Source of the DNA: Gemmatimonadaceae bacterium
Lineage (GTDB): Bacteria > Gemmatimonadota > Gemmatimonadetes > Gemmatimonadales > Gemmatimonadaceae
NCBI GenBank assembly: GCA_025362035.1
Contig: JANYIN010000074.1
Coordinates: 1-64,000 of the forward strand
DNA: 64,000 bases
Direction: 5' to 3'
Part shown: positions 1 through 64,000 of the stretch, piece by piece
Layout of the letters: each line of letters starts with the position of its first letter
Numbering within the stretch: position 1 is the stretch's first letter
Made by a program: the position numbers and the translations under genes
Notes under the pieces: generated by a model
Told to the model about the DNA's origin: nothing
What the model saw: only the letters and a program-made list of their open reading frames with translations
Database searches by the model: none

Positions 1-31
1 GACCATGACGCACCGCCCCACCCGACTGTTA

Positions 32-37
32 TATATT
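32..37 (+). promoter_or_regulatory. Possible -10 box upstream of yebC
   Basis: TATATT lies in a short AT-rich patch inside otherwise GC-rich sequence, 45 nt before the yebC start. No convincing -35 hexamer is visible 16-18 bp upstream, so this is only a candidate and the upstream context is cut by the window edge. Confidence 0.3.
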
Positions 38-82
38 CGTGCGGTTCGACTGCCTCACTCATTTTGACCGATCGAGATCCGT

Positions 83-832
83 ATGGCCGGCCACAGTAAA
101 TGGAAGAACATCAAGCATTACAAGGCGGCAACCGACGCCAAGCGTGGGGCACTGTTCACGAAGCTCATTCGGGAGATCACCATGGCCGCCAAACTCGGCG
201 GCGGCGATCCGGGATCCAATGCGCGCCTCCGGCTGGCGATTGATGCCGCGCGCTCGAAGTCGATGCCGAAGGACAACATCGACCGTGCCATCAAGAAGGG
301 GACGGGAGGCATGGACGGCGTGGACTACGTGGAAGTGATGTACGAGGGCTACGGGCCGGGCGGCGTCGCATTGATCATCGACGCGCTCACCGACAATCCG
401 ACGCGTACGGTTGCGGATGTGCGTCACCGGATGTCTCGTCTCGGCGGTAACCTCGGGACACCGGGATCGGTGGCCTTCATGTTCGAGAAGAAGGGTCAGA
501 TCCAGATCGACGCCGCACAATACCCGGATGAGGACGCGACGCTCGAAGCAGCGCTGGACGCGGGAGCCGAGGACTTTCGCCGAGAGGACGACGTTTATGT
601 CGTCACCACCGATCCCGCCACCTTCCACACCGTGAAGTCCGCGTTGGAAGCGAGGAAGATCGTTCCGACCGAGGCCGAGCTCGCGATGGTGCCGATGAAT
701 ACCGTGGCGGTGGAAGGAAGGGACGCCGCCGAAACGATGCTCAAGCTGATCGAGTCGTTGGAAGAACTGGACGACGTCCAGAAGGTGTGGGCGAACTTCG
801 AAATTGACGACGCCGACCTGGCGGACCTCTAG
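83..832 (+). CDS. yebC: YebC/PmpR-family protein
   Basis: A 249-aa member of the YebC/PmpR/TACO1 family. Members are cytosolic and have been described as DNA-binding regulators and, more recently, as translation factors that help ribosomes through difficult peptide stretches. The N-terminus MAGHSKWKNIKHYK is the family signature, followed by a basic segment (AKRGALFTKLIREI, about residues 20-33) and the PKDNIDRAIKKGTG block near residue 75. Full family length. The ATG has no strong Shine-Dalgarno. It sits 26 bp before ruvC, and yebC-ruvC-ruvA linkage is common in bacteria, which supports the call and suggests co-transcription with the recombination genes. Confidence 0.95.
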   Translation: MAGHSKWKNIKHYKAATDAKRGALFTKLIREITMAAKLGGGDPGSNARLRLAIDAARSKSMPKDNIDRAIKKGTGGMDGVDYVEVMYEGYGPGGVALIIDALTDNPTRTVADVRHRMSRLGGNLGTPGSVAFMFEKKGQIQIDAAQYPDEDATLEAALDAGAEDFRREDDVYVVTTDPATFHTVKSALEARKIVPTEAELAMVPMNTVAVEGRDAAETMLKLIESLEELDDVQKVWANFEIDDADLADL

Positions 833-858
833 CACCCACTTTCACACCGGCGGCGCGC

Positions 859-1428
859 GTGCTCGTCCTCGGCATCGATCCGGGCACGGCCAACACTGGT
901 TACGGCGTGGTCCGCGGCGGCGGCGGCGCGACGCCGGCATTGATCGAGTGCGGCGTCATACGCACACGCGCCCGCGAGCCACTACCCGCACGGCTCCGCG
1001 AAATTTACGACGGCGTCCGTGAGTTGATCGAGAAACACCACCCTGATGCGCTCGCCGTCGAGGACATCTTCTACTCGCGCAACGTGCGCACCACCGTGGT
1101 GCTCGGCCATGCGCGTGGCGTAATTCTGCTGGCGGCCGAGATGTCCGATATCCTCGTCAACGAGCTTGCCCCGGCCGAGATCAAGAAGGCGGTGGTCGGG
1201 ACCGGTGGCGCGACAAAGGAGCAGGTCCAATTCATGCTTACCCGGTTGCTCCGTCTCAAGACTGCGCCGCAGCCGGCCGACGCGGCTGATGGCGTTGCCG
1301 CCGCGCTCGCGTGCCTGATGAGCGCGAACGTCCCGCGCCTTGATGGAAACGGTCGGATCCGTGAGCCGTCGCGGCCTACCTCTTCCTCGTCGCTGCACGC
1401 GACTGCTCCGATCGTGCGTCGCACATGA
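859..1428 (+). CDS. ruvC: Holliday junction endonuclease RuvC
   Basis: Crossover junction resolvase of 189 aa that nicks Holliday junctions processed by RuvAB. The RNase H-like fold is recognisable from LGIDPGTANTGYG at the N-terminus (catalytic D6), AVEDIF with E68, and the DAADG block with D141 and D144, giving the expected four acidic metal ligands. The start is a GTG at 859. The stop overlaps the ruvA start as ATGA, so the two are translationally coupled. The last 20 or so residues are Ser/Thr/Arg-rich and look like an unconserved tail. Nothing else in the gene is unusual. Confidence 0.96.
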   Translation: MLVLGIDPGTANTGYGVVRGGGGATPALIECGVIRTRAREPLPARLREIYDGVRELIEKHHPDALAVEDIFYSRNVRTTVVLGHARGVILLAAEMSDILVNELAPAEIKKAVVGTGGATKEQVQFMLTRLLRLKTAPQPADAADGVAAALACLMSANVPRLDGNGRIREPSRPTSSSSLHATAPIVRRT

Positions 1429-2030
1429 TCGTTCGCGTCGAGGGGGAACTCCTGGTCAAAGAGCTCGACCGCGTCGAAATCCTGACCGCCGGTGGAGTGG
1501 CCTACGAGCTGTCCGTACCCCTGAGTGCGTTCGAGGCGATGCCAAAGACGGGCGAACGCTGCTCCCTGCACACGTTTCTCGTCGTGAAGGAAGATGGGTG
1601 GCAGCTGTTTGGATTCACGTCAGTGTATGAACGGCGCGTCTTTCAAAAGGTGCTGGTCGCGAAGGGTGTCGGCCCGGCGCTGGCGCTGGGTCTCCTTTCG
1701 TCGCTCACGGCCGAGCGGCTCGTACGCGCGATCCGTGAGAAGGACATCGTGACGCTACAGTCTGTACCGCGCGTGGGACGCAAGAAGGCGGAGCAGCTCA
1801 TTCTCGACCTCGCGGACAAACTCGATCAGCTTCAGGGTGCCAGTTCCGAGGCGGGCGTGGGCCGAGGGTCTTCGCCGGGAACGGAGGATGCCATTCGCGC
1901 GCTGGTTTCGCTCGGCTACACCACCGCCGACGCTGAAAAGGCCGTGCGCGGCGCAAGCGGCGCCAGCGGGGGGCCGCTCTCCGCGCCAGAATTGATTCGC
2001 GCCGCGTTGGCACGGATCGGCGGTCGATAG
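1425..2030 (+). CDS. ruvA: Holliday junction helicase subunit RuvA
   Basis: RuvA (201 aa) forms the tetramer that grips the Holliday junction and recruits the RuvB motor. The N-terminal OB-fold begins MIVRVEGELL. The tandem helix-hairpin-helix region follows at about residues 70-130 (AKGVGPALALGLL, then SVPRVGRKKAEQLILDL). A flexible Gly/Ser linker near residue 145 leads to the C-terminal RuvB-binding domain (EDAIRALVSLGYT). The ATG overlaps the ruvC stop by 4 bp. ruvB is not adjacent: an aminotransferase gene lies between ruvA and ruvB. Confidence 0.96.
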   Translation: MIVRVEGELLVKELDRVEILTAGGVAYELSVPLSAFEAMPKTGERCSLHTFLVVKEDGWQLFGFTSVYERRVFQKVLVAKGVGPALALGLLSSLTAERLVRAIREKDIVTLQSVPRVGRKKAEQLILDLADKLDQLQGASSEAGVGRGSSPGTEDAIRALVSLGYTTADAEKAVRGASGASGGPLSAPELIRAALARIGGR

Positions 2031-2109
2031 CGACTGCGGGTAGTGGGGCCCGGCATCTAGCCGATTTTTGATCCGAGCTGCACGTTCAGAACGACTTCCA
2101 CCAGTGGTC

Positions 2110-3267
2110 ATGCACCCAGCCCGCCGCACCATCACGTTTACGGAATCGGTCATCCGGGAGATGACCCGCATCGCGAACCAGCACGAGGCCGTGAACCTCG
2201 CGCAGGGATTCCCGGATTTTCCCATGCCCGAGCCGATGAAAGATGCGGCCTGCGCGGCCATTCATGGCGACATCAATCAATACGCCGTGACGTGGGGAAG
2301 CTCGGCACTGCGCATCGCCATCGCCGAGAAGTACAGGCGATGGTACGACATGGAAGTGGATCATGACCGCGAGGTCACGGTCACGTGCGGGGCCACGGAA
2401 GCGATGGCGGCGGTGTTCCTCGCGCTGATCGATCCGGGAGACGAGGTCATCGTCCTCGAGCCCTTCTACGAGAACTACGGCCCCGACGCGATACTCGCCG
2501 GCGCACACCCGACCTTCGTTCCCCTCGAGCGGCCACACTGGACCCTCGACCTTGATCGCCTCGCGAAGGCGTTCACGAAGCGCACCAAAGCCATTATCCT
2601 CAACACGCCGCACAATCCCACTGGGCGCGTCTTCACGCGCGCCGAGATGACGATGATCGCCGAGCTGTGCATCAAGCACGACGTCTGGGCGATCACCGAT
2701 GAAATCTACGAGCACATTCGGTACGCGGGTGCGCACCACGTGATGGCGACGTGGCCGGAGATGCGAAAGCGCACCATCACCATTTCCGGGCTCTCCAAGA
2801 CGTTCAGCTGCACGGGGTGGCGGCTCGGGTACACGGTCGCTCCCGAGGACCAGACGGCGGCAATTCGAAAGGTTCACGACTTCCTGACCGTGGGCGCTCC
2901 CGCGCCTCTCCAGGCGGCGGGAGCCGTGGGCATGCGCTTCGATGCCGACTACTACAATCACATGGCCCTGGATTATCGTTCGCGGCGGAGCGTGCTGTGT
3001 GACGCCCTTAGCGACGCGGGCTTCACGTTCGCGCAGCCCGAAGGTGCGTACTACGTGCTCGCTGATTTCTCGGGGCTCAGCGATATGGATGATGTCACCT
3101 TCGCGAAATGGATGATCGAGGAGATCGGCGTGGCGACCGTGCCGGGCTCGAGCTTCTACTCGAACAAGGGCATGGGCCGCAACCTGGTCCGCTTCGCCTT
3201 CTGCAAGAAGTACGAAACCCTGAAACGGGCCGCCGAACGGCTCTCCACGATTCGCGCGTCCGTGTGA
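2110..3267 (+). CDS. PLP-dependent aminotransferase, class I/II
   Basis: A fold-type I aminotransferase of 385 aa that moves an amino group between an amino acid and a 2-oxo acid using pyridoxal phosphate. Landmarks are NLAQGFPDFP near the N-terminus, NTPHNPTGRVF, TDEIYEHI, and SGLSKTF with the Schiff-base lysine at K230, then GWRLGY. The pattern is closest to the aspartate / kynurenine-glutamine / methionine aminotransferase group; the substrate cannot be fixed from sequence. I prefer the ATG at 2110 over an in-frame TTG at 2068, because homologous sequence begins only after it. The gene separates ruvA from ruvB, and 235 bp of non-coding DNA follow it. Confidence 0.9.
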   Translation: MHPARRTITFTESVIREMTRIANQHEAVNLAQGFPDFPMPEPMKDAACAAIHGDINQYAVTWGSSALRIAIAEKYRRWYDMEVDHDREVTVTCGATEAMAAVFLALIDPGDEVIVLEPFYENYGPDAILAGAHPTFVPLERPHWTLDLDRLAKAFTKRTKAIILNTPHNPTGRVFTRAEMTMIAELCIKHDVWAITDEIYEHIRYAGAHHVMATWPEMRKRTITISGLSKTFSCTGWRLGYTVAPEDQTAAIRKVHDFLTVGAPAPLQAAGAVGMRFDADYYNHMALDYRSRRSVLCDALSDAGFTFAQPEGAYYVLADFSGLSDMDDVTFAKWMIEEIGVATVPGSSFYSNKGMGRNLVRFAFCKKYETLKRAAERLSTIRASV

Positions 3268-3502
3268 CCGTGGTCCGACGGCGGCAGGGCGGGTTCCCGA
3301 CCGCCGCGTCGCGCGCGTGCAGCGACGTGCACGCCGAGCTCGACAGGACCGGCTCTCAGGCGACGCCGCCCATCGCTCCGTAGCCAATGGTCGCCGAGAG
3401 CGGAACACCGATTGCCTGAGCTGGTTTCGGTCTCTGCTCGGTATATCTTCCGTGACGGGAATCTTGTGAATAGTCCCCCGCCTCGCAGGTAGAGTGGAAT
3501 TC

Positions 3503-4531
3503 ATGTCGCGCGCCGAGATTACCACGCCGGAAGAGTTGCCGGAGGAGTCTGTCGTTGAGCTGTCGCTGCGACCTCAGCGGCTGGAGGAGTTCATCGGTCA
3601 ACAGAAGGTAAAGGACAACCTTCGGCTGGCGATCGACGCAGCGCTCGCGCGGAACGAGCCACTCGATCATTCGATCTTCTATGGTCCGCCCGGCCTGGGC
3701 AAGACGACGCTCGCCGAGTTGATCGCACGCGAGCTGCGGGTGAACATCCGGACGACGTCGGGACCAGCGCTCGAGAAGCCGGGCGATCTCGTCGGCACGC
3801 TGACCAACCTGCGCGCGGGTGACATTCTCTTCATCGACGAAATTCATCGGTTGCGGCCAGTGATCGAGGAGTTCCTCTATCCCGCCATGGAGGACTACAG
3901 GATCGACATCCGACTGAGTGAAGGCCCAAAGGCGCAGACGATCACCATGCCCATCGAGCGCTTCACACTCATCGGAGCGACAACCCGATTCGGCATGCTG
4001 ACACCGCCGATGCGGGCGCGCTTTGGCATCGAACAGCGTCTCAACTATTATGCGCCGGAAGACCTGGAGCTCATCGTTCGGCGCACCGCGGATGTGATCA
4101 AGGTGGAGATCGTGACCGCGGGCGCGCGTGAGATCGCCCGTCGCTCACGCGGCACGCCGCGGGTGGCCAATCGTCTGCTGCGCCGTGTTCGGGACTACGC
4201 ACAGGTGCGCGCGGACGGCGTGATCACGGAGGACGTCGCGCGCGCCGCGCTGGCGATGCTTGATGTTGATCAATTCGGTCTCGACGACATGGATGCGCGC
4301 ATCCTGAAGGTCATTATCGAGAAGTTCGATGGCGGGCCGGTGGGCGTGGCCACCATCAGCGCCGCGATTGGCGAAGATGCCTCGACCCTGGAGGAGGTCT
4401 ACGAGCCGTTCCTCGTGCAGCAAGGGTTCCTGCAACGAACTCCGAGAGGGCGTGTCGCCACGCCACAGGCATACCGGCACTTTGGTTTCACGCCGCCCAC
4501 CACGCGTTCGGAGCAGGTCGCGCTATTCTAA
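3503..4531 (+). CDS. ruvB: Holliday junction helicase motor RuvB
   Basis: RuvB (342 aa) is the AAA+ ATPase that drives branch migration with RuvA. Visible are the N-terminal [11 protein letters not shown] segment, Walker A GPPGLGKT (G61-T68), Walker B FIDEIH (D112, E113), the [10 protein letters not shown] segment, sensor/arginine-finger region [18 protein letters not shown], and the C-terminal winged helix ending [17 protein letters not shown]. The ATG at 3503 is preceded by an AGGTAGAG ribosome-binding site; a GTG at 3494 is in frame but lies inside that site. An AT-rich TATATC at 3442 may belong to a promoter in the preceding non-coding stretch, but no -35 is clear. Confidence 0.96.
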
Positions 4532-4605
4532 GCGCGGGAGTCCGGTGTCAGAGCACGCCGACGGCGGCTTCCGTCGCTCCAGCAGAGTGACCGAAGCGTG
4601 CCCGG

Positions 4606-4611
4606 TTATCT
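4606..4611 (+). promoter_or_regulatory. Possible -10 box for queA
   Basis: TTATCT ends 7 nt before the queA ATG. This is the same spacing seen before several other genes in the window and would give a leaderless or nearly leaderless transcript. The intervening bases (GGGAGA) could instead act as a Shine-Dalgarno, so the two readings compete. No -35 is visible. Confidence 0.3.
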
Positions 4612-4618
4612 TGGGAGA

Positions 4619-7208
<2,590 letters not shown>

Positions 7209-7217
7209 TGCTCGACC

Positions 7218-7787
7218 GTGAGCATTCTCGACATTCGCGTTCTCGGCGACCCGGTGCTTCGTCAGGAGACGAAGGTGGTCACGGAGTTCACGGACGAACT
7301 GCAGCGTCTGATCGACGACATGTTCGAAACGATGCGCCATGCGCGCGGCATCGGTCTCGCCGCGCCGCAGGTTGGACGCGCGGAGCGTCTTGCGGTCGTC
7401 GATCTGGGCGACGATCCGTTCGTGATCATCAATCCGGAGGTCATCGTTTCGTCCGCGGCCCGAGTGAGGGGAGAAGAGGGCTGTCTCTCGATTCCCGACA
7501 TTTATGGCGACGTGGAACGACCGAAGAGCGTGACCGTTCGTGCGCTGAGCCGGCACGGTGAGCCCTTCGAGCGCGATGCGTCGGACCTCCTCGCGCGCTG
7601 CGTGCAGCACGAGATCGACCATCTCCACGGAAAGCTTTTCCTCGATTACCTCAGTGTCCTGAAGCGCACGGCGGCCCTCGCGAAGTGGAAACTCCAGGCG
7701 GCGGATTATCCGGGCTACGTGAGGCGCGTGGCACTCGAGACTCCGGACGATCTGGATGAACACGGGCACCGAGAAGAGGAGCTCTAG
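7218..7787 (+). CDS. def: Peptide deformylase
   Basis: Def (189 aa) removes the formyl group from nascent N-terminal methionine using a bound metal (iron or zinc). All three family motifs are present: GIGLAAPQVG (motif 1), EEGCLSIP (motif 2, metal-binding Cys) and QHEIDHLHG (motif 3, HExxH). The start is GTG at 7218, giving MSILDIRVLGDPVLR. It ends exactly where fmt begins, with no intervening base, so the deformylase/formyltransferase pair is co-transcribed. A C-terminal extension of about 20 residues is charged and unconserved. Confidence 0.96.
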   Translation: MSILDIRVLGDPVLRQETKVVTEFTDELQRLIDDMFETMRHARGIGLAAPQVGRAERLAVVDLGDDPFVIINPEVIVSSAARVRGEEGCLSIPDIYGDVERPKSVTVRALSRHGEPFERDASDLLARCVQHEIDHLHGKLFLDYLSVLKRTAALAKWKLQAADYPGYVRRVALETPDDLDEHGHREEEL

Positions 7788-8741
7788 ATGCGCGTGCTGT
7801 TTTGGGGCACCCCCGAGTTTGCCACAGCTCCCCTCCGTGCCCTGATCGGTGAAGGGTTCGATGTTGTGGGGGTGGTGACCCAGCCGGACAAGGCGGTGGG
7901 GCGGTCGCGTTCCACGCTTCAGGCGTCCTCAGTCAAGCAGGTTGCCCTCGCGGAGGGGATACCGGTGCTGCAGCCGGAGAAGCCGCGGGGCGAGGAGTTT
8001 CTCGCGGCCATCGCGGCGTTGGCGCCCGACATCAACGTTGTGGTGGCGTACGGCCACATCCTGCCCAGGTCCGTCATCGACCTGCCTCCACGAGGTACCG
8101 TCAACATCCACGCGTCGCTTCTGCCCGCGCTTCGCGGCGCCGCACCCATTCAGGCCGCGATACGCGACGGACTCGGTGAAACGGGCGTGACGATCATGCA
8201 GATGGTTCCGGCCCTCGACGCGGGGCCAATTCTGCACACGGCGCGCACACCGATTCTCGAGGACGAAACGTCGCTCGAGCTGTCGCTCCGTCTGTCGGAG
8301 ATCGGCGCGAATGCACTCATCGAGGCGCTCACGCTCATGGAGATGGGAGGCGTCCAGCCTCAGGCGCAGGATGAAGCACTCGCCACCTTCGCGGGCAAGT
8401 TGTCACGACACTCGGCACAAGTGGATTGGACCAAATCGGCGTACGAGGTTGCCAGACACGTTCGCGCGTACGATCCCAAACCCGGCGCCTGGTCTACGGT
8501 GCACGGGGCCGAAGTAAAGCTCTTCGGTGCTCGGGTTGCCCCGCGCTCCTCGTCCAGCGCTGCGGGGCAGGTCCTCGTCGTGGATGGCGACGGCATGCTC
8601 GTCGCCTGCGGCGGTGGGGCGGTCCGCATCCTGATGGTCCAGCCCTCCGGCAAGGCCAGGTTGGCGCCACGGGCGTGGGCTAACGGTCGTGGCATAACGG
8701 CTGGCGACCGTTTCGACACCGGACTCGGCAATCCACCGTAG
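7788..8741 (+). CDS. fmt: Methionyl-tRNA formyltransferase
   Basis: Fmt (317 aa) formylates initiator Met-tRNA using 10-formyltetrahydrofolate. N-terminal MRVLFWGTPEFA, the NIHASLLPALRGAAPIQ block holding the catalytic Asn-His pair, and GVTIMQM are diagnostic. The C-terminal OB-like domain binds tRNA (from about residue 205, with the KLSRHSAQVDW segment at its start). It abuts def and is followed 7 bp later by a thiazole-biosynthesis block. Confidence 0.96.
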   Translation: MRVLFWGTPEFATAPLRALIGEGFDVVGVVTQPDKAVGRSRSTLQASSVKQVALAEGIPVLQPEKPRGEEFLAAIAALAPDINVVVAYGHILPRSVIDLPPRGTVNIHASLLPALRGAAPIQAAIRDGLGETGVTIMQMVPALDAGPILHTARTPILEDETSLELSLRLSEIGANALIEALTLMEMGGVQPQAQDEALATFAGKLSRHSAQVDWTKSAYEVARHVRAYDPKPGAWSTVHGAEVKLFGARVAPRSSSSAAGQVLVVDGDGMLVACGGGAVRILMVQPSGKARLAPRAWANGRGITAGDRFDTGLGNPP

Positions 8742-8748
8742 GGAGCTC

Positions 8749-9414
8749 ATGATTCCCGGCATCGACGTCGACAGGCGCATGGTGACGGTGCCTGTGATCC
8801 ACGTGGTGACCAATGACGAAGTCGTTGCACGAGAAGACTTCATCGACGTCGCTTGCGCGGTGATGCGAGTGCTTGGAACGCGTGGCGCGCTGCATCTGCG
8901 CGCGGGCCGAATCAGCGGCGCCAGGTTCCAGTCGCTGGCGGAGGGACTCGCGGCGGCGCAAGCGCTGACTGGGGGTTGGCTTGTCGTGAATGACCGCGTG
9001 GATATCGCACTGGTAGCGGGCGCACGCGGGGCACAACTCACGAGTCGGTCGCTCTCGGCCGGCGACGCGCGGCGCATCGCGCCCAGGATGGCCCTTGGTG
9101 CCAGCGTGCACGATCTGGACGAGGGCCGCTCGGCTATCGCTGCCGGAGCGGATTGGCTCGTGGCCGGGCACGTGTTCACGACACGAACGCATCCGGGACA
9201 ACCATCGAGGGGCGTACCGTGGGTGCAGTCGCTCGTCCAGGCCACGACCGTGCCCGTGATCGCCATCGGCGGAGTCCGCGTCGAGCATGCGTCCGCATTG
9301 CGCCGAGTGGGCGTGCACGGCATGGCTGTCATCCGTGGAATCTGGGATGCCACGAATGCCGAACGAGCGGCGAGTGACTATCTTTCCTCGTATGACGACG
9401 CCGGTGTTGCATGA
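8749..9414 (+). CDS. TenI/ThiE-family protein, probable thiazole tautomerase
   Basis: A 221-aa TIM-barrel of the ThiE/TenI superfamily. ThiE joins the pyrimidine and thiazole halves of thiamine phosphate; TenI instead aromatises the ThiG product. LHLRAGRIS stands where ThiE normally has LREK, and the ThiE DGVHLGQ block is replaced by GARGAQLTSRS, so pyrimidine-phosphate contacts look lost. Conversely AGHVFTT places a His (H141) where TenI has its catalytic His, followed by a TenI-like PSRG. Adjacency to thiS-thiG fits the tautomerase role. ThiE remains possible. A GGGAGCT site precedes the ATG. Confidence 0.75.
   Translation: MIPGIDVDRRMVTVPVIHVVTNDEVVAREDFIDVACAVMRVLGTRGALHLRAGRISGARFQSLAEGLAAAQALTGGWLVVNDRVDIALVAGARGAQLTSRSLSAGDARRIAPRMALGASVHDLDEGRSAIAAGADWLVAGHVFTTRTHPGQPSRGVPWVQSLVQATTVPVIAIGGVRVEHASALRRVGVHGMAVIRGIWDATNAERAASDYLSSYDDAGVA
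9379..9384 (+). promoter_or_regulatory. Possible internal -10 box before thiS
   Basis: TATCTT lies within the end of the preceding gene, 7 nt before the thiS ATG. Spacing matches the other candidate leaderless promoters in the window. It is inside coding sequence and has no visible -35, so chance is a real alternative. Confidence 0.2.
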
Positions 9415-9628
9415 GCCGTCCGCCATTGCGCTGACGGTCAACGGAGAGCAGCGCGCGATCGCGCCCGGTATGACGCTGGCGGACCTGCTCGCCGGGCTCG
9501 GTCTCGATCCCAGGTTGGTCGTGATCGAGCACAATCGGTCGATTCTTCGCGACCGCGATGCGTACGCATCCTTGGCGCTCGCGGAGGGCGACGTTCTGGA
9601 AATCGTGCACTTCGTGGGCGGAGGTTGA
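9392..9628 (+). CDS. thiS: Sulfur carrier protein ThiS
   Basis: ThiS (78 aa) is the ubiquitin-like carrier that delivers sulfur as a thiocarboxylate to ThiG. The fold is recognisable from TVNGEQRAIAPGMTLADLL, VVIEHNRSIL and DVLEIVHFVGGG, which ends in the essential Gly-Gly C-terminus (here three Gly). The ATG at 9392 lies 23 bp inside the end of the upstream gene; homologous sequence starts just after it, so longer in-frame starts are not needed. No thiF adenylyltransferase is visible nearby, so activation must be encoded elsewhere. Confidence 0.92.
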   Translation: MTTPVLHEPSAIALTVNGEQRAIAPGMTLADLLAGLGLDPRLVVIEHNRSILRDRDAYASLALAEGDVLEIVHFVGGG

Positions 9629-9629
9629 C

Positions 9630-10430
9630 ATGGCGACGGTGCTTCAGGAGTCGCTGGATACACCATTCGTAATCGGCGACCGGGAGTTCCGGTCACGCCT
9701 GATGGTCGGGACCGGCAAGTACTCGTCCAACGCGCAGATGACAGCGGCCATCGCGGCGTCGGGAGCCGAAGTCGTGACCGTGGCCGTCCGTCGCGTCGAC
9801 CTGGATCGCACGAGTGACGAAGGCGTCCTCCATCATCTCGATCCGAATCGCTACTTCCTGCTTGCCAACACAGCCGGCTGTTACACCAGCGACGATGCGA
9901 TACGGTATGCGCGGTTGGCGCGCGCGGCGGGATTCAACGAGTGGGTCAAGCTCGAGGTGATTGGCGACCAGCAGACGCTCCTCCCGGACGTGGTCGCCAC
10001 GATCGACGCCACGCGCGTCCTCGCCTCCGAGGGCTTCAAGGTCATGGCCTATACAAACGATGACCTCGTCGGCGCGCTCCGTCTCCAGGACGCGGGTGCG
10101 GTGTGCGTCATGCCACTTGCTTCGCCCATCGGCTCTGGCCTGGGTCTGCTGAATCCGTTTGCGATTCGCGCCATCAAGCACCGCTTGTCGGTGCCGGTGA
10201 TCGTGGATGCAGGCGTTGGCACTGCCAGTGACGCGGCGCTCACGATGGAGCAAGGTGTGGACGGCATTCTCATGAATACCGGGATTGCGGCAGCCACCGA
10301 CCCAGTGCGCATGGCCAGCGCGATGCGACTTGCCGCGGAGGCGGGCCGCCTGGCGTACCTCGCCGGGCGGATGCCGCGCCGCGAGGTGGCCGTTCCGTCG
10401 TCGCCGAGCGCGGGGATGCTCGGACGGTGA
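9630..10430 (+). CDS. thiG: Thiazole synthase ThiG
   Basis: ThiG (266 aa) condenses ThiS-thiocarboxylate, dehydroglycine and deoxyxylulose 5-phosphate into the thiazole phosphate of thiamine. Diagnostic blocks: FRSRLMVGTGKYSS, VVTVAVRRVD, LLANTAGCYT, EWVKLEVIGD (active-site Lys), MAYTNDDLV, PVIVDAGVGTASDAA and the terminal DGILMNTGIAAATDPVRMA. The start is the ATG one base after the thiS stop. Its end overlaps rsmB by 4 bp (GTGA). Confidence 0.95.
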   Translation: MATVLQESLDTPFVIGDREFRSRLMVGTGKYSSNAQMTAAIAASGAEVVTVAVRRVDLDRTSDEGVLHHLDPNRYFLLANTAGCYTSDDAIRYARLARAAGFNEWVKLEVIGDQQTLLPDVVATIDATRVLASEGFKVMAYTNDDLVGALRLQDAGAVCVMPLASPIGSGLGLLNPFAIRAIKHRLSVPVIVDAGVGTASDAALTMEQGVDGILMNTGIAAATDPVRMASAMRLAAEAGRLAYLAGRMPRREVAVPSSPSAGMLGR

Positions 10431-11791
10431 GCGGACCTGGGCGGCCCGCCACGATGGCGGCGCGAGCCGCCGTGACGGACGCGCGCGTCGCCGCTGCGGA
10501 GATCGCTGCTGATCTGCGCGGCGGCGATCTACTCAACGCCAGCTTCGATCGCCACACGTTGCGTCTCGAGGCGCGCGACCGACGGTGGACGCGGGAACTC
10601 GTCTACGGCATGCTCCGTCGCCGAAGTTGGCTCGACGCGATACTCGCGGACCGCGTGAGCGGTGGTTTTTCTCGCCTGGATCCCGACGTGACCGACCTGT
10701 TGCGCGTCGGTACCTATCAGCTGCTCGCGATGGGGAGTGTGCCGGCGTACGCCGCTATTGCGCAAACCGTGGAGCTGGTCAAGCGGCGCCATGGCATCGG
10801 CGTAAGCAAGCTCGCCAACGCGGTGCTTCGCCGCATCGATCGAGAACGAGATGCGCTCACTTTCTCGACGCCGAGTGAACCGGAAGAGGCGCTGGCGCTC
10901 GAGTACTCGCATCCGCGGTGGATCGTGGCGCGATGGCTCGCGCGGTGGGGCCAAGCCGACACCCGTCGGCTGCTGGAGGCGAACAATCGCGAAGCACCGC
11001 TGGTGGCGAGCCCGTACAACGTCGTGCGGGAACAGCTCGAGACGATTCTCGAGCACGCCGGTGTGGAGACGACCGAGGCGCCTCTCGTGGGCGACAGCCT
11101 GGTCCTCACCGGGGGCGTCGGCTCTCTCACGGAACTCGGCGCGTTCAGGCAGGGGCTCTTTCACCTCCAGGATCCGGCGTCCACGCTCGTCGCGCGTTAC
11201 GCATGCGTGGCGACCGGCAGCGCGGTCGCGGATCTGTGTGCCGCACCCGGTGGCAAGGCCATCGAGCTGGCCCGCGTCGCGGGCATGGTCTTCGCCTCGG
11301 ACGTCTCATCGTCGCGCCTGCAGCGAGTGCGGCAGAACATCCTTCGGCTGGAAGCGGTGAACGTCATTCCGTTCGTCGCCGATGCGACGGCGCCAGCACT
11401 GCGAGATATGGACGCGGTGCTGATCGACGTTCCCTGCACCGGCACCGGAACCTTTCGTCGGCATCCCGACGCGCGGTGGCGTCTGCGGGCCAGCGACCTC
11501 GTTGTACTGCCTTCTCTGCAGCGTTCCATCTTGCGCGCCGCGGCGAACGTGGTGCGGCCGGGCGGTTTGCTCATTTACAGCACGTGCTCGCTGGAACTCG
11601 AAGAAAACGACCACCAGGTGACGCGGTTTCTGGCCGAACATCCCGGCTGGAGCATCGAAGCTCCGCCGGCTGGGGTGGTTCCGACCACCGTGCTCGACAA
11701 CGGCCTGCTCCGTGTGCTGCCACAACGTCATCTCACCGATGGTGCCTTCGCGGCGCGCATCCGTCGTCCGCTGAAGGAGTCCACGGCATGA
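10427..11791 (+). CDS. rsmB: 16S rRNA cytosine-5 methyltransferase RsmB-like
   Basis: RsmB/Sun family (454 aa), methylating a cytosine of 16S rRNA (C967 in E. coli). It has an N-terminal NusB-like helical domain (about residues 8-140; AAEIAADLRGGD, LARFV-like helices), then a Rossmann methyltransferase domain: AAPGGKAIELA binds AdoMet, DVPCTGTGTFRRHPD carries one conserved Cys, and STCSLELEEND carries the catalytic Cys. The start is a GTG overlapping the thiG stop. Its stop overlaps the following PASTA gene (ATGA). Confidence 0.93.
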   Translation: MSGPGRPATMAARAAVTDARVAAAEIAADLRGGDLLNASFDRHTLRLEARDRRWTRELVYGMLRRRSWLDAILADRVSGGFSRLDPDVTDLLRVGTYQLLAMGSVPAYAAIAQTVELVKRRHGIGVSKLANAVLRRIDRERDALTFSTPSEPEEALALEYSHPRWIVARWLARWGQADTRRLLEANNREAPLVASPYNVVREQLETILEHAGVETTEAPLVGDSLVLTGGVGSLTELGAFRQGLFHLQDPASTLVARYACVATGSAVADLCAAPGGKAIELARVAGMVFASDVSSSRLQRVRQNILRLEAVNVIPFVADATAPALRDMDAVLIDVPCTGTGTFRRHPDARWRLRASDLVVLPSLQRSILRAAANVVRPGGLLIYSTCSLELEENDHQVTRFLAEHPGWSIEAPPAGVVPTTVLDNGLLRVLPQRHLTDGAFAARIRRPLKESTA

Positions 11792-12531
11792 CGTTCAAGT
11801 GGCGCTCGACAGTGCGTACGTCGCTCGTGTACCTGGTCAGCATCGCCGCCGGGTTCGCGCTCGCGTATCTCATCGTGGCGTTCTTCATCTTTCCTGCCGG
11901 CATGGTGCCGCGCGACGTCAAGGTGCCGAATGTCACCGGCCTGATTTACGATGACGCCGTCCAACGGCTGGTGCAGGCGGGATTCCACGGTGAAAAGGGT
12001 GAGCAGCGCTATGACAATTCGGCCCCGAAATTGACGGTCCTCGAGCAGACGCCCCCACCCGGCTCGAAAGAACAGATCGGCGCCACGGTCACGCTGGCAG
12101 TCAGCGGGGGACAGCGTCTCGCAACCGTGCCCTCGCTTGCCGGATTGACGAAAATCGAAGGACAGATGCTGCTCGAAAAGCAGGGGTTCGACGTAGGCGA
12201 GTCATCGGAATCGCCCAGCGACGCGCCGCGCGGGTCGGTGATCGGATCGAGGCCGGCGGCCGGAGCACAAGTCAGCGTGCCCGGTACCGTCTCGCTGGTA
12301 CTCAGTAGCGGCGGCACGGCACTTCAGATGCCCGACCTCATCGGCCGCGACGTGGACGCGGCAAAGCAGACGCTCACGCAGCTCGGCGTTCGTGAAATCA
12401 AGGTGGTGGTGGATCCCGTTGCGGTCGGGGCGAAGGGTTCAATCGTTGGGCAGTCGCCGGTACCGAACGCCACCATTTTTCCTGGCAGCTCCGTGCAGCT
12501 CAGGGTCGTCGGCGACCCACCCACGCCATGA
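11788..12531 (+). CDS. Membrane-anchored three-PASTA-domain protein
   Basis: A 247-aa protein with a short basic cytoplasmic N-terminus, one transmembrane helix (VYLVSIAAGFALAYLIVAFFIF, about residues 13-34) and three PASTA repeats: VPNVTGLIYDDAVQRL (about 45-112), VPSLAGLTKIEGQMLL (113-180) and MPDLIGRDVDAAKQTL (181-245). PASTA domains elsewhere bind muropeptides or peptidoglycan precursors, usually attached to Ser/Thr kinases or penicillin-binding proteins; no kinase or transpeptidase domain is present here. It is coupled by 4-bp overlaps to rsmB and rpe. The role is unknown; a cell-wall sensing or scaffolding role is an inference. Confidence 0.88.
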   Translation: MTFKWRSTVRTSLVYLVSIAAGFALAYLIVAFFIFPAGMVPRDVKVPNVTGLIYDDAVQRLVQAGFHGEKGEQRYDNSAPKLTVLEQTPPPGSKEQIGATVTLAVSGGQRLATVPSLAGLTKIEGQMLLEKQGFDVGESSESPSDAPRGSVIGSRPAAGAQVSVPGTVSLVLSSGGTALQMPDLIGRDVDAAKQTLTQLGVREIKVVVDPVAVGAKGSIVGQSPVPNATIFPGSSVQLRVVGDPPTP

Positions 12532-13199
12532 GCAACAGCATTCGGATCGCACCGTCGGTGCTGAGTGCGGACTTTTCGGCACTCGGTCGGGATGTCGCCA
12601 TGCTCGAAGCGGGCGGCGCCGACTGGCTTCACGTCGACGTCATGGACGGTCGTTTCGTGCCGAATCTCACCTTCGGCGCGAAGGTGATCGAGTCGCTCCG
12701 GCGCGTCACGGCGTTGCCACTCGACTGCCACCTGATGGTGGTGGAACCCGAACGATACTTCGACGACTTCGCAACTGCCGGCGCGAGCATCATCACGATT
12801 CATGTCGAAGCTGCGCCCCACCTGCACCGGCAGCTCAATCGTATTCGCGACCTGGGGTGCATGGCGGGGGTGGTGCTCAATCCCGCCACGCCACTCGTCG
12901 CGGTGGAAGACGTGCTGGAGGAGCTGGATCTGCTGCTGATCATGTCGGTAAATCCGGGGTTCGGCGGCCAGCAGTTCATCGAGCACGCGGTGGAGCGCAT
13001 TGCACGGGCGCGGCAGATGCTCGACGCGGCGGGCAGCCGGGCCATCCTGGAAGTCGATGGCGGGATCAACCGCGCAACCATCGCGAAGTGTTGGCGCGCG
13101 GGTGCCGACACATTCGTGGCGGGTAACGCCATATTCAGCGCGCCCGATCCAGGCGCGGAGATCTCGGCGTTGCGACGTCGCTGCTCGCACGCCGCGTAA
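12528..13199 (+). CDS. rpe: Ribulose-phosphate 3-epimerase
   Basis: Rpe (223 aa) interconverts ribulose 5-phosphate and xylulose 5-phosphate in the pentose phosphate pathway. A metal-dependent TIM-barrel: IAPSVLSADFSALG, WLHVDVMDGRFVPNLTFG (metal-binding His and Asp), DCHLMVVEPERY, LIMSVNPGFGGQQFIE, and LEVDGGINRATI with the catalytic Asp. ATGA overlap with the PASTA gene; a TlpA-like gene starts 10 bp after it. Confidence 0.95.
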   Translation: MSNSIRIAPSVLSADFSALGRDVAMLEAGGADWLHVDVMDGRFVPNLTFGAKVIESLRRVTALPLDCHLMVVEPERYFDDFATAGASIITIHVEAAPHLHRQLNRIRDLGCMAGVVLNPATPLVAVEDVLEELDLLLIMSVNPGFGGQQFIEHAVERIARARQMLDAAGSRAILEVDGGINRATIAKCWRAGADTFVAGNAIFSAPDPGAEISALRRRCSHAA

Positions 13200-13209
13200 G
13201 GGACGGCGC

Positions 13210-13767
13210 ATGACGGCCCGTCAGCAGTGGAGTGTCGTGCTGGGCGTCCTGGTGGCGCTCGGTTGTGCCCTGTACGCCGCCACTCACTTTCTCGGCAACG
13301 AGCTCTTTCCTGTCGCCGTCGGCATGGATGCTCCGCCCATCACGGCCAAGACGATCGACGCCCCGCCGGCCGGCAGGACACTCGCGGACTACAAGGGGAG
13401 AGTCGTCATCCTGAATATCTGGGCTACGTGGTGCCAGCCCTGCCGCACCGAGATGCCAAGCATGGAAAAGTTGTACAAGGAATTCGCGCCGCAGGGGCTG
13501 GAGATCGTGGCGGTGAGTATCGATGACGCAGGCGCGGACCAAACCATTCGCGACTTCGTGAAGGAATTCGGATTGACGTTCACGATCCTGCACGATCCTG
13601 CCGCGGAGACGGCCCGACGGTACCAGGTCACCGGTTATCCCGAGTCGTTCGTCATTGGACGGGAAGGAACGATTCGTCGCAAGGTATTCGCGGCTACCGA
13701 CTGGAGTTCCGAGACGAACCGCGCATTGATACGCGAACTGCTCGGCAGTTCAACGGCATCGCGTTGA
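13210..13767 (+). CDS. TlpA/ResA-like membrane-anchored thioredoxin
   Basis: A 185-aa thioredoxin-fold protein with an N-terminal membrane anchor (QWSVVLGVLVALGCALYAAT, about residues 6-25) and a periplasmic AhpC/TSA-Redoxin domain. The redox motif is NIWATWCQPCRTEMPSM (CQPC), and the cis-Pro region is VTGYPESFVIG. Such proteins reduce disulfides on the outer side of the membrane, for example during cytochrome c maturation; the exact client is not shown here. The c-type cytochrome gene at 16464-18656 would be a plausible client by inference only. ATG at 13210. Confidence 0.88.
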   Translation: MTARQQWSVVLGVLVALGCALYAATHFLGNELFPVAVGMDAPPITAKTIDAPPAGRTLADYKGRVVILNIWATWCQPCRTEMPSMEKLYKEFAPQGLEIVAVSIDDAGADQTIRDFVKEFGLTFTILHDPAAETARRYQVTGYPESFVIGREGTIRRKVFAATDWSSETNRALIRELLGSSTASR

Positions 13768-13780
13768 CGACGGGTCGCAC

Positions 13781-14485
13781 GTGAGCGCGCCACTCCCGCC
13801 AGTCGTGGGCGACCGCCCAAACTGGCTGCGACGACTACGGGGAGTATTCACCGAGCGACTCGGCACCAAGTTCACGGCGGCGGTGATGTCTGTTCTCCTG
13901 TGGCTGATCGTCAGCGCTCGCCTCCCGACGCGCAGTCTCGTGCTAGTGGACGTTTTGCCGGAGCTCGATAGTTCTTTGATACTGCTCGATCAGCCACCCA
14001 GGGTGCGGGCGCTCGTGGCTGGGCGTGGGGCTGACCTGCTCAAACTGCACGCGGCGCCGCCGGTCGTGCGCCGAGTGGTGAGCGCGGACGCGCCTGATAC
14101 GCTCTTGCTCGACATTACGCCGTCGGACGTCCAAGTCCCGGCCGAGCTCACCAACGACGTTCGCGTCATTGATGTGCAGCCGCGCACGGTGATGCTACGG
14201 TTCGAGCCGCGCGCAACGCGGCGCATCACGGTAGTGGACGATGGACGCATCCTCGTGCGCGACGCGTCCGCGATTCACGCTGCAACTGGTGTGCGATTCG
14301 AGCCCGCGGCCGTACGCGTCACCGGACCTCGCCGATTCGTGCGACGTCTGGGCAGTGTGCGCCCGTTCTCGCTGACCATTGCTCGCGGGGATACTGTACC
14401 GCGCGTCGCCGACCTCGATACAGCCGGGCTGGGCGTGCGTATGCAACCGTCGCAAGTGAAGGTCACCGTTCGGTGGGTGCCGTGA
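13781..14485 (+). CDS. YbbR-like domain protein
   Basis: A 234-aa protein with one N-terminal transmembrane helix (KFTAAVMSVLLWLIVSA, about residues 29-45) followed by YbbR-like beta repeats (VLPELDSSLILLDQPPRVRALVAG and later RFEPAAVRVTGPRRFV, VRMQPSQVKVTVRW). In Firmicutes YbbR/CdaR proteins bind a diadenylate cyclase, but no cyclase gene is in this window. Start is GTG at 13781, and the stop overlaps tsaD. Low sequence conservation is normal for this family, so the family call rests on anchor plus repeat pattern. Confidence 0.65.
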   Translation: MSAPLPPVVGDRPNWLRRLRGVFTERLGTKFTAAVMSVLLWLIVSARLPTRSLVLVDVLPELDSSLILLDQPPRVRALVAGRGADLLKLHAAPPVVRRVVSADAPDTLLLDITPSDVQVPAELTNDVRVIDVQPRTVMLRFEPRATRRITVVDDGRILVRDASAIHAATGVRFEPAAVRVTGPRRFVRRLGSVRPFSLTIARGDTVPRVADLDTAGLGVRMQPSQVKVTVRWVP

Positions 14486-15519
14486 CGCGCGTACTCGGGA
14501 TCGAGACGTCGTGCGACGAGACGTCAGCCGCGATCCTCACCGGATCGGGTGATGACGTAACACTCGACTCGCTCGTGATTCTCTCGCAGGATGTGCATCG
14601 CATCTTCGGGGGCGTCGTACCCGAGCTCGCGTCACGTCAGCATCTCACTGCCGTGGTTCCGGTTGTCCAGCGGGCGCTCGTGGACGCCGACGCTGTACTC
14701 GCCGACATCGATGCAGTGGCGGTAACGCACGCACCCGGGCTCGTCGGCGCGCTGCTCGTGGGCGTCAGTTTCGCGAAGGCACTCGCGTTCGGTCGCGGCA
14801 TACCCTGCGTGGGCGTGCATCACATGGAGGGTCATCTCTTTGCCACCGTGTTGGAGCATCCGCGCGCCGTGCCGCCATTCATCGCGCTACTCGTGTCCGG
14901 CGGCCATACCCTGCTGCTCGATGTCAGCGCGTGGGGACAGTATCGGCTCCTCGGACGTACCCGCGACGATGCCGCCGGGGAGGCGTTCGACAAAGTCGCG
15001 AAGATGATCCAGCTTCCGTATCCCGGCGGGCCACACGTCGAAAAGCTCGCCGCCAACGGCGATCCCACGCGGTTCCACTTCTCGCGGCCGATGCTCCGTC
15101 GCAACCAGCAACACGGAGACGACGACTTCTACGACGTGTCGTTCAGCGGACTCAAGACCGCCGTCCTGCGAGCCGTGCGTGCCGGCACACCAGATGACTT
15201 CCCCGACATCGCTCGTGGTTTTCATGATGCGCTCGTGGACACACTCGTGGAAAAAACGGCGCGTGCCGTGGAACATTGTGGGCGCACGCGCGTGGTACTT
15301 GGCGGCGGCGTCGCGGGCAACCGGACGCTCGCCACCGCGATGCGCTCTCGCATGGACCGACTACGCACAGAAGTGTATGCTCCAAGTGCGCGACTGGCCT
15401 CGGACAATGCGGCGATGATCGCGCGCGCCGGCCTATTCCACTTCGAACAGGGCGAGCGCGCCCCGCTCGATCTCAATGCGTTCGCGTCCTACCCCCTCCC
15501 CGGTCTCGTAAGCGCATGA
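14482..15519 (+). CDS. tsaD: tRNA N6-threonylcarbamoyladenosine synthase TsaD
   Basis: TsaD/Gcp (345 aa) transfers threonylcarbamoyl to A37 of ANN-decoding tRNAs. ASKHA-fold landmarks: VLGIETSCDETSAA, the GGVVPELASRQH block, metal-binding HHMEGHL, LVSGGHT, GEAFDKVAKM, and LGGGVAGNRTL. I favour the GTG at 14482, which overlaps the ybbR-like stop as GTGA; an in-frame GTG at 14473 would add three residues. Stop overlaps lgt by 4 bp. Partners TsaB and TsaE are not in the window. Confidence 0.95.
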   Translation: MTRVLGIETSCDETSAAILTGSGDDVTLDSLVILSQDVHRIFGGVVPELASRQHLTAVVPVVQRALVDADAVLADIDAVAVTHAPGLVGALLVGVSFAKALAFGRGIPCVGVHHMEGHLFATVLEHPRAVPPFIALLVSGGHTLLLDVSAWGQYRLLGRTRDDAAGEAFDKVAKMIQLPYPGGPHVEKLAANGDPTRFHFSRPMLRRNQQHGDDDFYDVSFSGLKTAVLRAVRAGTPDDFPDIARGFHDALVDTLVEKTARAVEHCGRTRVVLGGGVAGNRTLATAMRSRMDRLRTEVYAPSARLASDNAAMIARAGLFHFEQGERAPLDLNAFASYPLPGLVSA

Positions 15520-16373
15520 CGCTGCTGCCGCACCCCATCATCCATCATTCGTTCGCGTACACGTTCGGATGGTTCAGCTTCACCGGATTCGGCATCGCCA
15601 TCCTGCTCTGCTTTCTCGTGGGGCAGGTGGTGGCGCAGAGCGAGCTGCAACGACGCGGCTACGACCCCGCGCCGGTCAGTGACATGATCTTCGCCGCGGT
15701 GGTTGGCGGGCTCCTCGGGGCGAAACTGTACTACGTTGTGGTCCTCGGACACTCCGATGCGATCTTCGAGCGCGGCGGGTTCGTGTTCTGGGGCGGGCTG
15801 GTCGGCGGCACGCTCGCGGTCATGGCCGTGGTGGTCAGGAAGCGATTGGGATTGATGCGCATGTTCGATGTCAGTGCGCCGGCCTGCGCTGCCGCGTATG
15901 CCGTGGGTCGCACCGGTTGCTGGGCCGTCGGCGACGACTACGGCCGGCCGTGGAATGGATTTCTGGCCGTCGCGTTTCCGAATGGCGCGCCACCATCAAC
16001 GGCGGGAATCATGGCGCGCGAGTTCGGCATCGTCCCGCCGGCCGGCGCAGCCGTAAACACCGTGCTCTCAGTGTATCCCACACAGCTCTACGAAGTGATA
16101 CTCGGGCTTGCGATGTTCGGAGTGCTCTGGCGTATTCGCGATCACAAGCATGCCGAGGGCTGGCTCTTTGGGGTGTACTGCGTGCTGGCAGGGCTCGAGC
16201 GATTCGTCATCGAGTTCTTTCGCGCGAAGGATGATCGACTCCTCGCTGGACTCACGTATGCCCAAGTCATCGCCCTGGGGTTCGTCGCCTTTGGGGTGGT
16301 GTGGATGACCTTTACATCGCGGATCGGAGCAGGAAAGCCGGGAATTCATTCGCAGCCCGCCGCAGCGGCGTAG
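15516..16373 (+). CDS. lgt: Prolipoprotein diacylglyceryl transferase, atypical
   Basis: Lgt (285 aa, multi-spanning) attaches diacylglycerol to the lipobox cysteine of prolipoproteins. Family features: several hydrophobic helices, FGIAILLCFLVG, VVGGLLGAKLYYV, GGLVGGTLAV, YAVGRTGCWAVGDDYGRPW and GLERFVIEFFRAKDD near the C-terminus. Oddities: the usual His of the SFHGG motif is Trp (W92 in FVFWGG), and the usual GN(F)xNGE segment after the conserved Arg reads GCWAVGDD. The conserved Arg is kept. It is probably a divergent but functional subfamily, since lipoprotein signals occur in this window. ATGA overlap with tsaD. Confidence 0.82.
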   Translation: MTLLPHPIIHHSFAYTFGWFSFTGFGIAILLCFLVGQVVAQSELQRRGYDPAPVSDMIFAAVVGGLLGAKLYYVVVLGHSDAIFERGGFVFWGGLVGGTLAVMAVVVRKRLGLMRMFDVSAPACAAAYAVGRTGCWAVGDDYGRPWNGFLAVAFPNGAPPSTAGIMAREFGIVPPAGAAVNTVLSVYPTQLYEVILGLAMFGVLWRIRDHKHAEGWLFGVYCVLAGLERFVIEFFRAKDDRLLAGLTYAQVIALGFVAFGVVWMTFTSRIGAGKPGIHSQPAAAA

Positions 16374-16407
16374 CGGGCGAAGCAGGCGAAGCAGGCGAAG
16401 CAGGCGA
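16372..16407 (+). repeat. Four tandem copies of a 9-bp unit
   Basis: The unit AGCAGGCGA is repeated four times head to tail (first copy AGCGGGCGA), beginning at the second base of the lgt stop codon (TAG, 16371-16373). It lies in the short convergent gap between lgt and the iron permease gene. No hairpin or T-run is evident in the rest of the gap. Such a short array is probably replication slippage. Confidence 0.85.
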
Positions 16408-16463
16408 GGGCGTGACCGGTGCGCGCTGCGGGTAGCTAGTACGCGGCGCTGCAAACCGTCGGT

Positions 16464-18656
16464 TCAGCCCTCTGCGGGCTCACGACCAACCGCTTCCTCG
16501 AGCGCCGTCAGTCGTCTACGAAGTTCTTCGTTCTCTTCCAACACACGTTCAACCTCCTCCGACGTCCTGACTGGTGTCTCGACGAGGACTTCCCGGACCG
16601 TCGGCAGTGTCACCGAACGCTTGGGCCAGAATGTCTTCAGCACGGCGAACGCGAATAGCAACAGCAGAAGGAATTGTGCAAGTACCCCCTGCCACGTGGG
16701 GTAGAGGCCCAGCCACTCCACGTGTGGGAAGCCACTGATCACCGACAGTGGCAAGGCATTTCCCTCCTGCAACTCCTTGACACCCTTGCCCGTGAAGACG
16801 AACGCCATGTAGTACAGAAGCACGCTCGTGACGGAGAAGAACGGCCGCAGCGGGATCTTTACTCCAAACCGATAGAACAGAGTGAAGATGATGGCCAGCG
16901 CGACGAACCCCGCCAGAATACCGAGAGATAATGGAAGCGCCACGCTCGGGCCTTCATGAAACAGCGCCTGATAGAACAGCGCCGTTTCCGCGCCTTCGCG
17001 GTACACCGCCAGGAATGCGACGAACGCCAGGGCCCGCCCGCCACCGTGTTCGAGCGCTGCGCTGACCTTCTCCCTGATGAACTGCTGCCATTTTGCGGCT
17101 TCCACCTTGGAGATGAGCCAGTAGCTGACCGAGAAGAGCACGGTCACGGCAACGAGCAGCGTAGCGCCCTCGATGATCTCGCGCGTCGCGGGCACGGCCG
17201 CGAGCAGAGTGCTCATCACCACTGCAGTGGCGGCGCTCGCGATCAATGCGAGACCGACACCGGCCCAGATGTGCTTCAGCCTCTCACGATGGCCGGTCTT
17301 GATGAGAAAGGTGACGATCGCGCCGATGACGAGAATCGCTTCGAACCCCTCGCGGAGAATGATGAGGAAACTCTCCCAGAATGCGTCGATCCCGGTGCCC
17401 GACGGCGTGGTGAGCGAGACGACATCGGGCAGCGACTGTTCGATGGCGTCCCGAATGCGCTCCCCTCCCCGAATGTCGTTCGACCGCACGGCGGCCTTGA
17501 AATCGGCGAACTGGCGCTCTACCGTCGCGACCAGCCCGGGGTTCTTTGCCCGCGCGGGCGGTTCGAGCGGCTCGAACGCGATGTACGCATCGAACGCCTT
17601 GTCGCCGGCATCGGCGTACCGGCCGCCCCGAGCCGCGCCAAGCGATTGTTCGAGTAGCGCGAGCACGTTTCTCGCCGCGATGCTCGCACTGTCTCCGGCG
17701 CCTCCGGTGGCCACGGGGGCGTAGCGCTCCTTCATTGGAAGTGTGCGGACGTAGGCGACGAGGCTGGCGGCCTGCTCCCCACTCAGGTCACGTGAGGGCG
17801 GCATTGCCGACCCGGCAATGCCCTCGCGGACGACGCGTTCGAGCTGGTCGTCGCTCCGCTCAGCCTGAAACGCGATGGTGCCGATTTCCTGCGGAAGCTT
17901 CGTGAGTGACCGCGCATAGACGCCATCGCTCCCGCCAGCCACGCCGTGGCACGACGCACACCGCTGCGTATACAGTCCTTCGCCCTCGAGCAGTTGAAGT
18001 TTGGTGGCGCGCAGGGAGTTGACGTACTCCACCACGTTCCAACGCTGTTCGGAACTGAGCGCGCTGGAAAACCCCGCCATCGGAGTTCCGGCAATGCCGA
18101 CAGAGACGATTCGGTACATCAGCGCCGGCGACTTGTCGTGCATATGCGCCCCCGTGCCGATCGCCGGAGGCTTGGGATTGAGAATCGAACCCTGCGGCCC
18201 GTCCCCTAAGCCGGCGCTTCCATGGCAGTTCGCGCACGTGCGTGCGAAAATGGCTCTACCCTCGGCGACATCGATTGGACGCCCGGGGAGTTCGAGCTTG
18301 GCGTCGTTGCCGAGGATGTGGGCGAACCGCTTTTGGAGAGAATCAAGCGTGGCTGGCGGCTTTTTGGCCTTCACCGCAGCGATGACTGAATCCAGGAGTG
18401 CTCGCGCCGACTTGGCGTTGTCGCCCGACAGACGATCAGCGGCAAGACGCGCATCGGTCAGGAAGTCATTCGTTTCCGAATACTCCTGAGCGCTGATCAA
18501 GTGTCCTTGTGCGTCGACAGCCTTGGAGTACTCTTCCACCGCGACGCTGACGATGCTGGCGACGCGCCGGGCCGGGTGTTCCTGCGCTGCCGCCGGTAGC
18601 GCAAGGCAGAGGGATCCAAGGAGCGAGACGTGGGCGAAAACGATCATTGCTTTCAT
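16464..18656 (-). CDS. Cytochrome c-fused FTR1-family iron permease
   Basis: A 730-aa secreted/membrane fusion. Signal peptide: MKAMIVFAHVSLLGSLCLAL to AAAQ (about 1-25). Two c-type haem motifs follow, CANCH (141-145; likely Met ligand in GTPMAGF) and CASCH (233-237; likely Met in SAMPPS). The C-terminal half is an FTR1 permease with REGFE (435-439) and REGAE (553-557), the iron-binding motifs, and about seven transmembrane helices. The last 30 residues form a charged coiled-coil-like tail (EENEELRRRLTALEEA). FTR1 proteins move iron coupled to oxidation of Fe(II), so the haem domains could accept its electrons; that is inference. It is convergent with lgt and stands apart from its - strand neighbours. 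Confidence 0.9.
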   Translation of the reverse strand: MKAMIVFAHVSLLGSLCLALPAAAQEHPARRVASIVSVAVEEYSKAVDAQGHLISAQEYSETNDFLTDARLAADRLSGDNAKSARALLDSVIAAVKAKKPPATLDSLQKRFAHILGNDAKLELPGRPIDVAEGRAIFARTCANCHGSAGLGDGPQGSILNPKPPAIGTGAHMHDKSPALMYRIVSVGIAGTPMAGFSSALSSEQRWNVVEYVNSLRATKLQLLEGEGLYTQRCASCHGVAGGSDGVYARSLTKLPQEIGTIAFQAERSDDQLERVVREGIAGSAMPPSRDLSGEQAASLVAYVRTLPMKERYAPVATGGAGDSASIAARNVLALLEQSLGAARGGRYADAGDKAFDAYIAFEPLEPPARAKNPGLVATVERQFADFKAAVRSNDIRGGERIRDAIEQSLPDVVSLTTPSGTGIDAFWESFLIILREGFEAILVIGAIVTFLIKTGHRERLKHIWAGVGLALIASAATAVVMSTLLAAVPATREIIEGATLLVAVTVLFSVSYWLISKVEAAKWQQFIREKVSAALEHGGGRALAFVAFLAVYREGAETALFYQALFHEGPSVALPLSLGILAGFVALAIIFTLFYRFGVKIPLRPFFSVTSVLLYYMAFVFTGKGVKELQEGNALPLSVISGFPHVEWLGLYPTWQGVLAQFLLLLLFAFAVLKTFWPKRSVTLPTVREVLVETPVRTSEEVERVLEENEELRRRLTALEEAVGREPAEG

Positions 18657-18837
18657 TGCCGATAGAACCTATCGGGATTGCATCCATGACGCTAGTAACC
18701 GGGAAACCTTACCCCAAGGGTTGGTCCGTTCCGGTACGCGGCTGCGATTTGTTCGTAGGAATCAACGGCGCGGCTCGCACGAGGCCGGTTCCGTTCCGCA
18801 TGCTGATGTTGCGTGCCGGACCATCGAACGTGACCGA
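18657..18837. other. Non-coding gap upstream of the iron permease gene
   Basis: This 181-bp stretch should hold the promoter of the - strand permease gene. I see a small inverted repeat, GATAG-AAC-CTATC (18661-18673), just before its start, but no convincing -35/-10 pair and no recognisable Fur-type palindrome. Confidence 0.3.
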
Positions 18838-19320
18838 TCATCTCGACATGCGCCCGAACCAGCTCCCTGACGATATTTGCGGCGGCCGGCTCTGCAGCAA
18901 CAGTGTCAGCGCCTGGCACGCGACGTCAGCGGCGACGAAGACGCGACGGAGCTGAACGACCCAGGAATCCCAACCCGCCGAGCTATCGCGCGCCCCCCCT
19001 GACAATTCATCCAGCACGAGCAGTGCGCTCCGAAGGGGTTCGATCAACTCGCTCGTCTGGGCCGTCAATGCGCGAATCCGTGATGGCTGATCGATGCCGA
19101 CGACCGCTGCGTCCACCGCATTCGCCTCGATGCGCGCGGAGAGCGCATCGCCTCGGAGCGTCGAGAGCACGACGTCTGTGGTCGCCCCGGACGCCCGTGC
19201 CCTTGCGTCGAGCAACGGACGGAAGATGGCGGCATGTGACGCCTCGGCGGCGGCGTTGCGTTGCGCACCGAGGGAACGGAGGGAACGCGCCAGCTCCGGC
19301 AGCACGGGCCCGTCAGGCAT
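18838..19320 (-). CDS. Hypothetical protein at the end of a four-gene cluster
   Basis: A 160-aa protein that I do not recognise. It is mostly predicted helical, Ala/Arg/Leu-rich, with a heptad-like stretch (IRALTAQTSELIEPLRSALLVLDEL, middle part) and no signal peptide or membrane span. I placed the start at the ATG at 19320, which overlaps the CYTH gene stop by 8 bp; a longer in-frame start at 19350 is possible. Gene status is supported by strand, overlap and codon pattern matching the neighbours, not by homology. Confidence 0.55.
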   Translation of the reverse strand: MPDGPVLPELARSLRSLGAQRNAAAEASHAAIFRPLLDARARASGATTDVVLSTLRGDALSARIEANAVDAAVVGIDQPSRIRALTAQTSELIEPLRSALLVLDELSGGARDSSAGWDSWVVQLRRVFVAADVACQALTLLLQSRPPQISSGSWFGRMSR

Positions 19321-19906
19321 TCGAGATGTCGAACTGCGCGTCGCCGGCAAGGGCCTTGTCGGACAATGCGGCGTTCAAGCCTGTTCGGTGCTGGAACCGA
19401 AGCGCGAAATCCGGCAACCGTTCGCTCGTGAAACCATTCCGCGGAAGCTCGAGCACGACGATGGCCGTTTCGATTTGTTCGGGCGTACCTTCGACCTCGA
19501 CCAGCTCGTCCATGCGCGGGTAGTGCTCGAAGCGCACCATCGCTCCGCCAAGATCGTATTGCGCGATGTCACGATCGATTTCCATGGTCACGACATACCC
19601 GAGACGTTCGAGAATCGACGCGATGGCGACTGCGTCGAGCTGGCCGGCCGCGAGTTCCTCGCGGAGCTTGAATCCCTTTTCACGGCGGGTCGGCCCCTTC
19701 CAATCGAGTTCGGCGCGAGTGTCCGTCACGCCGTGATAAACACGCATCCGAAGCACCTCGTCGCGCGCGGCCAGCGAGCGATCCGGTGTATCGTAACGCC
19801 GGTCCTCGAGACGTCCAGTGTACAAAAGGGTGGCGCCAGCCGCCTCGACGAGTGTTCGCCGCCGCGCGACGTCGTCCACCAGGCTCTTGAGCTCCACTTC
19901 CAGCAT
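19313..19906 (-). CDS. CYTH-domain protein (class IV adenylate cyclase-like)
   Basis: A 197-aa CYTH/triphosphate-tunnel metalloenzyme. The hallmark ExExK is at the N-terminus (EVELK, residues 3-7), followed by RRYDTPDRSL, EVLRMRVYHG, ELDWKGPTRREKGFKLREEL, and VEVEGTPEQIE, the alternating charged strands lining the tunnel. Family activities include adenylate cyclase, thiamine triphosphatase and inorganic triphosphatase; which applies cannot be read from sequence. It starts 4 bp after the HAD phosphatase stop and is likely co-transcribed with it. Confidence 0.85.
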   Translation of the reverse strand: MLEVELKSLVDDVARRRTLVEAAGATLLYTGRLEDRRYDTPDRSLAARDEVLRMRVYHGVTDTRAELDWKGPTRREKGFKLREELAAGQLDAVAIASILERLGYVVTMEIDRDIAQYDLGGAMVRFEHYPRMDELVEVEGTPEQIETAIVVLELPRNGFTSERLPDFALRFQHRTGLNAALSDKALAGDAQFDISNA

Positions 19907-19910
19907 GACG

Positions 19911-20603
19911 CTAGTCTCCGATGATCGCGCGCATCACCGCGACCGTGTCGGAGAGGTCGGCAAACACCACGCCGGTCCTGCACGCCTGCAGCTCTTCCAC
20001 GGAATAGCGGCCGGTTGCCACCCCAATGGCGCGCGCTCCAATGCCAAGGCCGCAGCGCATGTCCGCGGGCGTGTCGCCAATAACGACGACATCATTGCCG
20101 CGTACGGGATGTCCGAGCAGCTCCTCTGCCTGTCGCCGAGCAATGGCCGGCAGTTCGGGGCGCGACGCGTTGTCGGATCCGAACGCGCCCACCTTGAAGC
20201 GATCGCGCGCGATGCCGACCGCGGAAAGCTTGGCGGTTGCACCTTCGCGCACGTTACCGGTGAGCAGGCCGAGCAACACGTCATCACGCGCCTCGAGCGC
20301 ATCGAGGAGCGACGGAATGCCGGGGTACACGTTGCCCGCGTAATCGGCCTGAGCGAGCTCCCCGAGTAACAACTCGACGTACCGCGATAGCGTTTCAGTC
20401 AGGCGTGCCTCTATCACGTCATCGGAGGTACCCACCCGCTGCATCAGTTCGCGCACGATCTGCGGATCCGTCTTTCCGTCGAACTCGTGGTTCTCCGGTA
20501 CGCTCGAACCAAACACGAACTCGAGCGCCTGGTGTACTGCTCGGCGACCGGCACCGTCGGTCCAGAGCAGCGTCCCGTCGATGTCGAACAGCACGATTTT
20601 CAT
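19911..20603 (-). CDS. HAD-superfamily phosphatase, phosphoglycolate phosphatase-like
   Basis: A 230-aa HAD hydrolase. Motif I FDIDGTLLWTD (D7 nucleophile, D9), motif II LLTGN, a basic residue in the SRPELP segment for motif III, and motif IV VVIGDTPADMRCG are intact. The cap between residues 15 and 85 is C1-type helical. The closest pattern is phosphoglycolate phosphatase, which would feed glycolate to the glcDEF enzyme at 58914-62799, but HAD substrates are hard to predict. The start at 20603 overlaps the EamA stop (ATGA); an in-frame start much farther upstream would run inside EamA and is unlikely. Confidence 0.85.
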   Translation of the reverse strand: MKIVLFDIDGTLLWTDGAGRRAVHQALEFVFGSSVPENHEFDGKTDPQIVRELMQRVGTSDDVIEARLTETLSRYVELLLGELAQADYAGNVYPGIPSLLDALEARDDVLLGLLTGNVREGATAKLSAVGIARDRFKVGAFGSDNASRPELPAIARRQAEELLGHPVRGNDVVVIGDTPADMRCGLGIGARAIGVATGRYSVEELQACRTGVVFADLSDTVAVMRAIIGD

Positions 20604-21547
20604 TCGTGAGCCACGATCGCCTGTGCGACCGGCAGGCGCGTGAGCAGGAGTCCGCCGATGATGAACGCGGCGCCAGCGAGCTGGGATGTGCGGGGTGCTT
20701 CCCTGAGTACCCCCCACGCGACACCCATTGCGAACAACGGCTGGAGGTTTGAATACATCGCGGCGCGCGTGGGACCCAGCACCTTCACGCCGCGATACCA
20801 GAAAAGATAGGCGACGACGAGCGCCAGGAGACCACTATACGCGACCGCACCCCATCCTCCTGACGTCACCGCCCCCCAGTTCGTCGCGAGCAGCGCGGGC
20901 GCACCGACGATCAGCAGGGGAACGACTCCACCGGTCATCGCCACGGCGGATAGGGTGAGCCCATCGATGCGTTCAGTGTATGGTTTGAGCAGGACCGAGT
21001 AGAGCGCCCAACACAGACAACAACCCAGGATCAGGGCGTTACCGAGCCATGTAGAGTCTTCCGGTACGCCGCGCGCCGCGCCCGACACCACGAGACCGAT
21101 GCCACACAGGGACAGCGCGATTCCGACCAGCCCGCGCCAGCCCAGGCGCTCGAGGCCGCGCAGGAAGCCAATCGCCTCGATAAAGGCAGGCGACGCGGAG
21201 ACGAGCAGCGCGGCGTCGCTGGCCCGGGTGCGCGCGAGCCCTTCGACAAAGAGGATCTGATACAGGCCATTGCCGAGCGCGCCGAGCGCCAATAGTGCGA
21301 GCACGTCGCGCCGCGGCGGCAGTGGCATCCGTCGGGCGACCACGATGCTCCAGAGCACCAAGACTGCGACCAGGACACGCGTGCCGTTGAACGCGAGTGG
21401 CGCAAAGACTCCCGTGGCGAACTTGACCACGATGAAATTGACCCCCCAAAGGAGGGCCATGCAGACCAACAGGAGATCGGTTGAGGACACGCGCCAGGGA
21501 ATTCCGTGCGTTCCCTCGCCATTGTCCAGCGGCACGGATGAAGCCAT
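20600..21547 (-). CDS. EamA/DMT-family transporter
   Basis: A 315-aa inner-membrane protein with ten predicted transmembrane helices in two EamA repeats. The first repeat starts LLLVCMALLWGVNFIVVKFA, the second LILGCCLCWALYSVLLKPY. Members export amino acids or other small metabolites; the substrate is unknown here. It is the first gene of the EamA-HAD-CYTH-hypothetical cluster on this strand. A TAGTTT box 6 nt before the ATG may be its -10 element. Confidence 0.88.
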   Translation of the reverse strand: MASSVPLDNGEGTHGIPWRVSSTDLLLVCMALLWGVNFIVVKFATGVFAPLAFNGTRVLVAVLVLWSIVVARRMPLPPRRDVLALLALGALGNGLYQILFVEGLARTRASDAALLVSASPAFIEAIGFLRGLERLGWRGLVGIALSLCGIGLVVSGAARGVPEDSTWLGNALILGCCLCWALYSVLLKPYTERIDGLTLSAVAMTGGVVPLLIVGAPALLATNWGAVTSGGWGAVAYSGLLALVVAYLFWYRGVKVLGPTRAAMYSNLQPLFAMGVAWGVLREAPRTSQLAGAAFIIGGLLLTRLPVAQAIVAHE

Positions 21548-21553
21548 GCGCTA

Positions 21554-21559
21554 AAACTA
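21554..21559 (-). promoter_or_regulatory. Possible -10 box for the EamA cluster
   Basis: Read on the - strand, TAGTTT ends 6 nt before the EamA ATG (21547). Position fits a leaderless transcript; no -35 is evident. It lies in the 62-bp gap shared with the divergent gene starting at 21610. Confidence 0.25.
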
Positions 21560-21609
21560 GACGCCCGGCACGCTGTTTCATACCGCGCTGCGTTCCCGTA
21601 GTATTCATG

Positions 21610-22038
21610 ATGCATGTGACCTTCGCTCTTTTCGCCGACGCCGCAAATCTTTCGCAGGAAGGCAAACTGAACATCCTCGGCGTGTTCGACGCGTTGCAGG
21701 TCGGTTCGCTTCCCTCGCTTCATCCCCGTGCGACCCTCGTGGTCCATCTCAAGGGTTCCCCGGCGGACGCGGGCTCGCATCGTGTTCAGCTCCAGTGGAT
21801 GAGCCCGAGCGGCGCGGAACTGTGGAGCAGTGAGGGGGAGCTGGGCGTTCAGGCGCCGCCGAGCGGTGTTACCGAAATGGACTTTCCGTTGCTGGCCCAA
21901 CTCGACCTGCCGCTGGATGCCTCGGGACGCTACGTGATGCGGCTTGGTCTCGACGGCGAGACCCGTGCCGAGGTTCCCATTCAGGTTCGGGCCACAATTC
22001 CGGGACCTGTTTCGCGCGCGCCGATCCTCATGAGCTGA
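21610..22038 (+). CDS. Conserved hypothetical protein (DUF6941-like)
   Basis: A 142-aa soluble protein of a family known only by conservation. The N-terminus HVTFALFADAANLSQEGKL then NILGVFDALQ is typical of that family; the remainder looks like a beta-sandwich (ATLVVHLKGSP, HRVQLQWMSPSG, FPLLAQLDLPLDASGRYVMRL). No signal peptide, no catalytic motif. Two adjacent ATGs (21607 and 21610) could start it; a TAGTAT box at 21599-21604 favours the second. It stands alone, divergent from EamA and convergent with the envelope cluster. Confidence 0.75.
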   Translation: MHVTFALFADAANLSQEGKLNILGVFDALQVGSLPSLHPRATLVVHLKGSPADAGSHRVQLQWMSPSGAELWSSEGELGVQAPPSGVTEMDFPLLAQLDLPLDASGRYVMRLGLDGETRAEVPIQVRATIPGPVSRAPILMS

Positions 22039-22068
22039 GCCCGAAGCGGACCTCGTCCGCACTCGGGC
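22039..22068. terminator. Hairpin between convergent genes
   Basis: Immediately after the stop of the preceding + strand gene, GCCCGA-A-GCGGA-CCTCG-TCCGC-AC-TCGGGC forms a stem of 6+5 bp with a small internal loop and a 5-nt apical loop. No T-run follows on either side. Placed between convergent stops (22038 and 22075), it may end transcripts from both directions. Confidence 0.55.
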
Positions 22069-22074
22069 GACCCG

Positions 22075-22869
22075 TCAATCGAGAGAAGGCGCGAGCACTC
22101 GTCGCGCCGTTACAAATCGCGCCAGCAGTCTGACGACGTACGCATCGCGCGCGTCGTCCATGCGCTCCACGGCATACCCCCCGCGCCCCAACGCCAGATG
22201 CACCAGCGTGCATCCGCCAAGCGCAATGGCAACGTGGGTGATAAAACGGTCGTCACGGTCCGAGAAGAACAGTAGATCACCCGCCCGCGACCGCAGCGGA
22301 TCGGGATCTCCCGGTGCACCCTGCCTCGCCTGTTGCCACGCGTCTCGGCGAAGCTGAATGCCATGCAACCAGAACACACTCTGGGCGATGCCTGAACAAT
22401 CGGCGCCCCATGGAGTAATGCCGCCCCACAGATAGCTCGTGCCCTCGAAGTATTTCTGCGCGCTGCGGGTGATCGCCCCGGCCTCGGCGGGAAATCGTTC
22501 GGCGCGTTCGGCGGCGTCGATGGCCTCACCACTCTTGACCCGTTCTGCCGCGCTGAGGTATGCGCCGAGTGGCATGGCGCGTCTCGCTCCGGACGGCGTG
22601 GTTGTCACGCAGCCAAGCGACACGCGATCGATCTGAACGCTGCGGCGCGCGCCTCTCGTCGGCGCGGGCGCGAGATATCCCTTGTGAAGCCATCCTTCGT
22701 ATTCGTCGGGACACCGCACCAGATGCCAGTCTTCATGCGAGTCCAGTATCTCGACGCAGCGGCCCGCGAGTATCTGGGAAATTTGCGCGCTGGACACTCG
22801 GGGTTCGGTGAACAGCGGAGCCACGGGAATGCAAACGGCGGCGCGTCCATCGAACGGTGTGGCGAACAC
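22075..22869 (-). CDS. NlpC/P60 peptidase with SH3 domain (YkfC-like)
   Basis: A 264-aa C40-family cysteine peptidase. An SH3-like region occupies about residues 12-70 (VAPLFTEPRVSS, GWLHKGYLAP), followed by the catalytic domain: YLWGGITPWGADCSG (Cys158), THVAIALGG (His212) and VHLAL (His224). The WGG(x)nDCSG pattern resembles YkfC, which cuts gamma-D-Glu-diamino acid bonds in recycled murein peptides. No signal peptide is visible, consistent with a cytoplasmic recycling enzyme. The start is probably the GTG at 22869 that shares one base with the preceding gene's TAG; an in-frame ATG at 22977 would overlap that gene by 109 bp. Confidence 0.85.
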   Translation of the reverse strand: MFATPFDGRAAVCIPVAPLFTEPRVSSAQISQILAGRCVEILDSHEDWHLVRCPDEYEGWLHKGYLAPAPTRGARRSVQIDRVSLGCVTTTPSGARRAMPLGAYLSAAERVKSGEAIDAAERAERFPAEAGAITRSAQKYFEGTSYLWGGITPWGADCSGIAQSVFWLHGIQLRRDAWQQARQGAPGDPDPLRSRAGDLLFFSDRDDRFITHVAIALGGCTLVHLALGRGGYAVERMDDARDAYVVRLLARFVTARRVLAPSLD

Positions 22870-23054
22870 TAGACCGTCCAATCGGGCGGGGGGACGGCCT
22901 TGTCCGCACACGCGCGACACGTAATGACGCCGCGCAGATTGCAGATCACACAGATGAACGTGCCGCATTTCTCGCACGGGTAGCCCTCGGAGGCCCGCTC
23001 CTCATTCCCGCAGGCGCGGCAGATCATGGCGTCGCGTTCCTTCAGCTCTGTCAT
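22869..23054 (-). CDS. Small zinc-ribbon-type protein with four CxxC motifs
   Basis: A 61-aa cytosolic protein dominated by four CxxC pairs (CRAC at about 12-15, CEKC near 27, CVIC near 35, CRAC near 46), enough for two zinc sites in a treble-clef or RING/B-box-like fold. Its specific function is unknown. It is linked by a 4-bp ATGA overlap to the upstream response regulator gene and shares one base with the downstream peptidase start, so it is translated as part of the operon. A role as adaptor or redox sensor is speculation. Confidence 0.8.
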   Translation of the reverse strand: MTELKERDAMICRACGNEERASEGYPCEKCGTFICVICNLRGVITCRACADKAVPPPDWTV

Positions 23055-24424
23055 CGGTCCGATCCCTCCGCCGCACTCGTGGGCGTGGTGGCGCGCTCGC
23101 CGAGCCCGAACTCACGGATCTTCTTGATGAGAGTTGCCCGGGAAATGCCCAATTCACGCGCTGTGCGTGTGCGATTCGACGCATGTGCGCGCAGCGTGCG
23201 ATCGATGTGACCGCGCTCTACCTCCTGCAGAGAACTCGAGACGTGCGGAGGGAGCGTGCCCTCGCCGGAACCGCGAATTTCCGGTGCAAGATGGCTGACG
23301 CCAATCGCGTCCTCCCCGCGCGCGAGCATCAGGGCGCGCTCCAGAATGTTACGGAGTTCGCGGACGTTGCCAGGCCAGGGATATCGGCAGATCATCTCCA
23401 GGGCCTCGTCGCTCACGGCGGCGGGCGCCTCCGGCAGCCCTGGGCGCAACTCGGCAACCAGGGCCGCCACCGTCTCGCGGAGATCTTCGGGCGCACGTGC
23501 ACGCAGCGGCGGCAAGTGCAGGGGCATCACGCCCAGGCGATAGTAGAGATCCTCCCGAAACCGCTGTTCCGTGACCTCTGTAGCCAGGTCGCGCACCGTT
23601 GCCGCAAGGAGCCGTACATCGACAGGCACCTCACGCGTGCCGCCGGCGCGGCGTACTCGGCGCGCTTCGAGCACGCGGAGCAACGTCGGCTGCATGGTGC
23701 CGGGCAGATCCGAGATCTCGTCCAGCAAGAGCGTGCCTCCTTCCGCCGCCTCGAACAGACCGGGCAAGGGACCGCCCGCAGTTCGCTCGACACCGAACAG
23801 TTCCAGGTCCAGTGTTTCCACAGGCCGCAGGCTACAGTCCAGTTGATGGAAGGGGCGAGGTGCCCGGGCGCTGAGTGCGTGGATGGCCCGAGCCACCCGA
23901 GCCTTGCCGGTTCCGTACTCGCCGACGAGCAGCGCTACGGTACGTTCGCTCTTGGCGAGCAGTTCGATCTGCGCAGCGAGTTCGCGCATTGGACGTGACG
24001 ACCCGAGCAACATTTCGGTGGATGCGCGCGCCAAGCGGGCGTCGGCCGCGTTGCTCAGTTTCCGAAGCTGCGCCTTTTCCAGGGCGCGGTCGACGACGGC
24101 TCCGAGATGCACGAGCTCGAGCGGCTTCGTCAGGAACCCCTCCGCCCCACCTTGCATCGCCTTCACGGCCAGCGGAATGTCGCCGTGGCCCGTGAACATG
24201 ATGACCACCGGACGCTGCTCACGCGTGCGCTCGAGCACTTCGAAGCCGGACACGTCGGGCAGGAGCAGATCGAGCAGGACCACGGCCGGGTGTTCCGCCT
24301 GCACGAGCGCGACGGCCTCTTCACCCGTGGCGGCGCAGAGAACATCGTGTCCCGAGCGTTCGAAAAAGCGGGACAGGGCCGAGAGAATGTGGGGTTCGTC
24401 ATCGACGATGAGGATCTTGGCCAT
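23051..24424 (-). CDS. NtrC-type response regulator lacking the GAFTGA motif
   Basis: A 457-aa regulator. Receiver domain about 1-120 with D8/D9, phospho-acceptor D52 and K100. AAA+ domain about 135-365 with P-loop GEYGTGKA (168-175), Walker B TLLLDE, and RxDLYYRL and WPGNVRELRN intact. Fis-type HTH at the C-terminus (NRTRTARELGISRATLIKKI). The sigma54-contacting GAFTGA loop is missing: ELFGVE runs through TAGGPLPGLFEAAEGG. The ATG at 24424 shares a base with the stop of the cognate kinase gene. It probably acts with sigma70 or as a repressor, as in TyrR-like proteins (inference). Confidence 0.88.
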   Translation of the reverse strand: MAKILIVDDEPHILSALSRFFERSGHDVLCAATGEEAVALVQAEHPAVVLLDLLLPDVSGFEVLERTREQRPVVIMFTGHGDIPLAVKAMQGGAEGFLTKPLELVHLGAVVDRALEKAQLRKLSNAADARLARASTEMLLGSSRPMRELAAQIELLAKSERTVALLVGEYGTGKARVARAIHALSARAPRPFHQLDCSLRPVETLDLELFGVERTAGGPLPGLFEAAEGGTLLLDEISDLPGTMQPTLLRVLEARRVRRAGGTREVPVDVRLLAATVRDLATEVTEQRFREDLYYRLGVMPLHLPPLRARAPEDLRETVAALVAELRPGLPEAPAAVSDEALEMICRYPWPGNVRELRNILERALMLARGEDAIGVSHLAPEIRGSGEGTLPPHVSSSLQEVERGHIDRTLRAHASNRTRTARELGISRATLIKKIREFGLGERATTPTSAAEGSDR

Positions 24425-27400
24425 CAAGTCCCCACGGTCGCGACGACAGCAGCCAGGTCATCCAATTGGAACGGTTTGGCGACGACCGGTTGTCCGGTCT
24501 CGTGGAGAAATCGTAGAACCTCTTCGCTTTGCAGGTCTCCTGTCACGAACACGACGCGACGCGCGTGCCGCGCGTCACATTCGCGGAGTTCGCGAAACAG
24601 CGTCTCGCCTCCCACTTCGGGCATGCGAAGGTCAAGCAGCACCACATCGTACTCGGTGGTCGCGAGATGCGCTCGAGCCTCGCCCGCGTTGGCCGCGACG
24701 CTGACCACATGCCCGATCGACGTCAGGAACCCTGAAATGACGCTGCGCATCGCAGGCTCGTCGTCGACCACGAGCATGCGACGCGGTGTGGTATCCGGCG
24801 CGGACATCGGCGACACGACCGATGCTGCGCGCTCCGGCGGGAGGACGAGCGGCAACTCCACAATGAACGTCGCTCCACCTCCGAGCGTCGACTCCACGCG
24901 GATGCGTCCGCCGTGCTCGCGGATGATACCGTCGGAGATGGACAGGCCCAGCCCGGTCCCCTGACCCACGGGTTTTGTGGTGAAGAAGGGATTGAAGATG
25001 CGATCGCGCTGCTCCGGGGCGATGCCCGGTCCGTTGTCCTTCACCGACAGGATCAACTGCGCGCCCTTCAGCGCGGTCGCGATGCGAATCCGGCCCGCGT
25101 TCACGCGGTTCGACAGGGCCTGCTCGGCGTTGCCGATCAGGTTCAGCACGACCTGTTGCAACTGGAACGGATCCGCCCAGGTCACTGGCAGATCGGCTTG
25201 CAGCACAAGGATGATTTCGATGCCTGCCGTCCGCAGCGCGTACCGGCGCAGCTCCAGTGTGTCGGTGACGATATCGTTGAGCTGCGTCACCGACCGCTCC
25301 GCCGGCTGCTGCCGGGCGAACGTCAAGAGACTCGACACGATCTTCGCCGCCCGCTTCGATTCGCGATAGATGGTTTCCACCCCGACGAGCGTTTCCGCAT
25401 TGAGCTCCTCGGGGGACGCGAGCAGCAGTTGCGAGAACGCCATGACCCCGGCGAGGGGGTTGTTCAACTCGTGCGCCACGCCGCTCACGAGTTGTCCGAC
25501 CGCCGCCAGCTTCTCCTGTTGCAGGAGTTGCTCGGCCAACCGCTGCTCATCGGTTACGTCACGCATGATGCCGAGCGCGCCGACGATGCGGCCGCCCTCG
25601 ACGATCGGTGACGTGATCACCGAGCCGTGCCGAACATCCCCGTCCGTGCCTCGATAGCGAACCGAGCCGCGAGAGCGCTCGCCGGCATACGTGTCGAGCA
25701 GCAGTTGCTCGGCCGCGGGGGCGTCGCGTTCGTCCACGAGATCGGCGAAGGACGCGCCAAGCAACGCGTCGCGACGACGCCCGACCGCGCGCTCCAGGGA
25801 ACGGTTCACCGCCGTGAAGCAACCGTCTTCGTCCACGGTGAAGATGGCATCCGACGCAGACTCAACGAGGCGCGCGTATCGCGCCTCCGACCGCTCGAGT
25901 GCGAGTTCGCGCTCGCGCGCCTCCGTCACGTCGCGTGCGACCCCGAGGACGCCGATGATCTGCTCGGCGCGGCGAATCGGTGTGTTCGTCACCGACACAA
26001 GACGCACGTCCCCGTCCGGGCGACGAATCCGGCACTCGTACCGGACGGGCTGTCCGGTGAGCGCGACTTGAAACTTCGCGCGGACCAGCGGTACGTCATC
26101 GGGGTCCAGCATACGGCGCGATCCGTGCCCCAGCATGGCGTCGCGCGGACGGCCCGTCAGTTCGCAGGTCGCGTCGTTTGCCGACGTGAACGAACCATGC
26201 ACGTCGAACGTGTAAATTGCGTCGCTCGCCGAGTCGAACAGATTTCGATAGCGGCTTTCCGACTGCGCCACGGCGTCGCGCGCGCGCCGCTCCGCCGTGA
26301 CGTCTCGGAGCGATGCCACGATGCCGGTGACCTGATCGAGTTCCCGGAGCGGCGCGGTCGCGATGTTCACGATGCGCCGGTCGCCGTCAGGCCGAACGAT
26401 GATGCCCTCGTAGCTCTGCGGCTCACCCGCGAGCGCCCGGTCCTCGCGGAGTCGAACGTCGTCTCGCAGCTCTTCCGGAACGCTGCGGTCGGCGGGCAGG
26501 CCGATCATTTCCGGGCCGCGTCCGAGCAGATCGTGCGCTGCCGGGTTGGCGAAGATGATCCGGCGGTCGCAATCGGTGATGATGATGGCGTCGCTCGACG
26601 TCTCGACGACGCGCCGGTAGCGCTCGGCCAGCGAACGGTGCTCCGTGACGTCGTCGAAGGTGACGACCGCCCCGCCCAGCGGGTGCGGCGCCGCGGTGAT
26701 GTCGAACACGCGGCCACGAGCGCGGTCATCATGCGTGCCGCGTGTCACCGCGTCGTCGCGCATCGCGGCGAAGTGCACGCAGTGCTCGCACGGGGTGTTT
26801 TCGCTGAACAATGCGGTGTGGAAATCAGCGCCGACCGCGGCCTCTTCGGACGCGTGCCGCATCAGCGCCCGCGCCCGCGCATTCGATCGCTGGATGCGTC
26901 CAAGCCTGTCAAGGATGACCATGCCGCTTCCAATCGAATCGAAAGCCACTGCCCATTCCCGCGTAGCGCCCGCGACCTCCTCGAACAATCGGGCGTTCAC
27001 GACGGCGACCGCGACCTGATCCGCGAGCCGCTGCAGGATGTCCGCGTCCTCGATCCTGAACGCCGATTGTCGATTGAACACGGACAGAACGCCGATCGGG
27101 CCCTGCACGGAGAGCAGCGGAACGATGACCGTATTGCTGATCTTCGCGTCCACGACATTCGGCTCGAATGCCTCCGGATCGAGCGATACGTCGGCAGCGA
27201 TGATGCTGGTGGCGGTCCGGACCGCGCGCCCACTGATGCTGCCGTGCAGCGGCATCCGTCGACCCAGGAGCCGTTCTCCGGCGCCGACACCACCCGTGAC
27301 CTCCAGCGTGTCGCCTCGCAGCAGTGCGACCATGGCGCCATCCGTGTGCAGCAAGGCGGTCGCGTGGCGCAGGATCAACTGCAGCACGCGATCGATGCGC

Positions 27401-28509
27401 AGTGATTCGCCGACCGCGCGCGCCACGTCGGCCAGCGCTTCGGTCTGCCGTCGCTGCCGCAAGCTCTCCGCATAGAGGCGCGCGTTGCTGATGGCCGCCG
27501 CCGCCTGCGCGCCGATCGTGAGCAGCAGATCCGCATCGCCCGCGTCGAGCAGTTCTCCCGGAGACGCCTCGATGACGATGACGGCCACGGTGGTGGGTCC
27601 GAGGAGTGCGGGTACGGCAAGGGCTGCACCGTCGCGCGTGGACCGCTGGGCCCGTGCCGCGACGGACGCGAGAGACCGAAGCAGCGCGGGTATGGTCTCT
27701 TCGTCACACGCGTCGCCGTTCCGGCGGTACACGCGTGGTTGCGGAACGCCCGCCGCATCCGTCGCGAGGACGATGCTCGAGGAGACCGGCAGCACCTGTT
27801 CGACCTGCTGCGCGAGGGAACTCAAGATCGTGGATTCGTCCAACGATTGCGCGAGACGCGAGCCGACTTCGTGCAACGTCTGCAGTCGTCGCGAACGCAC
27901 TTCCGCCAACTCGCGCAGCGACGCCTGCTCCAGCATCCCCGCAACCTGCTGCGCGAACAACTCGACCGTACGGATGCGCGTGAGCGTCGGCCTGCTCCGA
28001 TCCGCGGGGTCATCGAGAACCAGGGTCGCGACCAACGCACCGCTCGCAGCGCGGAGGGGCACGAGAAGCGTGTCGCTCGGAGACCAGTCGGGATTGCCGG
28101 ATGGTTCCAATGCACTCTCCAGCCCGCCTCCGAAGATGGCGATCACCCACGGGTCGCGACCTTCCAGATAGTACGAGCCACTGACCTTGAAACGGTCGAT
28201 CGATGCCAGCCGTCGTCGCCACACATCGCCAGACACCGGCCTCTCGCGCAGCGCGCGGTCGTCGGCCGGTGACAGCCCGGCAGAAACGATCTTCGTTGCA
28301 TTGAGCGCAGCATCCCGGAGCGTGATCGTCACTCGCCCGAACCCAATGCGGCGAATGGCTTCCACGAACACGCGTAACCGCGCGTCGAGCGACATCGCGC
28401 GCTCGACGTCGGTCAGTGCCTCGTGCAACAGAAGTAGGTGATCGCGCTCCTGTTGGAGCTGCCGAACCGTGTCGAGCGCAAGCGCGGCACCGTGCTCCGG
28501 CGTGTTCAT
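24424..28509 (-). CDS. Hybrid histidine kinase with three GAF and four PAS domains
   Basis: A 1361-aa cytoplasmic sensor kinase with no transmembrane segment. In order: GAF-like regions (about 30-195, 205-355, 375-530; the third is clearest, GRAVRTATSIIAADVS), four PAS domains (about 545-1000, e.g. SSDAIIITDCDRRIIFANPAA), HisKA with phospho-acceptor in [12 protein letters not shown], HATPase_c (DNGPGIAPEQRDRIFNPFFTT, GTGLGLSI), and a C-terminal receiver (VVDDEPAMRS, LLDLRMPE). The first PAS contains a CEHC pair (SENTPCEHCVHF). Start at the ATG at 28509, 28 bp after the lipid kinase gene. Immediately followed by its likely partner regulator. Confidence 0.9.
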   Translation of the reverse strand: MNTPEHGAALALDTVRQLQQERDHLLLLHEALTDVERAMSLDARLRVFVEAIRRIGFGRVTITLRDAALNATKIVSAGLSPADDRALRERPVSGDVWRRRLASIDRFKVSGSYYLEGRDPWVIAIFGGGLESALEPSGNPDWSPSDTLLVPLRAASGALVATLVLDDPADRSRPTLTRIRTVELFAQQVAGMLEQASLRELAEVRSRRLQTLHEVGSRLAQSLDESTILSSLAQQVEQVLPVSSSIVLATDAAGVPQPRVYRRNGDACDEETIPALLRSLASVAARAQRSTRDGAALAVPALLGPTTVAVIVIEASPGELLDAGDADLLLTIGAQAAAAISNARLYAESLRQRRQTEALADVARAVGESLRIDRVLQLILRHATALLHTDGAMVALLRGDTLEVTGGVGAGERLLGRRMPLHGSISGRAVRTATSIIAADVSLDPEAFEPNVVDAKISNTVIVPLLSVQGPIGVLSVFNRQSAFRIEDADILQRLADQVAVAVVNARLFEEVAGATREWAVAFDSIGSGMVILDRLGRIQRSNARARALMRHASEEAAVGADFHTALFSENTPCEHCVHFAAMRDDAVTRGTHDDRARGRVFDITAAPHPLGGAVVTFDDVTEHRSLAERYRRVVETSSDAIIITDCDRRIIFANPAAHDLLGRGPEMIGLPADRSVPEELRDDVRLREDRALAGEPQSYEGIIVRPDGDRRIVNIATAPLRELDQVTGIVASLRDVTAERRARDAVAQSESRYRNLFDSASDAIYTFDVHGSFTSANDATCELTGRPRDAMLGHGSRRMLDPDDVPLVRAKFQVALTGQPVRYECRIRRPDGDVRLVSVTNTPIRRAEQIIGVLGVARDVTEARERELALERSEARYARLVESASDAIFTVDEDGCFTAVNRSLERAVGRRRDALLGASFADLVDERDAPAAEQLLLDTYAGERSRGSVRYRGTDGDVRHGSVITSPIVEGGRIVGALGIMRDVTDEQRLAEQLLQQEKLAAVGQLVSGVAHELNNPLAGVMAFSQLLLASPEELNAETLVGVETIYRESKRAAKIVSSLLTFARQQPAERSVTQLNDIVTDTLELRRYALRTAGIEIILVLQADLPVTWADPFQLQQVVLNLIGNAEQALSNRVNAGRIRIATALKGAQLILSVKDNGPGIAPEQRDRIFNPFFTTKPVGQGTGLGLSISDGIIREHGGRIRVESTLGGGATFIVELPLVLPPERAASVVSPMSAPDTTPRRMLVVDDEPAMRSVISGFLTSIGHVVSVAANAGEARAHLATTEYDVVLLDLRMPEVGGETLFRELRECDARHARRVVFVTGDLQSEEVLRFLHETGQPVVAKPFQLDDLAAVVATVGT

Positions 28510-28537
28510 CGCACTCGGTAGCCGATCATGGAACGCC

Positions 28538-29428
28538 TCACTGCCGTGGAACGAGCATGTGCGCCGCGGACGGCTCGACATGCACCACGGCGGGAGTCAC
28601 GCCGAGGAGTTCGCCGTCCGCTTGAATCGGCAGGACCGGAATCGTCTCCAGTCGAAACTGCCGCCCCCTCCTATATAGTAACGCCGCATCAGGGCGGAAG
28701 TCTCGCCGCATCAGTCTCCACATGATGCGAAGGGCGTCTCCGAGACTGGCCGGAGAGAAGATACAGCAGTCGATCAGGCCGTCGTCACACTCGATGCCCG
28801 GGCCGAATGAAATGCGTCCGTCCAGGATCGCGCCGAAGTTCGCGAACAGCACGGTCGCCGCCGTCCGCTCGATGATCTCCCCGTTCATCTCGATGCGAAC
28901 GTGGAAGAAGCGGCGGGAGAGGACGATGCGCAGCGCCGCGCGCGCGGCGATGAGCGTGTACCCGAGCACGCCGAGCCGATGTTTCATCCGAGGAGACGTT
29001 TCCGCCACCATCGTCGCGTCGATGCCAACGCCCGCCGCGACCGCGAAGTGCCGACCGAGCACGACACCGAGATCGATTTTGCGCACGGTGCCGCGGATCA
29101 GCGCCGGCACGGCTCGGCGCACATCGAGAGGGATGTTGAGTGCCCTCGCGAGCAGGTTCCCTGTACCCGCCGGCAGCACGCCGATCGGGATTTCCGATGA
29201 CGCGAGCGCCGCGGCCACCTCCATCGCCGTGCCGTCGCCGCCGAGGGTAAAGACTACGTCAAAGTCCTTCGCGTGCGCCACCGCGATCTCGAGTGCGTGC
29301 CCCGACCGCTCCGTCAGCGCCACCGCGCACGCCACGCCCTCCGCCTCGATCGCGCGACGGACGTCCTCCAGATACCGCTGGCCGCGTCGAGAGGCCGGGT
29401 TCGCGATGAGCAGCGCGCGCCGGATCAG
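28538..29428 (-). CDS. Diacylglycerol/lipid kinase (DagK family)
   Basis: A soluble/peripheral DagK-YegS family kinase, about 296 aa, which phosphorylates diacylglycerol or a related lipid with ATP. Landmarks: RRALLIANPASRRG at the N-terminus, FTLGGDGTAMEVA (nucleotide-binding GGDGT), GVLPAGTGNLLARAL, and the ISFGPGIECDDGLIDCCIF segment of the C-terminal beta domain. The start is uncertain: homology begins right after a CTG at 29428 that overlaps the tamB stop as CTGA; the nearest conventional start is a TTG at 29503, which would overlap tamB by 79 bp. Confidence 0.85.
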   Translation of the reverse strand: MIRRALLIANPASRRGQRYLEDVRRAIEAEGVACAVALTERSGHALEIAVAHAKDFDVVFTLGGDGTAMEVAAALASSEIPIGVLPAGTGNLLARALNIPLDVRRAVPALIRGTVRKIDLGVVLGRHFAVAAGVGIDATMVAETSPRMKHRLGVLGYTLIAARAALRIVLSRRFFHVRIEMNGEIIERTAATVLFANFGAILDGRISFGPGIECDDGLIDCCIFSPASLGDALRIMWRLMRRDFRPDAALLYRRGRQFRLETIPVLPIQADGELLGVTPAVVHVEPSAAHMLVPRQ

Positions 29429-32400
29429 AAGACCCAGGAGCGGAAGAGTGAAAATCCGATCTGCTGTGGCGTCGGAGCGAACCCGCGCACCGAGTTGCCG
29501 CAACGAAGCGCGCTCGCCGCCGGATCCAGGCCGGCGCGTAGCGCAAGGCGGTCAGGCGCGGCAAGCGGAAAGCGATATTCGACCTTTCCTTCGATGGCAT
29601 CCGCGAAGCCCAGCCGCTGCCCGGACGAGGACTGATCGCAAAAAGCGCTCAGCCCAGTGCTGAAGCTCAGGAAGAGTCGGTCGCTGATCTGCTTCTCGCC
29701 GCCGATGCGCGTACTGGAGAGGAAACTTCTGAACTGACTGGAGGTCGCGGCGGCCGGGGACAACGGATCGCTTGCCGCTCCCGACTGGATCTGGAACAGA
29801 TCGACGAAACCACCAAGCTGGTCTCGCAACACCCGACTCACGTATGCCCCTGCGGACGGCAATACGAACTCGAGCGCGCGCTGGGCGGCGGGCGTGTTCG
29901 AGTTGTCGAGCTCGAAACTGGGACGCCCCGTCAACAGGTAGCTCACGAGATCCGACGGCGACAGATACGCGTCGCTGCTCGAGAGGTCGAGCGTCGGCTG
30001 CGGGTAGAACGGACCGTGGATGCGCGCCTTGACCCCAATGTCTGCGCGGCTTGGCTGCTTCACCTGATACAGTGCGGTGACGTCAATTTCCGGATTGAAA
30101 TCGGGCGTCCCGAAAAAGGTGATGCGGCCGCCGTTCTGCACCTGAAACTCGCGCTGCACCGCGGTCAGGTCCAGGGTGTACGTGCCGCGATCGGCGCTGA
30201 GCGTGCCGCTCAGGGCGAGCTTGTAGCGCGCCGAATCACCCCGCGAATCGCGTGCGAGCGTGGAACGCGTGCTCTCCCGTTCGTCGCGCGCCCGCGTGAC
30301 GCTGAGCGAGCCGCCGAGTTTGATGTTCGCCTCGCGCGACCGCAACCATACATCTTCGCCGAGCAGTACGGACACGCCGCGGAGTTCGAGGTGTTCGGCC
30401 AGAGCCCCGGGCGGCTGCGGCATGATCGATCGATTGCGGACGTCGGTGGTGTCGAAGAGCTGCGCGAAGTCATCGGGGGTGATGTCGACGAGCTGCTTGC
30501 GAACGAGCTCCGGAATGAAGATCGTTCCGCGATCGACGGTTATTGCGCCCGCCAGGGTGGCGGCATCCTGCGTGCCCACCAGCGTGAGGCCGCCGGGTCT
30601 CGTGGACACGTCGAGCCGTGCGACCCCGCGCTTGTCCACGGCGCGGAGCGATTGTGCGTCGAGTCGAAGATCGAACCGCGGCTTGCTCAAGTCCCTGAAC
30701 ACGATAGAACCGCCGAGTGAGGCGGACCCGTTGCTGGCTGGACTGGTCCACCGCAGCCTGTCCAGTGACAGCGAGTCGCGCGCCGCATCGATGAGCAGAC
30801 CACCGTCGATCGCGGCGAATCTGAGCCCCACGCCCGGTATCTCGATGACCCCGTCGTGGACCGACGCCGAACCGCCCACGTGAGGATCGTCAGGTCGGCC
30901 GGTCAGCACGAGATCCAACCCGAGTCGTCCTGTCGAGTTGCGGAGCTTCGGTGATAGTGCTTCGACCAAGGCCAGGTCCACGCTGTCTGCATACACACGA
31001 CCACGAATGGAGTCATTCACCGTGCGCTCGGAAAACAGCGTGAGCGCCACAGGGTAGCTCACGGTCGCGCTCAATAGATTGCGCCCACCACGCAGCACGT
31101 TGGCCTGCAGCGCCGCGCGCTGGGCCTCGTATCCTCCGTCCATCGTGACGAGTTCCGCGGAAATGCCTGCGTACTGGACCTGGAATCCGCTGGCGGCCAG
31201 GGTCACCTTTGGCTGGTCACGCGTTCCCGTCACGCTCAGATCCAGTGACAGCCGCCCGCCCAGGGCGGACGGCAATTGCGCGAGCACACCGAGGTCGGCG
31301 AGCGGTATCGAATCGGCTCGGAGCCCGATACTCGACTGCGCGTCCATGGGGGCACGCATGAAAGCCGTGACGCGCGCCCCCGATGCCTCCGCGAAGAGCA
31401 GCGTATCGAGCACGGCGCCATTGCGCGACTGCGTCAGCAACGATGGACGAAGCAGCGACCAGCGCGACGTGCCGACGCTCACGTTCAGTGTGTCGAGTCG
31501 CACCGCAGTCGTATCCGATCGCGCGGTCCAGTCACCGGCGGCGCGCAGCAGTGCCCCATTTTCCCACCTGGCACCCGCACCGAAGCGGGCATGCTCCGCA
31601 TCCAGGATGTTGGCGGAGAGCGTCGCGGCGTCGATGCGGAGACCGGCCTCAACGACTGTATCGGCGCGCAGATCGAACCCGCCCGACACCGCACCGCGCA
31701 CATCTCGAACAGCGACGCGTCCCGTGATCTCACGCGCTCGATCACCTCGCACGAAAATTCCGCGGCCGGCCATCGAGCCGCTCACGTCCAGCGAGTCAAG
31801 CCACCCTCGCACGAGGGCGCGCAGAGTGACGATGCCGCCCAACGAGTCCGGAGCGGACACGCCGTCGGGATGGCTTGTGCGGCCCAGATAGCGTCGCAAT
31901 CCGCCGAGCGAGTCGACATCCACGTCAATGCACAGCGAATCGGCATCGGCAGTCTGGGTCAAGCCCAGCGCGCCCCGAGCTCGAATCAGTCCGGGTGGGC
32001 CGGCGAATTGCAGCGTGTCGATACGCAGCACGCCGCGATCGAATCGCAACCGGGCCTCGCCATCGGCGAGCCTGAGTCCGTCCACCGTGGATTGGCCGAG
32101 CTTCAATGCGACCGACCCGAACAGGTTCGTCAGCGAGTCGCCGACGAGGTTCAGCTCGAAGGTGCCGGAGAGCGCGGAGACCGGCCGCGGAACCGCGAAC
32201 AAAGCGGCCGCGCCGACGCCGTCGAACGTTCCGCTTCCCTTCGCTCCGTAGCCGCCAACGGAATCAGCATCCACCGTGCCCGCATAGGTGATGTGCCCGG
32301 CGGGACCCGTCAGGTCCGCCTGCACATCGAGGGCAGGTGCCATACCGCGAACGCGGATCGGCCCGCTGAACAAACCGCGAAGCGGCATCTTCGGATAGGA

Positions 32401-34011
32401 CACACTCAGCGTACTCAGCGAGAGCGGCGACGCCTGGAGCGCGAGTTCGTAGTTCATGAACTGCACGCCGTAGGTGATGCGTCCGCCCCCGGTCACGCGG
32501 GTCGGCTCGGCGGAACCGTCCACGTGGGTAAGGTCGGCCTTCGAAACTCGTACGTCGAGCCACGACGAGTCCAGCACCGCGTTGCCGCTGATGATGCCGG
32601 TCATGCGCGGAAAGGCTGGATAGATCGCCGCCAGCGTGCGCAGGTCCACGTGATCCGTGCTCACGAAGAAGCCGTGGAACGCCGTGAACGCAGGGAAGAG
32701 AATGTCGAGTTCACCGTGGCCTTGCACATGCGCCGTGGCGCCTCGCACATGCGCGTCGCTGAACCGCAGATCCGACGCGTCGACCATGAAATGCGTGAGC
32801 GGTCCGCCGCGTGCCGCGACCGTGCCCCGCAGCGATCCCTGCCAGTCGGCAGGGAACGGTTTTCCGTTCAGCGTGCGTAACATGTCGAAATCCACTGGAT
32901 CCGCCACCAGTTTCACGTCGCGGACGCTCAGCACCGGCCCTCCCGTCTCGAATGTCATTTGGCCGCGCAGCCGAGACTTCGTGGACTCCACGTCGAGGTC
33001 GTGAATGGCGTAGTCAAGGCGCGTCAACTCGCGCGCGTTGGCGATGTCGAGCTTCATCCTGCCGCGGCCCGTGGTGGGAAGCGTCGGGTATACCCAATCG
33101 ATGTCGGCAAGGGACATACTGTCGGCGGTGACATGCACGGCATAGCGCACCGGCAGGTCGCTTCCCCACACGATCCGTCCGTCGGCACGCCCTGTCGATC
33201 CGGGCAGGTCCATATGCGACGACGTGAACCACGCCGAATCGCCGAGGACACGGACGGTGCCCGCGACGTTCTTCCATTTGAACGGCGGGGTCGACTCGTC
33301 CACGTGCAGCGTGTCAATCACGACCCGGACGCCGGCCGAATCGGGATCAGCGACGCGTGCATGCGGAATGAAGACGTACGCGTTCGTCCAACGATATGTC
33401 TGCGCGATGCCTTCACGAGTTCGGCGAATCTCATGATCCTTCCGCGCGACGTTGGCCTTGATCGCGCTGTCCTGCCGCGCACCGTGCAGCGAGTCATCCA
33501 CGTGCCACGGAAACGTCAGCCGAAGGCTGCCGCCGTGTCGAACACGCACCGAGTCGAGGACGACGAAGTCCCCGAACCCGCGCTCCGGCCCCCGCTTCGT
33601 GGTTGGGCCGCCCATCTTGAAGATGCTCCGGTAGTTCCATTTCCAGTTCTCGTGCTGGCGCAGTACCAGCGCGGGATGGTCGAGCACCACACTCCGCAGG
33701 TAGAGCCGACGATCCACGAGGTCACGTGGGTCATACCGCACGGCCACCCGTCCCACCGCGAAGAACAGTGAATCCTCTCCATCACGAATCTCGATGGAGT
33801 CGATCGAGATGCCGGTCAGGAAGTTGCCGCTGATTCGGCCGAGGTGAAGCTTGCCGTTGAGCGATGAGGCGACGCGCGATTCAATGGCGTTCCGAATCTC
33901 CGACTGCCCATACTCCGATTGCGTGACGAAGAGCCCCGCGGACACCACGATCACACCGAGCGTCACGAAGACACACACGCTCACGAGCGCGATGAAGTGG
34001 CGACGGGTCAT
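29425..34011 (-). CDS. tamB: TamB-like translocation and assembly protein
   Basis: A 1528-aa TamB/AsmA-like protein. One N-terminal transmembrane anchor (FIALVSVCVFVTLGVIVVSAGLFV, middle about residue 18) precedes a very long beta-rich periplasmic part with many repeats of the pattern TV.ADSV, SVRV or similar, and the C-terminal TamB domain (about 1170-1528; DLTAVQREFQVQNGGRITF, SDLVSYLLTGRPSFEL, GGFVDLFQIQSG). Such proteins bridge the periplasm and move phospholipid or aid outer-membrane protein assembly together with an Omp85 partner, encoded 22 bp upstream. The end overlaps the putative lipid kinase start. Confidence 0.88.
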   Translation of the reverse strand: MTRRHFIALVSVCVFVTLGVIVVSAGLFVTQSEYGQSEIRNAIESRVASSLNGKLHLGRISGNFLTGISIDSIEIRDGEDSLFFAVGRVAVRYDPRDLVDRRLYLRSVVLDHPALVLRQHENWKWNYRSIFKMGGPTTKRGPERGFGDFVVLDSVRVRHGGSLRLTFPWHVDDSLHGARQDSAIKANVARKDHEIRRTREGIAQTYRWTNAYVFIPHARVADPDSAGVRVVIDTLHVDESTPPFKWKNVAGTVRVLGDSAWFTSSHMDLPGSTGRADGRIVWGSDLPVRYAVHVTADSMSLADIDWVYPTLPTTGRGRMKLDIANARELTRLDYAIHDLDVESTKSRLRGQMTFETGGPVLSVRDVKLVADPVDFDMLRTLNGKPFPADWQGSLRGTVAARGGPLTHFMVDASDLRFSDAHVRGATAHVQGHGELDILFPAFTAFHGFFVSTDHVDLRTLAAIYPAFPRMTGIISGNAVLDSSWLDVRVSKADLTHVDGSAEPTRVTGGGRITYGVQFMNYELALQASPLSLSTLSVSYPKMPLRGLFSGPIRVRGMAPALDVQADLTGPAGHITYAGTVDADSVGGYGAKGSGTFDGVGAAALFAVPRPVSALSGTFELNLVGDSLTNLFGSVALKLGQSTVDGLRLADGEARLRFDRGVLRIDTLQFAGPPGLIRARGALGLTQTADADSLCIDVDVDSLGGLRRYLGRTSHPDGVSAPDSLGGIVTLRALVRGWLDSLDVSGSMAGRGIFVRGDRAREITGRVAVRDVRGAVSGGFDLRADTVVEAGLRIDAATLSANILDAEHARFGAGARWENGALLRAAGDWTARSDTTAVRLDTLNVSVGTSRWSLLRPSLLTQSRNGAVLDTLLFAEASGARVTAFMRAPMDAQSSIGLRADSIPLADLGVLAQLPSALGGRLSLDLSVTGTRDQPKVTLAASGFQVQYAGISAELVTMDGGYEAQRAALQANVLRGGRNLLSATVSYPVALTLFSERTVNDSIRGRVYADSVDLALVEALSPKLRNSTGRLGLDLVLTGRPDDPHVGGSASVHDGVIEIPGVGLRFAAIDGGLLIDAARDSLSLDRLRWTSPASNGSASLGGSIVFRDLSKPRFDLRLDAQSLRAVDKRGVARLDVSTRPGGLTLVGTQDAATLAGAITVDRGTIFIPELVRKQLVDITPDDFAQLFDTTDVRNRSIMPQPPGALAEHLELRGVSVLLGEDVWLRSREANIKLGGSLSVTRARDERESTRSTLARDSRGDSARYKLALSGTLSADRGTYTLDLTAVQREFQVQNGGRITFFGTPDFNPEIDVTALYQVKQPSRADIGVKARIHGPFYPQPTLDLSSSDAYLSPSDLVSYLLTGRPSFELDNSNTPAAQRALEFVLPSAGAYVSRVLRDQLGGFVDLFQIQSGAASDPLSPAAATSSQFRSFLSSTRIGGEKQISDRLFLSFSTGLSAFCDQSSSGQRLGFADAIEGKVEYRFPLAAPDRLALRAGLDPAASALRCGNSVRGFAPTPQQIGFSLFRSWVF

Positions 34012-34033
34012 TGAACGCGCGCGAACGGTCGGC

Positions 34034-36334
34034 TCAGAAATCGGGCCCGATGGAAAAGGTGAGCGTCAGGTGGCTGAGAAACGTGTTCGACTGGCTCGGC
34101 TGGAACGTCGCCGGACAGGCGATGCCCGGCAGCTGTTCGACGACATTGTTCTTCCCGACAACGGCTGGAATGCGATTTCCGGGACTGACGCAGTACAACG
34201 GCGCGAACCCCTGCGCGTTCGGCGCCTGATCGTAGTAGATCGCCCCGGCCGGCCGTGGATACGGGTTGTACCCCACATTGGCCTGAAACGGGCCGACGGG
34301 AGTGAACACGCGTACCCCGATGCCCGGTGTCCAGCGAAGGTCGTTCAGGTAGAGTGCCGCCGCCTTGTGGTCAGCGGCGCCGACGGCGATTCCGCGTTGC
34401 CACACGTCGCCTGCGTCGGCGAAGAATGTGTATTGGATGAGCTCGGGCAGGAACGGACTGCGCACGCGCATCTCGAAATTTGCCACGATGAGCGAGTTGC
34501 CACCCACCGGCACCACACGACGCACCTGCGAGTTGGGGGACACATCCACGTACACTGTATCCCCGTTACCATGCGTCGTCGTCGGGTTGTCCTCCGAAAT
34601 GTAGATCAGCGAACCCAATTCGTTCTGCTGAAAGCCACGAACGCTGCCTGCTCCCCCGGCATACAGACGTTCCTCCGGTGGCACATATCCTACGGCGTCA
34701 CCGAACGACAGGGTCCGGTTCAGCACGGTTCCCAGACGCACTCGTAGTGCGAGCGTCACTGCGGCGCCAAGGCCCCGGTATACGGACGCGTCGGAAAGCG
34801 CCTTCACGAACTGAATGTCGGGATCTGATCCGATCTCCCTGCCCGCCCCGCGCAGATCGAGCCGCATGGTCGTGCCGGAGCGCGGGTTGACGAGGTTGTC
34901 GGTGCGGACCCGTTCCAGATGCGCACTCGCGACGGCCAGTGGCCGGTCGCGCTCGGTGAGCAGCGCGCGCGACTCCGAATCGCATCGGCTGAAGAGCGCG
35001 CACAACAGCGCCGGCTGCGCCTCGGTCCGACCGTATTCCAAGGCGTACGCGAGTCGGAGCGGCACCCGGTCCGCAACATCGTGGCTAACGGATGCCTCGC
35101 CCCCCACCAGGGTCGTGCGCAGGAATGCCTGATACTCTCCGCGGCGCTCGCTGTACAGCGAGAGCGATGGCGACGCGCGCAATCCGAATAGTGTCGGGAG
35201 GCGCATCGTCGCACCCACGAAATAATTGAGTTTCGCGCTGAACGTGTCGGCGCGAATCTTCGGCGCACAGAGGTTGCCGCTTGCCACACGCGTGGGCTCC
35301 CCGTAGCCGACCTTCGAGATTTGCGATGTGAGTTCGAGGCGACGCGCCTCGCCGAAAAAGCTCTTGTCGATGAACTGCGCGCGCCCCTTGAAGCAGTCGA
35401 GGACCGCCCAGCCCTCTTCGGTATCGAGCTGCCGCAGATAGTTCTCGGCGACGAGCACGTCGAGCGTCACCAGCGAATCGATCCGCGCTTGCGCGCTGTC
35501 CGCTGCAATCGAGACTTCCACATGACGAAACAGATCGCTCTGATACAGTGTGCGCTGTGCGTCGATGATCTCTCGTTCCCGGTAGAGGGCGCCCTCCTGA
35601 ATGCCGAGCAGCCGTCGAATGGTCGCGTCGCTGAGACGCCGTGGCGCGCCCGGTAGCGGAGCATCGCGCAGCAGGATCGCCCCGATGCGCGCCCGCGAAC
35701 CCGGCACCACCGCAATGTTCACACTCGCGCGGCGGCCTGCGGAATCGAACACGCTGTAGCTCGCCGCCACGTCGCCGCGGGGATAGCCGTTGTTTCTCAA
35801 GCGGGCCTTGAGGGAGTCGATGCTGGCCTGAATTCTGGTGATATCGAACGTGACGCCGCGGTGCAGCCCGAGATCGCTGGTATCGACAATGGGTGCGATC
35901 ACGTTGTCGAGTCCGGAGATGCGGAGCGTATCCACATGCACCGGCTGGCCTTCGTGGATGACGAACGCCACCCGCACCCCGCCATATCCGTCTAGCAGGG
36001 CCGTCACGCTGGTATCGACCGTGGCGCCATAGTAGCCGTGGCGCCGGTAGAACACGCGAAGGCGACCGACGTCGAGCTTCAGCTCGTCGCTGTCGAGGCA
36101 CCGCCTCACGCCCAGGATGCGGAGGTTTCGACGCAACACGTCGGACGCCGTCGTGACCACGCGCAAGCCCAGGTCGCTGGCTCGAAAGGCCTCGGTCCCG
36201 CGGAATTCCAGTGCTCGCACTTCACGCTCGCCGGACTCGCACTCCGTGCTCTGTGCTGGAGCCGCGAGCGGCACGAAAGTCACGAGAGCGGCCGCGACAC
36301 ACCGCCACGCGATTTCGCGCCCGCCAACCATCAT
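34034..36334 (-). CDS. tamA: TamA/BamA-like Omp85 outer-membrane protein
   Basis: A 766-aa Omp85 protein with signal peptide (MMVGGREIAWRCVAAALV to APAQS, about 1-28). Three or so POTRA-like domains occupy about 35-330 (REVRALEFRGTEAF, VHVDTLRISGLDNV, SVNIAVVPGSRARIGAILL). The C-terminal 16-strand-type barrel shows RLYAGGAGSVRGFQQNELG (the VRGF/Y motif), PGIGVRVFTPVGPFQANVGYN and a final LTLTFSIGPDF ending in aromatic Phe. Pairing with tamB indicates TamA rather than BamA. Coupled by ATGA overlap to the small membrane protein gene upstream. Confidence 0.88.
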   Translation of the reverse strand: MMVGGREIAWRCVAAALVTFVPLAAPAQSTECESGEREVRALEFRGTEAFRASDLGLRVVTTASDVLRRNLRILGVRRCLDSDELKLDVGRLRVFYRRHGYYGATVDTSVTALLDGYGGVRVAFVIHEGQPVHVDTLRISGLDNVIAPIVDTSDLGLHRGVTFDITRIQASIDSLKARLRNNGYPRGDVAASYSVFDSAGRRASVNIAVVPGSRARIGAILLRDAPLPGAPRRLSDATIRRLLGIQEGALYREREIIDAQRTLYQSDLFRHVEVSIAADSAQARIDSLVTLDVLVAENYLRQLDTEEGWAVLDCFKGRAQFIDKSFFGEARRLELTSQISKVGYGEPTRVASGNLCAPKIRADTFSAKLNYFVGATMRLPTLFGLRASPSLSLYSERRGEYQAFLRTTLVGGEASVSHDVADRVPLRLAYALEYGRTEAQPALLCALFSRCDSESRALLTERDRPLAVASAHLERVRTDNLVNPRSGTTMRLDLRGAGREIGSDPDIQFVKALSDASVYRGLGAAVTLALRVRLGTVLNRTLSFGDAVGYVPPEERLYAGGAGSVRGFQQNELGSLIYISEDNPTTTHGNGDTVYVDVSPNSQVRRVVPVGGNSLIVANFEMRVRSPFLPELIQYTFFADAGDVWQRGIAVGAADHKAAALYLNDLRWTPGIGVRVFTPVGPFQANVGYNPYPRPAGAIYYDQAPNAQGFAPLYCVSPGNRIPAVVGKNNVVEQLPGIACPATFQPSQSNTFLSHLTLTFSIGPDF

Positions 36335-36564
36335 GTGGCGCGGCTGGACGCTGGGTGCGTGTCGAGCCGACGCTGGTCGGGCAGAAGTGGCGTGCGCTGC
36401 AGGTAGATCTTCGTCAGGTAAAAGGTTGCCAGGCCAGCCAAGAGCGCCGCGCCCAGTCCAACGCTCACCGCCGGCAACAGTTCACTCGCGCTCAGCGGTC
36501 GACGATAGTAATACCCGCCTATCGGGTTCCCCGAACTCGGTGCCGGATCAATCTGATGTTTCAT
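36331..36564 (-). CDS. Small single-pass membrane protein upstream of tamA
   Basis: A 77-aa protein I do not recognise. The N-terminal half is Pro/Tyr-rich (GGYYYRRP), then one predicted transmembrane helix (LPAVSVGLGAALLAGLATFYL, about residues 30-50) and a short basic tail. It overlaps the tamA start by 4 bp (ATGA), which supports a real translated gene and coupling to tamA. It could be the first gene of the envelope cluster. Confidence 0.7.
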   Translation of the reverse strand: MKHQIDPAPSSGNPIGGYYYRRPLSASELLPAVSVGLGAALLAGLATFYLTKIYLQRTPLLPDQRRLDTHPASSRAT

Positions 36565-36671
36565 GGACTCGCACGCGTCAAAATGCGGAGGGGCGCAACT
36601 TGCAACGATGTCGAGAGGCGGGACACCGCGCGCCCGCGCGGCGTGTCGCTTCCGGCGGGCGCGTGCTCAAT

Positions 36672-36700
36672 TTGACGATGCTCCCTGACGCGCGTAAGTT
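36672..36700 (+). promoter_or_regulatory. Sigma70-type promoter for the peptide transporter genes
   Basis: TTGACG (36672-36677), a 17-bp spacer and TAAGTT (36695-36700) form a good sigma70-like promoter. A start near 36707 would give a leader of about 37 nt before the ATG at 36744. The same -35 hexamer occurs before the sigma factor gene at 49857. Confidence 0.65.
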
Positions 36701-36743
36701 CTCGCGCCTTCGCCGTGCTGTCAACTGCTTACGCCAGAACATC

Positions 36744-38306
36744 ATGCGCCGCTTATCCGCCATTTGTTTGAGCCTCCTTCTCTGCTGCGGTGGCTGCGGG
36801 GGCGACGGTGGAAACCGGCGCGCCTTGGTGGACTCGCGCGACACCTACGATCCACGCTCGCTCGACCCGGCCCTTTCTACCGACGTCCCCACTGGACGGG
36901 CCGTGGGCTACCTCTTCGACGGGCTCACCCGTTTCACGCCTGATGCCCGTGTGATCCCGGCCCTGGCGACGCGCTGGGACGTGTCCGCAAACGGATACGT
37001 CTACACGTTTCATCTGCGTCACGGTGTGAAGTTCTCGGATGGGACGCCGTTCGTGTCACGACAAGTGGCCAGCAGTTGGCAGCGCGTCCTGGACCCGAAG
37101 GTCAAGGGCGGGCGCGGCTGGCCGCTGTACCCCATCCGAGGCGCCCGGGAATTTGCCGACGGCAAGGCGACGTCTATCGCCGGCATTGCCACACCAAATG
37201 ACTCCACCGTCGTCGTCTCGCTCAAGGAACCGTTCGCCATATTTCCGAAGCTCCTCGCAATGCCCGTTGCGGCGATCGCACCAGACGACATTCCCGTCAA
37301 CTTCGGTGAGCATCCGGTCGGAACCGGACCCTGGAAGCTGGTGGAGTGGCGACACGACGACTACCTGCTCTTCTCGGCGAACAAGGCGTACTGGGGCGGG
37401 CCGCCAAAAGCAGATTCACTCGCGGCGCGCATCATCGCGGAGCCGAGCACGGCCGTCGCGGAATTCGAAAGCGGCAACGTTGACGTGCTCCAGATCCCAC
37501 AGGGTGACATTCGAGCGTGGCAGGAGGACGCCGAACGCCGGAAATTGCTCGCGTCCACTCCGTCCCTCGAGTTGGTGTATGTGGCGATCAACACCACCCG
37601 CGGTCCGCTGAAGGACATTCGTGTGCGGCAAGCGATCAATCATGCCATCGATCGGCGGATGCTCGTTCGGAACCTCATCGCGGGACGCGGCGAACTGGCA
37701 GCCGGCGTCATTCCGTCATCCTTGCCCGGAGCCGACAAGACCCGCATCGGGTACCAGTTCGACACACTGCGAGCCCGCCGGCTGCTCGCGATGGCGGGAT
37801 ACCCCAATGGCATCGATGTCGATCTCTGGACGTCCACCACGCCGATTTATGTTCGCATTGCCGAAACGCTGCAGGGGTACCTTCAGCTCGCCGGTATTCG
37901 CGCCAGAATCATCCAGCGCGAAAGCGCCGCGGCGCGCGAAGCGGCGCGACAGGGACAGGCGGATCTGTTCGTGAAAGACTGGTACGCGGACTATCCCGAC
38001 GCCGAAAACTTTCTGTACCCGCTGCTGCACAGCGCGAACAAGGGAGTGGGAGGGAACGTCTCGTTCTACAGCAACCCACGGTACGATTCACTGGTGACGC
38101 AGGCTCGTCGCGAGCAGGATGAGGGAAAACGGGTGGCACTTTATACACAGGCCGACGACATTGCCTTTCGTGAAGCACCAATGCTGTTCCTGTACTTCTA
38201 TAGTGAGTTGAACGCAATTCAACCCTGGATACGTGGCTTCGTGCCGCCGGTGATCTTCAACGGCCAAACGTGGACGGCCGTCACGAAAGCGGCAGGGCGA
38301 AACTAG
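36744..38306 (+). CDS. Peptide ABC transporter substrate-binding protein (family 5)
   Basis: A 520-aa periplasmic solute-binding protein of the DppA/OppA family. N-terminal lipoprotein-like signal MRRLSAICLSLLLCCGGC with likely lipidated Cys18. Family signature segments: DPRSLDPALSTD, YLFDGLTRFTPD, PALATRWDVSANG, YTFHLRHGVKFSDGTPF, then GTGPWKLVEW and VRQAINHAIDRR. Ligand type (peptide, nickel, sugar) cannot be assigned. The ATG at 36744 is chosen because upstream codons do not match a signal peptide. Followed 5 bp later by its permease. Confidence 0.9.
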   Translation: MRRLSAICLSLLLCCGGCGGDGGNRRALVDSRDTYDPRSLDPALSTDVPTGRAVGYLFDGLTRFTPDARVIPALATRWDVSANGYVYTFHLRHGVKFSDGTPFVSRQVASSWQRVLDPKVKGGRGWPLYPIRGAREFADGKATSIAGIATPNDSTVVVSLKEPFAIFPKLLAMPVAAIAPDDIPVNFGEHPVGTGPWKLVEWRHDDYLLFSANKAYWGGPPKADSLAARIIAEPSTAVAEFESGNVDVLQIPQGDIRAWQEDAERRKLLASTPSLELVYVAINTTRGPLKDIRVRQAINHAIDRRMLVRNLIAGRGELAAGVIPSSLPGADKTRIGYQFDTLRARRLLAMAGYPNGIDVDLWTSTTPIYVRIAETLQGYLQLAGIRARIIQRESAAAREAARQGQADLFVKDWYADYPDAENFLYPLLHSANKGVGGNVSFYSNPRYDSLVTQARREQDEGKRVALYTQADDIAFREAPMLFLYFYSELNAIQPWIRGFVPPVIFNGQTWTAVTKAAGRN

Positions 38307-38311
38307 CCGGC

Positions 38312-39232
38312 ATGACGGCATTCATCGTTCGGCGTCTACTGCTCGCCATCCCCACGCTCTTCGGGGTCCTTGTCGTTGCCTTCCTTCTTTTATATGTCGC
38401 TCCCGGCGATCCCGTCATGGCCATGGTCGGTGAGCGCGCGGACGAAGCCACCATCGCGAGGCTTCGCGCCGAACTTCGGCTCGACGATCCATGGCCGGCG
38501 CGGTTCGGGCACTACGTCGCCAGCATTGCCGGAGGTGATCTTGGCAAGTCCTACATCACGAACCGACCGATCAAGCAGGACATCGTCGAGCGATTTCCGA
38601 AGACGTTGCAACTGGCGGGTGCCGCCATGCTGCTCGCCACGGTCATCGGCGTCACACTCGGTGTCTTCAGCGCGCGAGCCCCGGGCGGACTGCTCGACCG
38701 CGTGGGCCTCGCTGTAGCATATCTCGGCATCAGCTTTCCGGTGTACTGGGTCGGCCTCCTGTTTATCCTGCTGTTTGCGGTCACGCTCCATTGGCTGCCA
38801 CCATCGGGGTTTGGCGGCGTGCGATATCTGGTGTTGCCCGCGCTGGCGCTCGGCATGCGGTCCATTGCGTTTCTCGCGCGGATGACGCGTACCGCCATGC
38901 TCGACGCGCTCGGCGCGGACTACGTGCGAACGGCGCGTGCCAAGGGGCTCCAGGAGAGGCTCGTGGTAGGGAAGCATGCGCTGCGCAATGCGCTGATTCC
39001 CATCATCACCGTGCTGGGACTCGACTTCGGCGCATATCTCACCGGTAGCATCCTCACCGAAACGATCTTTTCCTGGCCCGGCCTTGGGCGCTACGTTGTG
39101 AACGCGATCGCGCGTCGCGATCTTCCGGCCATTCAGGGATCGATACTTTTTCTGAGTGCGGTGTTCGTCCTCGTGAACCTCATCACGGATATCGCCTACG
39201 CCAAAGCCGATCCGCGAGTCACGTACGGGTGA
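38312..39232 (+). CDS. ABC transporter permease, DppB-like
   Basis: A 306-aa inner-membrane permease with about six helices. N-terminal FIVRRLLLAIPTLFGVLVVAF, the APGDPVMAMVG segment and the EAA-type cytoplasmic loop DYVRTARAKGLQERLVVGKHALRNAL are typical of the first permease in dipeptide/oligopeptide systems. It normally pairs with a DppC-like subunit and two ATPases; none are present here, and a MazG-like gene overlaps its stop by 4 bp (GTGA). The missing parts may be encoded elsewhere, or the operon was broken. Confidence 0.9.
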   Translation: MTAFIVRRLLLAIPTLFGVLVVAFLLLYVAPGDPVMAMVGERADEATIARLRAELRLDDPWPARFGHYVASIAGGDLGKSYITNRPIKQDIVERFPKTLQLAGAAMLLATVIGVTLGVFSARAPGGLLDRVGLAVAYLGISFPVYWVGLLFILLFAVTLHWLPPSGFGGVRYLVLPALALGMRSIAFLARMTRTAMLDALGADYVRTARAKGLQERLVVGKHALRNALIPIITVLGLDFGAYLTGSILTETIFSWPGLGRYVVNAIARRDLPAIQGSILFLSAVFVLVNLITDIAYAKADPRVTYG

Positions 39233-39561
39233 GCGAATCCCTGTCGCTCGACTCGTTTCAGGAGGCCGCGGCTCGCACGGTCAATCCCGCGCTCAGCAAC
39301 GAGATGCTGCTGCTCGACGCGGCGGCAGGACTTGCCGAAGAAGCGGGAGAAGTGCTGGGTCACGTGCGGAAGCACATCATGCAGGGTCGTGTCCTGGATC
39401 GCGCCGCAGTGACGCGCGAACTCGGCGACGCGCTCTGGTGTCTCGCCATGGCGGCGCGTGCCCTCGGGATTTCGCTGTCCGACGTGGCGCGCGCGAACGA
39501 GGAGAAGTTGCGCGAACGCCACCCCACCGGCTTCCAGCGATCGGATCATGAGAGCGGCTGA
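39229..39561 (+). CDS. MazG-like nucleotide pyrophosphohydrolase
   Basis: A 110-aa single-domain MazG-fold protein. The all-alpha NTP-PPase metal site is visible as LAEEAGEVLGHVRKH and the later RELGDALWCLAMAA (EExxE plus ExxD). Such enzymes hydrolyse (d)NTPs to monophosphates, for housekeeping or stress roles. The GTG start overlaps the permease stop as GTGA, so it is translated with the ABC genes although functionally unrelated. Confidence 0.85.
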   Translation: MSESLSLDSFQEAAARTVNPALSNEMLLLDAAAGLAEEAGEVLGHVRKHIMQGRVLDRAAVTRELGDALWCLAMAARALGISLSDVARANEEKLRERHPTGFQRSDHESG

Positions 39562-39859
39562 TTCGCGGCGCGCTCTGCGGCGGCGTTCCGGCGCCGACCA
39601 GCACTCTTGGTCACATCCGCTGAATTGCTTTCTGCAACGGTTCGTGCACTCTGCACGATATCGCTGGGTTTCAGGCGCGGTCGTTTCAACCGAATGTCGC
39701 GATCAACTTGACCGGTCGGCTTTGAGAACTTCCGCGAAGTGGCCTCCTTGACCGATCGACTCCTGAGCGGACTGTGCGGCGCGAGCGTTGCCTAGGGAGT
39801 GCGGCGGCGGGCACCTGACAACGCCGCATATCAGCGATCCCCACTTTCGGACCGTCCCC
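39562..39859 (+). other. Non-coding stretch before two lipoprotein genes
   Basis: A 298-bp stretch without a gene I can support. It contains TTGACC twice (39708 and 39748), but neither has a -10-like hexamer 16-18 bp downstream. Presumably it carries the lipoprotein promoter; I see nothing else in it. Confidence 0.4.
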
Positions 39860-40468
39860 ATGAAAAAGCCGACGAAGGCCCTGCACGCTCTACTGTCCGT
39901 CGCCCTGGTCAGCGCCACGATCGGCCTCGCGGCTTGCGCCCACGATACGACCGCCCCCTCAGCGTCCAGGCCGACCATCGGCGACGCCAGCAAAGCGCTC
40001 TCTGGCGCGGTCGACCAGACGTACTCGTGGACGGTGGATCCGACGAAGGACAGTCCGCAACTCGCTTTCGGCTCGAGCTACCTCGTGATCCCGGCCAACT
40101 CCATTTGTGCGCTCGCGTCGTCGTCGTACGGTCCGTCCTATTGGACGGCGCCGTGCGTTCCGGAAACGCAGCCGGTGACCATCACGGCAACCGTGCACAA
40201 CTCGCAGACTTCCAACCCGAGCATCGACTTCGAGCCGGCGTTGCGATACAACCCTGCGGTCGCTCTCCCAACGCTGCTGTTCTCGGTCACGGACGCCGCG
40301 ACCCTTACGAACATGACGGCGGTGAAATATTGCGCAAACGCGCTGTTGGCATCGTCCTGCGTGGACGAGTCGCTCAGCGACGCCGCGCTGACCACCACCG
40401 TCAACGCTGCGAACAACACCCTCTGGCGTCACATCAGGCACTTCAGCGGCTACATGGTCTCCGAATAA
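39860..40468 (+). CDS. Secreted lipoprotein of unknown function ending in HFSGY
   Basis: A 202-aa lipoprotein. Signal: MKKPTKALHALLSVAL then a lipobox IGLAAC with lipidated Cys near residue 31. The mature part is Ser/Thr-rich with two Cys pairs (ICALAS/APCVP and YCANALLASSCVD) that may form disulfides. It ends LWRHIRHFSGYMVSE; an HFSGY-like ending is shared with the next gene. The ATG at 39860 is chosen as the signal starts there. No enzyme motif. Confidence 0.75.
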   Translation: MKKPTKALHALLSVALVSATIGLAACAHDTTAPSASRPTIGDASKALSGAVDQTYSWTVDPTKDSPQLAFGSSYLVIPANSICALASSSYGPSYWTAPCVPETQPVTITATVHNSQTSNPSIDFEPALRYNPAVALPTLLFSVTDAATLTNMTAVKYCANALLASSCVDESLSDAALTTTVNAANNTLWRHIRHFSGYMVSE

Positions 40469-40539
40469 CGCGCCGCAACATTCATTTCGCCTGCCAATCC
40501 TCGTTCATGAGCGCCGACGCCGCCACAACCGGAGACCCC

Positions 40540-41127
40540 ATGAAGAACCGAATTGCGCTGTGGCCGATGCTGCTCGCCGTCGCCGTCAGCAGCGCCTGCA
40601 CCGCCGCGGACACAACGACGTCACCTAACGTGATGGCGGCCAGCGCTCCTGCGAGCGCGAGCAAGGCCCCCCACGCCGCGGTGCAAGTGCTACTTGACGA
40701 AGCCGTGCCGCAGGACTGGCTGGTCCGGGTGCTCGCGCCTCTCTCCGCCAGCGTACGCGTGGATGAGGAGACTGGCGGCGTCATCAGCATTCCGGCGACC
40801 GGCGCCACGCTCACCATCCCCGCCGGTGCAGTCCATGAGTCAACGGTCATCACGATGACTGCGCTCCCGGGTTCGCTGGTTGCGTTCGACTACTCTCCGG
40901 CCGGCACCAAGTTCAAGAAGCCGCTCAACATGCAGGTGGACCTCGGGCTGACCAACTGGAACGGTCAACCGTTCAGCGTCGTCTACTTCAAGTCGAATGA
41001 CGACATCGACGAGAAGCGGCACAAGATCAAGATCTCCGAAGTGCTTCCAGTCACCGTCGTTGGTCGGACGGCGAACTATGATCTCTGGCACTTCTCCGGC
41101 TACGCGCTGTCATCCAGCAGGCGGTAA
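40540..41127 (+). CDS. ZU5-like lipoprotein
   Basis: A 195-aa lipoprotein: MKNRIALWPMLLAVAV with lipobox VSSAC (Cys near 20). The mature part carries a ZU5-like motif (ISIPATGATLTIPAGAVHES, TMTALPGSLVAFDYSPAG) of the sort seen in secreted carbohydrate or scaffold proteins, and ends DLWHFSGYALSSSRR, echoing the preceding gene. GGAGACCC just before the ATG is a usable ribosome-binding site. Function unknown; a cell-surface structural or binding role is inference. Confidence 0.75.
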   Translation: MKNRIALWPMLLAVAVSSACTAADTTTSPNVMAASAPASASKAPHAAVQVLLDEAVPQDWLVRVLAPLSASVRVDEETGGVISIPATGATLTIPAGAVHESTVITMTALPGSLVAFDYSPAGTKFKKPLNMQVDLGLTNWNGQPFSVVYFKSNDDIDEKRHKIKISEVLPVTVVGRTANYDLWHFSGYALSSSRR

Positions 41128-41155
41128 GCGCTGCCGGCCCTGGGAGGTGAGTTGA

Positions 41156-41188
41156 ACAGCTGCGATGAACGCTCGTCATCGCAGCTGT
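41156..41188 (+). terminator. Perfect 13-bp hairpin after the lipoprotein genes
   Basis: ACAGCTGCGATGA and TCATCGCAGCTGT pair perfectly across a 7-nt loop. The stem ends 28 bp before the next start codon. Followed by GCCGTCTTTATC, so the T-run is weak; it may still terminate or attenuate transcription into the large gene downstream. Confidence 0.65.
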
Positions 41189-41216
41189 GCCGTCTTTATC
41201 TGTTCGGTACCACGCC

Positions 41217-44200
41217 ATGACGATCCCGTCGCCTCGACCGACCGCAGTGCCGTCGCGCGCACCGCACCTTCAGTTGGTGCCGGTGGCGAAGGCGCGGCTG
41301 TCGACAGACGAAATCATCGAACAGGCTCGGGGGCTGGAGCGGGAAGGGCGGCGGCACGAGGCCCGCGCGGCGTATGAGACCGCGCTGCGCAGCCTGGTGG
41401 GGCCGTCTCCCGCGATGGCCTCATCACTGCTTCGCTGGATCGCGCGCAGCTACGAAAGCGAGGCGGACTTTGCGGCTGCAGAGGACTGCGCGGAAGCGGC
41501 GCTCGCTTGCGCCGAAATGGCTGGAGAGCGCGAGCCCCTTGGCCACGCGCTCAACATGCTCGGCATTGTGCGACTCCGCCAAGGTCTCCTGGATCAGGCC
41601 GAACAACTCCTGAACGACGCGCTCGCGCGCGGCACCACCGACAGCAATCCGCGCCTGACTGTGGATGTCACCACGAACCTTGGCGCTCTCGCCAGCTGGC
41701 GTGGCGATTTCCGGCAGGCGCTGTTGCGCTATCAGCAATCCCTGGAGAGCGGCCGACTCCACAACCTGCCCGAGAAGATTCTTCCAACCCTCATCAACCT
41801 TGGGGTGACGAACATGGCGCTCGGGCGCCTGGACGCCGCAGAGGCCGCGTTTCTTGAGGCAAGTGGCATCGCCAACGTTCTCGGGGATCTCTCCTACCGC
41901 ATCCTGATCGGCGTGAACAATGCCGCGCTCCGGGTCGAACGCGGCGATTACGCCGCAGCGGCCCGGTATTGTGACGACGCCATGCATCTGGCCGAGCACT
42001 CCGACGATCTCCTCGCCAAGGGAGAGGCACAGAAGATTTACGGCGTCATCGCCCGCGAAACAGGCGATTTTGCGGCGGCCGAAGCCCGCCTCCTCGACGC
42101 GTGTCGCGTTGCGGCCGACACGAGCAGTCTCTCACTCGAAGGCGAAGCCCGTCGGGAGCTGGCGGAACTCTACGTTCGCCTGGGACGCAATCGGGAAACG
42201 CTCCAGTCCTTGAATCGGGCACATGCCTGCTTCACCACGCTTCGGGCCGGCCACGACCTGGCCGACGTCGGCCGTCGGATGCTCCGGCTGGAGGGAGACT
42301 TCCTCGGCATCGCGCGAAAGTGGGGCGAATCGATCGAATCGAAGGACACGCACACTCAGGGCCACTGTGAGCGTGTTGCCGATCTCGCCACGGCGCTCGC
42401 ATCCAGGGCCGGACTAGATGAAACCTCGCTGTTCTGGTTTCGCATCGGAGCGCTGCTCCATGACGTCGGCAAGCTTGTTGTGCCCGCCGAAGTGCTGAAC
42501 AAGGCGGGCAAGCTCACGGAAGAGGAATGGGCGCTCATGCGCCGCCATCCGAACGCCGGTGTCGAGATGCTTGCCGACGTCGAGTTCCCATGGGACGTGA
42601 CGCCGATAGTGAAGAGTCATCATGAGCGCTGGGACGGCCGCGGATACCCCGACGGGCTCGTCGCCACCGCCATTCCGCTGACGGCACGCATTCTCTGCAT
42701 CGCCGATGTGTACGACGCGCTGACTGCGAAGCGATCGTACAAACGCGCCTTTACGCATCTCGAAGCGATGGAGATCATGCGGCACGAGGTGGGTGCGCAA
42801 TTTGACCCGGCTCTCTTTGCGAATTTCGAGGACCTCGCCCGCGACGGTCTCGGGCACGCGGTCGTTGGCAAGGTCCGCGCCGTGTCGTCCGGGGTCATCG
42901 CCCGCAAGGTCGCCTTGGCGACCGACGAGGACGATCTCACGGGGGCGCTCGTGCGTCGCGCGTTCACCGAGCTTACGAATGCCGTCCTGACGGAGCGCCG
43001 ACGCACCAGCGCACCGGTATCGTTGCTCGTCATCGACGTGGACAAGTTCAAGGCCGTGAACGATTCCTACGGCCACCTCACGGGGGACGACGCCCTCTGG
43101 ACCGTGGTGGATGTCGCGCGCGACGTCCTGCGACCCGGGCAATACATCGGCCGATACGCGGGAGATGAGTTCGTCGTATTGCTTCCCGGACTGGATCTGA
43201 CGGCCGCCGCCGGCGTCGCGGAAGACCTCCGTGCACGCGTTTCGGCGCTCCCGGTAGCGGTCCGTGACGAGCCCTCGCGAGAGGTGGTCGTCACGCTGTC
43301 CATCGGCGTGGCGAGCGCACCGGAGCACGGCACCACCTTCGACACGCTCTTCACGATCGCTGACCGCGCCCTCCTCGACGCCAAGCGCGACGGTCGCGAC
43401 AAGGTGGTGCTGGCTGGCGGCGGCTCAAGTGTCCGACCGCGGCTCGAGTGCAATCAGTTCGTTGGACGCGACGCGGAACTCCGAAGTCTGCACAGGGCAC
43501 TGGAAGACAGTGCCAACGGAGAGCCGTCCATACGGACCGTTTTGGGTGAAGCGGGCGTGGGCAAGTCCACCCTCGTGCGCCAACTGCTCCCCGAAGTCCA
43601 CAGGCGCGGCGGCGTGCTCGCGATCGGGCGCGCACTGGAAAGCGCCTCGCCCGCCCCGTATGGGCTGTGGGTGGACCTGATCGCTCAGATCGACGGCCTG
43701 GGGCTCGTTCCCAATCGAGACTGGCCCCTGCTCGCGCGGCTGCTCCCCTGCCTGGGCCAGGAGCACAAGAGTGCGAGCGTATCCGCGCTCGACACGACGC
43801 AGCGTCACCAGATGCTCCGCGAGCTCGCTGCCTACCTGCGGACTGCGGGCGAGCAGAAGCTACTCGTTCTGGCGTTGGAGGACATGCATTGGGCCGACTC
43901 GGCAAGCTGGGATGCGCTCGAGTACGTACTCAGCCAACTCACCACGGACCGAGTCTGCATCACGCTCACCTTGCGCAGCGAAGACGCCATGCAGGACGCT
44001 CCGAAGGACCGCCTGCAACGCTTATCGCGCAACGAGCGAGTGCGCGAGCTCCGCCTCGAGCGTTTGAGCGTCGTTGAAATCACGGACTGGCTCTGCGCGA
44101 CGCTGCGCCACACCAGCATTGGCGAGAAGCTCGTGAACTTCGTGCTCCGCCATACTGAGGGCAATCCGTTCCTGGTCACGCAGCTGTTGCGCACCATGGA

Positions 44201-45998
44201 GCAGGAGGACCTCTTCACGCACGATGGGACCAGCTGGCGATGGACGCTTCCACACGCGTTGGCACTTCCGTCGGGAATGACGGACCTGCTCGCGCGGCGC
44301 CTGTCGGGACTGACCTCCGAGACCAAGCGCGTGCTCGTCGCTGCGGCCGCAATCGGACGCACCTTTGCGCTCGACCTGCTGGCCGACGTCGCGAAGCTCC
44401 CCATGGAGCAGGTGCTCGACGCGATCGACGCAGCACTCGCGTCGTCGGTCATCGAGGGCGCGATCGGTCGCGAAGACGACGCGTACCAGTTCTCACACGC
44501 GCTGCTCGTGGATGCGGTCGAGCAGACGGTGAGTGTCACGCGCCGTCGGCTGTTGCACGAACGGATCGGCGACGTGTTGCAGGAGCGCAATACGGGTGCA
44601 ATCGAGGCGATTGCATCGCACTACGCCAAGAGTGGCAATAGCAGCAAGGCGTACGCGGCCTGCGTGCGCGCCGCCGACGAGGCCCTGGCATTGTACGCGC
44701 TCGACGAGGCCGCAAGCTTTCTCACGCTCGCACTCGCGCGGGCCGCCGATGAAGAAGGACGCGCACGCGTGCAGGAGGGCATCGCACACGTGGCTGAGCT
44801 CTCGGGACGATGGGCCGAAGCCGAGAGTGCCTGCGCCGCGCTACTCGGCATGGCCGCCGTCACCAGCAATTCGCTACGCCACCTTTTTACGAGGCTGCGC
44901 CACATGCAGGCGCGGGCGCGCCTGGGGTACGACGAAGAAAGTGAAGCCGTCTGCCGCACGCTGCTCGCGGATGCGGAGGCACTCGAATCACTTCCCGCCA
45001 TCGTGCAGGCTCGGTCCCTTCTGGTTCAGACGCTCGTGCGTACGGGCGCTGTCGATTCTGCCATCCGCGTGGCATCCGACACGCTGGCGCTCGCGGAGAC
45101 CGCCGGCGAGAAATCGTTCGTGGCCGACGCGATGTACCGCCTCGCGATCACCCTGAACAGCGCGCGCCCCGCCGATGCCGACGATCTCCTTGTGAGGCTC
45201 GTGGCGTATTCGCGTGCACGTGACAATCGCGTGATGGAAGCCCGCGCCCTCCTGGCGCTTGGCGTGTCGAGGTCGCGCACGCAGAATGACCAAGCCGGTG
45301 GCGCTGCGTTCCGGGCGGCGCTGGCGATCGCGAACGAGGCTTCCGCACTCGACGTCGCGGCGAATGCATCCATGAACCTCGGCGTCATCGAAATGCGCGC
45401 CGGCGAGTTTGGGAGCGCGGGCGGTCTATTCAGCTCCGCCCTGCAGCTCAACGCGACCCTCCGCAACAACCCAAAGCGCCTCGTCGCGCTTTACAACCTC
45501 GCGCACATCGAGCGTGAGCGTGGCGATGGCAAGAGCGCGCTGCGCCTCTATGCGGAGAGTGCGGAACTCGCGGACGAGCTGGGCGCGGGAGACATCGCCA
45601 TCGGCGCCCTGGCCGGCCTGGGTTTGACCGCGCTCAGTCTCGGTGACGTCGCTGATGCCGCCGTGGCCTTCACCAGGGCGGAGGTGCTGCTCGGCACGCG
45701 CCACGACTGGTGGTTCCAGGGACGCGAACTGCTGGAGTCTCTGGCCGTTCGCCTCGGCGGCGAACGTGGCGCCACCACGGCCACGCTCGCGCGATTCTTG
45801 AATGCGGTTTCACGCCTGGAGGCGATGGAGAGCTATGCCGCAGCCTGGTTCATCGCCGATTGCGCGCTGAGCGTGATGCACCTGGATCCGTCAGTACTCC
45901 AGACCACTTTGCGCGTGGGCGCGCTGCCCGCGGTGCAGCAATACGCGTCCATGCGCGCCCGCTTCAACGCCCTCCTGAACATCACCGATCGAGCCTGA
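41217..45998 (+). CDS. TPR / HD-GYP / GGDEF / ATPase / TPR signalling protein
   Basis: A 1593-aa cytoplasmic multidomain protein. N-terminal TPR repeats (about 25-370) precede an HD-GYP phosphodiesterase domain with HD at 415-416 and HHERWDGRGYP (468-478), a full catalytic set. A GGDEF domain follows (about 590-720) with AGDEF at 648-652, then a STAND-like ATPase with P-loop GEAGVGKST (777-785) and LALEDMHWAD. The rest (about 1100-1593) is TPR-rich. HD-GYP degrades and GGDEF makes c-di-GMP; combining both with an AfsR/MalT-type ATPase is unusual. Start at the ATG at 41217, after the hairpin. No partner gene is adjacent. Confidence 0.9.
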   Translation: MTIPSPRPTAVPSRAPHLQLVPVAKARLSTDEIIEQARGLEREGRRHEARAAYETALRSLVGPSPAMASSLLRWIARSYESEADFAAAEDCAEAALACAEMAGEREPLGHALNMLGIVRLRQGLLDQAEQLLNDALARGTTDSNPRLTVDVTTNLGALASWRGDFRQALLRYQQSLESGRLHNLPEKILPTLINLGVTNMALGRLDAAEAAFLEASGIANVLGDLSYRILIGVNNAALRVERGDYAAAARYCDDAMHLAEHSDDLLAKGEAQKIYGVIARETGDFAAAEARLLDACRVAADTSSLSLEGEARRELAELYVRLGRNRETLQSLNRAHACFTTLRAGHDLADVGRRMLRLEGDFLGIARKWGESIESKDTHTQGHCERVADLATALASRAGLDETSLFWFRIGALLHDVGKLVVPAEVLNKAGKLTEEEWALMRRHPNAGVEMLADVEFPWDVTPIVKSHHERWDGRGYPDGLVATAIPLTARILCIADVYDALTAKRSYKRAFTHLEAMEIMRHEVGAQFDPALFANFEDLARDGLGHAVVGKVRAVSSGVIARKVALATDEDDLTGALVRRAFTELTNAVLTERRRTSAPVSLLVIDVDKFKAVNDSYGHLTGDDALWTVVDVARDVLRPGQYIGRYAGDEFVVLLPGLDLTAAAGVAEDLRARVSALPVAVRDEPSREVVVTLSIGVASAPEHGTTFDTLFTIADRALLDAKRDGRDKVVLAGGGSSVRPRLECNQFVGRDAELRSLHRALEDSANGEPSIRTVLGEAGVGKSTLVRQLLPEVHRRGGVLAIGRALESASPAPYGLWVDLIAQIDGLGLVPNRDWPLLARLLPCLGQEHKSASVSALDTTQRHQMLRELAAYLRTAGEQKLLVLALEDMHWADSASWDALEYVLSQLTTDRVCITLTLRSEDAMQDAPKDRLQRLSRNERVRELRLERLSVVEITDWLCATLRHTSIGEKLVNFVLRHTEGNPFLVTQLLRTMEQEDLFTHDGTSWRWTLPHALALPSGMTDLLARRLSGLTSETKRVLVAAAAIGRTFALDLLADVAKLPMEQVLDAIDAALASSVIEGAIGREDDAYQFSHALLVDAVEQTVSVTRRRLLHERIGDVLQERNTGAIEAIASHYAKSGNSSKAYAACVRAADEALALYALDEAASFLTLALARAADEEGRARVQEGIAHVAELSGRWAEAESACAALLGMAAVTSNSLRHLFTRLRHMQARARLGYDEESEAVCRTLLADAEALESLPAIVQARSLLVQTLVRTGAVDSAIRVASDTLALAETAGEKSFVADAMYRLAITLNSARPADADDLLVRLVAYSRARDNRVMEARALLALGVSRSRTQNDQAGGAAFRAALAIANEASALDVAANASMNLGVIEMRAGEFGSAGGLFSSALQLNATLRNNPKRLVALYNLAHIERERGDGKSALRLYAESAELADELGAGDIAIGALAGLGLTALSLGDVADAAVAFTRAEVLLGTRHDWWFQGRELLESLAVRLGGERGATTATLARFLNAVSRLEAMESYAAAWFIADCALSVMHLDPSVLQTTLRVGALPAVQQYASMRARFNALLNITDRA

Positions 45999-46055
45999 GA
46001 TCCGCCTTCGACACCGGACGTGGCGTTCGGCGGGGACGAGCCAACCACCCTCGCG

Positions 46056-47078
46056 TCAATCATCCTTCTGGCCGAATATCCCCATGTTGCTGGAGTGTCC
46101 CGGGCTCACCTTCTTTTCGGGATACATCCAATGCGCGGCCTGATTCACGGCGATCGCCGCTTCGCTGAAGCCGCACGCAATGAGTTTCAGCTTTCCAGGA
46201 TACGTCGTCACGTCGCCCGCGGCCCATATTCCTGTGCGACCCGTCTCCATCAGTTGATTGACGACGATTTCGTTCTTCTCGAACGAGAGGCCCCAGTCGG
46301 CGATCGGGCCGATGTCGCTCACGAAACCCAGCATCGGCAGTATCACATCGGCGAGGATCTCCGTCGTCGTCTTCGCCTTCACGTCCCGCAGCACGATGTG
46401 CGAGAAGCTATCGCTACCCGGCGCGCGGAGCACATCGGCGATTTCGTGGAAGACGAACCTGCTCGCCCGTCCGTTGGCGACATCCGCCTCGAACTGCGAT
46501 ACCGTGGCGCCGTGCGCACGAAAGCGATCGCTGCGATGCACGAGTGACACGTGGGTCGCGATGCCGGCTAGCTGCGTGGCCCAATCGAAGGCCGTGTCGC
46601 CGCCGCCGATGATGACCACGCGCTTGCCGGCAAATTTCATGGGATCCGTCACCACGTCGTAGATCCCCTTCCCATACCACGGCTCGGCGCACGCTTGTGG
46701 CAGGCGCCGCGGGGAGAAGGCGCCGATGCCCGCCGCGATCACGATCGACCTGGTGGGAAACCCGCCCGTCTCGGTGCGGAGCAGGAAGTGGCCATCGCGC
46801 TCTTCAAGGCCAGTTACCCGCTGGCCCAGGTGCATCGGTTGATGGAATTGCGACGCCTGCTGCGCCAGTGAACGGACCAGGTCCTTCGCGAGCACCTTCG
46901 GAAAGCCCGCGACATCGAAGATGTACTTCTCGGGGTACAGCGCCGCGAGTTGTCCGCCCGCTTCTGGAAGGGCGTCGACGATCTGCGCCGTCGCGCCGCG
47001 CATCCCCGCGTAGAAGAGCGCAAAGAGCCCCGTGGGCCCGCCGCCGATAATGGTGATGTCCTTGAGCTCATGTTCCAT
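46056..47078 (-). CDS. Ferredoxin/flavodoxin-NADP+ reductase, thioredoxin reductase-like
   Basis: A 340-aa flavoprotein of the bacterial (YumC-type) ferredoxin-NADP reductase family. FAD site ITIIGGGPTGLFALFYAG; NADP site VVIIGGGDTAFDWA; C-terminal FAD contact TGIWAAGDVT and a terminal aromatic segment. The redox CxxC of thioredoxin reductase is absent, which separates it from TrxB. It transfers electrons between NADPH and ferredoxin or flavodoxin. The start at 47078 follows a TATATT box by 7 nt; in-frame sequence farther upstream is unconserved. Confidence 0.9.
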   Translation of the reverse strand: MEHELKDITIIGGGPTGLFALFYAGMRGATAQIVDALPEAGGQLAALYPEKYIFDVAGFPKVLAKDLVRSLAQQASQFHQPMHLGQRVTGLEERDGHFLLRTETGGFPTRSIVIAAGIGAFSPRRLPQACAEPWYGKGIYDVVTDPMKFAGKRVVIIGGGDTAFDWATQLAGIATHVSLVHRSDRFRAHGATVSQFEADVANGRASRFVFHEIADVLRAPGSDSFSHIVLRDVKAKTTTEILADVILPMLGFVSDIGPIADWGLSFEKNEIVVNQLMETGRTGIWAAGDVTTYPGKLKLIACGFSEAAIAVNQAAHWMYPEKKVSPGHSSNMGIFGQKDD

Positions 47079-47085
47079 TTTTGGG

Positions 47086-47091
47086 AATATA
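47086..47091 (-). promoter_or_regulatory. Possible -10 box of the reductase gene
   Basis: On the - strand, TATATT ends 7 nt before the ATG at 47078. This would produce an almost leaderless transcript. A matching box on the other strand serves the divergent gene with the same spacing. No -35 is visible. Confidence 0.4.
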
Positions 47092-47175
47092 GTTTGTGGC
47101 GCTCGCTCGTTCGCAGGCGCTGCCGCCGGCATGGCGGATCGAAGAGCCGCGCCGCAGGTGTGGGACCGACTAGCG

Positions 47176-47181
47176 TATATT
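47176..47181 (+). promoter_or_regulatory. Possible -10 box of the cobalamin adenosyltransferase gene
   Basis: TATATT ends 7 nt before the ATG at 47189, mirroring the box of the divergent gene. No Shine-Dalgarno lies between box and start, which favours leaderless translation. No -35 is visible. Confidence 0.4.
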
Positions 47182-47188
47182 GGACCGC

Positions 47189-47734
47189 ATGAAGATCTAT
47201 ACTCGAACCGGCGACGAGGGCACCACGGGGCTCTTCGGCGGTGGACGCGTCGCAAAGGACGATCTGCGCGTGGAGGCCTACGGTGATGTCGACGAGCTCA
47301 ACGCGGTGCTCGGCATGGCGAGATCCATTGAATTGATGCCGCGTGTCGACGAGGTGCTCGTGCCCATCCAGCGAGACCTGTTCGCCATCGGCGCCCTTCT
47401 CGCCACGCCGAACCGCGAAAAGATGGCGCAGCATCTGGCCAAGGCGCGAATTGACGACGAACGTATCGCCGAACTCGAACAGGCCATTGACGACGGCGAG
47501 GAGGAACTCGAGCCGCTGGCCGCGTTCATCATTCCCGGCGGGACGGCAAAGGCCGCGGCGCTGCATGTCGCGCGCACGGTCTGTCGACGAGCAGAGCGGC
47601 ACGTCGTGCGCCTGCAACACCAGGTCGAATTGCCGACCGTGGCGGTCGTCTACCTCAATCGCCTATCGGATCTGTTGTTCACGCTTGCGCGGCTCGCAAA
47701 TCGGCGCGCCGGCGCGGGCGAGGTGACGTGGTAG
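47189..47734 (+). CDS. Cob(I)yrinic acid a,c-diamide adenosyltransferase, PduO type
   Basis: A 181-aa PduO-type ATP:corrinoid adenosyltransferase, which makes adenosylcobalamin. ATP-binding N-terminus YTRTGDEGTTGLFGGG and RVAKDDLRVEAYGDVDELNA, and the helical motif RRAERHVVRL with VVYLNRLSDLLFTLAR near the C-terminus are diagnostic. The ATG at 47189 is preferred over an in-frame TTG at 47180. aroB starts one base after its stop, so the two share an mRNA. Confidence 0.92.
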   Translation: MKIYTRTGDEGTTGLFGGGRVAKDDLRVEAYGDVDELNAVLGMARSIELMPRVDEVLVPIQRDLFAIGALLATPNREKMAQHLAKARIDDERIAELEQAIDDGEEELEPLAAFIIPGGTAKAAALHVARTVCRRAERHVVRLQHQVELPTVAVVYLNRLSDLLFTLARLANRRAGAGEVTW

Positions 47735-47735
47735 C

Positions 47736-48833
47736 ATGACACACACGGCGGCGCAGGCGCCCCGCAGTGTGGACGCTGGTTCGTATCTCGTGCGCATCGC
47801 CGCTGGACTCCGAGACCAGTTCGCGTCGCAGATCGTGGCCGCGGCTCCAGCCTATCGCTACGCCGTGATCAGCGATGTGAACGTCGCGCCGCATTACGCG
47901 GACGCGCTAGTGAAGTCGCTGCGCGCGCATGGCCGCGCGTCGCTCCACGTCGTTCCCGCCGGCGAGCAACACAAGACGCGCGCCACGTGGGCGCGCCTGA
48001 CCGATGACCTGCTCGCGGACGGATGCGGGCGTGATACCACCGTCGTGGCGCTCGGTGGAGGCGTGGTGGGTGACCTGGCCGGCTTTGTGGCCGCCACCTT
48101 CATGCGAGGCATTCCCGTGGTGCAATGCCCAACGACGCTGCTCGCGATGATCGATGCGTCGGTGGGAGGCAAGACGGGCGTGGACACAGCGAGTGGAAAG
48201 AATCTCGTCGGCTCGTTCCATCCGCCGGCCGCCGTTCTCGCAGACGTCGAAACCACGAGGACCCTTCCGCTCGCGCATCGGCGCGCGGGCCTGGCCGAGG
48301 CGATCAAGCATGGAGCCATCGCGGACTCGGCGTATTTTCGCGCGGTGCATGATGCGTGTGCCGCGATTCTCGACAGTGATCCTTCGGCGACGCTTGACGT
48401 GGTGGAGCGAAGCGTGCAAATCAAGGCGGCAATCGTGCGCGACGACCCGCGCGAGCGCGGAAAGCGGAAGACCCTGAATTTCGGCCATACGCTCGGCCAT
48501 GCCATCGAGCACGCCAGCGGCTACACGCTACTGCATGGCGAGTGCGTCGCGATCGGCATGGTGCTGGAAACCCGGATCGCCGAACGCTTGGGCATCGCGC
48601 AGCAGGGTACCGCCGCGGCCATTGCAGCCGCATTGACGCAGGCGGGGTTGCCGGTCGATCGTCCGGCGTATCTCGTGCCGCCTGCCGTGCTGAGCGCTAC
48701 GCGTCTGGACAAGAAGGCTCAGGCAGGCGCGGTCGAATACGCGTTGCCGCGACGCATCGGAATGATGTTCGACGGCGACGGAGTGTGGTCGCTGCCCGTC
48801 GATGACGCGCTCGTTCTCGAGGTGCTCGCCTGA
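47736..48833 (+). CDS. aroB: 3-dehydroquinate synthase
   Basis: AroB (365 aa) converts DAHP to 3-dehydroquinate, the second step of the shikimate pathway, with NAD and a divalent metal. GGGVVGDLAGFVAATFMRG binds NAD; DASVGGKTGVD is the substrate block; metal ligands fall in LAEAIKHG and the HTLGHAIEH segment. Full length. The ATG lies one base after the adenosyltransferase stop, and the stop overlaps a possible CTG start of the next gene. Confidence 0.95.
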   Translation: MTHTAAQAPRSVDAGSYLVRIAAGLRDQFASQIVAAAPAYRYAVISDVNVAPHYADALVKSLRAHGRASLHVVPAGEQHKTRATWARLTDDLLADGCGRDTTVVALGGGVVGDLAGFVAATFMRGIPVVQCPTTLLAMIDASVGGKTGVDTASGKNLVGSFHPPAAVLADVETTRTLPLAHRRAGLAEAIKHGAIADSAYFRAVHDACAAILDSDPSATLDVVERSVQIKAAIVRDDPRERGKRKTLNFGHTLGHAIEHASGYTLLHGECVAIGMVLETRIAERLGIAQQGTAAAIAAALTQAGLPVDRPAYLVPPAVLSATRLDKKAQAGAVEYALPRRIGMMFDGDGVWSLPVDDALVLEVLA

Positions 48834-49384
48834 CCAGCGTCATCTCGAACAGATGGGCTCATGGTCTCGCAGCGCTCATCGGTGCATTCGCCGTGGCTAC
48901 GGTCGCCTGGAGAGGGATTCGCGCGGAAATCGAGCCGTCGGTGCTAATCGTCTTCGATCCGGCCGTCGTCTATGCTCCGAATCGTCTGCACGGTGCCCTC
49001 GTGCTCGGCGCCTCGCGGGAGTGGGCACGACACCGCCGCACTCCGCCGCGGAACGGCGATCCGGTGCCCGTGTCGCTCACCGCGTACTGCCTGAAGGGCA
49101 AGACGCGCCGTGATCACTACGTGCGCGAGGGAATCGTCGCCTCCGATCCCAGGCTCTTTCCGCTGGCCCGGTATCTGGAGATCTATGTGGGGAGAGTGTA
49201 CTTCGGCCGCTTTCTCATCGACGACACCGGTAAAAACATCAAGGAGAACCGCCTCGATATCTGGACGCCGGTGTGCGCCGAGGCGCGGCGCTTCGGTAGA
49301 CGGAACGGGACTGCGGTGTTGGTCCTACGGCCTCGTGGCGCGGCCAGGGACACGTTGCTCACGGGCAGACTGGGCGGAAGGTGA
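48830..49384 (+). CDS. 3D-domain protein with N-terminal membrane anchor
   Basis: A protein of up to 184 aa with a 3D (Asp-Asp-Asp) domain of the RlpA/MltA-related beta-barrel type, found in enzymes or binders acting on peptidoglycan. The domain is seen in LTAYCLKGKTRRDHYVREG, VASDPRLFPLA and FLIDDTGKNIKENRLDIW, with conserved Asp residues, ending ARRFGRRNGTAV. Translation from a CTG at 48830 (CTGA overlap with aroB) adds a hydrophobic anchor (GLAALIGAFAVATVAW) missing from the GTG start at 48893. I favour the CTG because the anchor suits a cell-wall protein. Confidence 0.78.
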   Translation: MTSVISNRWAHGLAALIGAFAVATVAWRGIRAEIEPSVLIVFDPAVVYAPNRLHGALVLGASREWARHRRTPPRNGDPVPVSLTAYCLKGKTRRDHYVREGIVASDPRLFPLARYLEIYVGRVYFGRFLIDDTGKNIKENRLDIWTPVCAEARRFGRRNGTAVLVLRPRGAARDTLLTGRLGGR

Positions 49385-49453
49385 GCAAACGGACTCCAAC
49401 CGGAATGGTCCCTTCCTTGCTCATTGATGTTGTGTCTCCTACAGGCGGGCGTC

Positions 49454-49633
49454 ATGTCGTCCTTTGGCACTTATCTCATCGGCTTTCTCATCTTGATCGT
49501 CGGGTTGGCATTTGCCGCCTACCTGCTCAACCTGCCACCGATGTGGATCGGCGTTGGCGTGGTCGTCCTCGTGGGCATCGGCGTGCTCTCCGCCACCAGC
49601 AAGACCAAACAAAAGGATCCGCCCTCGCAGTGA
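49454..49633 (+). CDS. 59-aa two-helix membrane protein
   Basis: A short unrecognised protein with two predicted transmembrane helices (YLIGFLILIVGLAFAAYLL and IGVGVVVLVGIGVLSA) and a Lys/Pro-rich tail. The ATG has AGGCGGGC upstream. A hairpin follows the stop by 25 bp. Codon pattern and hydrophobic periodicity suggest a real gene. Confidence 0.6.
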   Translation: MSSFGTYLIGFLILIVGLAFAAYLLNLPPMWIGVGVVVLVGIGVLSATSKTKQKDPPSQ

Positions 49634-49657
49634 CAGACGCGACCGCAGGTGGTTCCG

Positions 49658-49687
49658 GTGGGCGCGACGGTTATCCGTCGCGCCCAC
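49658..49687 (+). terminator. Perfect 13-bp hairpin
   Basis: GTGGGCGCGACGG and CCGTCGCGCCCAC pair across a TTAT loop. GC-rich stem with only TT following, so intrinsic termination may be partial. It separates the small membrane protein gene from the sigma factor promoter. Confidence 0.7.
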
Positions 49688-49856
49688 TTGCGCTTAGGTG
49701 GCACTTTCTCATGACCGTCCTGAATCTGCGCAGTCACACTGACCGAATCGTGCAGAAATCCTCCATCAGAAATCTTCGGGCGCCACAAGTAACTGTCATT
49801 GCAGCAGTTAGGGCGATCACAAATCTTACGAACGGGTCATTCTGACAAACTCACTG

Positions 49857-49885
49857 TTGACGGGTTTTTCCCCCGACATTATCCT
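49857..49885 (+). promoter_or_regulatory. Sigma70-type promoter of the sigma factor gene
   Basis: TTGACG (49857-49862), 17-bp spacer, TATCCT (49880-49885). A start near 49892 leaves a leader of about 77 nt to the ATG at 49969, whose ribosome-binding site is within TAAGGGGCG. This is one of the two best promoters in the window by eye. Confidence 0.7.
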
Positions 49886-49968
49886 GGCCGTCCTGCTGAC
49901 TTACGCGGACGCGCGGCTCTGTGCAGTCGTGACGTCCGACCACCTTCCGGCACAGGTAAGGGGCGTGT

Positions 49969-50862
49969 ATGGAGCAAGCGACCGAAACAAGGTCCAAGGG
50001 TTATTTCCGCTCGTCTCCCTCCACCGCGTTCGACCAGTATCTCCAAGACATACAAAAGCTGCCGCTCATCAGTGACGCCACTGAGGAACGACGCCTTGCG
50101 CGGCTCGCGCAACAGGGGGACGAGGCCGCTGCGGAGCGGCTCGTCACGGCAAATCTGCGATTCGTGATCTCGTACGTGAAGAAGTACCAGGGGCATGGTC
50201 TCGACCTGAGCGAGCTGGTCGCCATCGGGAACGAAGGCCTGCTCAAGGCGGTTCGGAAATTCGATCCTGATCAGGGCGTGAAATTCATCTCGTACGCCGT
50301 CTGGTGGGTGCGTCAGGCCGTGCTCAAGGCCTTGGCGGAGCAGACCCGCAGCGTTCGAATTCCGCTCAACCAGAATTCCCAGCTCATTCGTCTCGCCAGG
50401 GCCGAGACGATCCTGGCCCAGGTGCTCAAGCGCGATCCGACGGAGCACGAGATCTCTCGACTTCTGGAGGAGACACCAGAAGCGGTGCGCGCCGCCAAGC
50501 AGATGTCGTCCACGGAAGTGTCGCTCGACGCGCCAATCGATCGTTCGGATCGGGAGGCGTCCACGCTCGGTGAGCGGTTCGCTGGCGTGGACGGTACGGA
50601 GATCGAGGAGACGACCGACTACAAATTGATGCGCGAGTTCATCGAGAAAGTCTTCCGGAAATATCTCACGCCGCGGGAACGGAAAATTCTCTTTCTCTAC
50701 TACGGCCTCGACGAGACCGGCGAACCGATGACGCTCGAGAAGATCGGTGCCCTCATGGGTGTGACGCGCGAACGAATTCGACAAATCCGTGAGCGCGCCT
50801 TCGAGAAGCTTCGCGAGTCTCCCGACGGCCGGGCTCTCGCCGGCTTCTGGCAGGCTGCCTGA
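49969..50862 (+). CDS. RNA polymerase sigma factor, sigma70 RpoD/SigA-like
   Basis: A 297-aa sigma70 factor. Region 1.2/2 shows FDQYLQDIQKLPLIS, ANLRFVISYVKKYQGHGLDLSELVAIGNEGLLKAV (2.1-2.2) and FISYAVWWVRQAVLKAL (2.3-2.4); region 3 has QTRSVRIPLNQ; region 4 ends LEKIGALMGVTRERIRQIRERAFEKLR. It lacks the long N-terminal region 1.1 of E. coli RpoD. This fits either a short primary factor or a group 2 (RpoS-like) factor; I cannot decide without the rest of the genome. It stands between its own promoter and a strong hairpin. Confidence 0.92.
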   Translation: MEQATETRSKGYFRSSPSTAFDQYLQDIQKLPLISDATEERRLARLAQQGDEAAAERLVTANLRFVISYVKKYQGHGLDLSELVAIGNEGLLKAVRKFDPDQGVKFISYAVWWVRQAVLKALAEQTRSVRIPLNQNSQLIRLARAETILAQVLKRDPTEHEISRLLEETPEAVRAAKQMSSTEVSLDAPIDRSDREASTLGERFAGVDGTEIEETTDYKLMREFIEKVFRKYLTPRERKILFLYYGLDETGEPMTLEKIGALMGVTRERIRQIRERAFEKLRESPDGRALAGFWQAA

Positions 50863-50889
50863 CGCCGCACTGACCAGCGCGGTCGGAAA

Positions 50890-50930
50890 GGACGGGGCAG
50901 GAACACGGTGTTCCTGCCCCGTCCTGTTAT
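50890..50930 (+). terminator. Strong 17-bp hairpin after the sigma factor gene
   Basis: GGACGGGGCAGGAACAC and GTGTTCCTGCCCCGTCC are perfectly complementary around a single central G, so the folded RNA has a long GC-rich stem with a minimal loop. TGTTAT follows. It is the clearest intrinsic terminator in the window and isolates the sigma gene as a single transcript unit. Confidence 0.8.
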
Positions 50931-50978
50931 AGGTCGGCACGGACGCGTCCGATCGTAATACCCGATGACTTCTTCTGA

Positions 50979-53900
50979 ATGAAGCAGTACCCAGTCGTAC
51001 GTTCTTCGCGCCTCCTTCCTACGGTTGTCGCACTGCTCGTCGTCCTGGTCGGCGGCGGCCTTCGCGTGCGCTATCTGCGCCAGGAGATGCTCGAGCAGTG
51101 GCGGAGCACGCTGCAAGCCGGTGCCTGGACGGCGCAGGCCGACATCGACGACTGGTACGCCGAGCGCGTCGGTGACGTCGAAAGCCTCGCGGCGAGCGTC
51201 GGGTTGCACGCGGCCGTCGGTCCGGTTGGGCCGGCAGGATCACCCGCCCTCTCCACCTTGTTCGCACCCCTGGAGCGGCGAGGACGGATCGCTGGGGTCT
51301 GGGTCGTCGACGAGACCGGCCGCGCACTCGAATCGTCTCGGCGCGACACGCTTCGAGCCGAGGAGATCGCGGCGGCGCGCGGCGCCATCTCGACCAGGCG
51401 CACGACGCATTCCACCGTGATGGCGATCGGACGACACTCGGCGTTTCTCTCCATCTCCGCTGCGGTGACGATCAGCGGGAACCGTGGCTCGACTCTGCAT
51501 CGTCCGGCGGCGGTGGTCCTTCGAACCGACGTGGCGGAGGCGTTCTCGCCGTGGGCCTCTCGGCGGGGCAATTCCGCTCCCAGCGTACTAGCGATGCAGG
51601 GCGCCGAGGAGTCGGTCCTCGTTTCGGTTTGTCGTGGCCAGCATCCGCCCATCTGTGTCGACGCGTTGCAAGGCCTGTCGGCCACCTCGCCCGCGGCGAT
51701 GGCGCTGGCGGGCGTCGACACCTTTGGTGTGTTTTCCGGCCCGGATGGCGGCAAACAGCTAGCGGCCACGCGGTACGATGGCGCGGTTGGCTGGGGCGTC
51801 GTTCAGCGGGTCCCGTGGTCTGCCGCGCTGGTTGCGTTCCGAAACGAGCTCGTGTTGGAAACGGGAATTCTCGTTCTATCCGCGCTTCTCGCGGGCCTCG
51901 GTGCCTACGCGGCCAATCGCACCCTGCGCCTTCGGCGCCTCCACGAGCGACGCGAGCAGAGCGCACGGCTCGAAACCATCGTCGATGCCTCGAGCGATGG
52001 ACTGATCTCGCTTGACGAGAAGTTCTCCATCACGATGGTGAACGATGCGGTCGAGCGGCTGCTTGGCTATCAGAAGGAAGCGCTCGTCGGCCGCTCGGTG
52101 TTCACGCTATTCGCCACCGAATGGCACGTGCCCCTCGCGACCAGCCTGAAGTCGTTCGCCGAATCGGGGGCGCCACTTGCGCCGGTGATGGACACCGAGC
52201 GATGCGTGGCACGGCGGGCGGACGGGTTGCTCGTTCCCGTCGACGCGCGCGTCGGGCGTGCCGTCCTCGACGGCGCGCCACTTTATGTCATGGGCTTGCG
52301 CGACGTGTCTGAACGCGCACGTACGGAGCTGTTTCTGCAGGGGCAACGGCATGCGCTGGAACTCATTGCGAGCGGCGCGCCGGCCTCACAAACGCTCGCC
52401 GTTCTGATCGCCGTTGTCGAGGGCGAAGCACGCGAGATGTGCTGCGCCGTGTACTCGCTCGACGAAGAGCGCCCCGTGGCTCGGCTCGTCTCCGCACCGA
52501 GCTTGGCCCCGGGCCTGACCGCGGCGACGGAAGAGATCTTTGTCGGGCCGAATACGACTGCCGTCGGTGCGGCCATTCATCGGGGCGAATCGGTATTCTC
52601 TTCCGACATCGCGACCGACTCGATGTGGGAGGAATCGCGCTCGATCTTCCTTTCGTACGGGTTTCGCGGCGGATGGGCCATTCCACTTCGTGCCGCCGAC
52701 GGTCAGGTCATTGGCGCACTGGCCTGCTACTACGAGCAGGGGCGACCGCCGACTCCCCGCGAACGTGAGCTTGCCCGTGCGGCGGTGCACCTGGCCAGCA
52801 TTGCCCTCTCGAGCGCGCGCGACGCCGCGTCGTTGCGAGCGTCGGAGCGAAGTTTCCGTTCCTTCGTGGAAAACGCGCCGGCCGCGATCTTCCGCGAGAC
52901 CCGCCGTGGTCAACTCGTGTCGACCAACCCGGCGATGCTCGCTCTGCTGGGCTATGCCGACGGGCTCCATCTTGCTCAAGCGGCGGACGAAGGCCGTCTG
53001 TATAACGACGCGGAGGCTCGACGGCGGCTGTTGAGCGCGCTGGAAACGACGGATGTGGTTCAGGGGTTCGAAGTGCAGTGGCGCCGCGCCGACAGCTCAC
53101 TCGTGACCGTGCGGCTGAGCGCCCGCGCCTATCGCGACGATCGCGGCGAGACGTGGTTGTGGGAAGGTTATGCAGAGGACGTTACGCCTCTTCGCGCCGC
53201 AGAATTGGCGCTGCGGAGCAGTGAGCGACTCGCGGCGGTGGGACAGCTGATCTCGGGTGTGGCGCACGAGCTGAACAATCCGTTGTCGTCCATCATGCAT
53301 TTCGCCGAAGATCTGCTGGCGGATGAGCGCACCAAGGAGGACGCCGAGGCGCTCGGCGTGATTCGAGATCAGGCGCGTCGCTCGCGCGCCATCGTGCGAG
53401 ATCTGCTGTCGTTCGTGCGCCAGCGGACTGAGAACGCGCAACCGATGGAGCTGGCGATCGTTGTGGCGGCGACCGTGCGGGCGATGCGGCCCGCGGTGGC
53501 GGAGGCGGGCGTCCGACTGCACCTGGCAGATGCCACGGAAAGCATGATCGTACTCGCGGACCGAGCGGCGATCGAGCAGATCGTCACGAACCTCGTCAGC
53601 AATGCCGCGCAGGCGGCGGGCCCGGGTGGCGACGTCTGGGTTCACACCGACCGCGTCGCGAACGAGGTCCGGTTGATCGTCGAGGATTCCGGACTGGGGA
53701 TTCCGGAGGAGATCCTGCCGAGAATCTTCGATCCGTTCTTCACGACGAAGCCTACAGGGGAAGGTACGGGGCTCGGATTGTCCGTGACGCTAGGCATTGT
53801 CGAGCACTACGGAGGGAGCATCGCTGCGGACCAGAGAACCGGGGGACATGGAGCGCGCTTCATGGTCGTGCTGCCGTTCGCACAGCCGGGAACGGCGGAT

Positions 53901-54395
53901 CGCATGGAGAGCACCGGGCGCCTCGTCGCGAGCGTGGCAACCCCTCCTGCAACGCTGGCGCTGCCAGCGGGTACACTCTCACGAGCACCGCTGATGACGG
54001 ATCGCCTTGCGTTGATCATCGATGACGAGCCGACCATCCGGGCAGCGTTGCGGCGCTACTTCACACGCCGGGGGTTTCAGGTGGAAGAGGCACCCGACGG
54101 TTTCGAAGGGCTCGCGCAACTCGAACGGCTTGGCGAACGAGTGAATATCGTCATCTCGGACCTTCGGATGCCTGGGTTCTCCGGCATCGAGCTGCACGAC
54201 CAGCTCATCACGTCGCACCCCGAACTGCTGCGCCGATTCGTGTTCAGCACAGGCGATGTCGCGTCCGCCGAGGCGGCCAGCTTCGTGCAACGAACACGAT
54301 GTCCAGTGTTGCAAAAGCCCTTCGAACTCCGCATGCTCGACGAGATCATCGCGCGTGTGGAAGCGGGCGTTGCCGCTGAGCGCGTGGTAACTTAA
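50979..54395 (+). CDS. Membrane hybrid histidine kinase with PAS and GAF domains
   Basis: A 1138-aa sensor kinase. Two transmembrane helices (about 12-28 and 292-310) bracket a periplasmic Cache-like sensor. Then PAS (about 330-450, [19 protein letters not shown]), GAF (about 455-600), a second PAS (about 615-735), HisKA with H763 in [12 protein letters not shown], HATPase_c ([29 protein letters not shown]) and a C-terminal receiver with D1061 (ISDLRMPG). The receiver might pass phosphate to another protein or inhibit the kinase; no separate response regulator is adjacent. The kinase core resembles that at 24424-28509. Confidence 0.9.
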
Positions 54396-54451
54396 GTCGG
54401 GTCGGGCAGCGGCCCCCGGTGCTCGTGACCGCATTCACGCCGCGTCCCTCC

Positions 54452-57400
54452 ATGGTCGACCGCCGTCACACTCCCATCTTCATCGACTACACCGGTCGGC
54501 GCTGGCGTCGCATTCGACGCGCAGCGCTGTTCCTCGGCGTGACGACGACGGCGCTGGCATTGGTGCTCGTCGGCACTCTCGCGATCACGCCACCCATCCC
54601 TCCGGAGCTGCCGCTCGCGACCTCCAACAACCAGACGATCGCGCGCGCGACCACCGGCAAGCCCGGTGCGTTCACCAAGGTAGACCGGCTGCGCACCGCA
54701 TACCGGCGAAAGCTCGCGGCGACGATGAAGAAGTACGGAACGTCCGCGGCCCGACGGCCCGAGGTCATTCCGGCAATCAACGTGGGGACCGGCAGTCGGC
54801 CGCCACGCACGAACGGCATCGTCGCGGGGTTCTTCGTGAACTGGGCCGACAACTCCTTCGCGTCCCTCACGAGAAACTTCGATAAGCTCGACTGGGTCAT
54901 CGGCGAATGGGGATTCTTCTCCGCGGATGCCGATTCGCTCCTGTTGCGCATCAAGCCTCAGGTGGTGGATCTCTTCAACAGCCGGCCGATCGAGTCGCGC
55001 CCGTCGCTGTTCCTGATGATCAGCAACTTCGTGGTGCAGCCCGGCATGGATTCCACGACGGGTCGATTCGATTCCGTCGTCGTCAGGAAATTCCTGTCGA
55101 ACCCGGCGGCACGGGCGAACGCCCTCCGCCAACTGCGCGCGGCCGTCGCGACCTATGGCTTGGCCGGCACCACGCTCGACCTGGAAAACTTCGATCCGGC
55201 GCTGCAGCAGAAGGTCCTGACGTTTGCGCGCGAGCTGCACGACGCAATGCACGCCATGGGCAAGCTGTCCACACAGGCGATCGCAGCGGGAGACTCGGAC
55301 CTCTACGTGCGGCAGGCCGCGGCTACGAACGACAAGATTTTCCCGATGTTGTTCGACGAGCACTACCAGGGGGGCGAGCCGGGTCCGATCGCGAGCCAGG
55401 GATTCTACATCGCGCAAGCCAGTCGCTTTGCCCGGCTCGTCTCACCGTCGAAGCTCATTCTGATGATCGGCGCGTACGGCTACGATTGGAACGACGCGGA
55501 GGCCGTCGCCAAAGGACGGGCGGAGAGCTTTGACTTTCAGGAAGCGATGCGGGCCGCACGCGGGCCGACGCAGCCTCGACCGCGATTCGATCCCGTCTCG
55601 CTCAATCCGTACATGCAGTGGACCAGCAAGGATTCCACCGACCATGTGCTCTGGTTCCTGGACGCGACTACCGCCTACAACCAGATGCTCGTCGGACACG
55701 CGCTCGGCGTGGCGGGGCATGCCATCTGGCATCTTGGTGGCGAGGATCCATCGCTCTGGAACATGATCAATACCGAAGGGGTGCTCCTGTCACCCGACAG
55801 TGTTCGCGTGATGCATCCGGCGTACGACGCCGAGTTCGACGGCATCGGCGAAATCCTGCAGATCACCTACTATCCCGGTGACGGCCGCCGGAACATCCAT
55901 GTCGACGCGCAGACCGGCTTCATCAACGACGAGACGTTGGTGAAAGTGCCCATACCGTACGTGATGGCGCGAACGGGGGGCCAGGCAGCCAATCGCCACA
56001 AGGTCGCGCTCACGTTCGACGACGGGCCGGATCCGCGCTGGACGCCGCAGATCCTCGACACGCTCCGCTCGCGCGGGGCGAAGGCCACCTTCTTCGTCGT
56101 GGGGCAGAACGTCGACACGCACCAGCGGCTGCTGCAGCGCGAATACGATGAAGGTCACGAGATCGGCAATCACACCTATACACATCCGAACCTTGCACTG
56201 ACGTCGGAACTCGAAAGCCGTATCCAGATCGACGCGACGGCCTCGCTGCTGGAAGCAGTCCTCAACCGACGGGTCGCGTTCTTCCGTCCCCCCTATTTTG
56301 GAGACGCCGAGCCGACCACGGCGGACGAACTCGTTCCCGTCGGTATCGCGTCGCGACGAAACTACTGGACGATCGGGCTGCACGTGGACGCTGAGGACTG
56401 GAAAAGCCCGCCGAAGGACTCCATCGTCGCCATGGTGCTGCGGCGGCGGCTGCAGCCGAACGCATTGAACGCGCTCGCGCAGGATTCCGCGCGCAACGTG
56501 GTCCTGTTGCACGACGCGGGCGGCGATCGCCGCAACACCGTCTTAGCGCTCGGACCGATGATCGATTCGCTGCGGGCACACGGCGACACGATCGTGCTCG
56601 TGAGCGAGCTGGCCGGCATTTCGCGCGAAGACGCCATGCCGCCATTGCCCCCGTCCAGTGAAGCCACGCGGCTGCTGCGACGCGCCGGGTTCCTGCTGCT
56701 CGGAACGACGGAAACGGCGATGTTCTGGATCTTCTCGATCGCCGTGGTGCTCGGCATCGCCCGACTGCTGATCATCGGCTTGCTTGCCATCGTGCAGCGC
56801 CTCAAACAGCACCAGGACCGCAATGTGCCGGTGACTTTCACGCCTGGCGTGAGCGTCATCGTGCCCGCGTACAACGAGGAGAAGGTGATTGTGCAGACGA
56901 TCACGTCGCTGCTCAATCAACAGTATGCGGGCGAGTTGGAAATCGTCGTGGTCGACGATGGGTCGTCCGACGAGACGGCGCTCATCTGCCAGGAGGCGTA
57001 CGGGAGGCATTCGCGCGTGATCGTCTACAAGAAGGAGAATGGCGGAAAGGCCAGTGCGCTGAACTTCGGCATCTCTCATGCGCGACACGAGGTAGTGATC
57101 GGTCTGGACGCCGATACCGTATTCGACGAGGACACCGTCGCGAAACTCGTGCAGCCGCTGCAGGACCCGAACGTTGCGGCTGTGGCGGGCAACGCGAAGG
57201 TCGGCAACCGCATCAACCTCGTGACGCGGTGGCAGGCACTCGAATACGTCACTAGCCAGAACCTCGACCGCCGAGCGTTTTCCCTGCTCGACTGCATCAC
57301 CGTGGTGCCCGGCGCGGTGGGGGCATGGCGGCGATCCGCGGTGCTTGAAGTTGGCGGCTTCCAGGAGGACACCCTTGCCGAGGATCAGGACCTCACCCTG

Positions 57401-58042
57401 GCCATGCGACGCGCAGGTTATTCGGTGGAGTACGCTGACGGTGCCGTCGCGTACACCGAGGCACCGGATACGCTCCGCGGGCTTGCCAGGCAGCGGTTTC
57501 GCTGGTCGTTCGGAACCCTGCAGTGCGCGTGGAAACATCGCGACGCGTTCTTCCGCACGAAGTACGGCTCACTGGGATGGGTCGCGCTCCCGAATGTGTT
57601 CCTGTTTCAGCTGCTGCTGCCCTCCATCTCTCCCATTGCCGACCTCATGTTCGTTTACAGTATCTTCTCCGTATGGCTGAATGCGCTGAGCCACAGGGTG
57701 GACGATCGACTCACGTACGCGCTGGTCGATCTCGAGAAGGTGTTCACCTACTACGCGGTCTTCCTGCTCGTCGACTGGTTGGCGGCGGTGCTCGCGTTCC
57801 TGATGGAACCGGAAGAGGACAAGCAGCTGACTTGGCTAATCTTCCTGCAACGATTCGCCTATCGTCAAGTGATGTATTGGGTCGTCGTGCGCTCGTTCGG
57901 CGCCGCGCTGAGCGGACGACTCGTCGGCTGGGGCAAGCTGGATCGCAAGGCCACGGTTGGTCTTCCGGATGCGACCGGCAGGCCCTCGTTTCTCCAGTGG
58001 CTCACCACCGTGCGGCGAAAGCGCGCATCCGGCGACGCGTGA
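54452..58042 (+). CDS. GH18-like / polysaccharide deacetylase / GT2 fusion
   Basis: A 1196-aa envelope polysaccharide protein. One N-terminal membrane helix (about 20-45), a GH18-like glycosidase region (about 95-490) with TLDLENF (241-247), then a NodB deacetylase with TFDDGP (521-526) and HTYTH (574-578), metal and catalytic residues kept. A second helix near 760 leads to a family-2 glycosyltransferase with VSVIVPAYNEEK, LDADTVF, and QRFRW (1014-1018), plus two C-terminal helices. The hydrolases would lie outside and the transferase inside. It could make and process an N-acetylglucosamine polymer (inference). Start at ATG 54452; in-frame GTGs at 54419 and 54425 are alternatives. Confidence 0.9.
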   Translation: MVDRRHTPIFIDYTGRRWRRIRRAALFLGVTTTALALVLVGTLAITPPIPPELPLATSNNQTIARATTGKPGAFTKVDRLRTAYRRKLAATMKKYGTSAARRPEVIPAINVGTGSRPPRTNGIVAGFFVNWADNSFASLTRNFDKLDWVIGEWGFFSADADSLLLRIKPQVVDLFNSRPIESRPSLFLMISNFVVQPGMDSTTGRFDSVVVRKFLSNPAARANALRQLRAAVATYGLAGTTLDLENFDPALQQKVLTFARELHDAMHAMGKLSTQAIAAGDSDLYVRQAAATNDKIFPMLFDEHYQGGEPGPIASQGFYIAQASRFARLVSPSKLILMIGAYGYDWNDAEAVAKGRAESFDFQEAMRAARGPTQPRPRFDPVSLNPYMQWTSKDSTDHVLWFLDATTAYNQMLVGHALGVAGHAIWHLGGEDPSLWNMINTEGVLLSPDSVRVMHPAYDAEFDGIGEILQITYYPGDGRRNIHVDAQTGFINDETLVKVPIPYVMARTGGQAANRHKVALTFDDGPDPRWTPQILDTLRSRGAKATFFVVGQNVDTHQRLLQREYDEGHEIGNHTYTHPNLALTSELESRIQIDATASLLEAVLNRRVAFFRPPYFGDAEPTTADELVPVGIASRRNYWTIGLHVDAEDWKSPPKDSIVAMVLRRRLQPNALNALAQDSARNVVLLHDAGGDRRNTVLALGPMIDSLRAHGDTIVLVSELAGISREDAMPPLPPSSEATRLLRRAGFLLLGTTETAMFWIFSIAVVLGIARLLIIGLLAIVQRLKQHQDRNVPVTFTPGVSVIVPAYNEEKVIVQTITSLLNQQYAGELEIVVVDDGSSDETALICQEAYGRHSRVIVYKKENGGKASALNFGISHARHEVVIGLDADTVFDEDTVAKLVQPLQDPNVAAVAGNAKVGNRINLVTRWQALEYVTSQNLDRRAFSLLDCITVVPGAVGAWRRSAVLEVGGFQEDTLAEDQDLTLAMRRAGYSVEYADGAVAYTEAPDTLRGLARQRFRWSFGTLQCAWKHRDAFFRTKYGSLGWVALPNVFLFQLLLPSISPIADLMFVYSIFSVWLNALSHRVDDRLTYALVDLEKVFTYYAVFLLVDWLAAVLAFLMEPEEDKQLTWLIFLQRFAYRQVMYWVVVRSFGAALSGRLVGWGKLDRKATVGLPDATGRPSFLQWLTTVRRKRASGDA

Positions 58043-58917
58043 CGACAGCCCCCCGAATGATTCCCGCCTTCCTGAACTCAGCGTCCGGCACGGCAGACGC
58101 GGCGCGTACGGCGCTGAGTGAACATGGTGGATTCGCCATCAGCTCGGTGCCGCCGGCCGAGATGCAGCAGGCCGTCCGCGACGCCGTCGCGGCGGGCGCG
58201 CAGCGCATTCTCGTTGCTGGTGGCGACGGAACCATCGGTATTGCAGCGTCTGTGCTCCTCGGAACGGCAACCGAACTCGCAATCCTGCCGGCCGGCACGC
58301 TCAATCACTTCGCTCGGGATCTCGGCCTGGAGGGCGACGCCAGCGAGTCGTTGCGAGTGGCTGTCGACGGCGTCGCGCGTCCGGTAGACGTCGGTCTCGT
58401 GAACGACAGACTCTTCCTGAACACGAGCAGCGTCGGCGCGTACGTCCGCTTCGTCCGTGTTCGGGAGTATCTGGAACGCCGTCACTTCGGTTACCGCGTG
58501 GCGTCCGCGATTGCCGCGCTGCGGATCCTCTTTCAATTCCGGCGCATGGCCGTAAAGCTCGAAGTCGATGGAACCGAGCGAATTTACCGGACGCCGGTCG
58601 TGTTCATCGGCGTGGGGCAGCGCGAGCTGCAGCTTCCCGTCCTGGGGAACCGCGTCACCAATGGTCGCGACGGTCTTCACGTCATGGTGGTACGTGGCGG
58701 CACGAGGGCCCGAGCATTGGCGGTCGGCCTGGGCGCCGTCGCGCGAGGGGTGACCTCGATGTCCAAGACGCCGGATTTCGACAGCTTTCTCGTCCAGAAG
58801 TGCACCATCTCGCGACGTCGCGACGGCCTGGTGGCCGTGGATGGCGAGTTGGTGCGGCTCGACGCCACGCTCGAATATGAACTGCGAGCGGGTGCCCTGC
58901 GGGTGGTGTGCCCGTGA
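58039..58917 (+). CDS. Second DagK-family lipid kinase
   Basis: A 292-aa DagK-YegS family protein, distinct from that at 28538. N-terminus IPAFLNSASGTADAARTAL, nucleotide site VAGGDGTIGIAA, LPAGTLNHFARDLGL, and C-terminal FVAVDGELVRL-like segment (VAVDGELVRLDATLEY). The likely start is the GTG at 58039 overlapping the glycosyltransferase stop (GTGA); an ATG at 58057 is the alternative. Its stop overlaps glcD, so it sits between polysaccharide and glycolate genes and is co-translated with both. Confidence 0.85.
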   Translation: MTTAPRMIPAFLNSASGTADAARTALSEHGGFAISSVPPAEMQQAVRDAVAAGAQRILVAGGDGTIGIAASVLLGTATELAILPAGTLNHFARDLGLEGDASESLRVAVDGVARPVDVGLVNDRLFLNTSSVGAYVRFVRVREYLERRHFGYRVASAIAALRILFQFRRMAVKLEVDGTERIYRTPVVFIGVGQRELQLPVLGNRVTNGRDGLHVMVVRGGTRARALAVGLGAVARGVTSMSKTPDFDSFLVQKCTISRRRDGLVAVDGELVRLDATLEYELRAGALRVVCP

Positions 58918-60341
58918 GCTCGGCACTCGCTTCGAGACTCGCCACCATCGTCGGAGGGACACGCGTTCTGTCACGCGAGGGGGAGCTACGCGCATACGAG
59001 TCCGACGGACTCCCCGGCTATCGCGCTCGACCGTCCATCGCCGTATTCCCCGGGTCGCGTGCCGAAGTGGTGGCCGTCGTGCGGCTGCTTGCCGAGACTG
59101 GGTCGCAGTTCGTCGCGCGCGGTGCTGGCACGGGGCTATCGGGCGGCGCGCTTGCAGAGGACGTGGTGCTTTTGGGACTTCACCGTCTCCGGCGCATCGT
59201 TTCCATCGACGCAGAGAACGCGCGCGCCGTGGTGGAGCCGGGCGTCGTGAACGCGCTGCTCACGCGTGCCGCTGCTCCCTACGGCTTGTACTATGCGCCC
59301 GACCCGTCCAGCCAGACCGCCTGCACCATCGGCGGAAACGTGGCCGAGAATGCCGGCGGACCGCACTGCCTCAAGTACGGCGTCACACTTAACCACGTGC
59401 TCGCACTCACCGTCGTCCTTCCCAATGGCGAGGTACTGTCGCTCGGAAACGCCGAGGGCGAGCACGATGGCTACGATTTCCTCGGAGCGTTTGTCGGCTC
59501 CGAGGGCTGCTTCGGCGTGGTGCTCGACGCAACTGTTCGACTCTTGAGGAATCCGAGCGCGATCCGCACACTCCTGGCGGACTTTGAGTCCATCGGCGCC
59601 GCGGCGCGCGCCGTCTCTGCCATCATCGGGTCGGGCATCGTGGCCGCGGCCCTGGAGATGATGGACGCCGCGACCATTCAGGCGGTGGAAGCCTCGATCT
59701 ATGCGGCGGGCTACCCTACGGACGCTGCAGCCATCCTCCTCATCGAGCTCGATGGCGCGTTGGCCGGGCTCGACGAGGACGTCATCCGCGTCTCGCAATT
59801 CTGTCGTGCTGCGGGCGCGCGCAAGGTGCGCGTGGCCGCTGATCCCGACGATCGCGCCCGACTCTGGCAGGGACGCAAGAAGGCCTTCGGCGCTATGGGC
59901 CGCGTGTCGTCCCATTTGGTCGTGCAGGACGCGGTTGTGCCCCGCACCAGACTGCCGGAAATCCTCGCGAAGATCTCGGAGATCGGGACGCGGCAACGGG
60001 TGAATGTCTGCAACGTGTTTCACGCCGGCGACGGCAACTTGCATCCGAACATCGGCTACAACGCGAACGACCCGGATGAGTCGTCGCGCGTTGAGGTCGC
60101 GATGCGCGAAATCATGCGGGCCTGCATCGAAGCGGGCGGTACCATCACGGGCGAACACGGGATCGGCCTCGACAAGCTCCCGTATATGGAGGCGCTGTTC
60201 ACCGCGCCAACCCTCGGCGCGATGTGCGCGCTGCGCGACGTCTTCGATCCCGAACATCGTGCAAATCCCGGCAAGGTGGTGCCGGTGCACAGTTGTCGGG
60301 AATGGCATGCGGTACCAAGCACGCGACGCGGGGCGTCGTGA
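58914..60341 (+). CDS. glcD: Glycolate oxidase FAD-binding subunit GlcD
   Basis: GlcD (475 aa) is the FAD-linked subunit that oxidises glycolate (or lactate-like acids). FAD_binding_4 domain: RPSIAVFPGSRAEVVAVVRL, RGAGTGLSGGAL, CTIGGNVAENAGGPHCLKYG, FVGSEGCFGVV. The C-terminal oxidase domain has VFHAGDGNLHPNI and TGEHGIGLDKLPYM. Start GTG 58914 (GTGA overlap with the lipid kinase); another GTG at 58908 is in frame. Followed in order by glcE and glcF. Confidence 0.92.
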   Translation: MSSALASRLATIVGGTRVLSREGELRAYESDGLPGYRARPSIAVFPGSRAEVVAVVRLLAETGSQFVARGAGTGLSGGALAEDVVLLGLHRLRRIVSIDAENARAVVEPGVVNALLTRAAAPYGLYYAPDPSSQTACTIGGNVAENAGGPHCLKYGVTLNHVLALTVVLPNGEVLSLGNAEGEHDGYDFLGAFVGSEGCFGVVLDATVRLLRNPSAIRTLLADFESIGAAARAVSAIIGSGIVAAALEMMDAATIQAVEASIYAAGYPTDAAAILLIELDGALAGLDEDVIRVSQFCRAAGARKVRVAADPDDRARLWQGRKKAFGAMGRVSSHLVVQDAVVPRTRLPEILAKISEIGTRQRVNVCNVFHAGDGNLHPNIGYNANDPDESSRVEVAMREIMRACIEAGGTITGEHGIGLDKLPYMEALFTAPTLGAMCALRDVFDPEHRANPGKVVPVHSCREWHAVPSTRRGAS

Positions 60342-61501
60342 CCGGCACGTCGGTGGGACCCGACGTTGCCGCGCTCGCGGACCGGGTACGGATGGCGCGT
60401 GCGGAAAACACGACGCTGCGGGTCGTCGCCGCCGGCACCTGGCTCGACGCCGGCCGGCCGTGTGCCGCCGCCGAGCATCTCAACGTGCGTTCGCTCAGCG
60501 GCATCGTGGACTATGAACCCGGGGATCTCACGCTCACTGCGAAAGCGGCGACGTCACTTGACGAAATCGCGCGCGTCACCGCCACGCAGGGACAGTGGCT
60601 GCCCTTGCAACCGATGGGCGCCGCGGAGGGAACGCTCGGCGCAACCGTCGCAACGGCTTCCGCCGGTCCACTCGCCTCCGCCTTCGGCATGCCACGCGAT
60701 CACGTGCTCGGCTGTGAGTTCGTGAGCGGGACCGGTGACGTGGTTCGCGCTGGGGGACGAGTGGTGAAGAACGTGGCGGGATTCGATCTCGTGCGACTCA
60801 TGACGGGCGCTTGGGGCACGCTCGGCGTGCTGACCGAGATCACGGTGAGATTGCGAGCACTCCCGGAACAGGACCTTACCCTCGTCGTCCCCCTCCCCAC
60901 GCGCGGCGGCGCGGATTCAGTCCAGGTCGCGTGGTCGTGGCTCCGACAGAGCGACTACACTCCGCTCGCAGCGGAGTTGCTCTCCGCCTCGCTGGCGCAA
61001 GGGCTCGACGTCGCGTCAGAGCCGTGCCTTCTCGTTCGGCTTGGCGGTAACGTCTCGTTCGTCCGTGCCGCCGAGGGCGACGCCGCAACGATCGGCGATC
61101 TGCGGCGCATCGACTCGAACATCTGGAAACGACTGGCCGTCCAGGAGCCCGCGCCGTCGATCGTGATGCGTTTCAGCACGCTCCCGTCGCGTATCCCATC
61201 GCTGTGGGCGCTTGTGTCGGACGCGTGCGAGCGCGCTGGCGGATATGCGCACGCGACGATCTCGCGCGGAGTCGTGCGCTGCGTACTCCCCGCCTCCACT
61301 GACGCGGCGGCGAATTCACTATTGGGCGAGATGCTGGTGGGTCTTGCCACCGGATACACCGCCGTTGGGGAACGCCTCCCCGCGACCGCGTGGGATGCGC
61401 TGGCGCGCACTCGTTTGACGAACCCACTCGCGCGCGGCGTCCGGCGCGCCTTCGATCCCGACCACATCATGAACGCGCACATCTTGGGAGTCACGTCGTG
61501 A
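60338..61501 (+). CDS. glcE: Glycolate oxidase FAD-binding subunit GlcE
   Basis: GlcE (387 aa) is the second flavin-domain subunit. LNVRSLSGIVDYEPGDLTLTAKA, WLPLQPMGAAEGTLGATVATA and GGRVVKNVAGFDLVRLMTGAWGTLGVLTEI are standard. The C-terminus ends VRRAFDPDHIMN, as in GlcD. The GTG start overlaps glcD (GTGA), and an ATG-initiated frame 114 bp upstream is unlikely because it would run through the glcD end. The stop overlaps glcF. Confidence 0.9.
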   Translation: MTGTSVGPDVAALADRVRMARAENTTLRVVAAGTWLDAGRPCAAAEHLNVRSLSGIVDYEPGDLTLTAKAATSLDEIARVTATQGQWLPLQPMGAAEGTLGATVATASAGPLASAFGMPRDHVLGCEFVSGTGDVVRAGGRVVKNVAGFDLVRLMTGAWGTLGVLTEITVRLRALPEQDLTLVVPLPTRGGADSVQVAWSWLRQSDYTPLAAELLSASLAQGLDVASEPCLLVRLGGNVSFVRAAEGDAATIGDLRRIDSNIWKRLAVQEPAPSIVMRFSTLPSRIPSLWALVSDACERAGGYAHATISRGVVRCVLPASTDAAANSLLGEMLVGLATGYTAVGERLPATAWDALARTRLTNPLARGVRRAFDPDHIMNAHILGVTS

Positions 61502-62799
61502 GCGTCGTCGCGCGATCGGTGATCGAGTGCGCCATTCCGGGAACTCCGCTGGCCAACGCGGCCGTCGGGCTCGATGCGTGCGTGCACTGTGGCTTCTGCC
61601 TGCAGTCCTGCCCCACCTATCTCGCACTCGAGGACGAGAACGACAGTCCGCGCGGGCGGATCGTGCTGATGCGGGCGCTCGTCGACGGAACCCTCGCGAC
61701 GTCCGACACGGACGTCCGTACACACATCGACCGATGTCTCGGGTGCCGGGCGTGCGAGACCGCGTGCCCTTCCGGTGTCCCGTATGGTCATCTGCTCGAG
61801 GCGACGCGCGAGACGCTTACCAACGCAGTGGCGAACCCACTGGTCGCCCGCGTGATCCTCTTCGTGTTCGCTCGCGTGCGGCTCACGACGGTCGCGATGC
61901 TCGGTGGCCGTATTGCCAGGGCACTGCGGCTTTCCCGACTTCTGGCAATGCTGCCGGGGCGACTCGGGTTTGCGATGGCCATGCTGGAGGCGACGCGTTC
62001 ACCGATCGAGCGCGGACATTACACGCCGAGCTCAGGCGGTTCCCGAGGGACTGCGACGTTACTGACCGGCTGCGTGATGGATGGCTTGTTCTCCCACACC
62101 AATCGCGCCACAGAGCGCACGCTCGCGGCCAACGACTACCGCATCACGAAGTCGCGCGGACAGGGCTGCTGCGGCGCGCTGCACGCGCACGCCGGCGACG
62201 CTGAGACGGCGCGCGCGCTCGCGCGTGTCAACATCGCCGCGTTCGAACGTTCCGGCGCGGATGTCATCGTGGTGAACGCAGCCGGCTGCGGCGCCATGAT
62301 GAAGGAGTATGGTCGCCTGCTCGAGGGCGACGACCAATGGCGCGCTCGCGCACTGGCGGTGGCGGCCCGGGTACAAGACGTCAGTGAACTCCTTGCGCAG
62401 GCGGGACCCCGAGCGGGTGGCCCGTTGCCGCTCACCGTCACGTACGATGCCCCCTGTCACCTGTTGCACGCGCAACGCGTGGCGGTGCCGCCATTGCAGG
62501 TGCTGGCCGCGATTCCGGGACTCCGCCTTCAACCGCTGGAGGGCAGCGAACAGTGCTGCGGAAGTGCGGGCATTTACAATTTGGTAGAACCCGACACAAG
62601 TGCGCGCGTTCTGGCCCCCAAGCTCCAGCACATCGCGAAAACGGGCGCTTCGCTGGTCGCCACCGGTAACCCCGGCTGTCTCATGCAGATCGGTGCGGGA
62701 CTGTACCAAACTGGAAGCACGGTCCGTGGCATTCATCCCGTAGACCTCCTCGACGCGTCGTACGCGGCCGCGGGGCCGACAGGCCCGCGCGAGGCGTAG
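61498..62799 (+). CDS. glcF: Glycolate oxidase iron-sulfur subunit GlcF
   Basis: GlcF (433 aa) passes electrons from the flavin subunits to the membrane quinone pool. Two [4Fe-4S] motifs are near the N-terminus, CVHCGFCLQSCP and CLGCRACETACP, and two CCG-type domains follow with QGCCGALH and EQCCGSAG. GTGA overlap with glcE. The set glcD-glcE-glcF is complete; no glcG or regulator gene follows. Confidence 0.92.
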   Translation: MSVVARSVIECAIPGTPLANAAVGLDACVHCGFCLQSCPTYLALEDENDSPRGRIVLMRALVDGTLATSDTDVRTHIDRCLGCRACETACPSGVPYGHLLEATRETLTNAVANPLVARVILFVFARVRLTTVAMLGGRIARALRLSRLLAMLPGRLGFAMAMLEATRSPIERGHYTPSSGGSRGTATLLTGCVMDGLFSHTNRATERTLAANDYRITKSRGQGCCGALHAHAGDAETARALARVNIAAFERSGADVIVVNAAGCGAMMKEYGRLLEGDDQWRARALAVAARVQDVSELLAQAGPRAGGPLPLTVTYDAPCHLLHAQRVAVPPLQVLAAIPGLRLQPLEGSEQCCGSAGIYNLVEPDTSARVLAPKLQHIAKTGASLVATGNPGCLMQIGAGLYQTGSTVRGIHPVDLLDASYAAAGPTGPREA

Positions 62800-62848
62800 G
62801 CCCCGGCTCTCCCGTAGCGCCCCCGCTGAACGGCACTTACTTATCGGC

Positions 62849-63532
62849 ATGGTCGATGCGGTCCTTGTCGAATGGGAGGGTGTACTCGCCGACACGTTCA
62901 TCGAACGGCGTGACGCGCTCACGCGTGCGCTTTCCTCCGAGGGTGTGTATTTGGACGACTTCGTCGTTGCGGCGGAGTGCCGGGGTCGGTCGACTCACGC
63001 AGCGGCCGCCGCCGTGCTTGCGCGGGCCGGACATGATGACCCGATACTGGTCGACCTCGTGGCCCTGCGCGCGACGCGTTCATTCGCTGAGCGGCTGGGC
63101 AAGGGATTCGTGCTCCGACGAGGCGCTCGGGAATTCATGCAGCACGTTCAGGCCAGCGCGCCTATTGGACTGGTAACGAGCGCATCGCGTGCCGAAACGG
63201 AGTTTGTGCTGCGGCTGGCGGAGCTCGACGGCGCCGTGTCGACGGTCGTGTGCAGCGATGAGGGCCTTGATGGTCCGTCGCACGAGGCATTCGAGCGCGC
63301 AGTCGCCAACATGGCGCGCCGATGCACCGTTCGGCGCGCGCATGTGGTGGCACTCTTGCCGTCGTCTCGCGCCGTCCGTGCCGCCAAGGACGCCGGTGTG
63401 CGCGTGATTGCGGTGGGCTCGCCAGCGCACGAGGCGCTCGAGGCCGACGGCGTCGTGGAGGGCGTGGACGGCCTGACCGTTGTCCAACTTGCGACCATCG
63501 CGGGACTGCCCATGCTGGAGCGTCGGCGATGA
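62849..63532 (+). CDS. HAD-fold protein with degenerate catalytic motifs
   Basis: A 227-aa protein with the length and order of a beta-phosphoglucomutase-like HAD, but catalytic residues are altered. Motif I reads VEWEGVLADT, so the nucleophile and acid/base Asp are Glu (E8, E10). Motif II keeps a Ser in LVTSAS. The motif III Lys (usual GKPAPD) is lost in DGPSHEAF, and the motif IV acidic pair (usual GDSxxD) is missing in LLPSSRAV. Probably a non-catalytic binding protein. The stop overlaps the next start (ATGA). A TACTTA box 5 nt before the ATG may be a promoter element. Confidence 0.7.
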   Translation: MVDAVLVEWEGVLADTFIERRDALTRALSSEGVYLDDFVVAAECRGRSTHAAAAAVLARAGHDDPILVDLVALRATRSFAERLGKGFVLRRGAREFMQHVQASAPIGLVTSASRAETEFVLRLAELDGAVSTVVCSDEGLDGPSHEAFERAVANMARRCTVRRAHVVALLPSSRAVRAAKDAGVRVIAVGSPAHEALEADGVVEGVDGLTVVQLATIAGLPMLERRR

Positions 63533-64000
63533 GCGCCGGACCGGCCTCGTCGGCCACGCTTGGCGATCTGGCGGGACGCAGCGTCGTGCTCGCCTACGGT
63601 AGCGTCGCGACCGAATACGAGGCGCTGCACTCGAGGGCCGCCATGTTCGACCGCCGTCACCGTGGGAGACTTCGCGTCAGCGGTGACAAGGCCTCGGAGA
63701 TGGTCGCGGGGCTGGTGACGAACGACGTCTCGTCCTTGATCCCGGGCCAAGGTTGCTACGCAGCCGCCTTGACTGCCAAGGGCAAGATCGTCTCGGACCT
63801 TCGCGTCTTCGTGGAAGAGGGCCGTGTTCTCGTTGACGCGCCGCCCCGTGCCGCTGCGTCCTGGGCCGCGATGGTGAAGAAGTTCGTGAATCCTCGCATC
63901 GCGCCGCATACTGATGAGAGCACCGCGCTGAGCGATCTCGGTATCTTCGGCGCGAATGCTCGGCACGTCGTGGCGACACTTACCGGCGTGCCCGCACCGG
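63529..64000 (+). CDS. YgfZ/GcvT-like folate-binding protein, partial
   Basis: The first 157 codons of a YgfZ/GcvT-family gene, open to the right edge. LHSRAAMFDRRHRGRLRVSG, GLVTNDVSSLIPGQGCYAAAL and TAKGKIVSDLRVF match the tetrahydrofolate-binding fold; KGKIxxDxR is the pattern of YgfZ, which supports iron-sulfur enzyme maturation, rather than GcvT aminomethyltransferase. The diagnostic YgfZ Cys motif lies beyond the window. Proximity to the iron-sulfur protein GlcF is suggestive only. Start ATG overlaps the HAD-like stop. Confidence 0.8.
   Translation, partial: MSAGPASSATLGDLAGRSVVLAYGSVATEYEALHSRAAMFDRRHRGRLRVSGDKASEMVAGLVTNDVSSLIPGQGCYAAALTAKGKIVSDLRVFVEEGRVLVDAPPRAAASWAAMVKKFVNPRIAPHTDESTALSDLGIFGANARHVVATLTGVPAP

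Follow-up and report, generated by a model that had tools for sequence, protein, structure and literature searches.

A family of TPR-HD-GYP-GGDEF-STAND-TPR proteins in Gemmatimonadota, its candidate c-di-GMP activities and its linkage to exported lipoproteins

The window considered here, that is, the whole stretch of 64,000 nucleotides that was analysed, belongs to an assembly of 4.64 Mb in 212 contigs and carries on its + strand a gene (41217..45998) whose product joins in a single chain TPR, HD-GYP, GGDEF, AAA_16/STAND and TPR parts. The open reading frame spans 41187-45998, with an in-frame GTG at 41187 upstream of the ATG at 41217, from which a stop-free protein of 1593 amino acids is encoded. 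Its order of domains had been stated correctly in the first-pass annotation, as confirmed by Pfam, with E-values of 4e-41 for HD_5, 3e-35 for GGDEF and 2e-26 for AAA_16, and with TPR_12/TPR_MalT matches at both ends of the protein. All of these parts lie on the + strand: an N-terminal, MalT-like TPR array supported by Pfam and by a family profile (residues ~30-358, 41304..42290), the HD-GYP phosphodiesterase domain (residues 373-533, 42333..42815), the GGDEF diguanylate cyclase domain (residues 571-728, 42927..43400), the AAA_16 P-loop ATPase (residues 747-915, 43455..43961), a helical and winged-helix part typical of STAND proteins, with EGNPF and YQFSHALLVDAV motifs and supported by a structural model (residues ~916-1125, 43962..44591), and a C-terminal TPR superhelix recognised by Pfam, the model and a profile search (residues ~1130-1593, 44604..45995). 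Chance domain calls and a frameshift artefact are ruled out by the full-length homologues found in many genomes, those of the same genome and genus sharing 53-60% identity, far beyond chance. Directly upstream, and overlooked in the first-pass annotation, two genes for exported lipoproteins are encoded on the same strand (39860..40468 and 40540..41127), the second of which (with a possible alternative ATG at 40507) ends 89 bp ahead of the ATG of the main gene. They are preceded by the genes of a family 5 (oligopeptide-type) solute-binding protein (36618..38306, +) and, beside it, of a permease of an oligopeptide-type ABC importer (38270..39232, +; BPD_transp_1, 1e-40). Farther away, the - strand carries at 24424-36334 the genes of a multi-PAS/GAF hybrid histidine kinase and of TamB-like and Omp85/POTRA proteins, apparently unrelated. 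A promoter and terminator scan of the + strand around the three genes gave no match, and such a scan is uninformative in a GC-rich genome.

The HD-GYP domain retains the HD pair (residues 415-416), the HHExxDGxGYP signature (HHERWDGRGYP, residues 468-478) and the further metal ligands, its motifs also comprising E374..H383 and IADVYDAL, and in PDB sequence comparisons it aligns lengthwise with solved HD-GYP phosphodiesterases. The best of these matches is the 3'3'-cGAMP phosphodiesterase 5z7c, which might be taken to mean that the nucleotide handled is cGAMP or another cyclic dinucleotide, and not c-di-GMP. However, the similarity to 5z7c is a family-wide property of the HD-GYP part, and the GGDEF selectivity position holds Asp (GHLTGD), the c-di-GMP form, where the known cGAMP-making GGDEFs have Ser, which makes this reading extremely improbable. 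The GGDEF domain, in turn, keeps the metal aspartates and the guanine-binding Asn and Asp (DVDKFKAVND..GHLTGDD) together with AGDEF at residues 648-652, a known active variant of the motif, so that it belongs by sequence among the diguanylate cyclases. Only ~1.6% of GGDEF proteins carry AG(D/E)EF, and an AGDEF protein of Vibrio cholerae, VCA0965, produces c-di-GMP in vitro (PMC3974145), which means that AGDEF is no sign of inactivity. The RxxD inhibitory site, common but not required in GGDEF cyclases, is absent: its place is taken by RPGQ in the main protein and across the genus clade (once KPGQ), and RxxD appears in some copies from other genera. With Walker A and B also intact, no sign of inactivation is seen at any of the three sites of this protein. 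The earlier claim of complete HD-GYP and AGDEF cyclase motifs thus holds at the level of sequence, and the scenario that would have undone it, inactivity of all three catalytic sites, is unsupported, every motif examined being retained in this copy. The same retention speaks against a reading in which the protein, its enzyme parts being inactive, serves as a receptor for c-di-GMP or nucleotides, or as a scaffold; such a role is very improbable, despite the existence of inactive family members, as a related GGDEF-AAA_16-TPR group has lost its GGDEF residues and, mostly, Walker A as well.

The ATPase half was modelled over residues 735-1593 from 44 homologues, with a pLDDT of 92. Its best fold match in the PDB is PH0952, a TPR-sensor STAND protein (3e-15), further matches being Avs3, Apaf-1 and MalT, and the model shows the NTPase, helical domain, winged helix and repeat superstructure that characterise the STAND fold; the predicted winged helix between the ATPase and the TPRs had previously escaped attention. 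The motifs agree with this, namely Walker A (GEAGVGKST, residues 777-785), Walker B (LALEDMHWAD) and EGNPF after the ATPase core. What had been proposed as a STAND-like ATPase is therefore borne out by motifs, predicted fold and best structural match. MalT, AfsR and PH0952 present a P-loop ATPase, a winged helix and a TPR superhelix in the identical order, whereas the main protein has as outputs a c-di-GMP cyclase and a phosphodiesterase instead of DNA binding, and bears a second TPR array at the opposite end. GGDEF domains must pair to work and many STAND proteins oligomerise, so STAND oligomerisation would be a natural on-switch for the GGDEF domain, and it is in this form that we infer the gating. 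In STAND proteins, the arm and the sensor are thought to keep the ATPase shut until a ligand binds, and AfsR illustrates both autoinhibition and control by ATP; its oligomeric state, however, is unchanged upon ATP binding (PMC10936776), so that STAND activation does not always proceed via oligomerisation, a point that counts against such a switch. Given the intact c-di-GMP motifs and the STAND-like half, gating by ATP or a ligand, as suggested in the first-pass annotation, can reasonably be supposed. A role in anti-phage defence was discarded, all PADLOC matches being of a generic TPR, HD or P-loop kind.

The architecture is not unique to this genome, nor is its order the isolated oddity that it had seemed to be, since 37 of 395 Gemmatimonadota genomes, all within one bacterial family, have a match at 1e-150, and relatives hold dozens of family copies. 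Nor does it seem widespread across phyla: when 84,980 genomes were scanned for the domain pattern, none of the matches listed showed the full order outside Gemmatimonadota. No characterised member of the TPR-HD-GYP-GGDEF-AAA_16-TPR family was found in the literature searched. In the same genome there are two more full-length copies, arranged in tandem (58% and 53% identity), one TPR-HD-GYP protein and one GGDEF-AAA_16-TPR protein with degraded GGDEF and Walker A residues. One of the tandem paralogues (L029:9483-14279, contig C27) has lost the HD histidine to Phe (FD) and keeps AGDEF intact; judging from these residues it is probably a cyclase only, and both activities are thus not needed in every copy. 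The degraded GGDEF-AAA_16-TPR protein (L052, contig C97) has counterparts elsewhere (L048, L049, L053, L054, L057, L066), likewise with a degraded GGDEF motif; in most of this set, although not in L057, Walker A is degraded too, and in most of them a lipoprotein gene lies directly 3'. There are also TPR-HD-GYP-GGDEF-AAA_16 proteins that stop before the C-terminal TPRs (L046, L047), with a lipoprotein gene downstream, and TPR-HD-GYP proteins that stand alone are found in a second bacterial family.

Outside the fused family there are close modular relatives, which further weaken the idea of an isolated oddity. In Acidobacteriota, the phylum of a Pyrinomonadaceae record, 15 of 297 genomes have a strong match, and in most of the 15 GGDEF is joined to AAA_16, the examples read having GGDEF-AAA_16 either alone or after a Ser/Thr kinase, several of them with TPRs. 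For instance, among the ~1400-aa Acidobacteriota proteins L207-L212, the two that were scanned (L208, L210) contain a Ser/Thr kinase, GGDEF, AAA_16 and TPRs on a single chain. These Pkinase-GGDEF-AAA_16-TPR and GGDEF-AAA_16-TPR proteins share with the main protein the GGDEF-AAA_16-TPR core, but have a Ser/Thr kinase or nothing where the latter has its TPR-HD-GYP half. No match to the GGDEF-AAA_16-TPR half came from the phylum to which an Anaeromyxobacter locus belongs (195 genomes), and that of a Chloroflexi locus (251 genomes) gave ATPase-TPR matches only, nearly all starting past GGDEF. Within the genome of the window, the AAA_16 module is also found behind a SAM-class III cyclase (reminiscent of soluble adenylyl cyclase) and behind a protein kinase; in both, as in the main protein, an enzyme output stands directly before AAA_16, the difference being that here GGDEF takes that place and an HD-GYP module is added. 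Deinococcus TPR-HD-GYP-TPR-GGDEF proteins also unite TPRs and the two c-di-GMP domains on a single chain, HD-GYP first, but lack the ATPase and have TPRs between the enzyme domains. From the separate cases of enzyme-AAA_16-TPR proteins it follows that the main family is part of a wider pattern of enzyme outputs placed on an AAA_16-TPR switch, among which the addition of TPR-HD-GYP is its distinguishing feature.

How did the two halves come together? In the tree of the TPR-HD-GYP part, stand-alone forms from the second family as well as from two genera fall outside the fused proteins (support 89), and losses come later. In the tree of the ATPase-TPR part, the GGDEF-AAA_16-TPR singles are united in one clade (100) grouped with some fused proteins (90); an inner group of that clade (100) shows decay of the catalytic residues. 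In most of the singles GGDEF and Walker A degrade together, which fits the two acting as one unit. As the simplest reading, these sequence trees suggest a single, family-wide event in which a stand-alone TPR-HD-GYP protein and a GGDEF-AAA_16-TPR protein were fused, followed by several losses or splits; the support for it is moderate, these being quick trees with moderate values at the key nodes. The survival of TPR-HD-GYP as a separate, ancestral half can also be turned into an argument for a mainly phosphodiesterase function, with the AGDEF domain binding GTP and serving as its allosteric input, a role known from some GGDEF-EAL proteins. The HD-GYP motifs are complete in nearly all copies, and, among three TPR-HD-GYP-GGDEF proteins, GGDEF is degenerate in L050 and L056 and low-scoring in L223. 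Nevertheless, the full-length copies retain all GGDEF catalytic positions, AGDEF is known as an active motif (PMC3974145), and the tandem paralogue pairs a broken HD with an intact GGDEF, so that this alternative appears unlikely.

The linkage of the family genes to lipoproteins is a new observation. A signal peptide is predicted in both upstream products, together with a Cys that is likely to serve for lipid attachment, and both lipoprotein families share a C-terminal HFSGY motif. An unguided comparison of flanks showed homologues of both upstream genes adjoining other family genes; 60 of the 86 lipoprotein copies examined (41 genomes searched) are no more than 3 kb away from a family gene, and 43 of 63 family genes have a lipoprotein gene within 500 bp on the same strand, the linkage spanning two bacterial families. 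The lipoprotein gene is mostly upstream of the genes that bear TPR-HD-GYP, in some cases overlapping them, and these upstream counts are not independent, as the search alignments were built partly from upstream neighbours. Independent evidence is given by the GGDEF-AAA_16-TPR singles, 10 of 17 of which have the lipoprotein gene downstream, in copies that were outside the search alignments, and by an unbiased clustering of 20-kb regions, in which lipoproteins were the commonest neighbour (18 of 21 regions). Apart from them and from the family 5 binding protein, other neighbours recur in at most 4 of 21 loci.

The lipoprotein next to the main gene (40540-41127) has a Pfam ZU5 match that is weak (8e-5) but above the cut-off. 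Its model (pLDDT 77, core >90) finds as top PDB matches the ZU5 domains of ankyrin, UNC5b and ZO-1, followed by the GAIN domains of adhesion GPCRs, with TM-scores of ~0.4 that indicate a match at the level of the fold, i.e., the ZU5/GAIN beta-sandwich. Domains of the ZU5 superfamily undergo self-cleavage at HF|S or SF|S right before the last strand (PMC3210808), and self-processing ZU5 domains of bacterial surface proteins had been proposed earlier, with a CxH motif (PMC3482391). In the lipoprotein, a motif of this kind (HF|S, SF|S or HL|T before the final strand) is present as HFS at residues 195-197 (41089-41097), which the model places between the last two strands (188-195 and 198-202). HFS is found in 63 of 64 complete copies of both lipoprotein families, the remaining one having HFT, and the tails after it vary from 7 to 66 residues. 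The fold and an HFS shortly before the last strand are shared with the ZU5, GAIN-GPS and Nup98 group (PIDD, CARD8, adhesion GPCRs; PMC3210808), unlike which these are small exported bacterial lipoproteins with no receptor or death domain, their cleavage being putative. The other lipoprotein (39860-40468) represents a second exported family, with HFS at 40439-40447 and with no Pfam match and no meaningful PDB match.

An exported protein with a self-cleavage motif that adjoins an enzyme gene brings to mind the RRNPP receptors, which bind their peptides through TPR arrays. A circuit resembling theirs is possible on thin evidence: the lipoprotein would cut itself at HF|S, and its C-terminal peptide would enter through an oligopeptide importer and be bound by the TPR arrays, setting c-di-GMP. 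The binding protein of the window (SBP_bac_5, 5e-92; recurrent) could fit such a layout, in which linkage to an exported protein is present but an importer gene is found at only 7 of 63 loci: a family 5 binding protein is encoded no more than 5 kb away from 7 of 63 family genes, where 0.8 would be expected (Poisson test, p ~2e-5 on the assumption of independent loci, which does not fully hold), and an oligopeptide-type permease is also near L253 and L260. It is possible that the family 5 binding protein is a further linked gene of the system. Moreover, a profile search with the C-terminal half reaches NprR and RapJ, although far down among general TPR matches, and no RRNPP family appears among the Pfam matches of the main protein. 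Against such a circuit, the lengths of the lipoprotein tails are highly variable, the binding protein is missing at most loci, and that of the window belongs to a conserved group whose sister-genome members are not near family genes, so that its nearness to the main gene may be accidental. Overall, the peptide circuit is decidedly unlikely. At G017:C335 and G026:C198, a distance of ~1.4 kb separates ZU5-like lipoprotein genes from genes of family 5 binding proteins, with no family enzyme listed nearby.

With a confidence little above even, we favour a STAND-switched bifunctional c-di-GMP enzyme that is functionally tied to an exported lipoprotein partner. The cytosolic enzyme would consist of two separable sensor-effector halves, TPR-HD-GYP degrading c-di-GMP and GGDEF-STAND-TPR synthesising it. 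At rest, the TPR arm would keep the STAND module closed; a ligand, probably a peptide or protein, on the C-terminal TPRs would then lead to nucleotide exchange and oligomerisation, and the oligomerised STAND module would pair the GGDEF domains into the dimers needed for synthesis, the N-terminal TPRs tuning the HD-GYP half. The upstream lipoproteins would act in the same system, the ZU5/GAIN-like one probably as a surface-side signal source, sensor or output. This proposal is supported by the near-universal AGDEF of the fused copies as compared with its rarity among GGDEF proteins, by the existence of both halves separately in relatives and by the class III cyclase and kinase outputs of the same ATPase module in the same genome, whereas the degenerate inhibitory site and the FD copy weigh against it. 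The lipoprotein may supply the ligand, may be an output regulated together with the enzyme or may have another role, and the linkage could reflect shared regulation rather than contact. In a bolder version, an exported, self-cleaving GAIN/ZU5-like lipoprotein would give rise to a signal, which might be its own C-terminal peptide, and the STAND-TPR c-di-GMP switch would detect this signal inside the cell; such a system is speculative and rather unlikely.

The gating of c-di-GMP enzymes usually falls to PAS, GAF, REC or membrane sensors. If the favoured proposal is true, a STAND switch placed ahead of both cyclase and phosphodiesterase would add c-di-GMP synthesis to the outputs of NLR-like ATPases, and would offer a simple mechanism, based on the dimerisation that GGDEF domains require and the oligomerisation of many STAND proteins. 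In Gemmatimonadota, where c-di-GMP signalling appears almost unstudied in the literature searched, the linkage to lipoproteins gives a c-di-GMP system a testable partner, and one whose fold and motif are common to PIDD, NLRP1 and adhesion GPCRs may provide a handle on what the enzyme senses.
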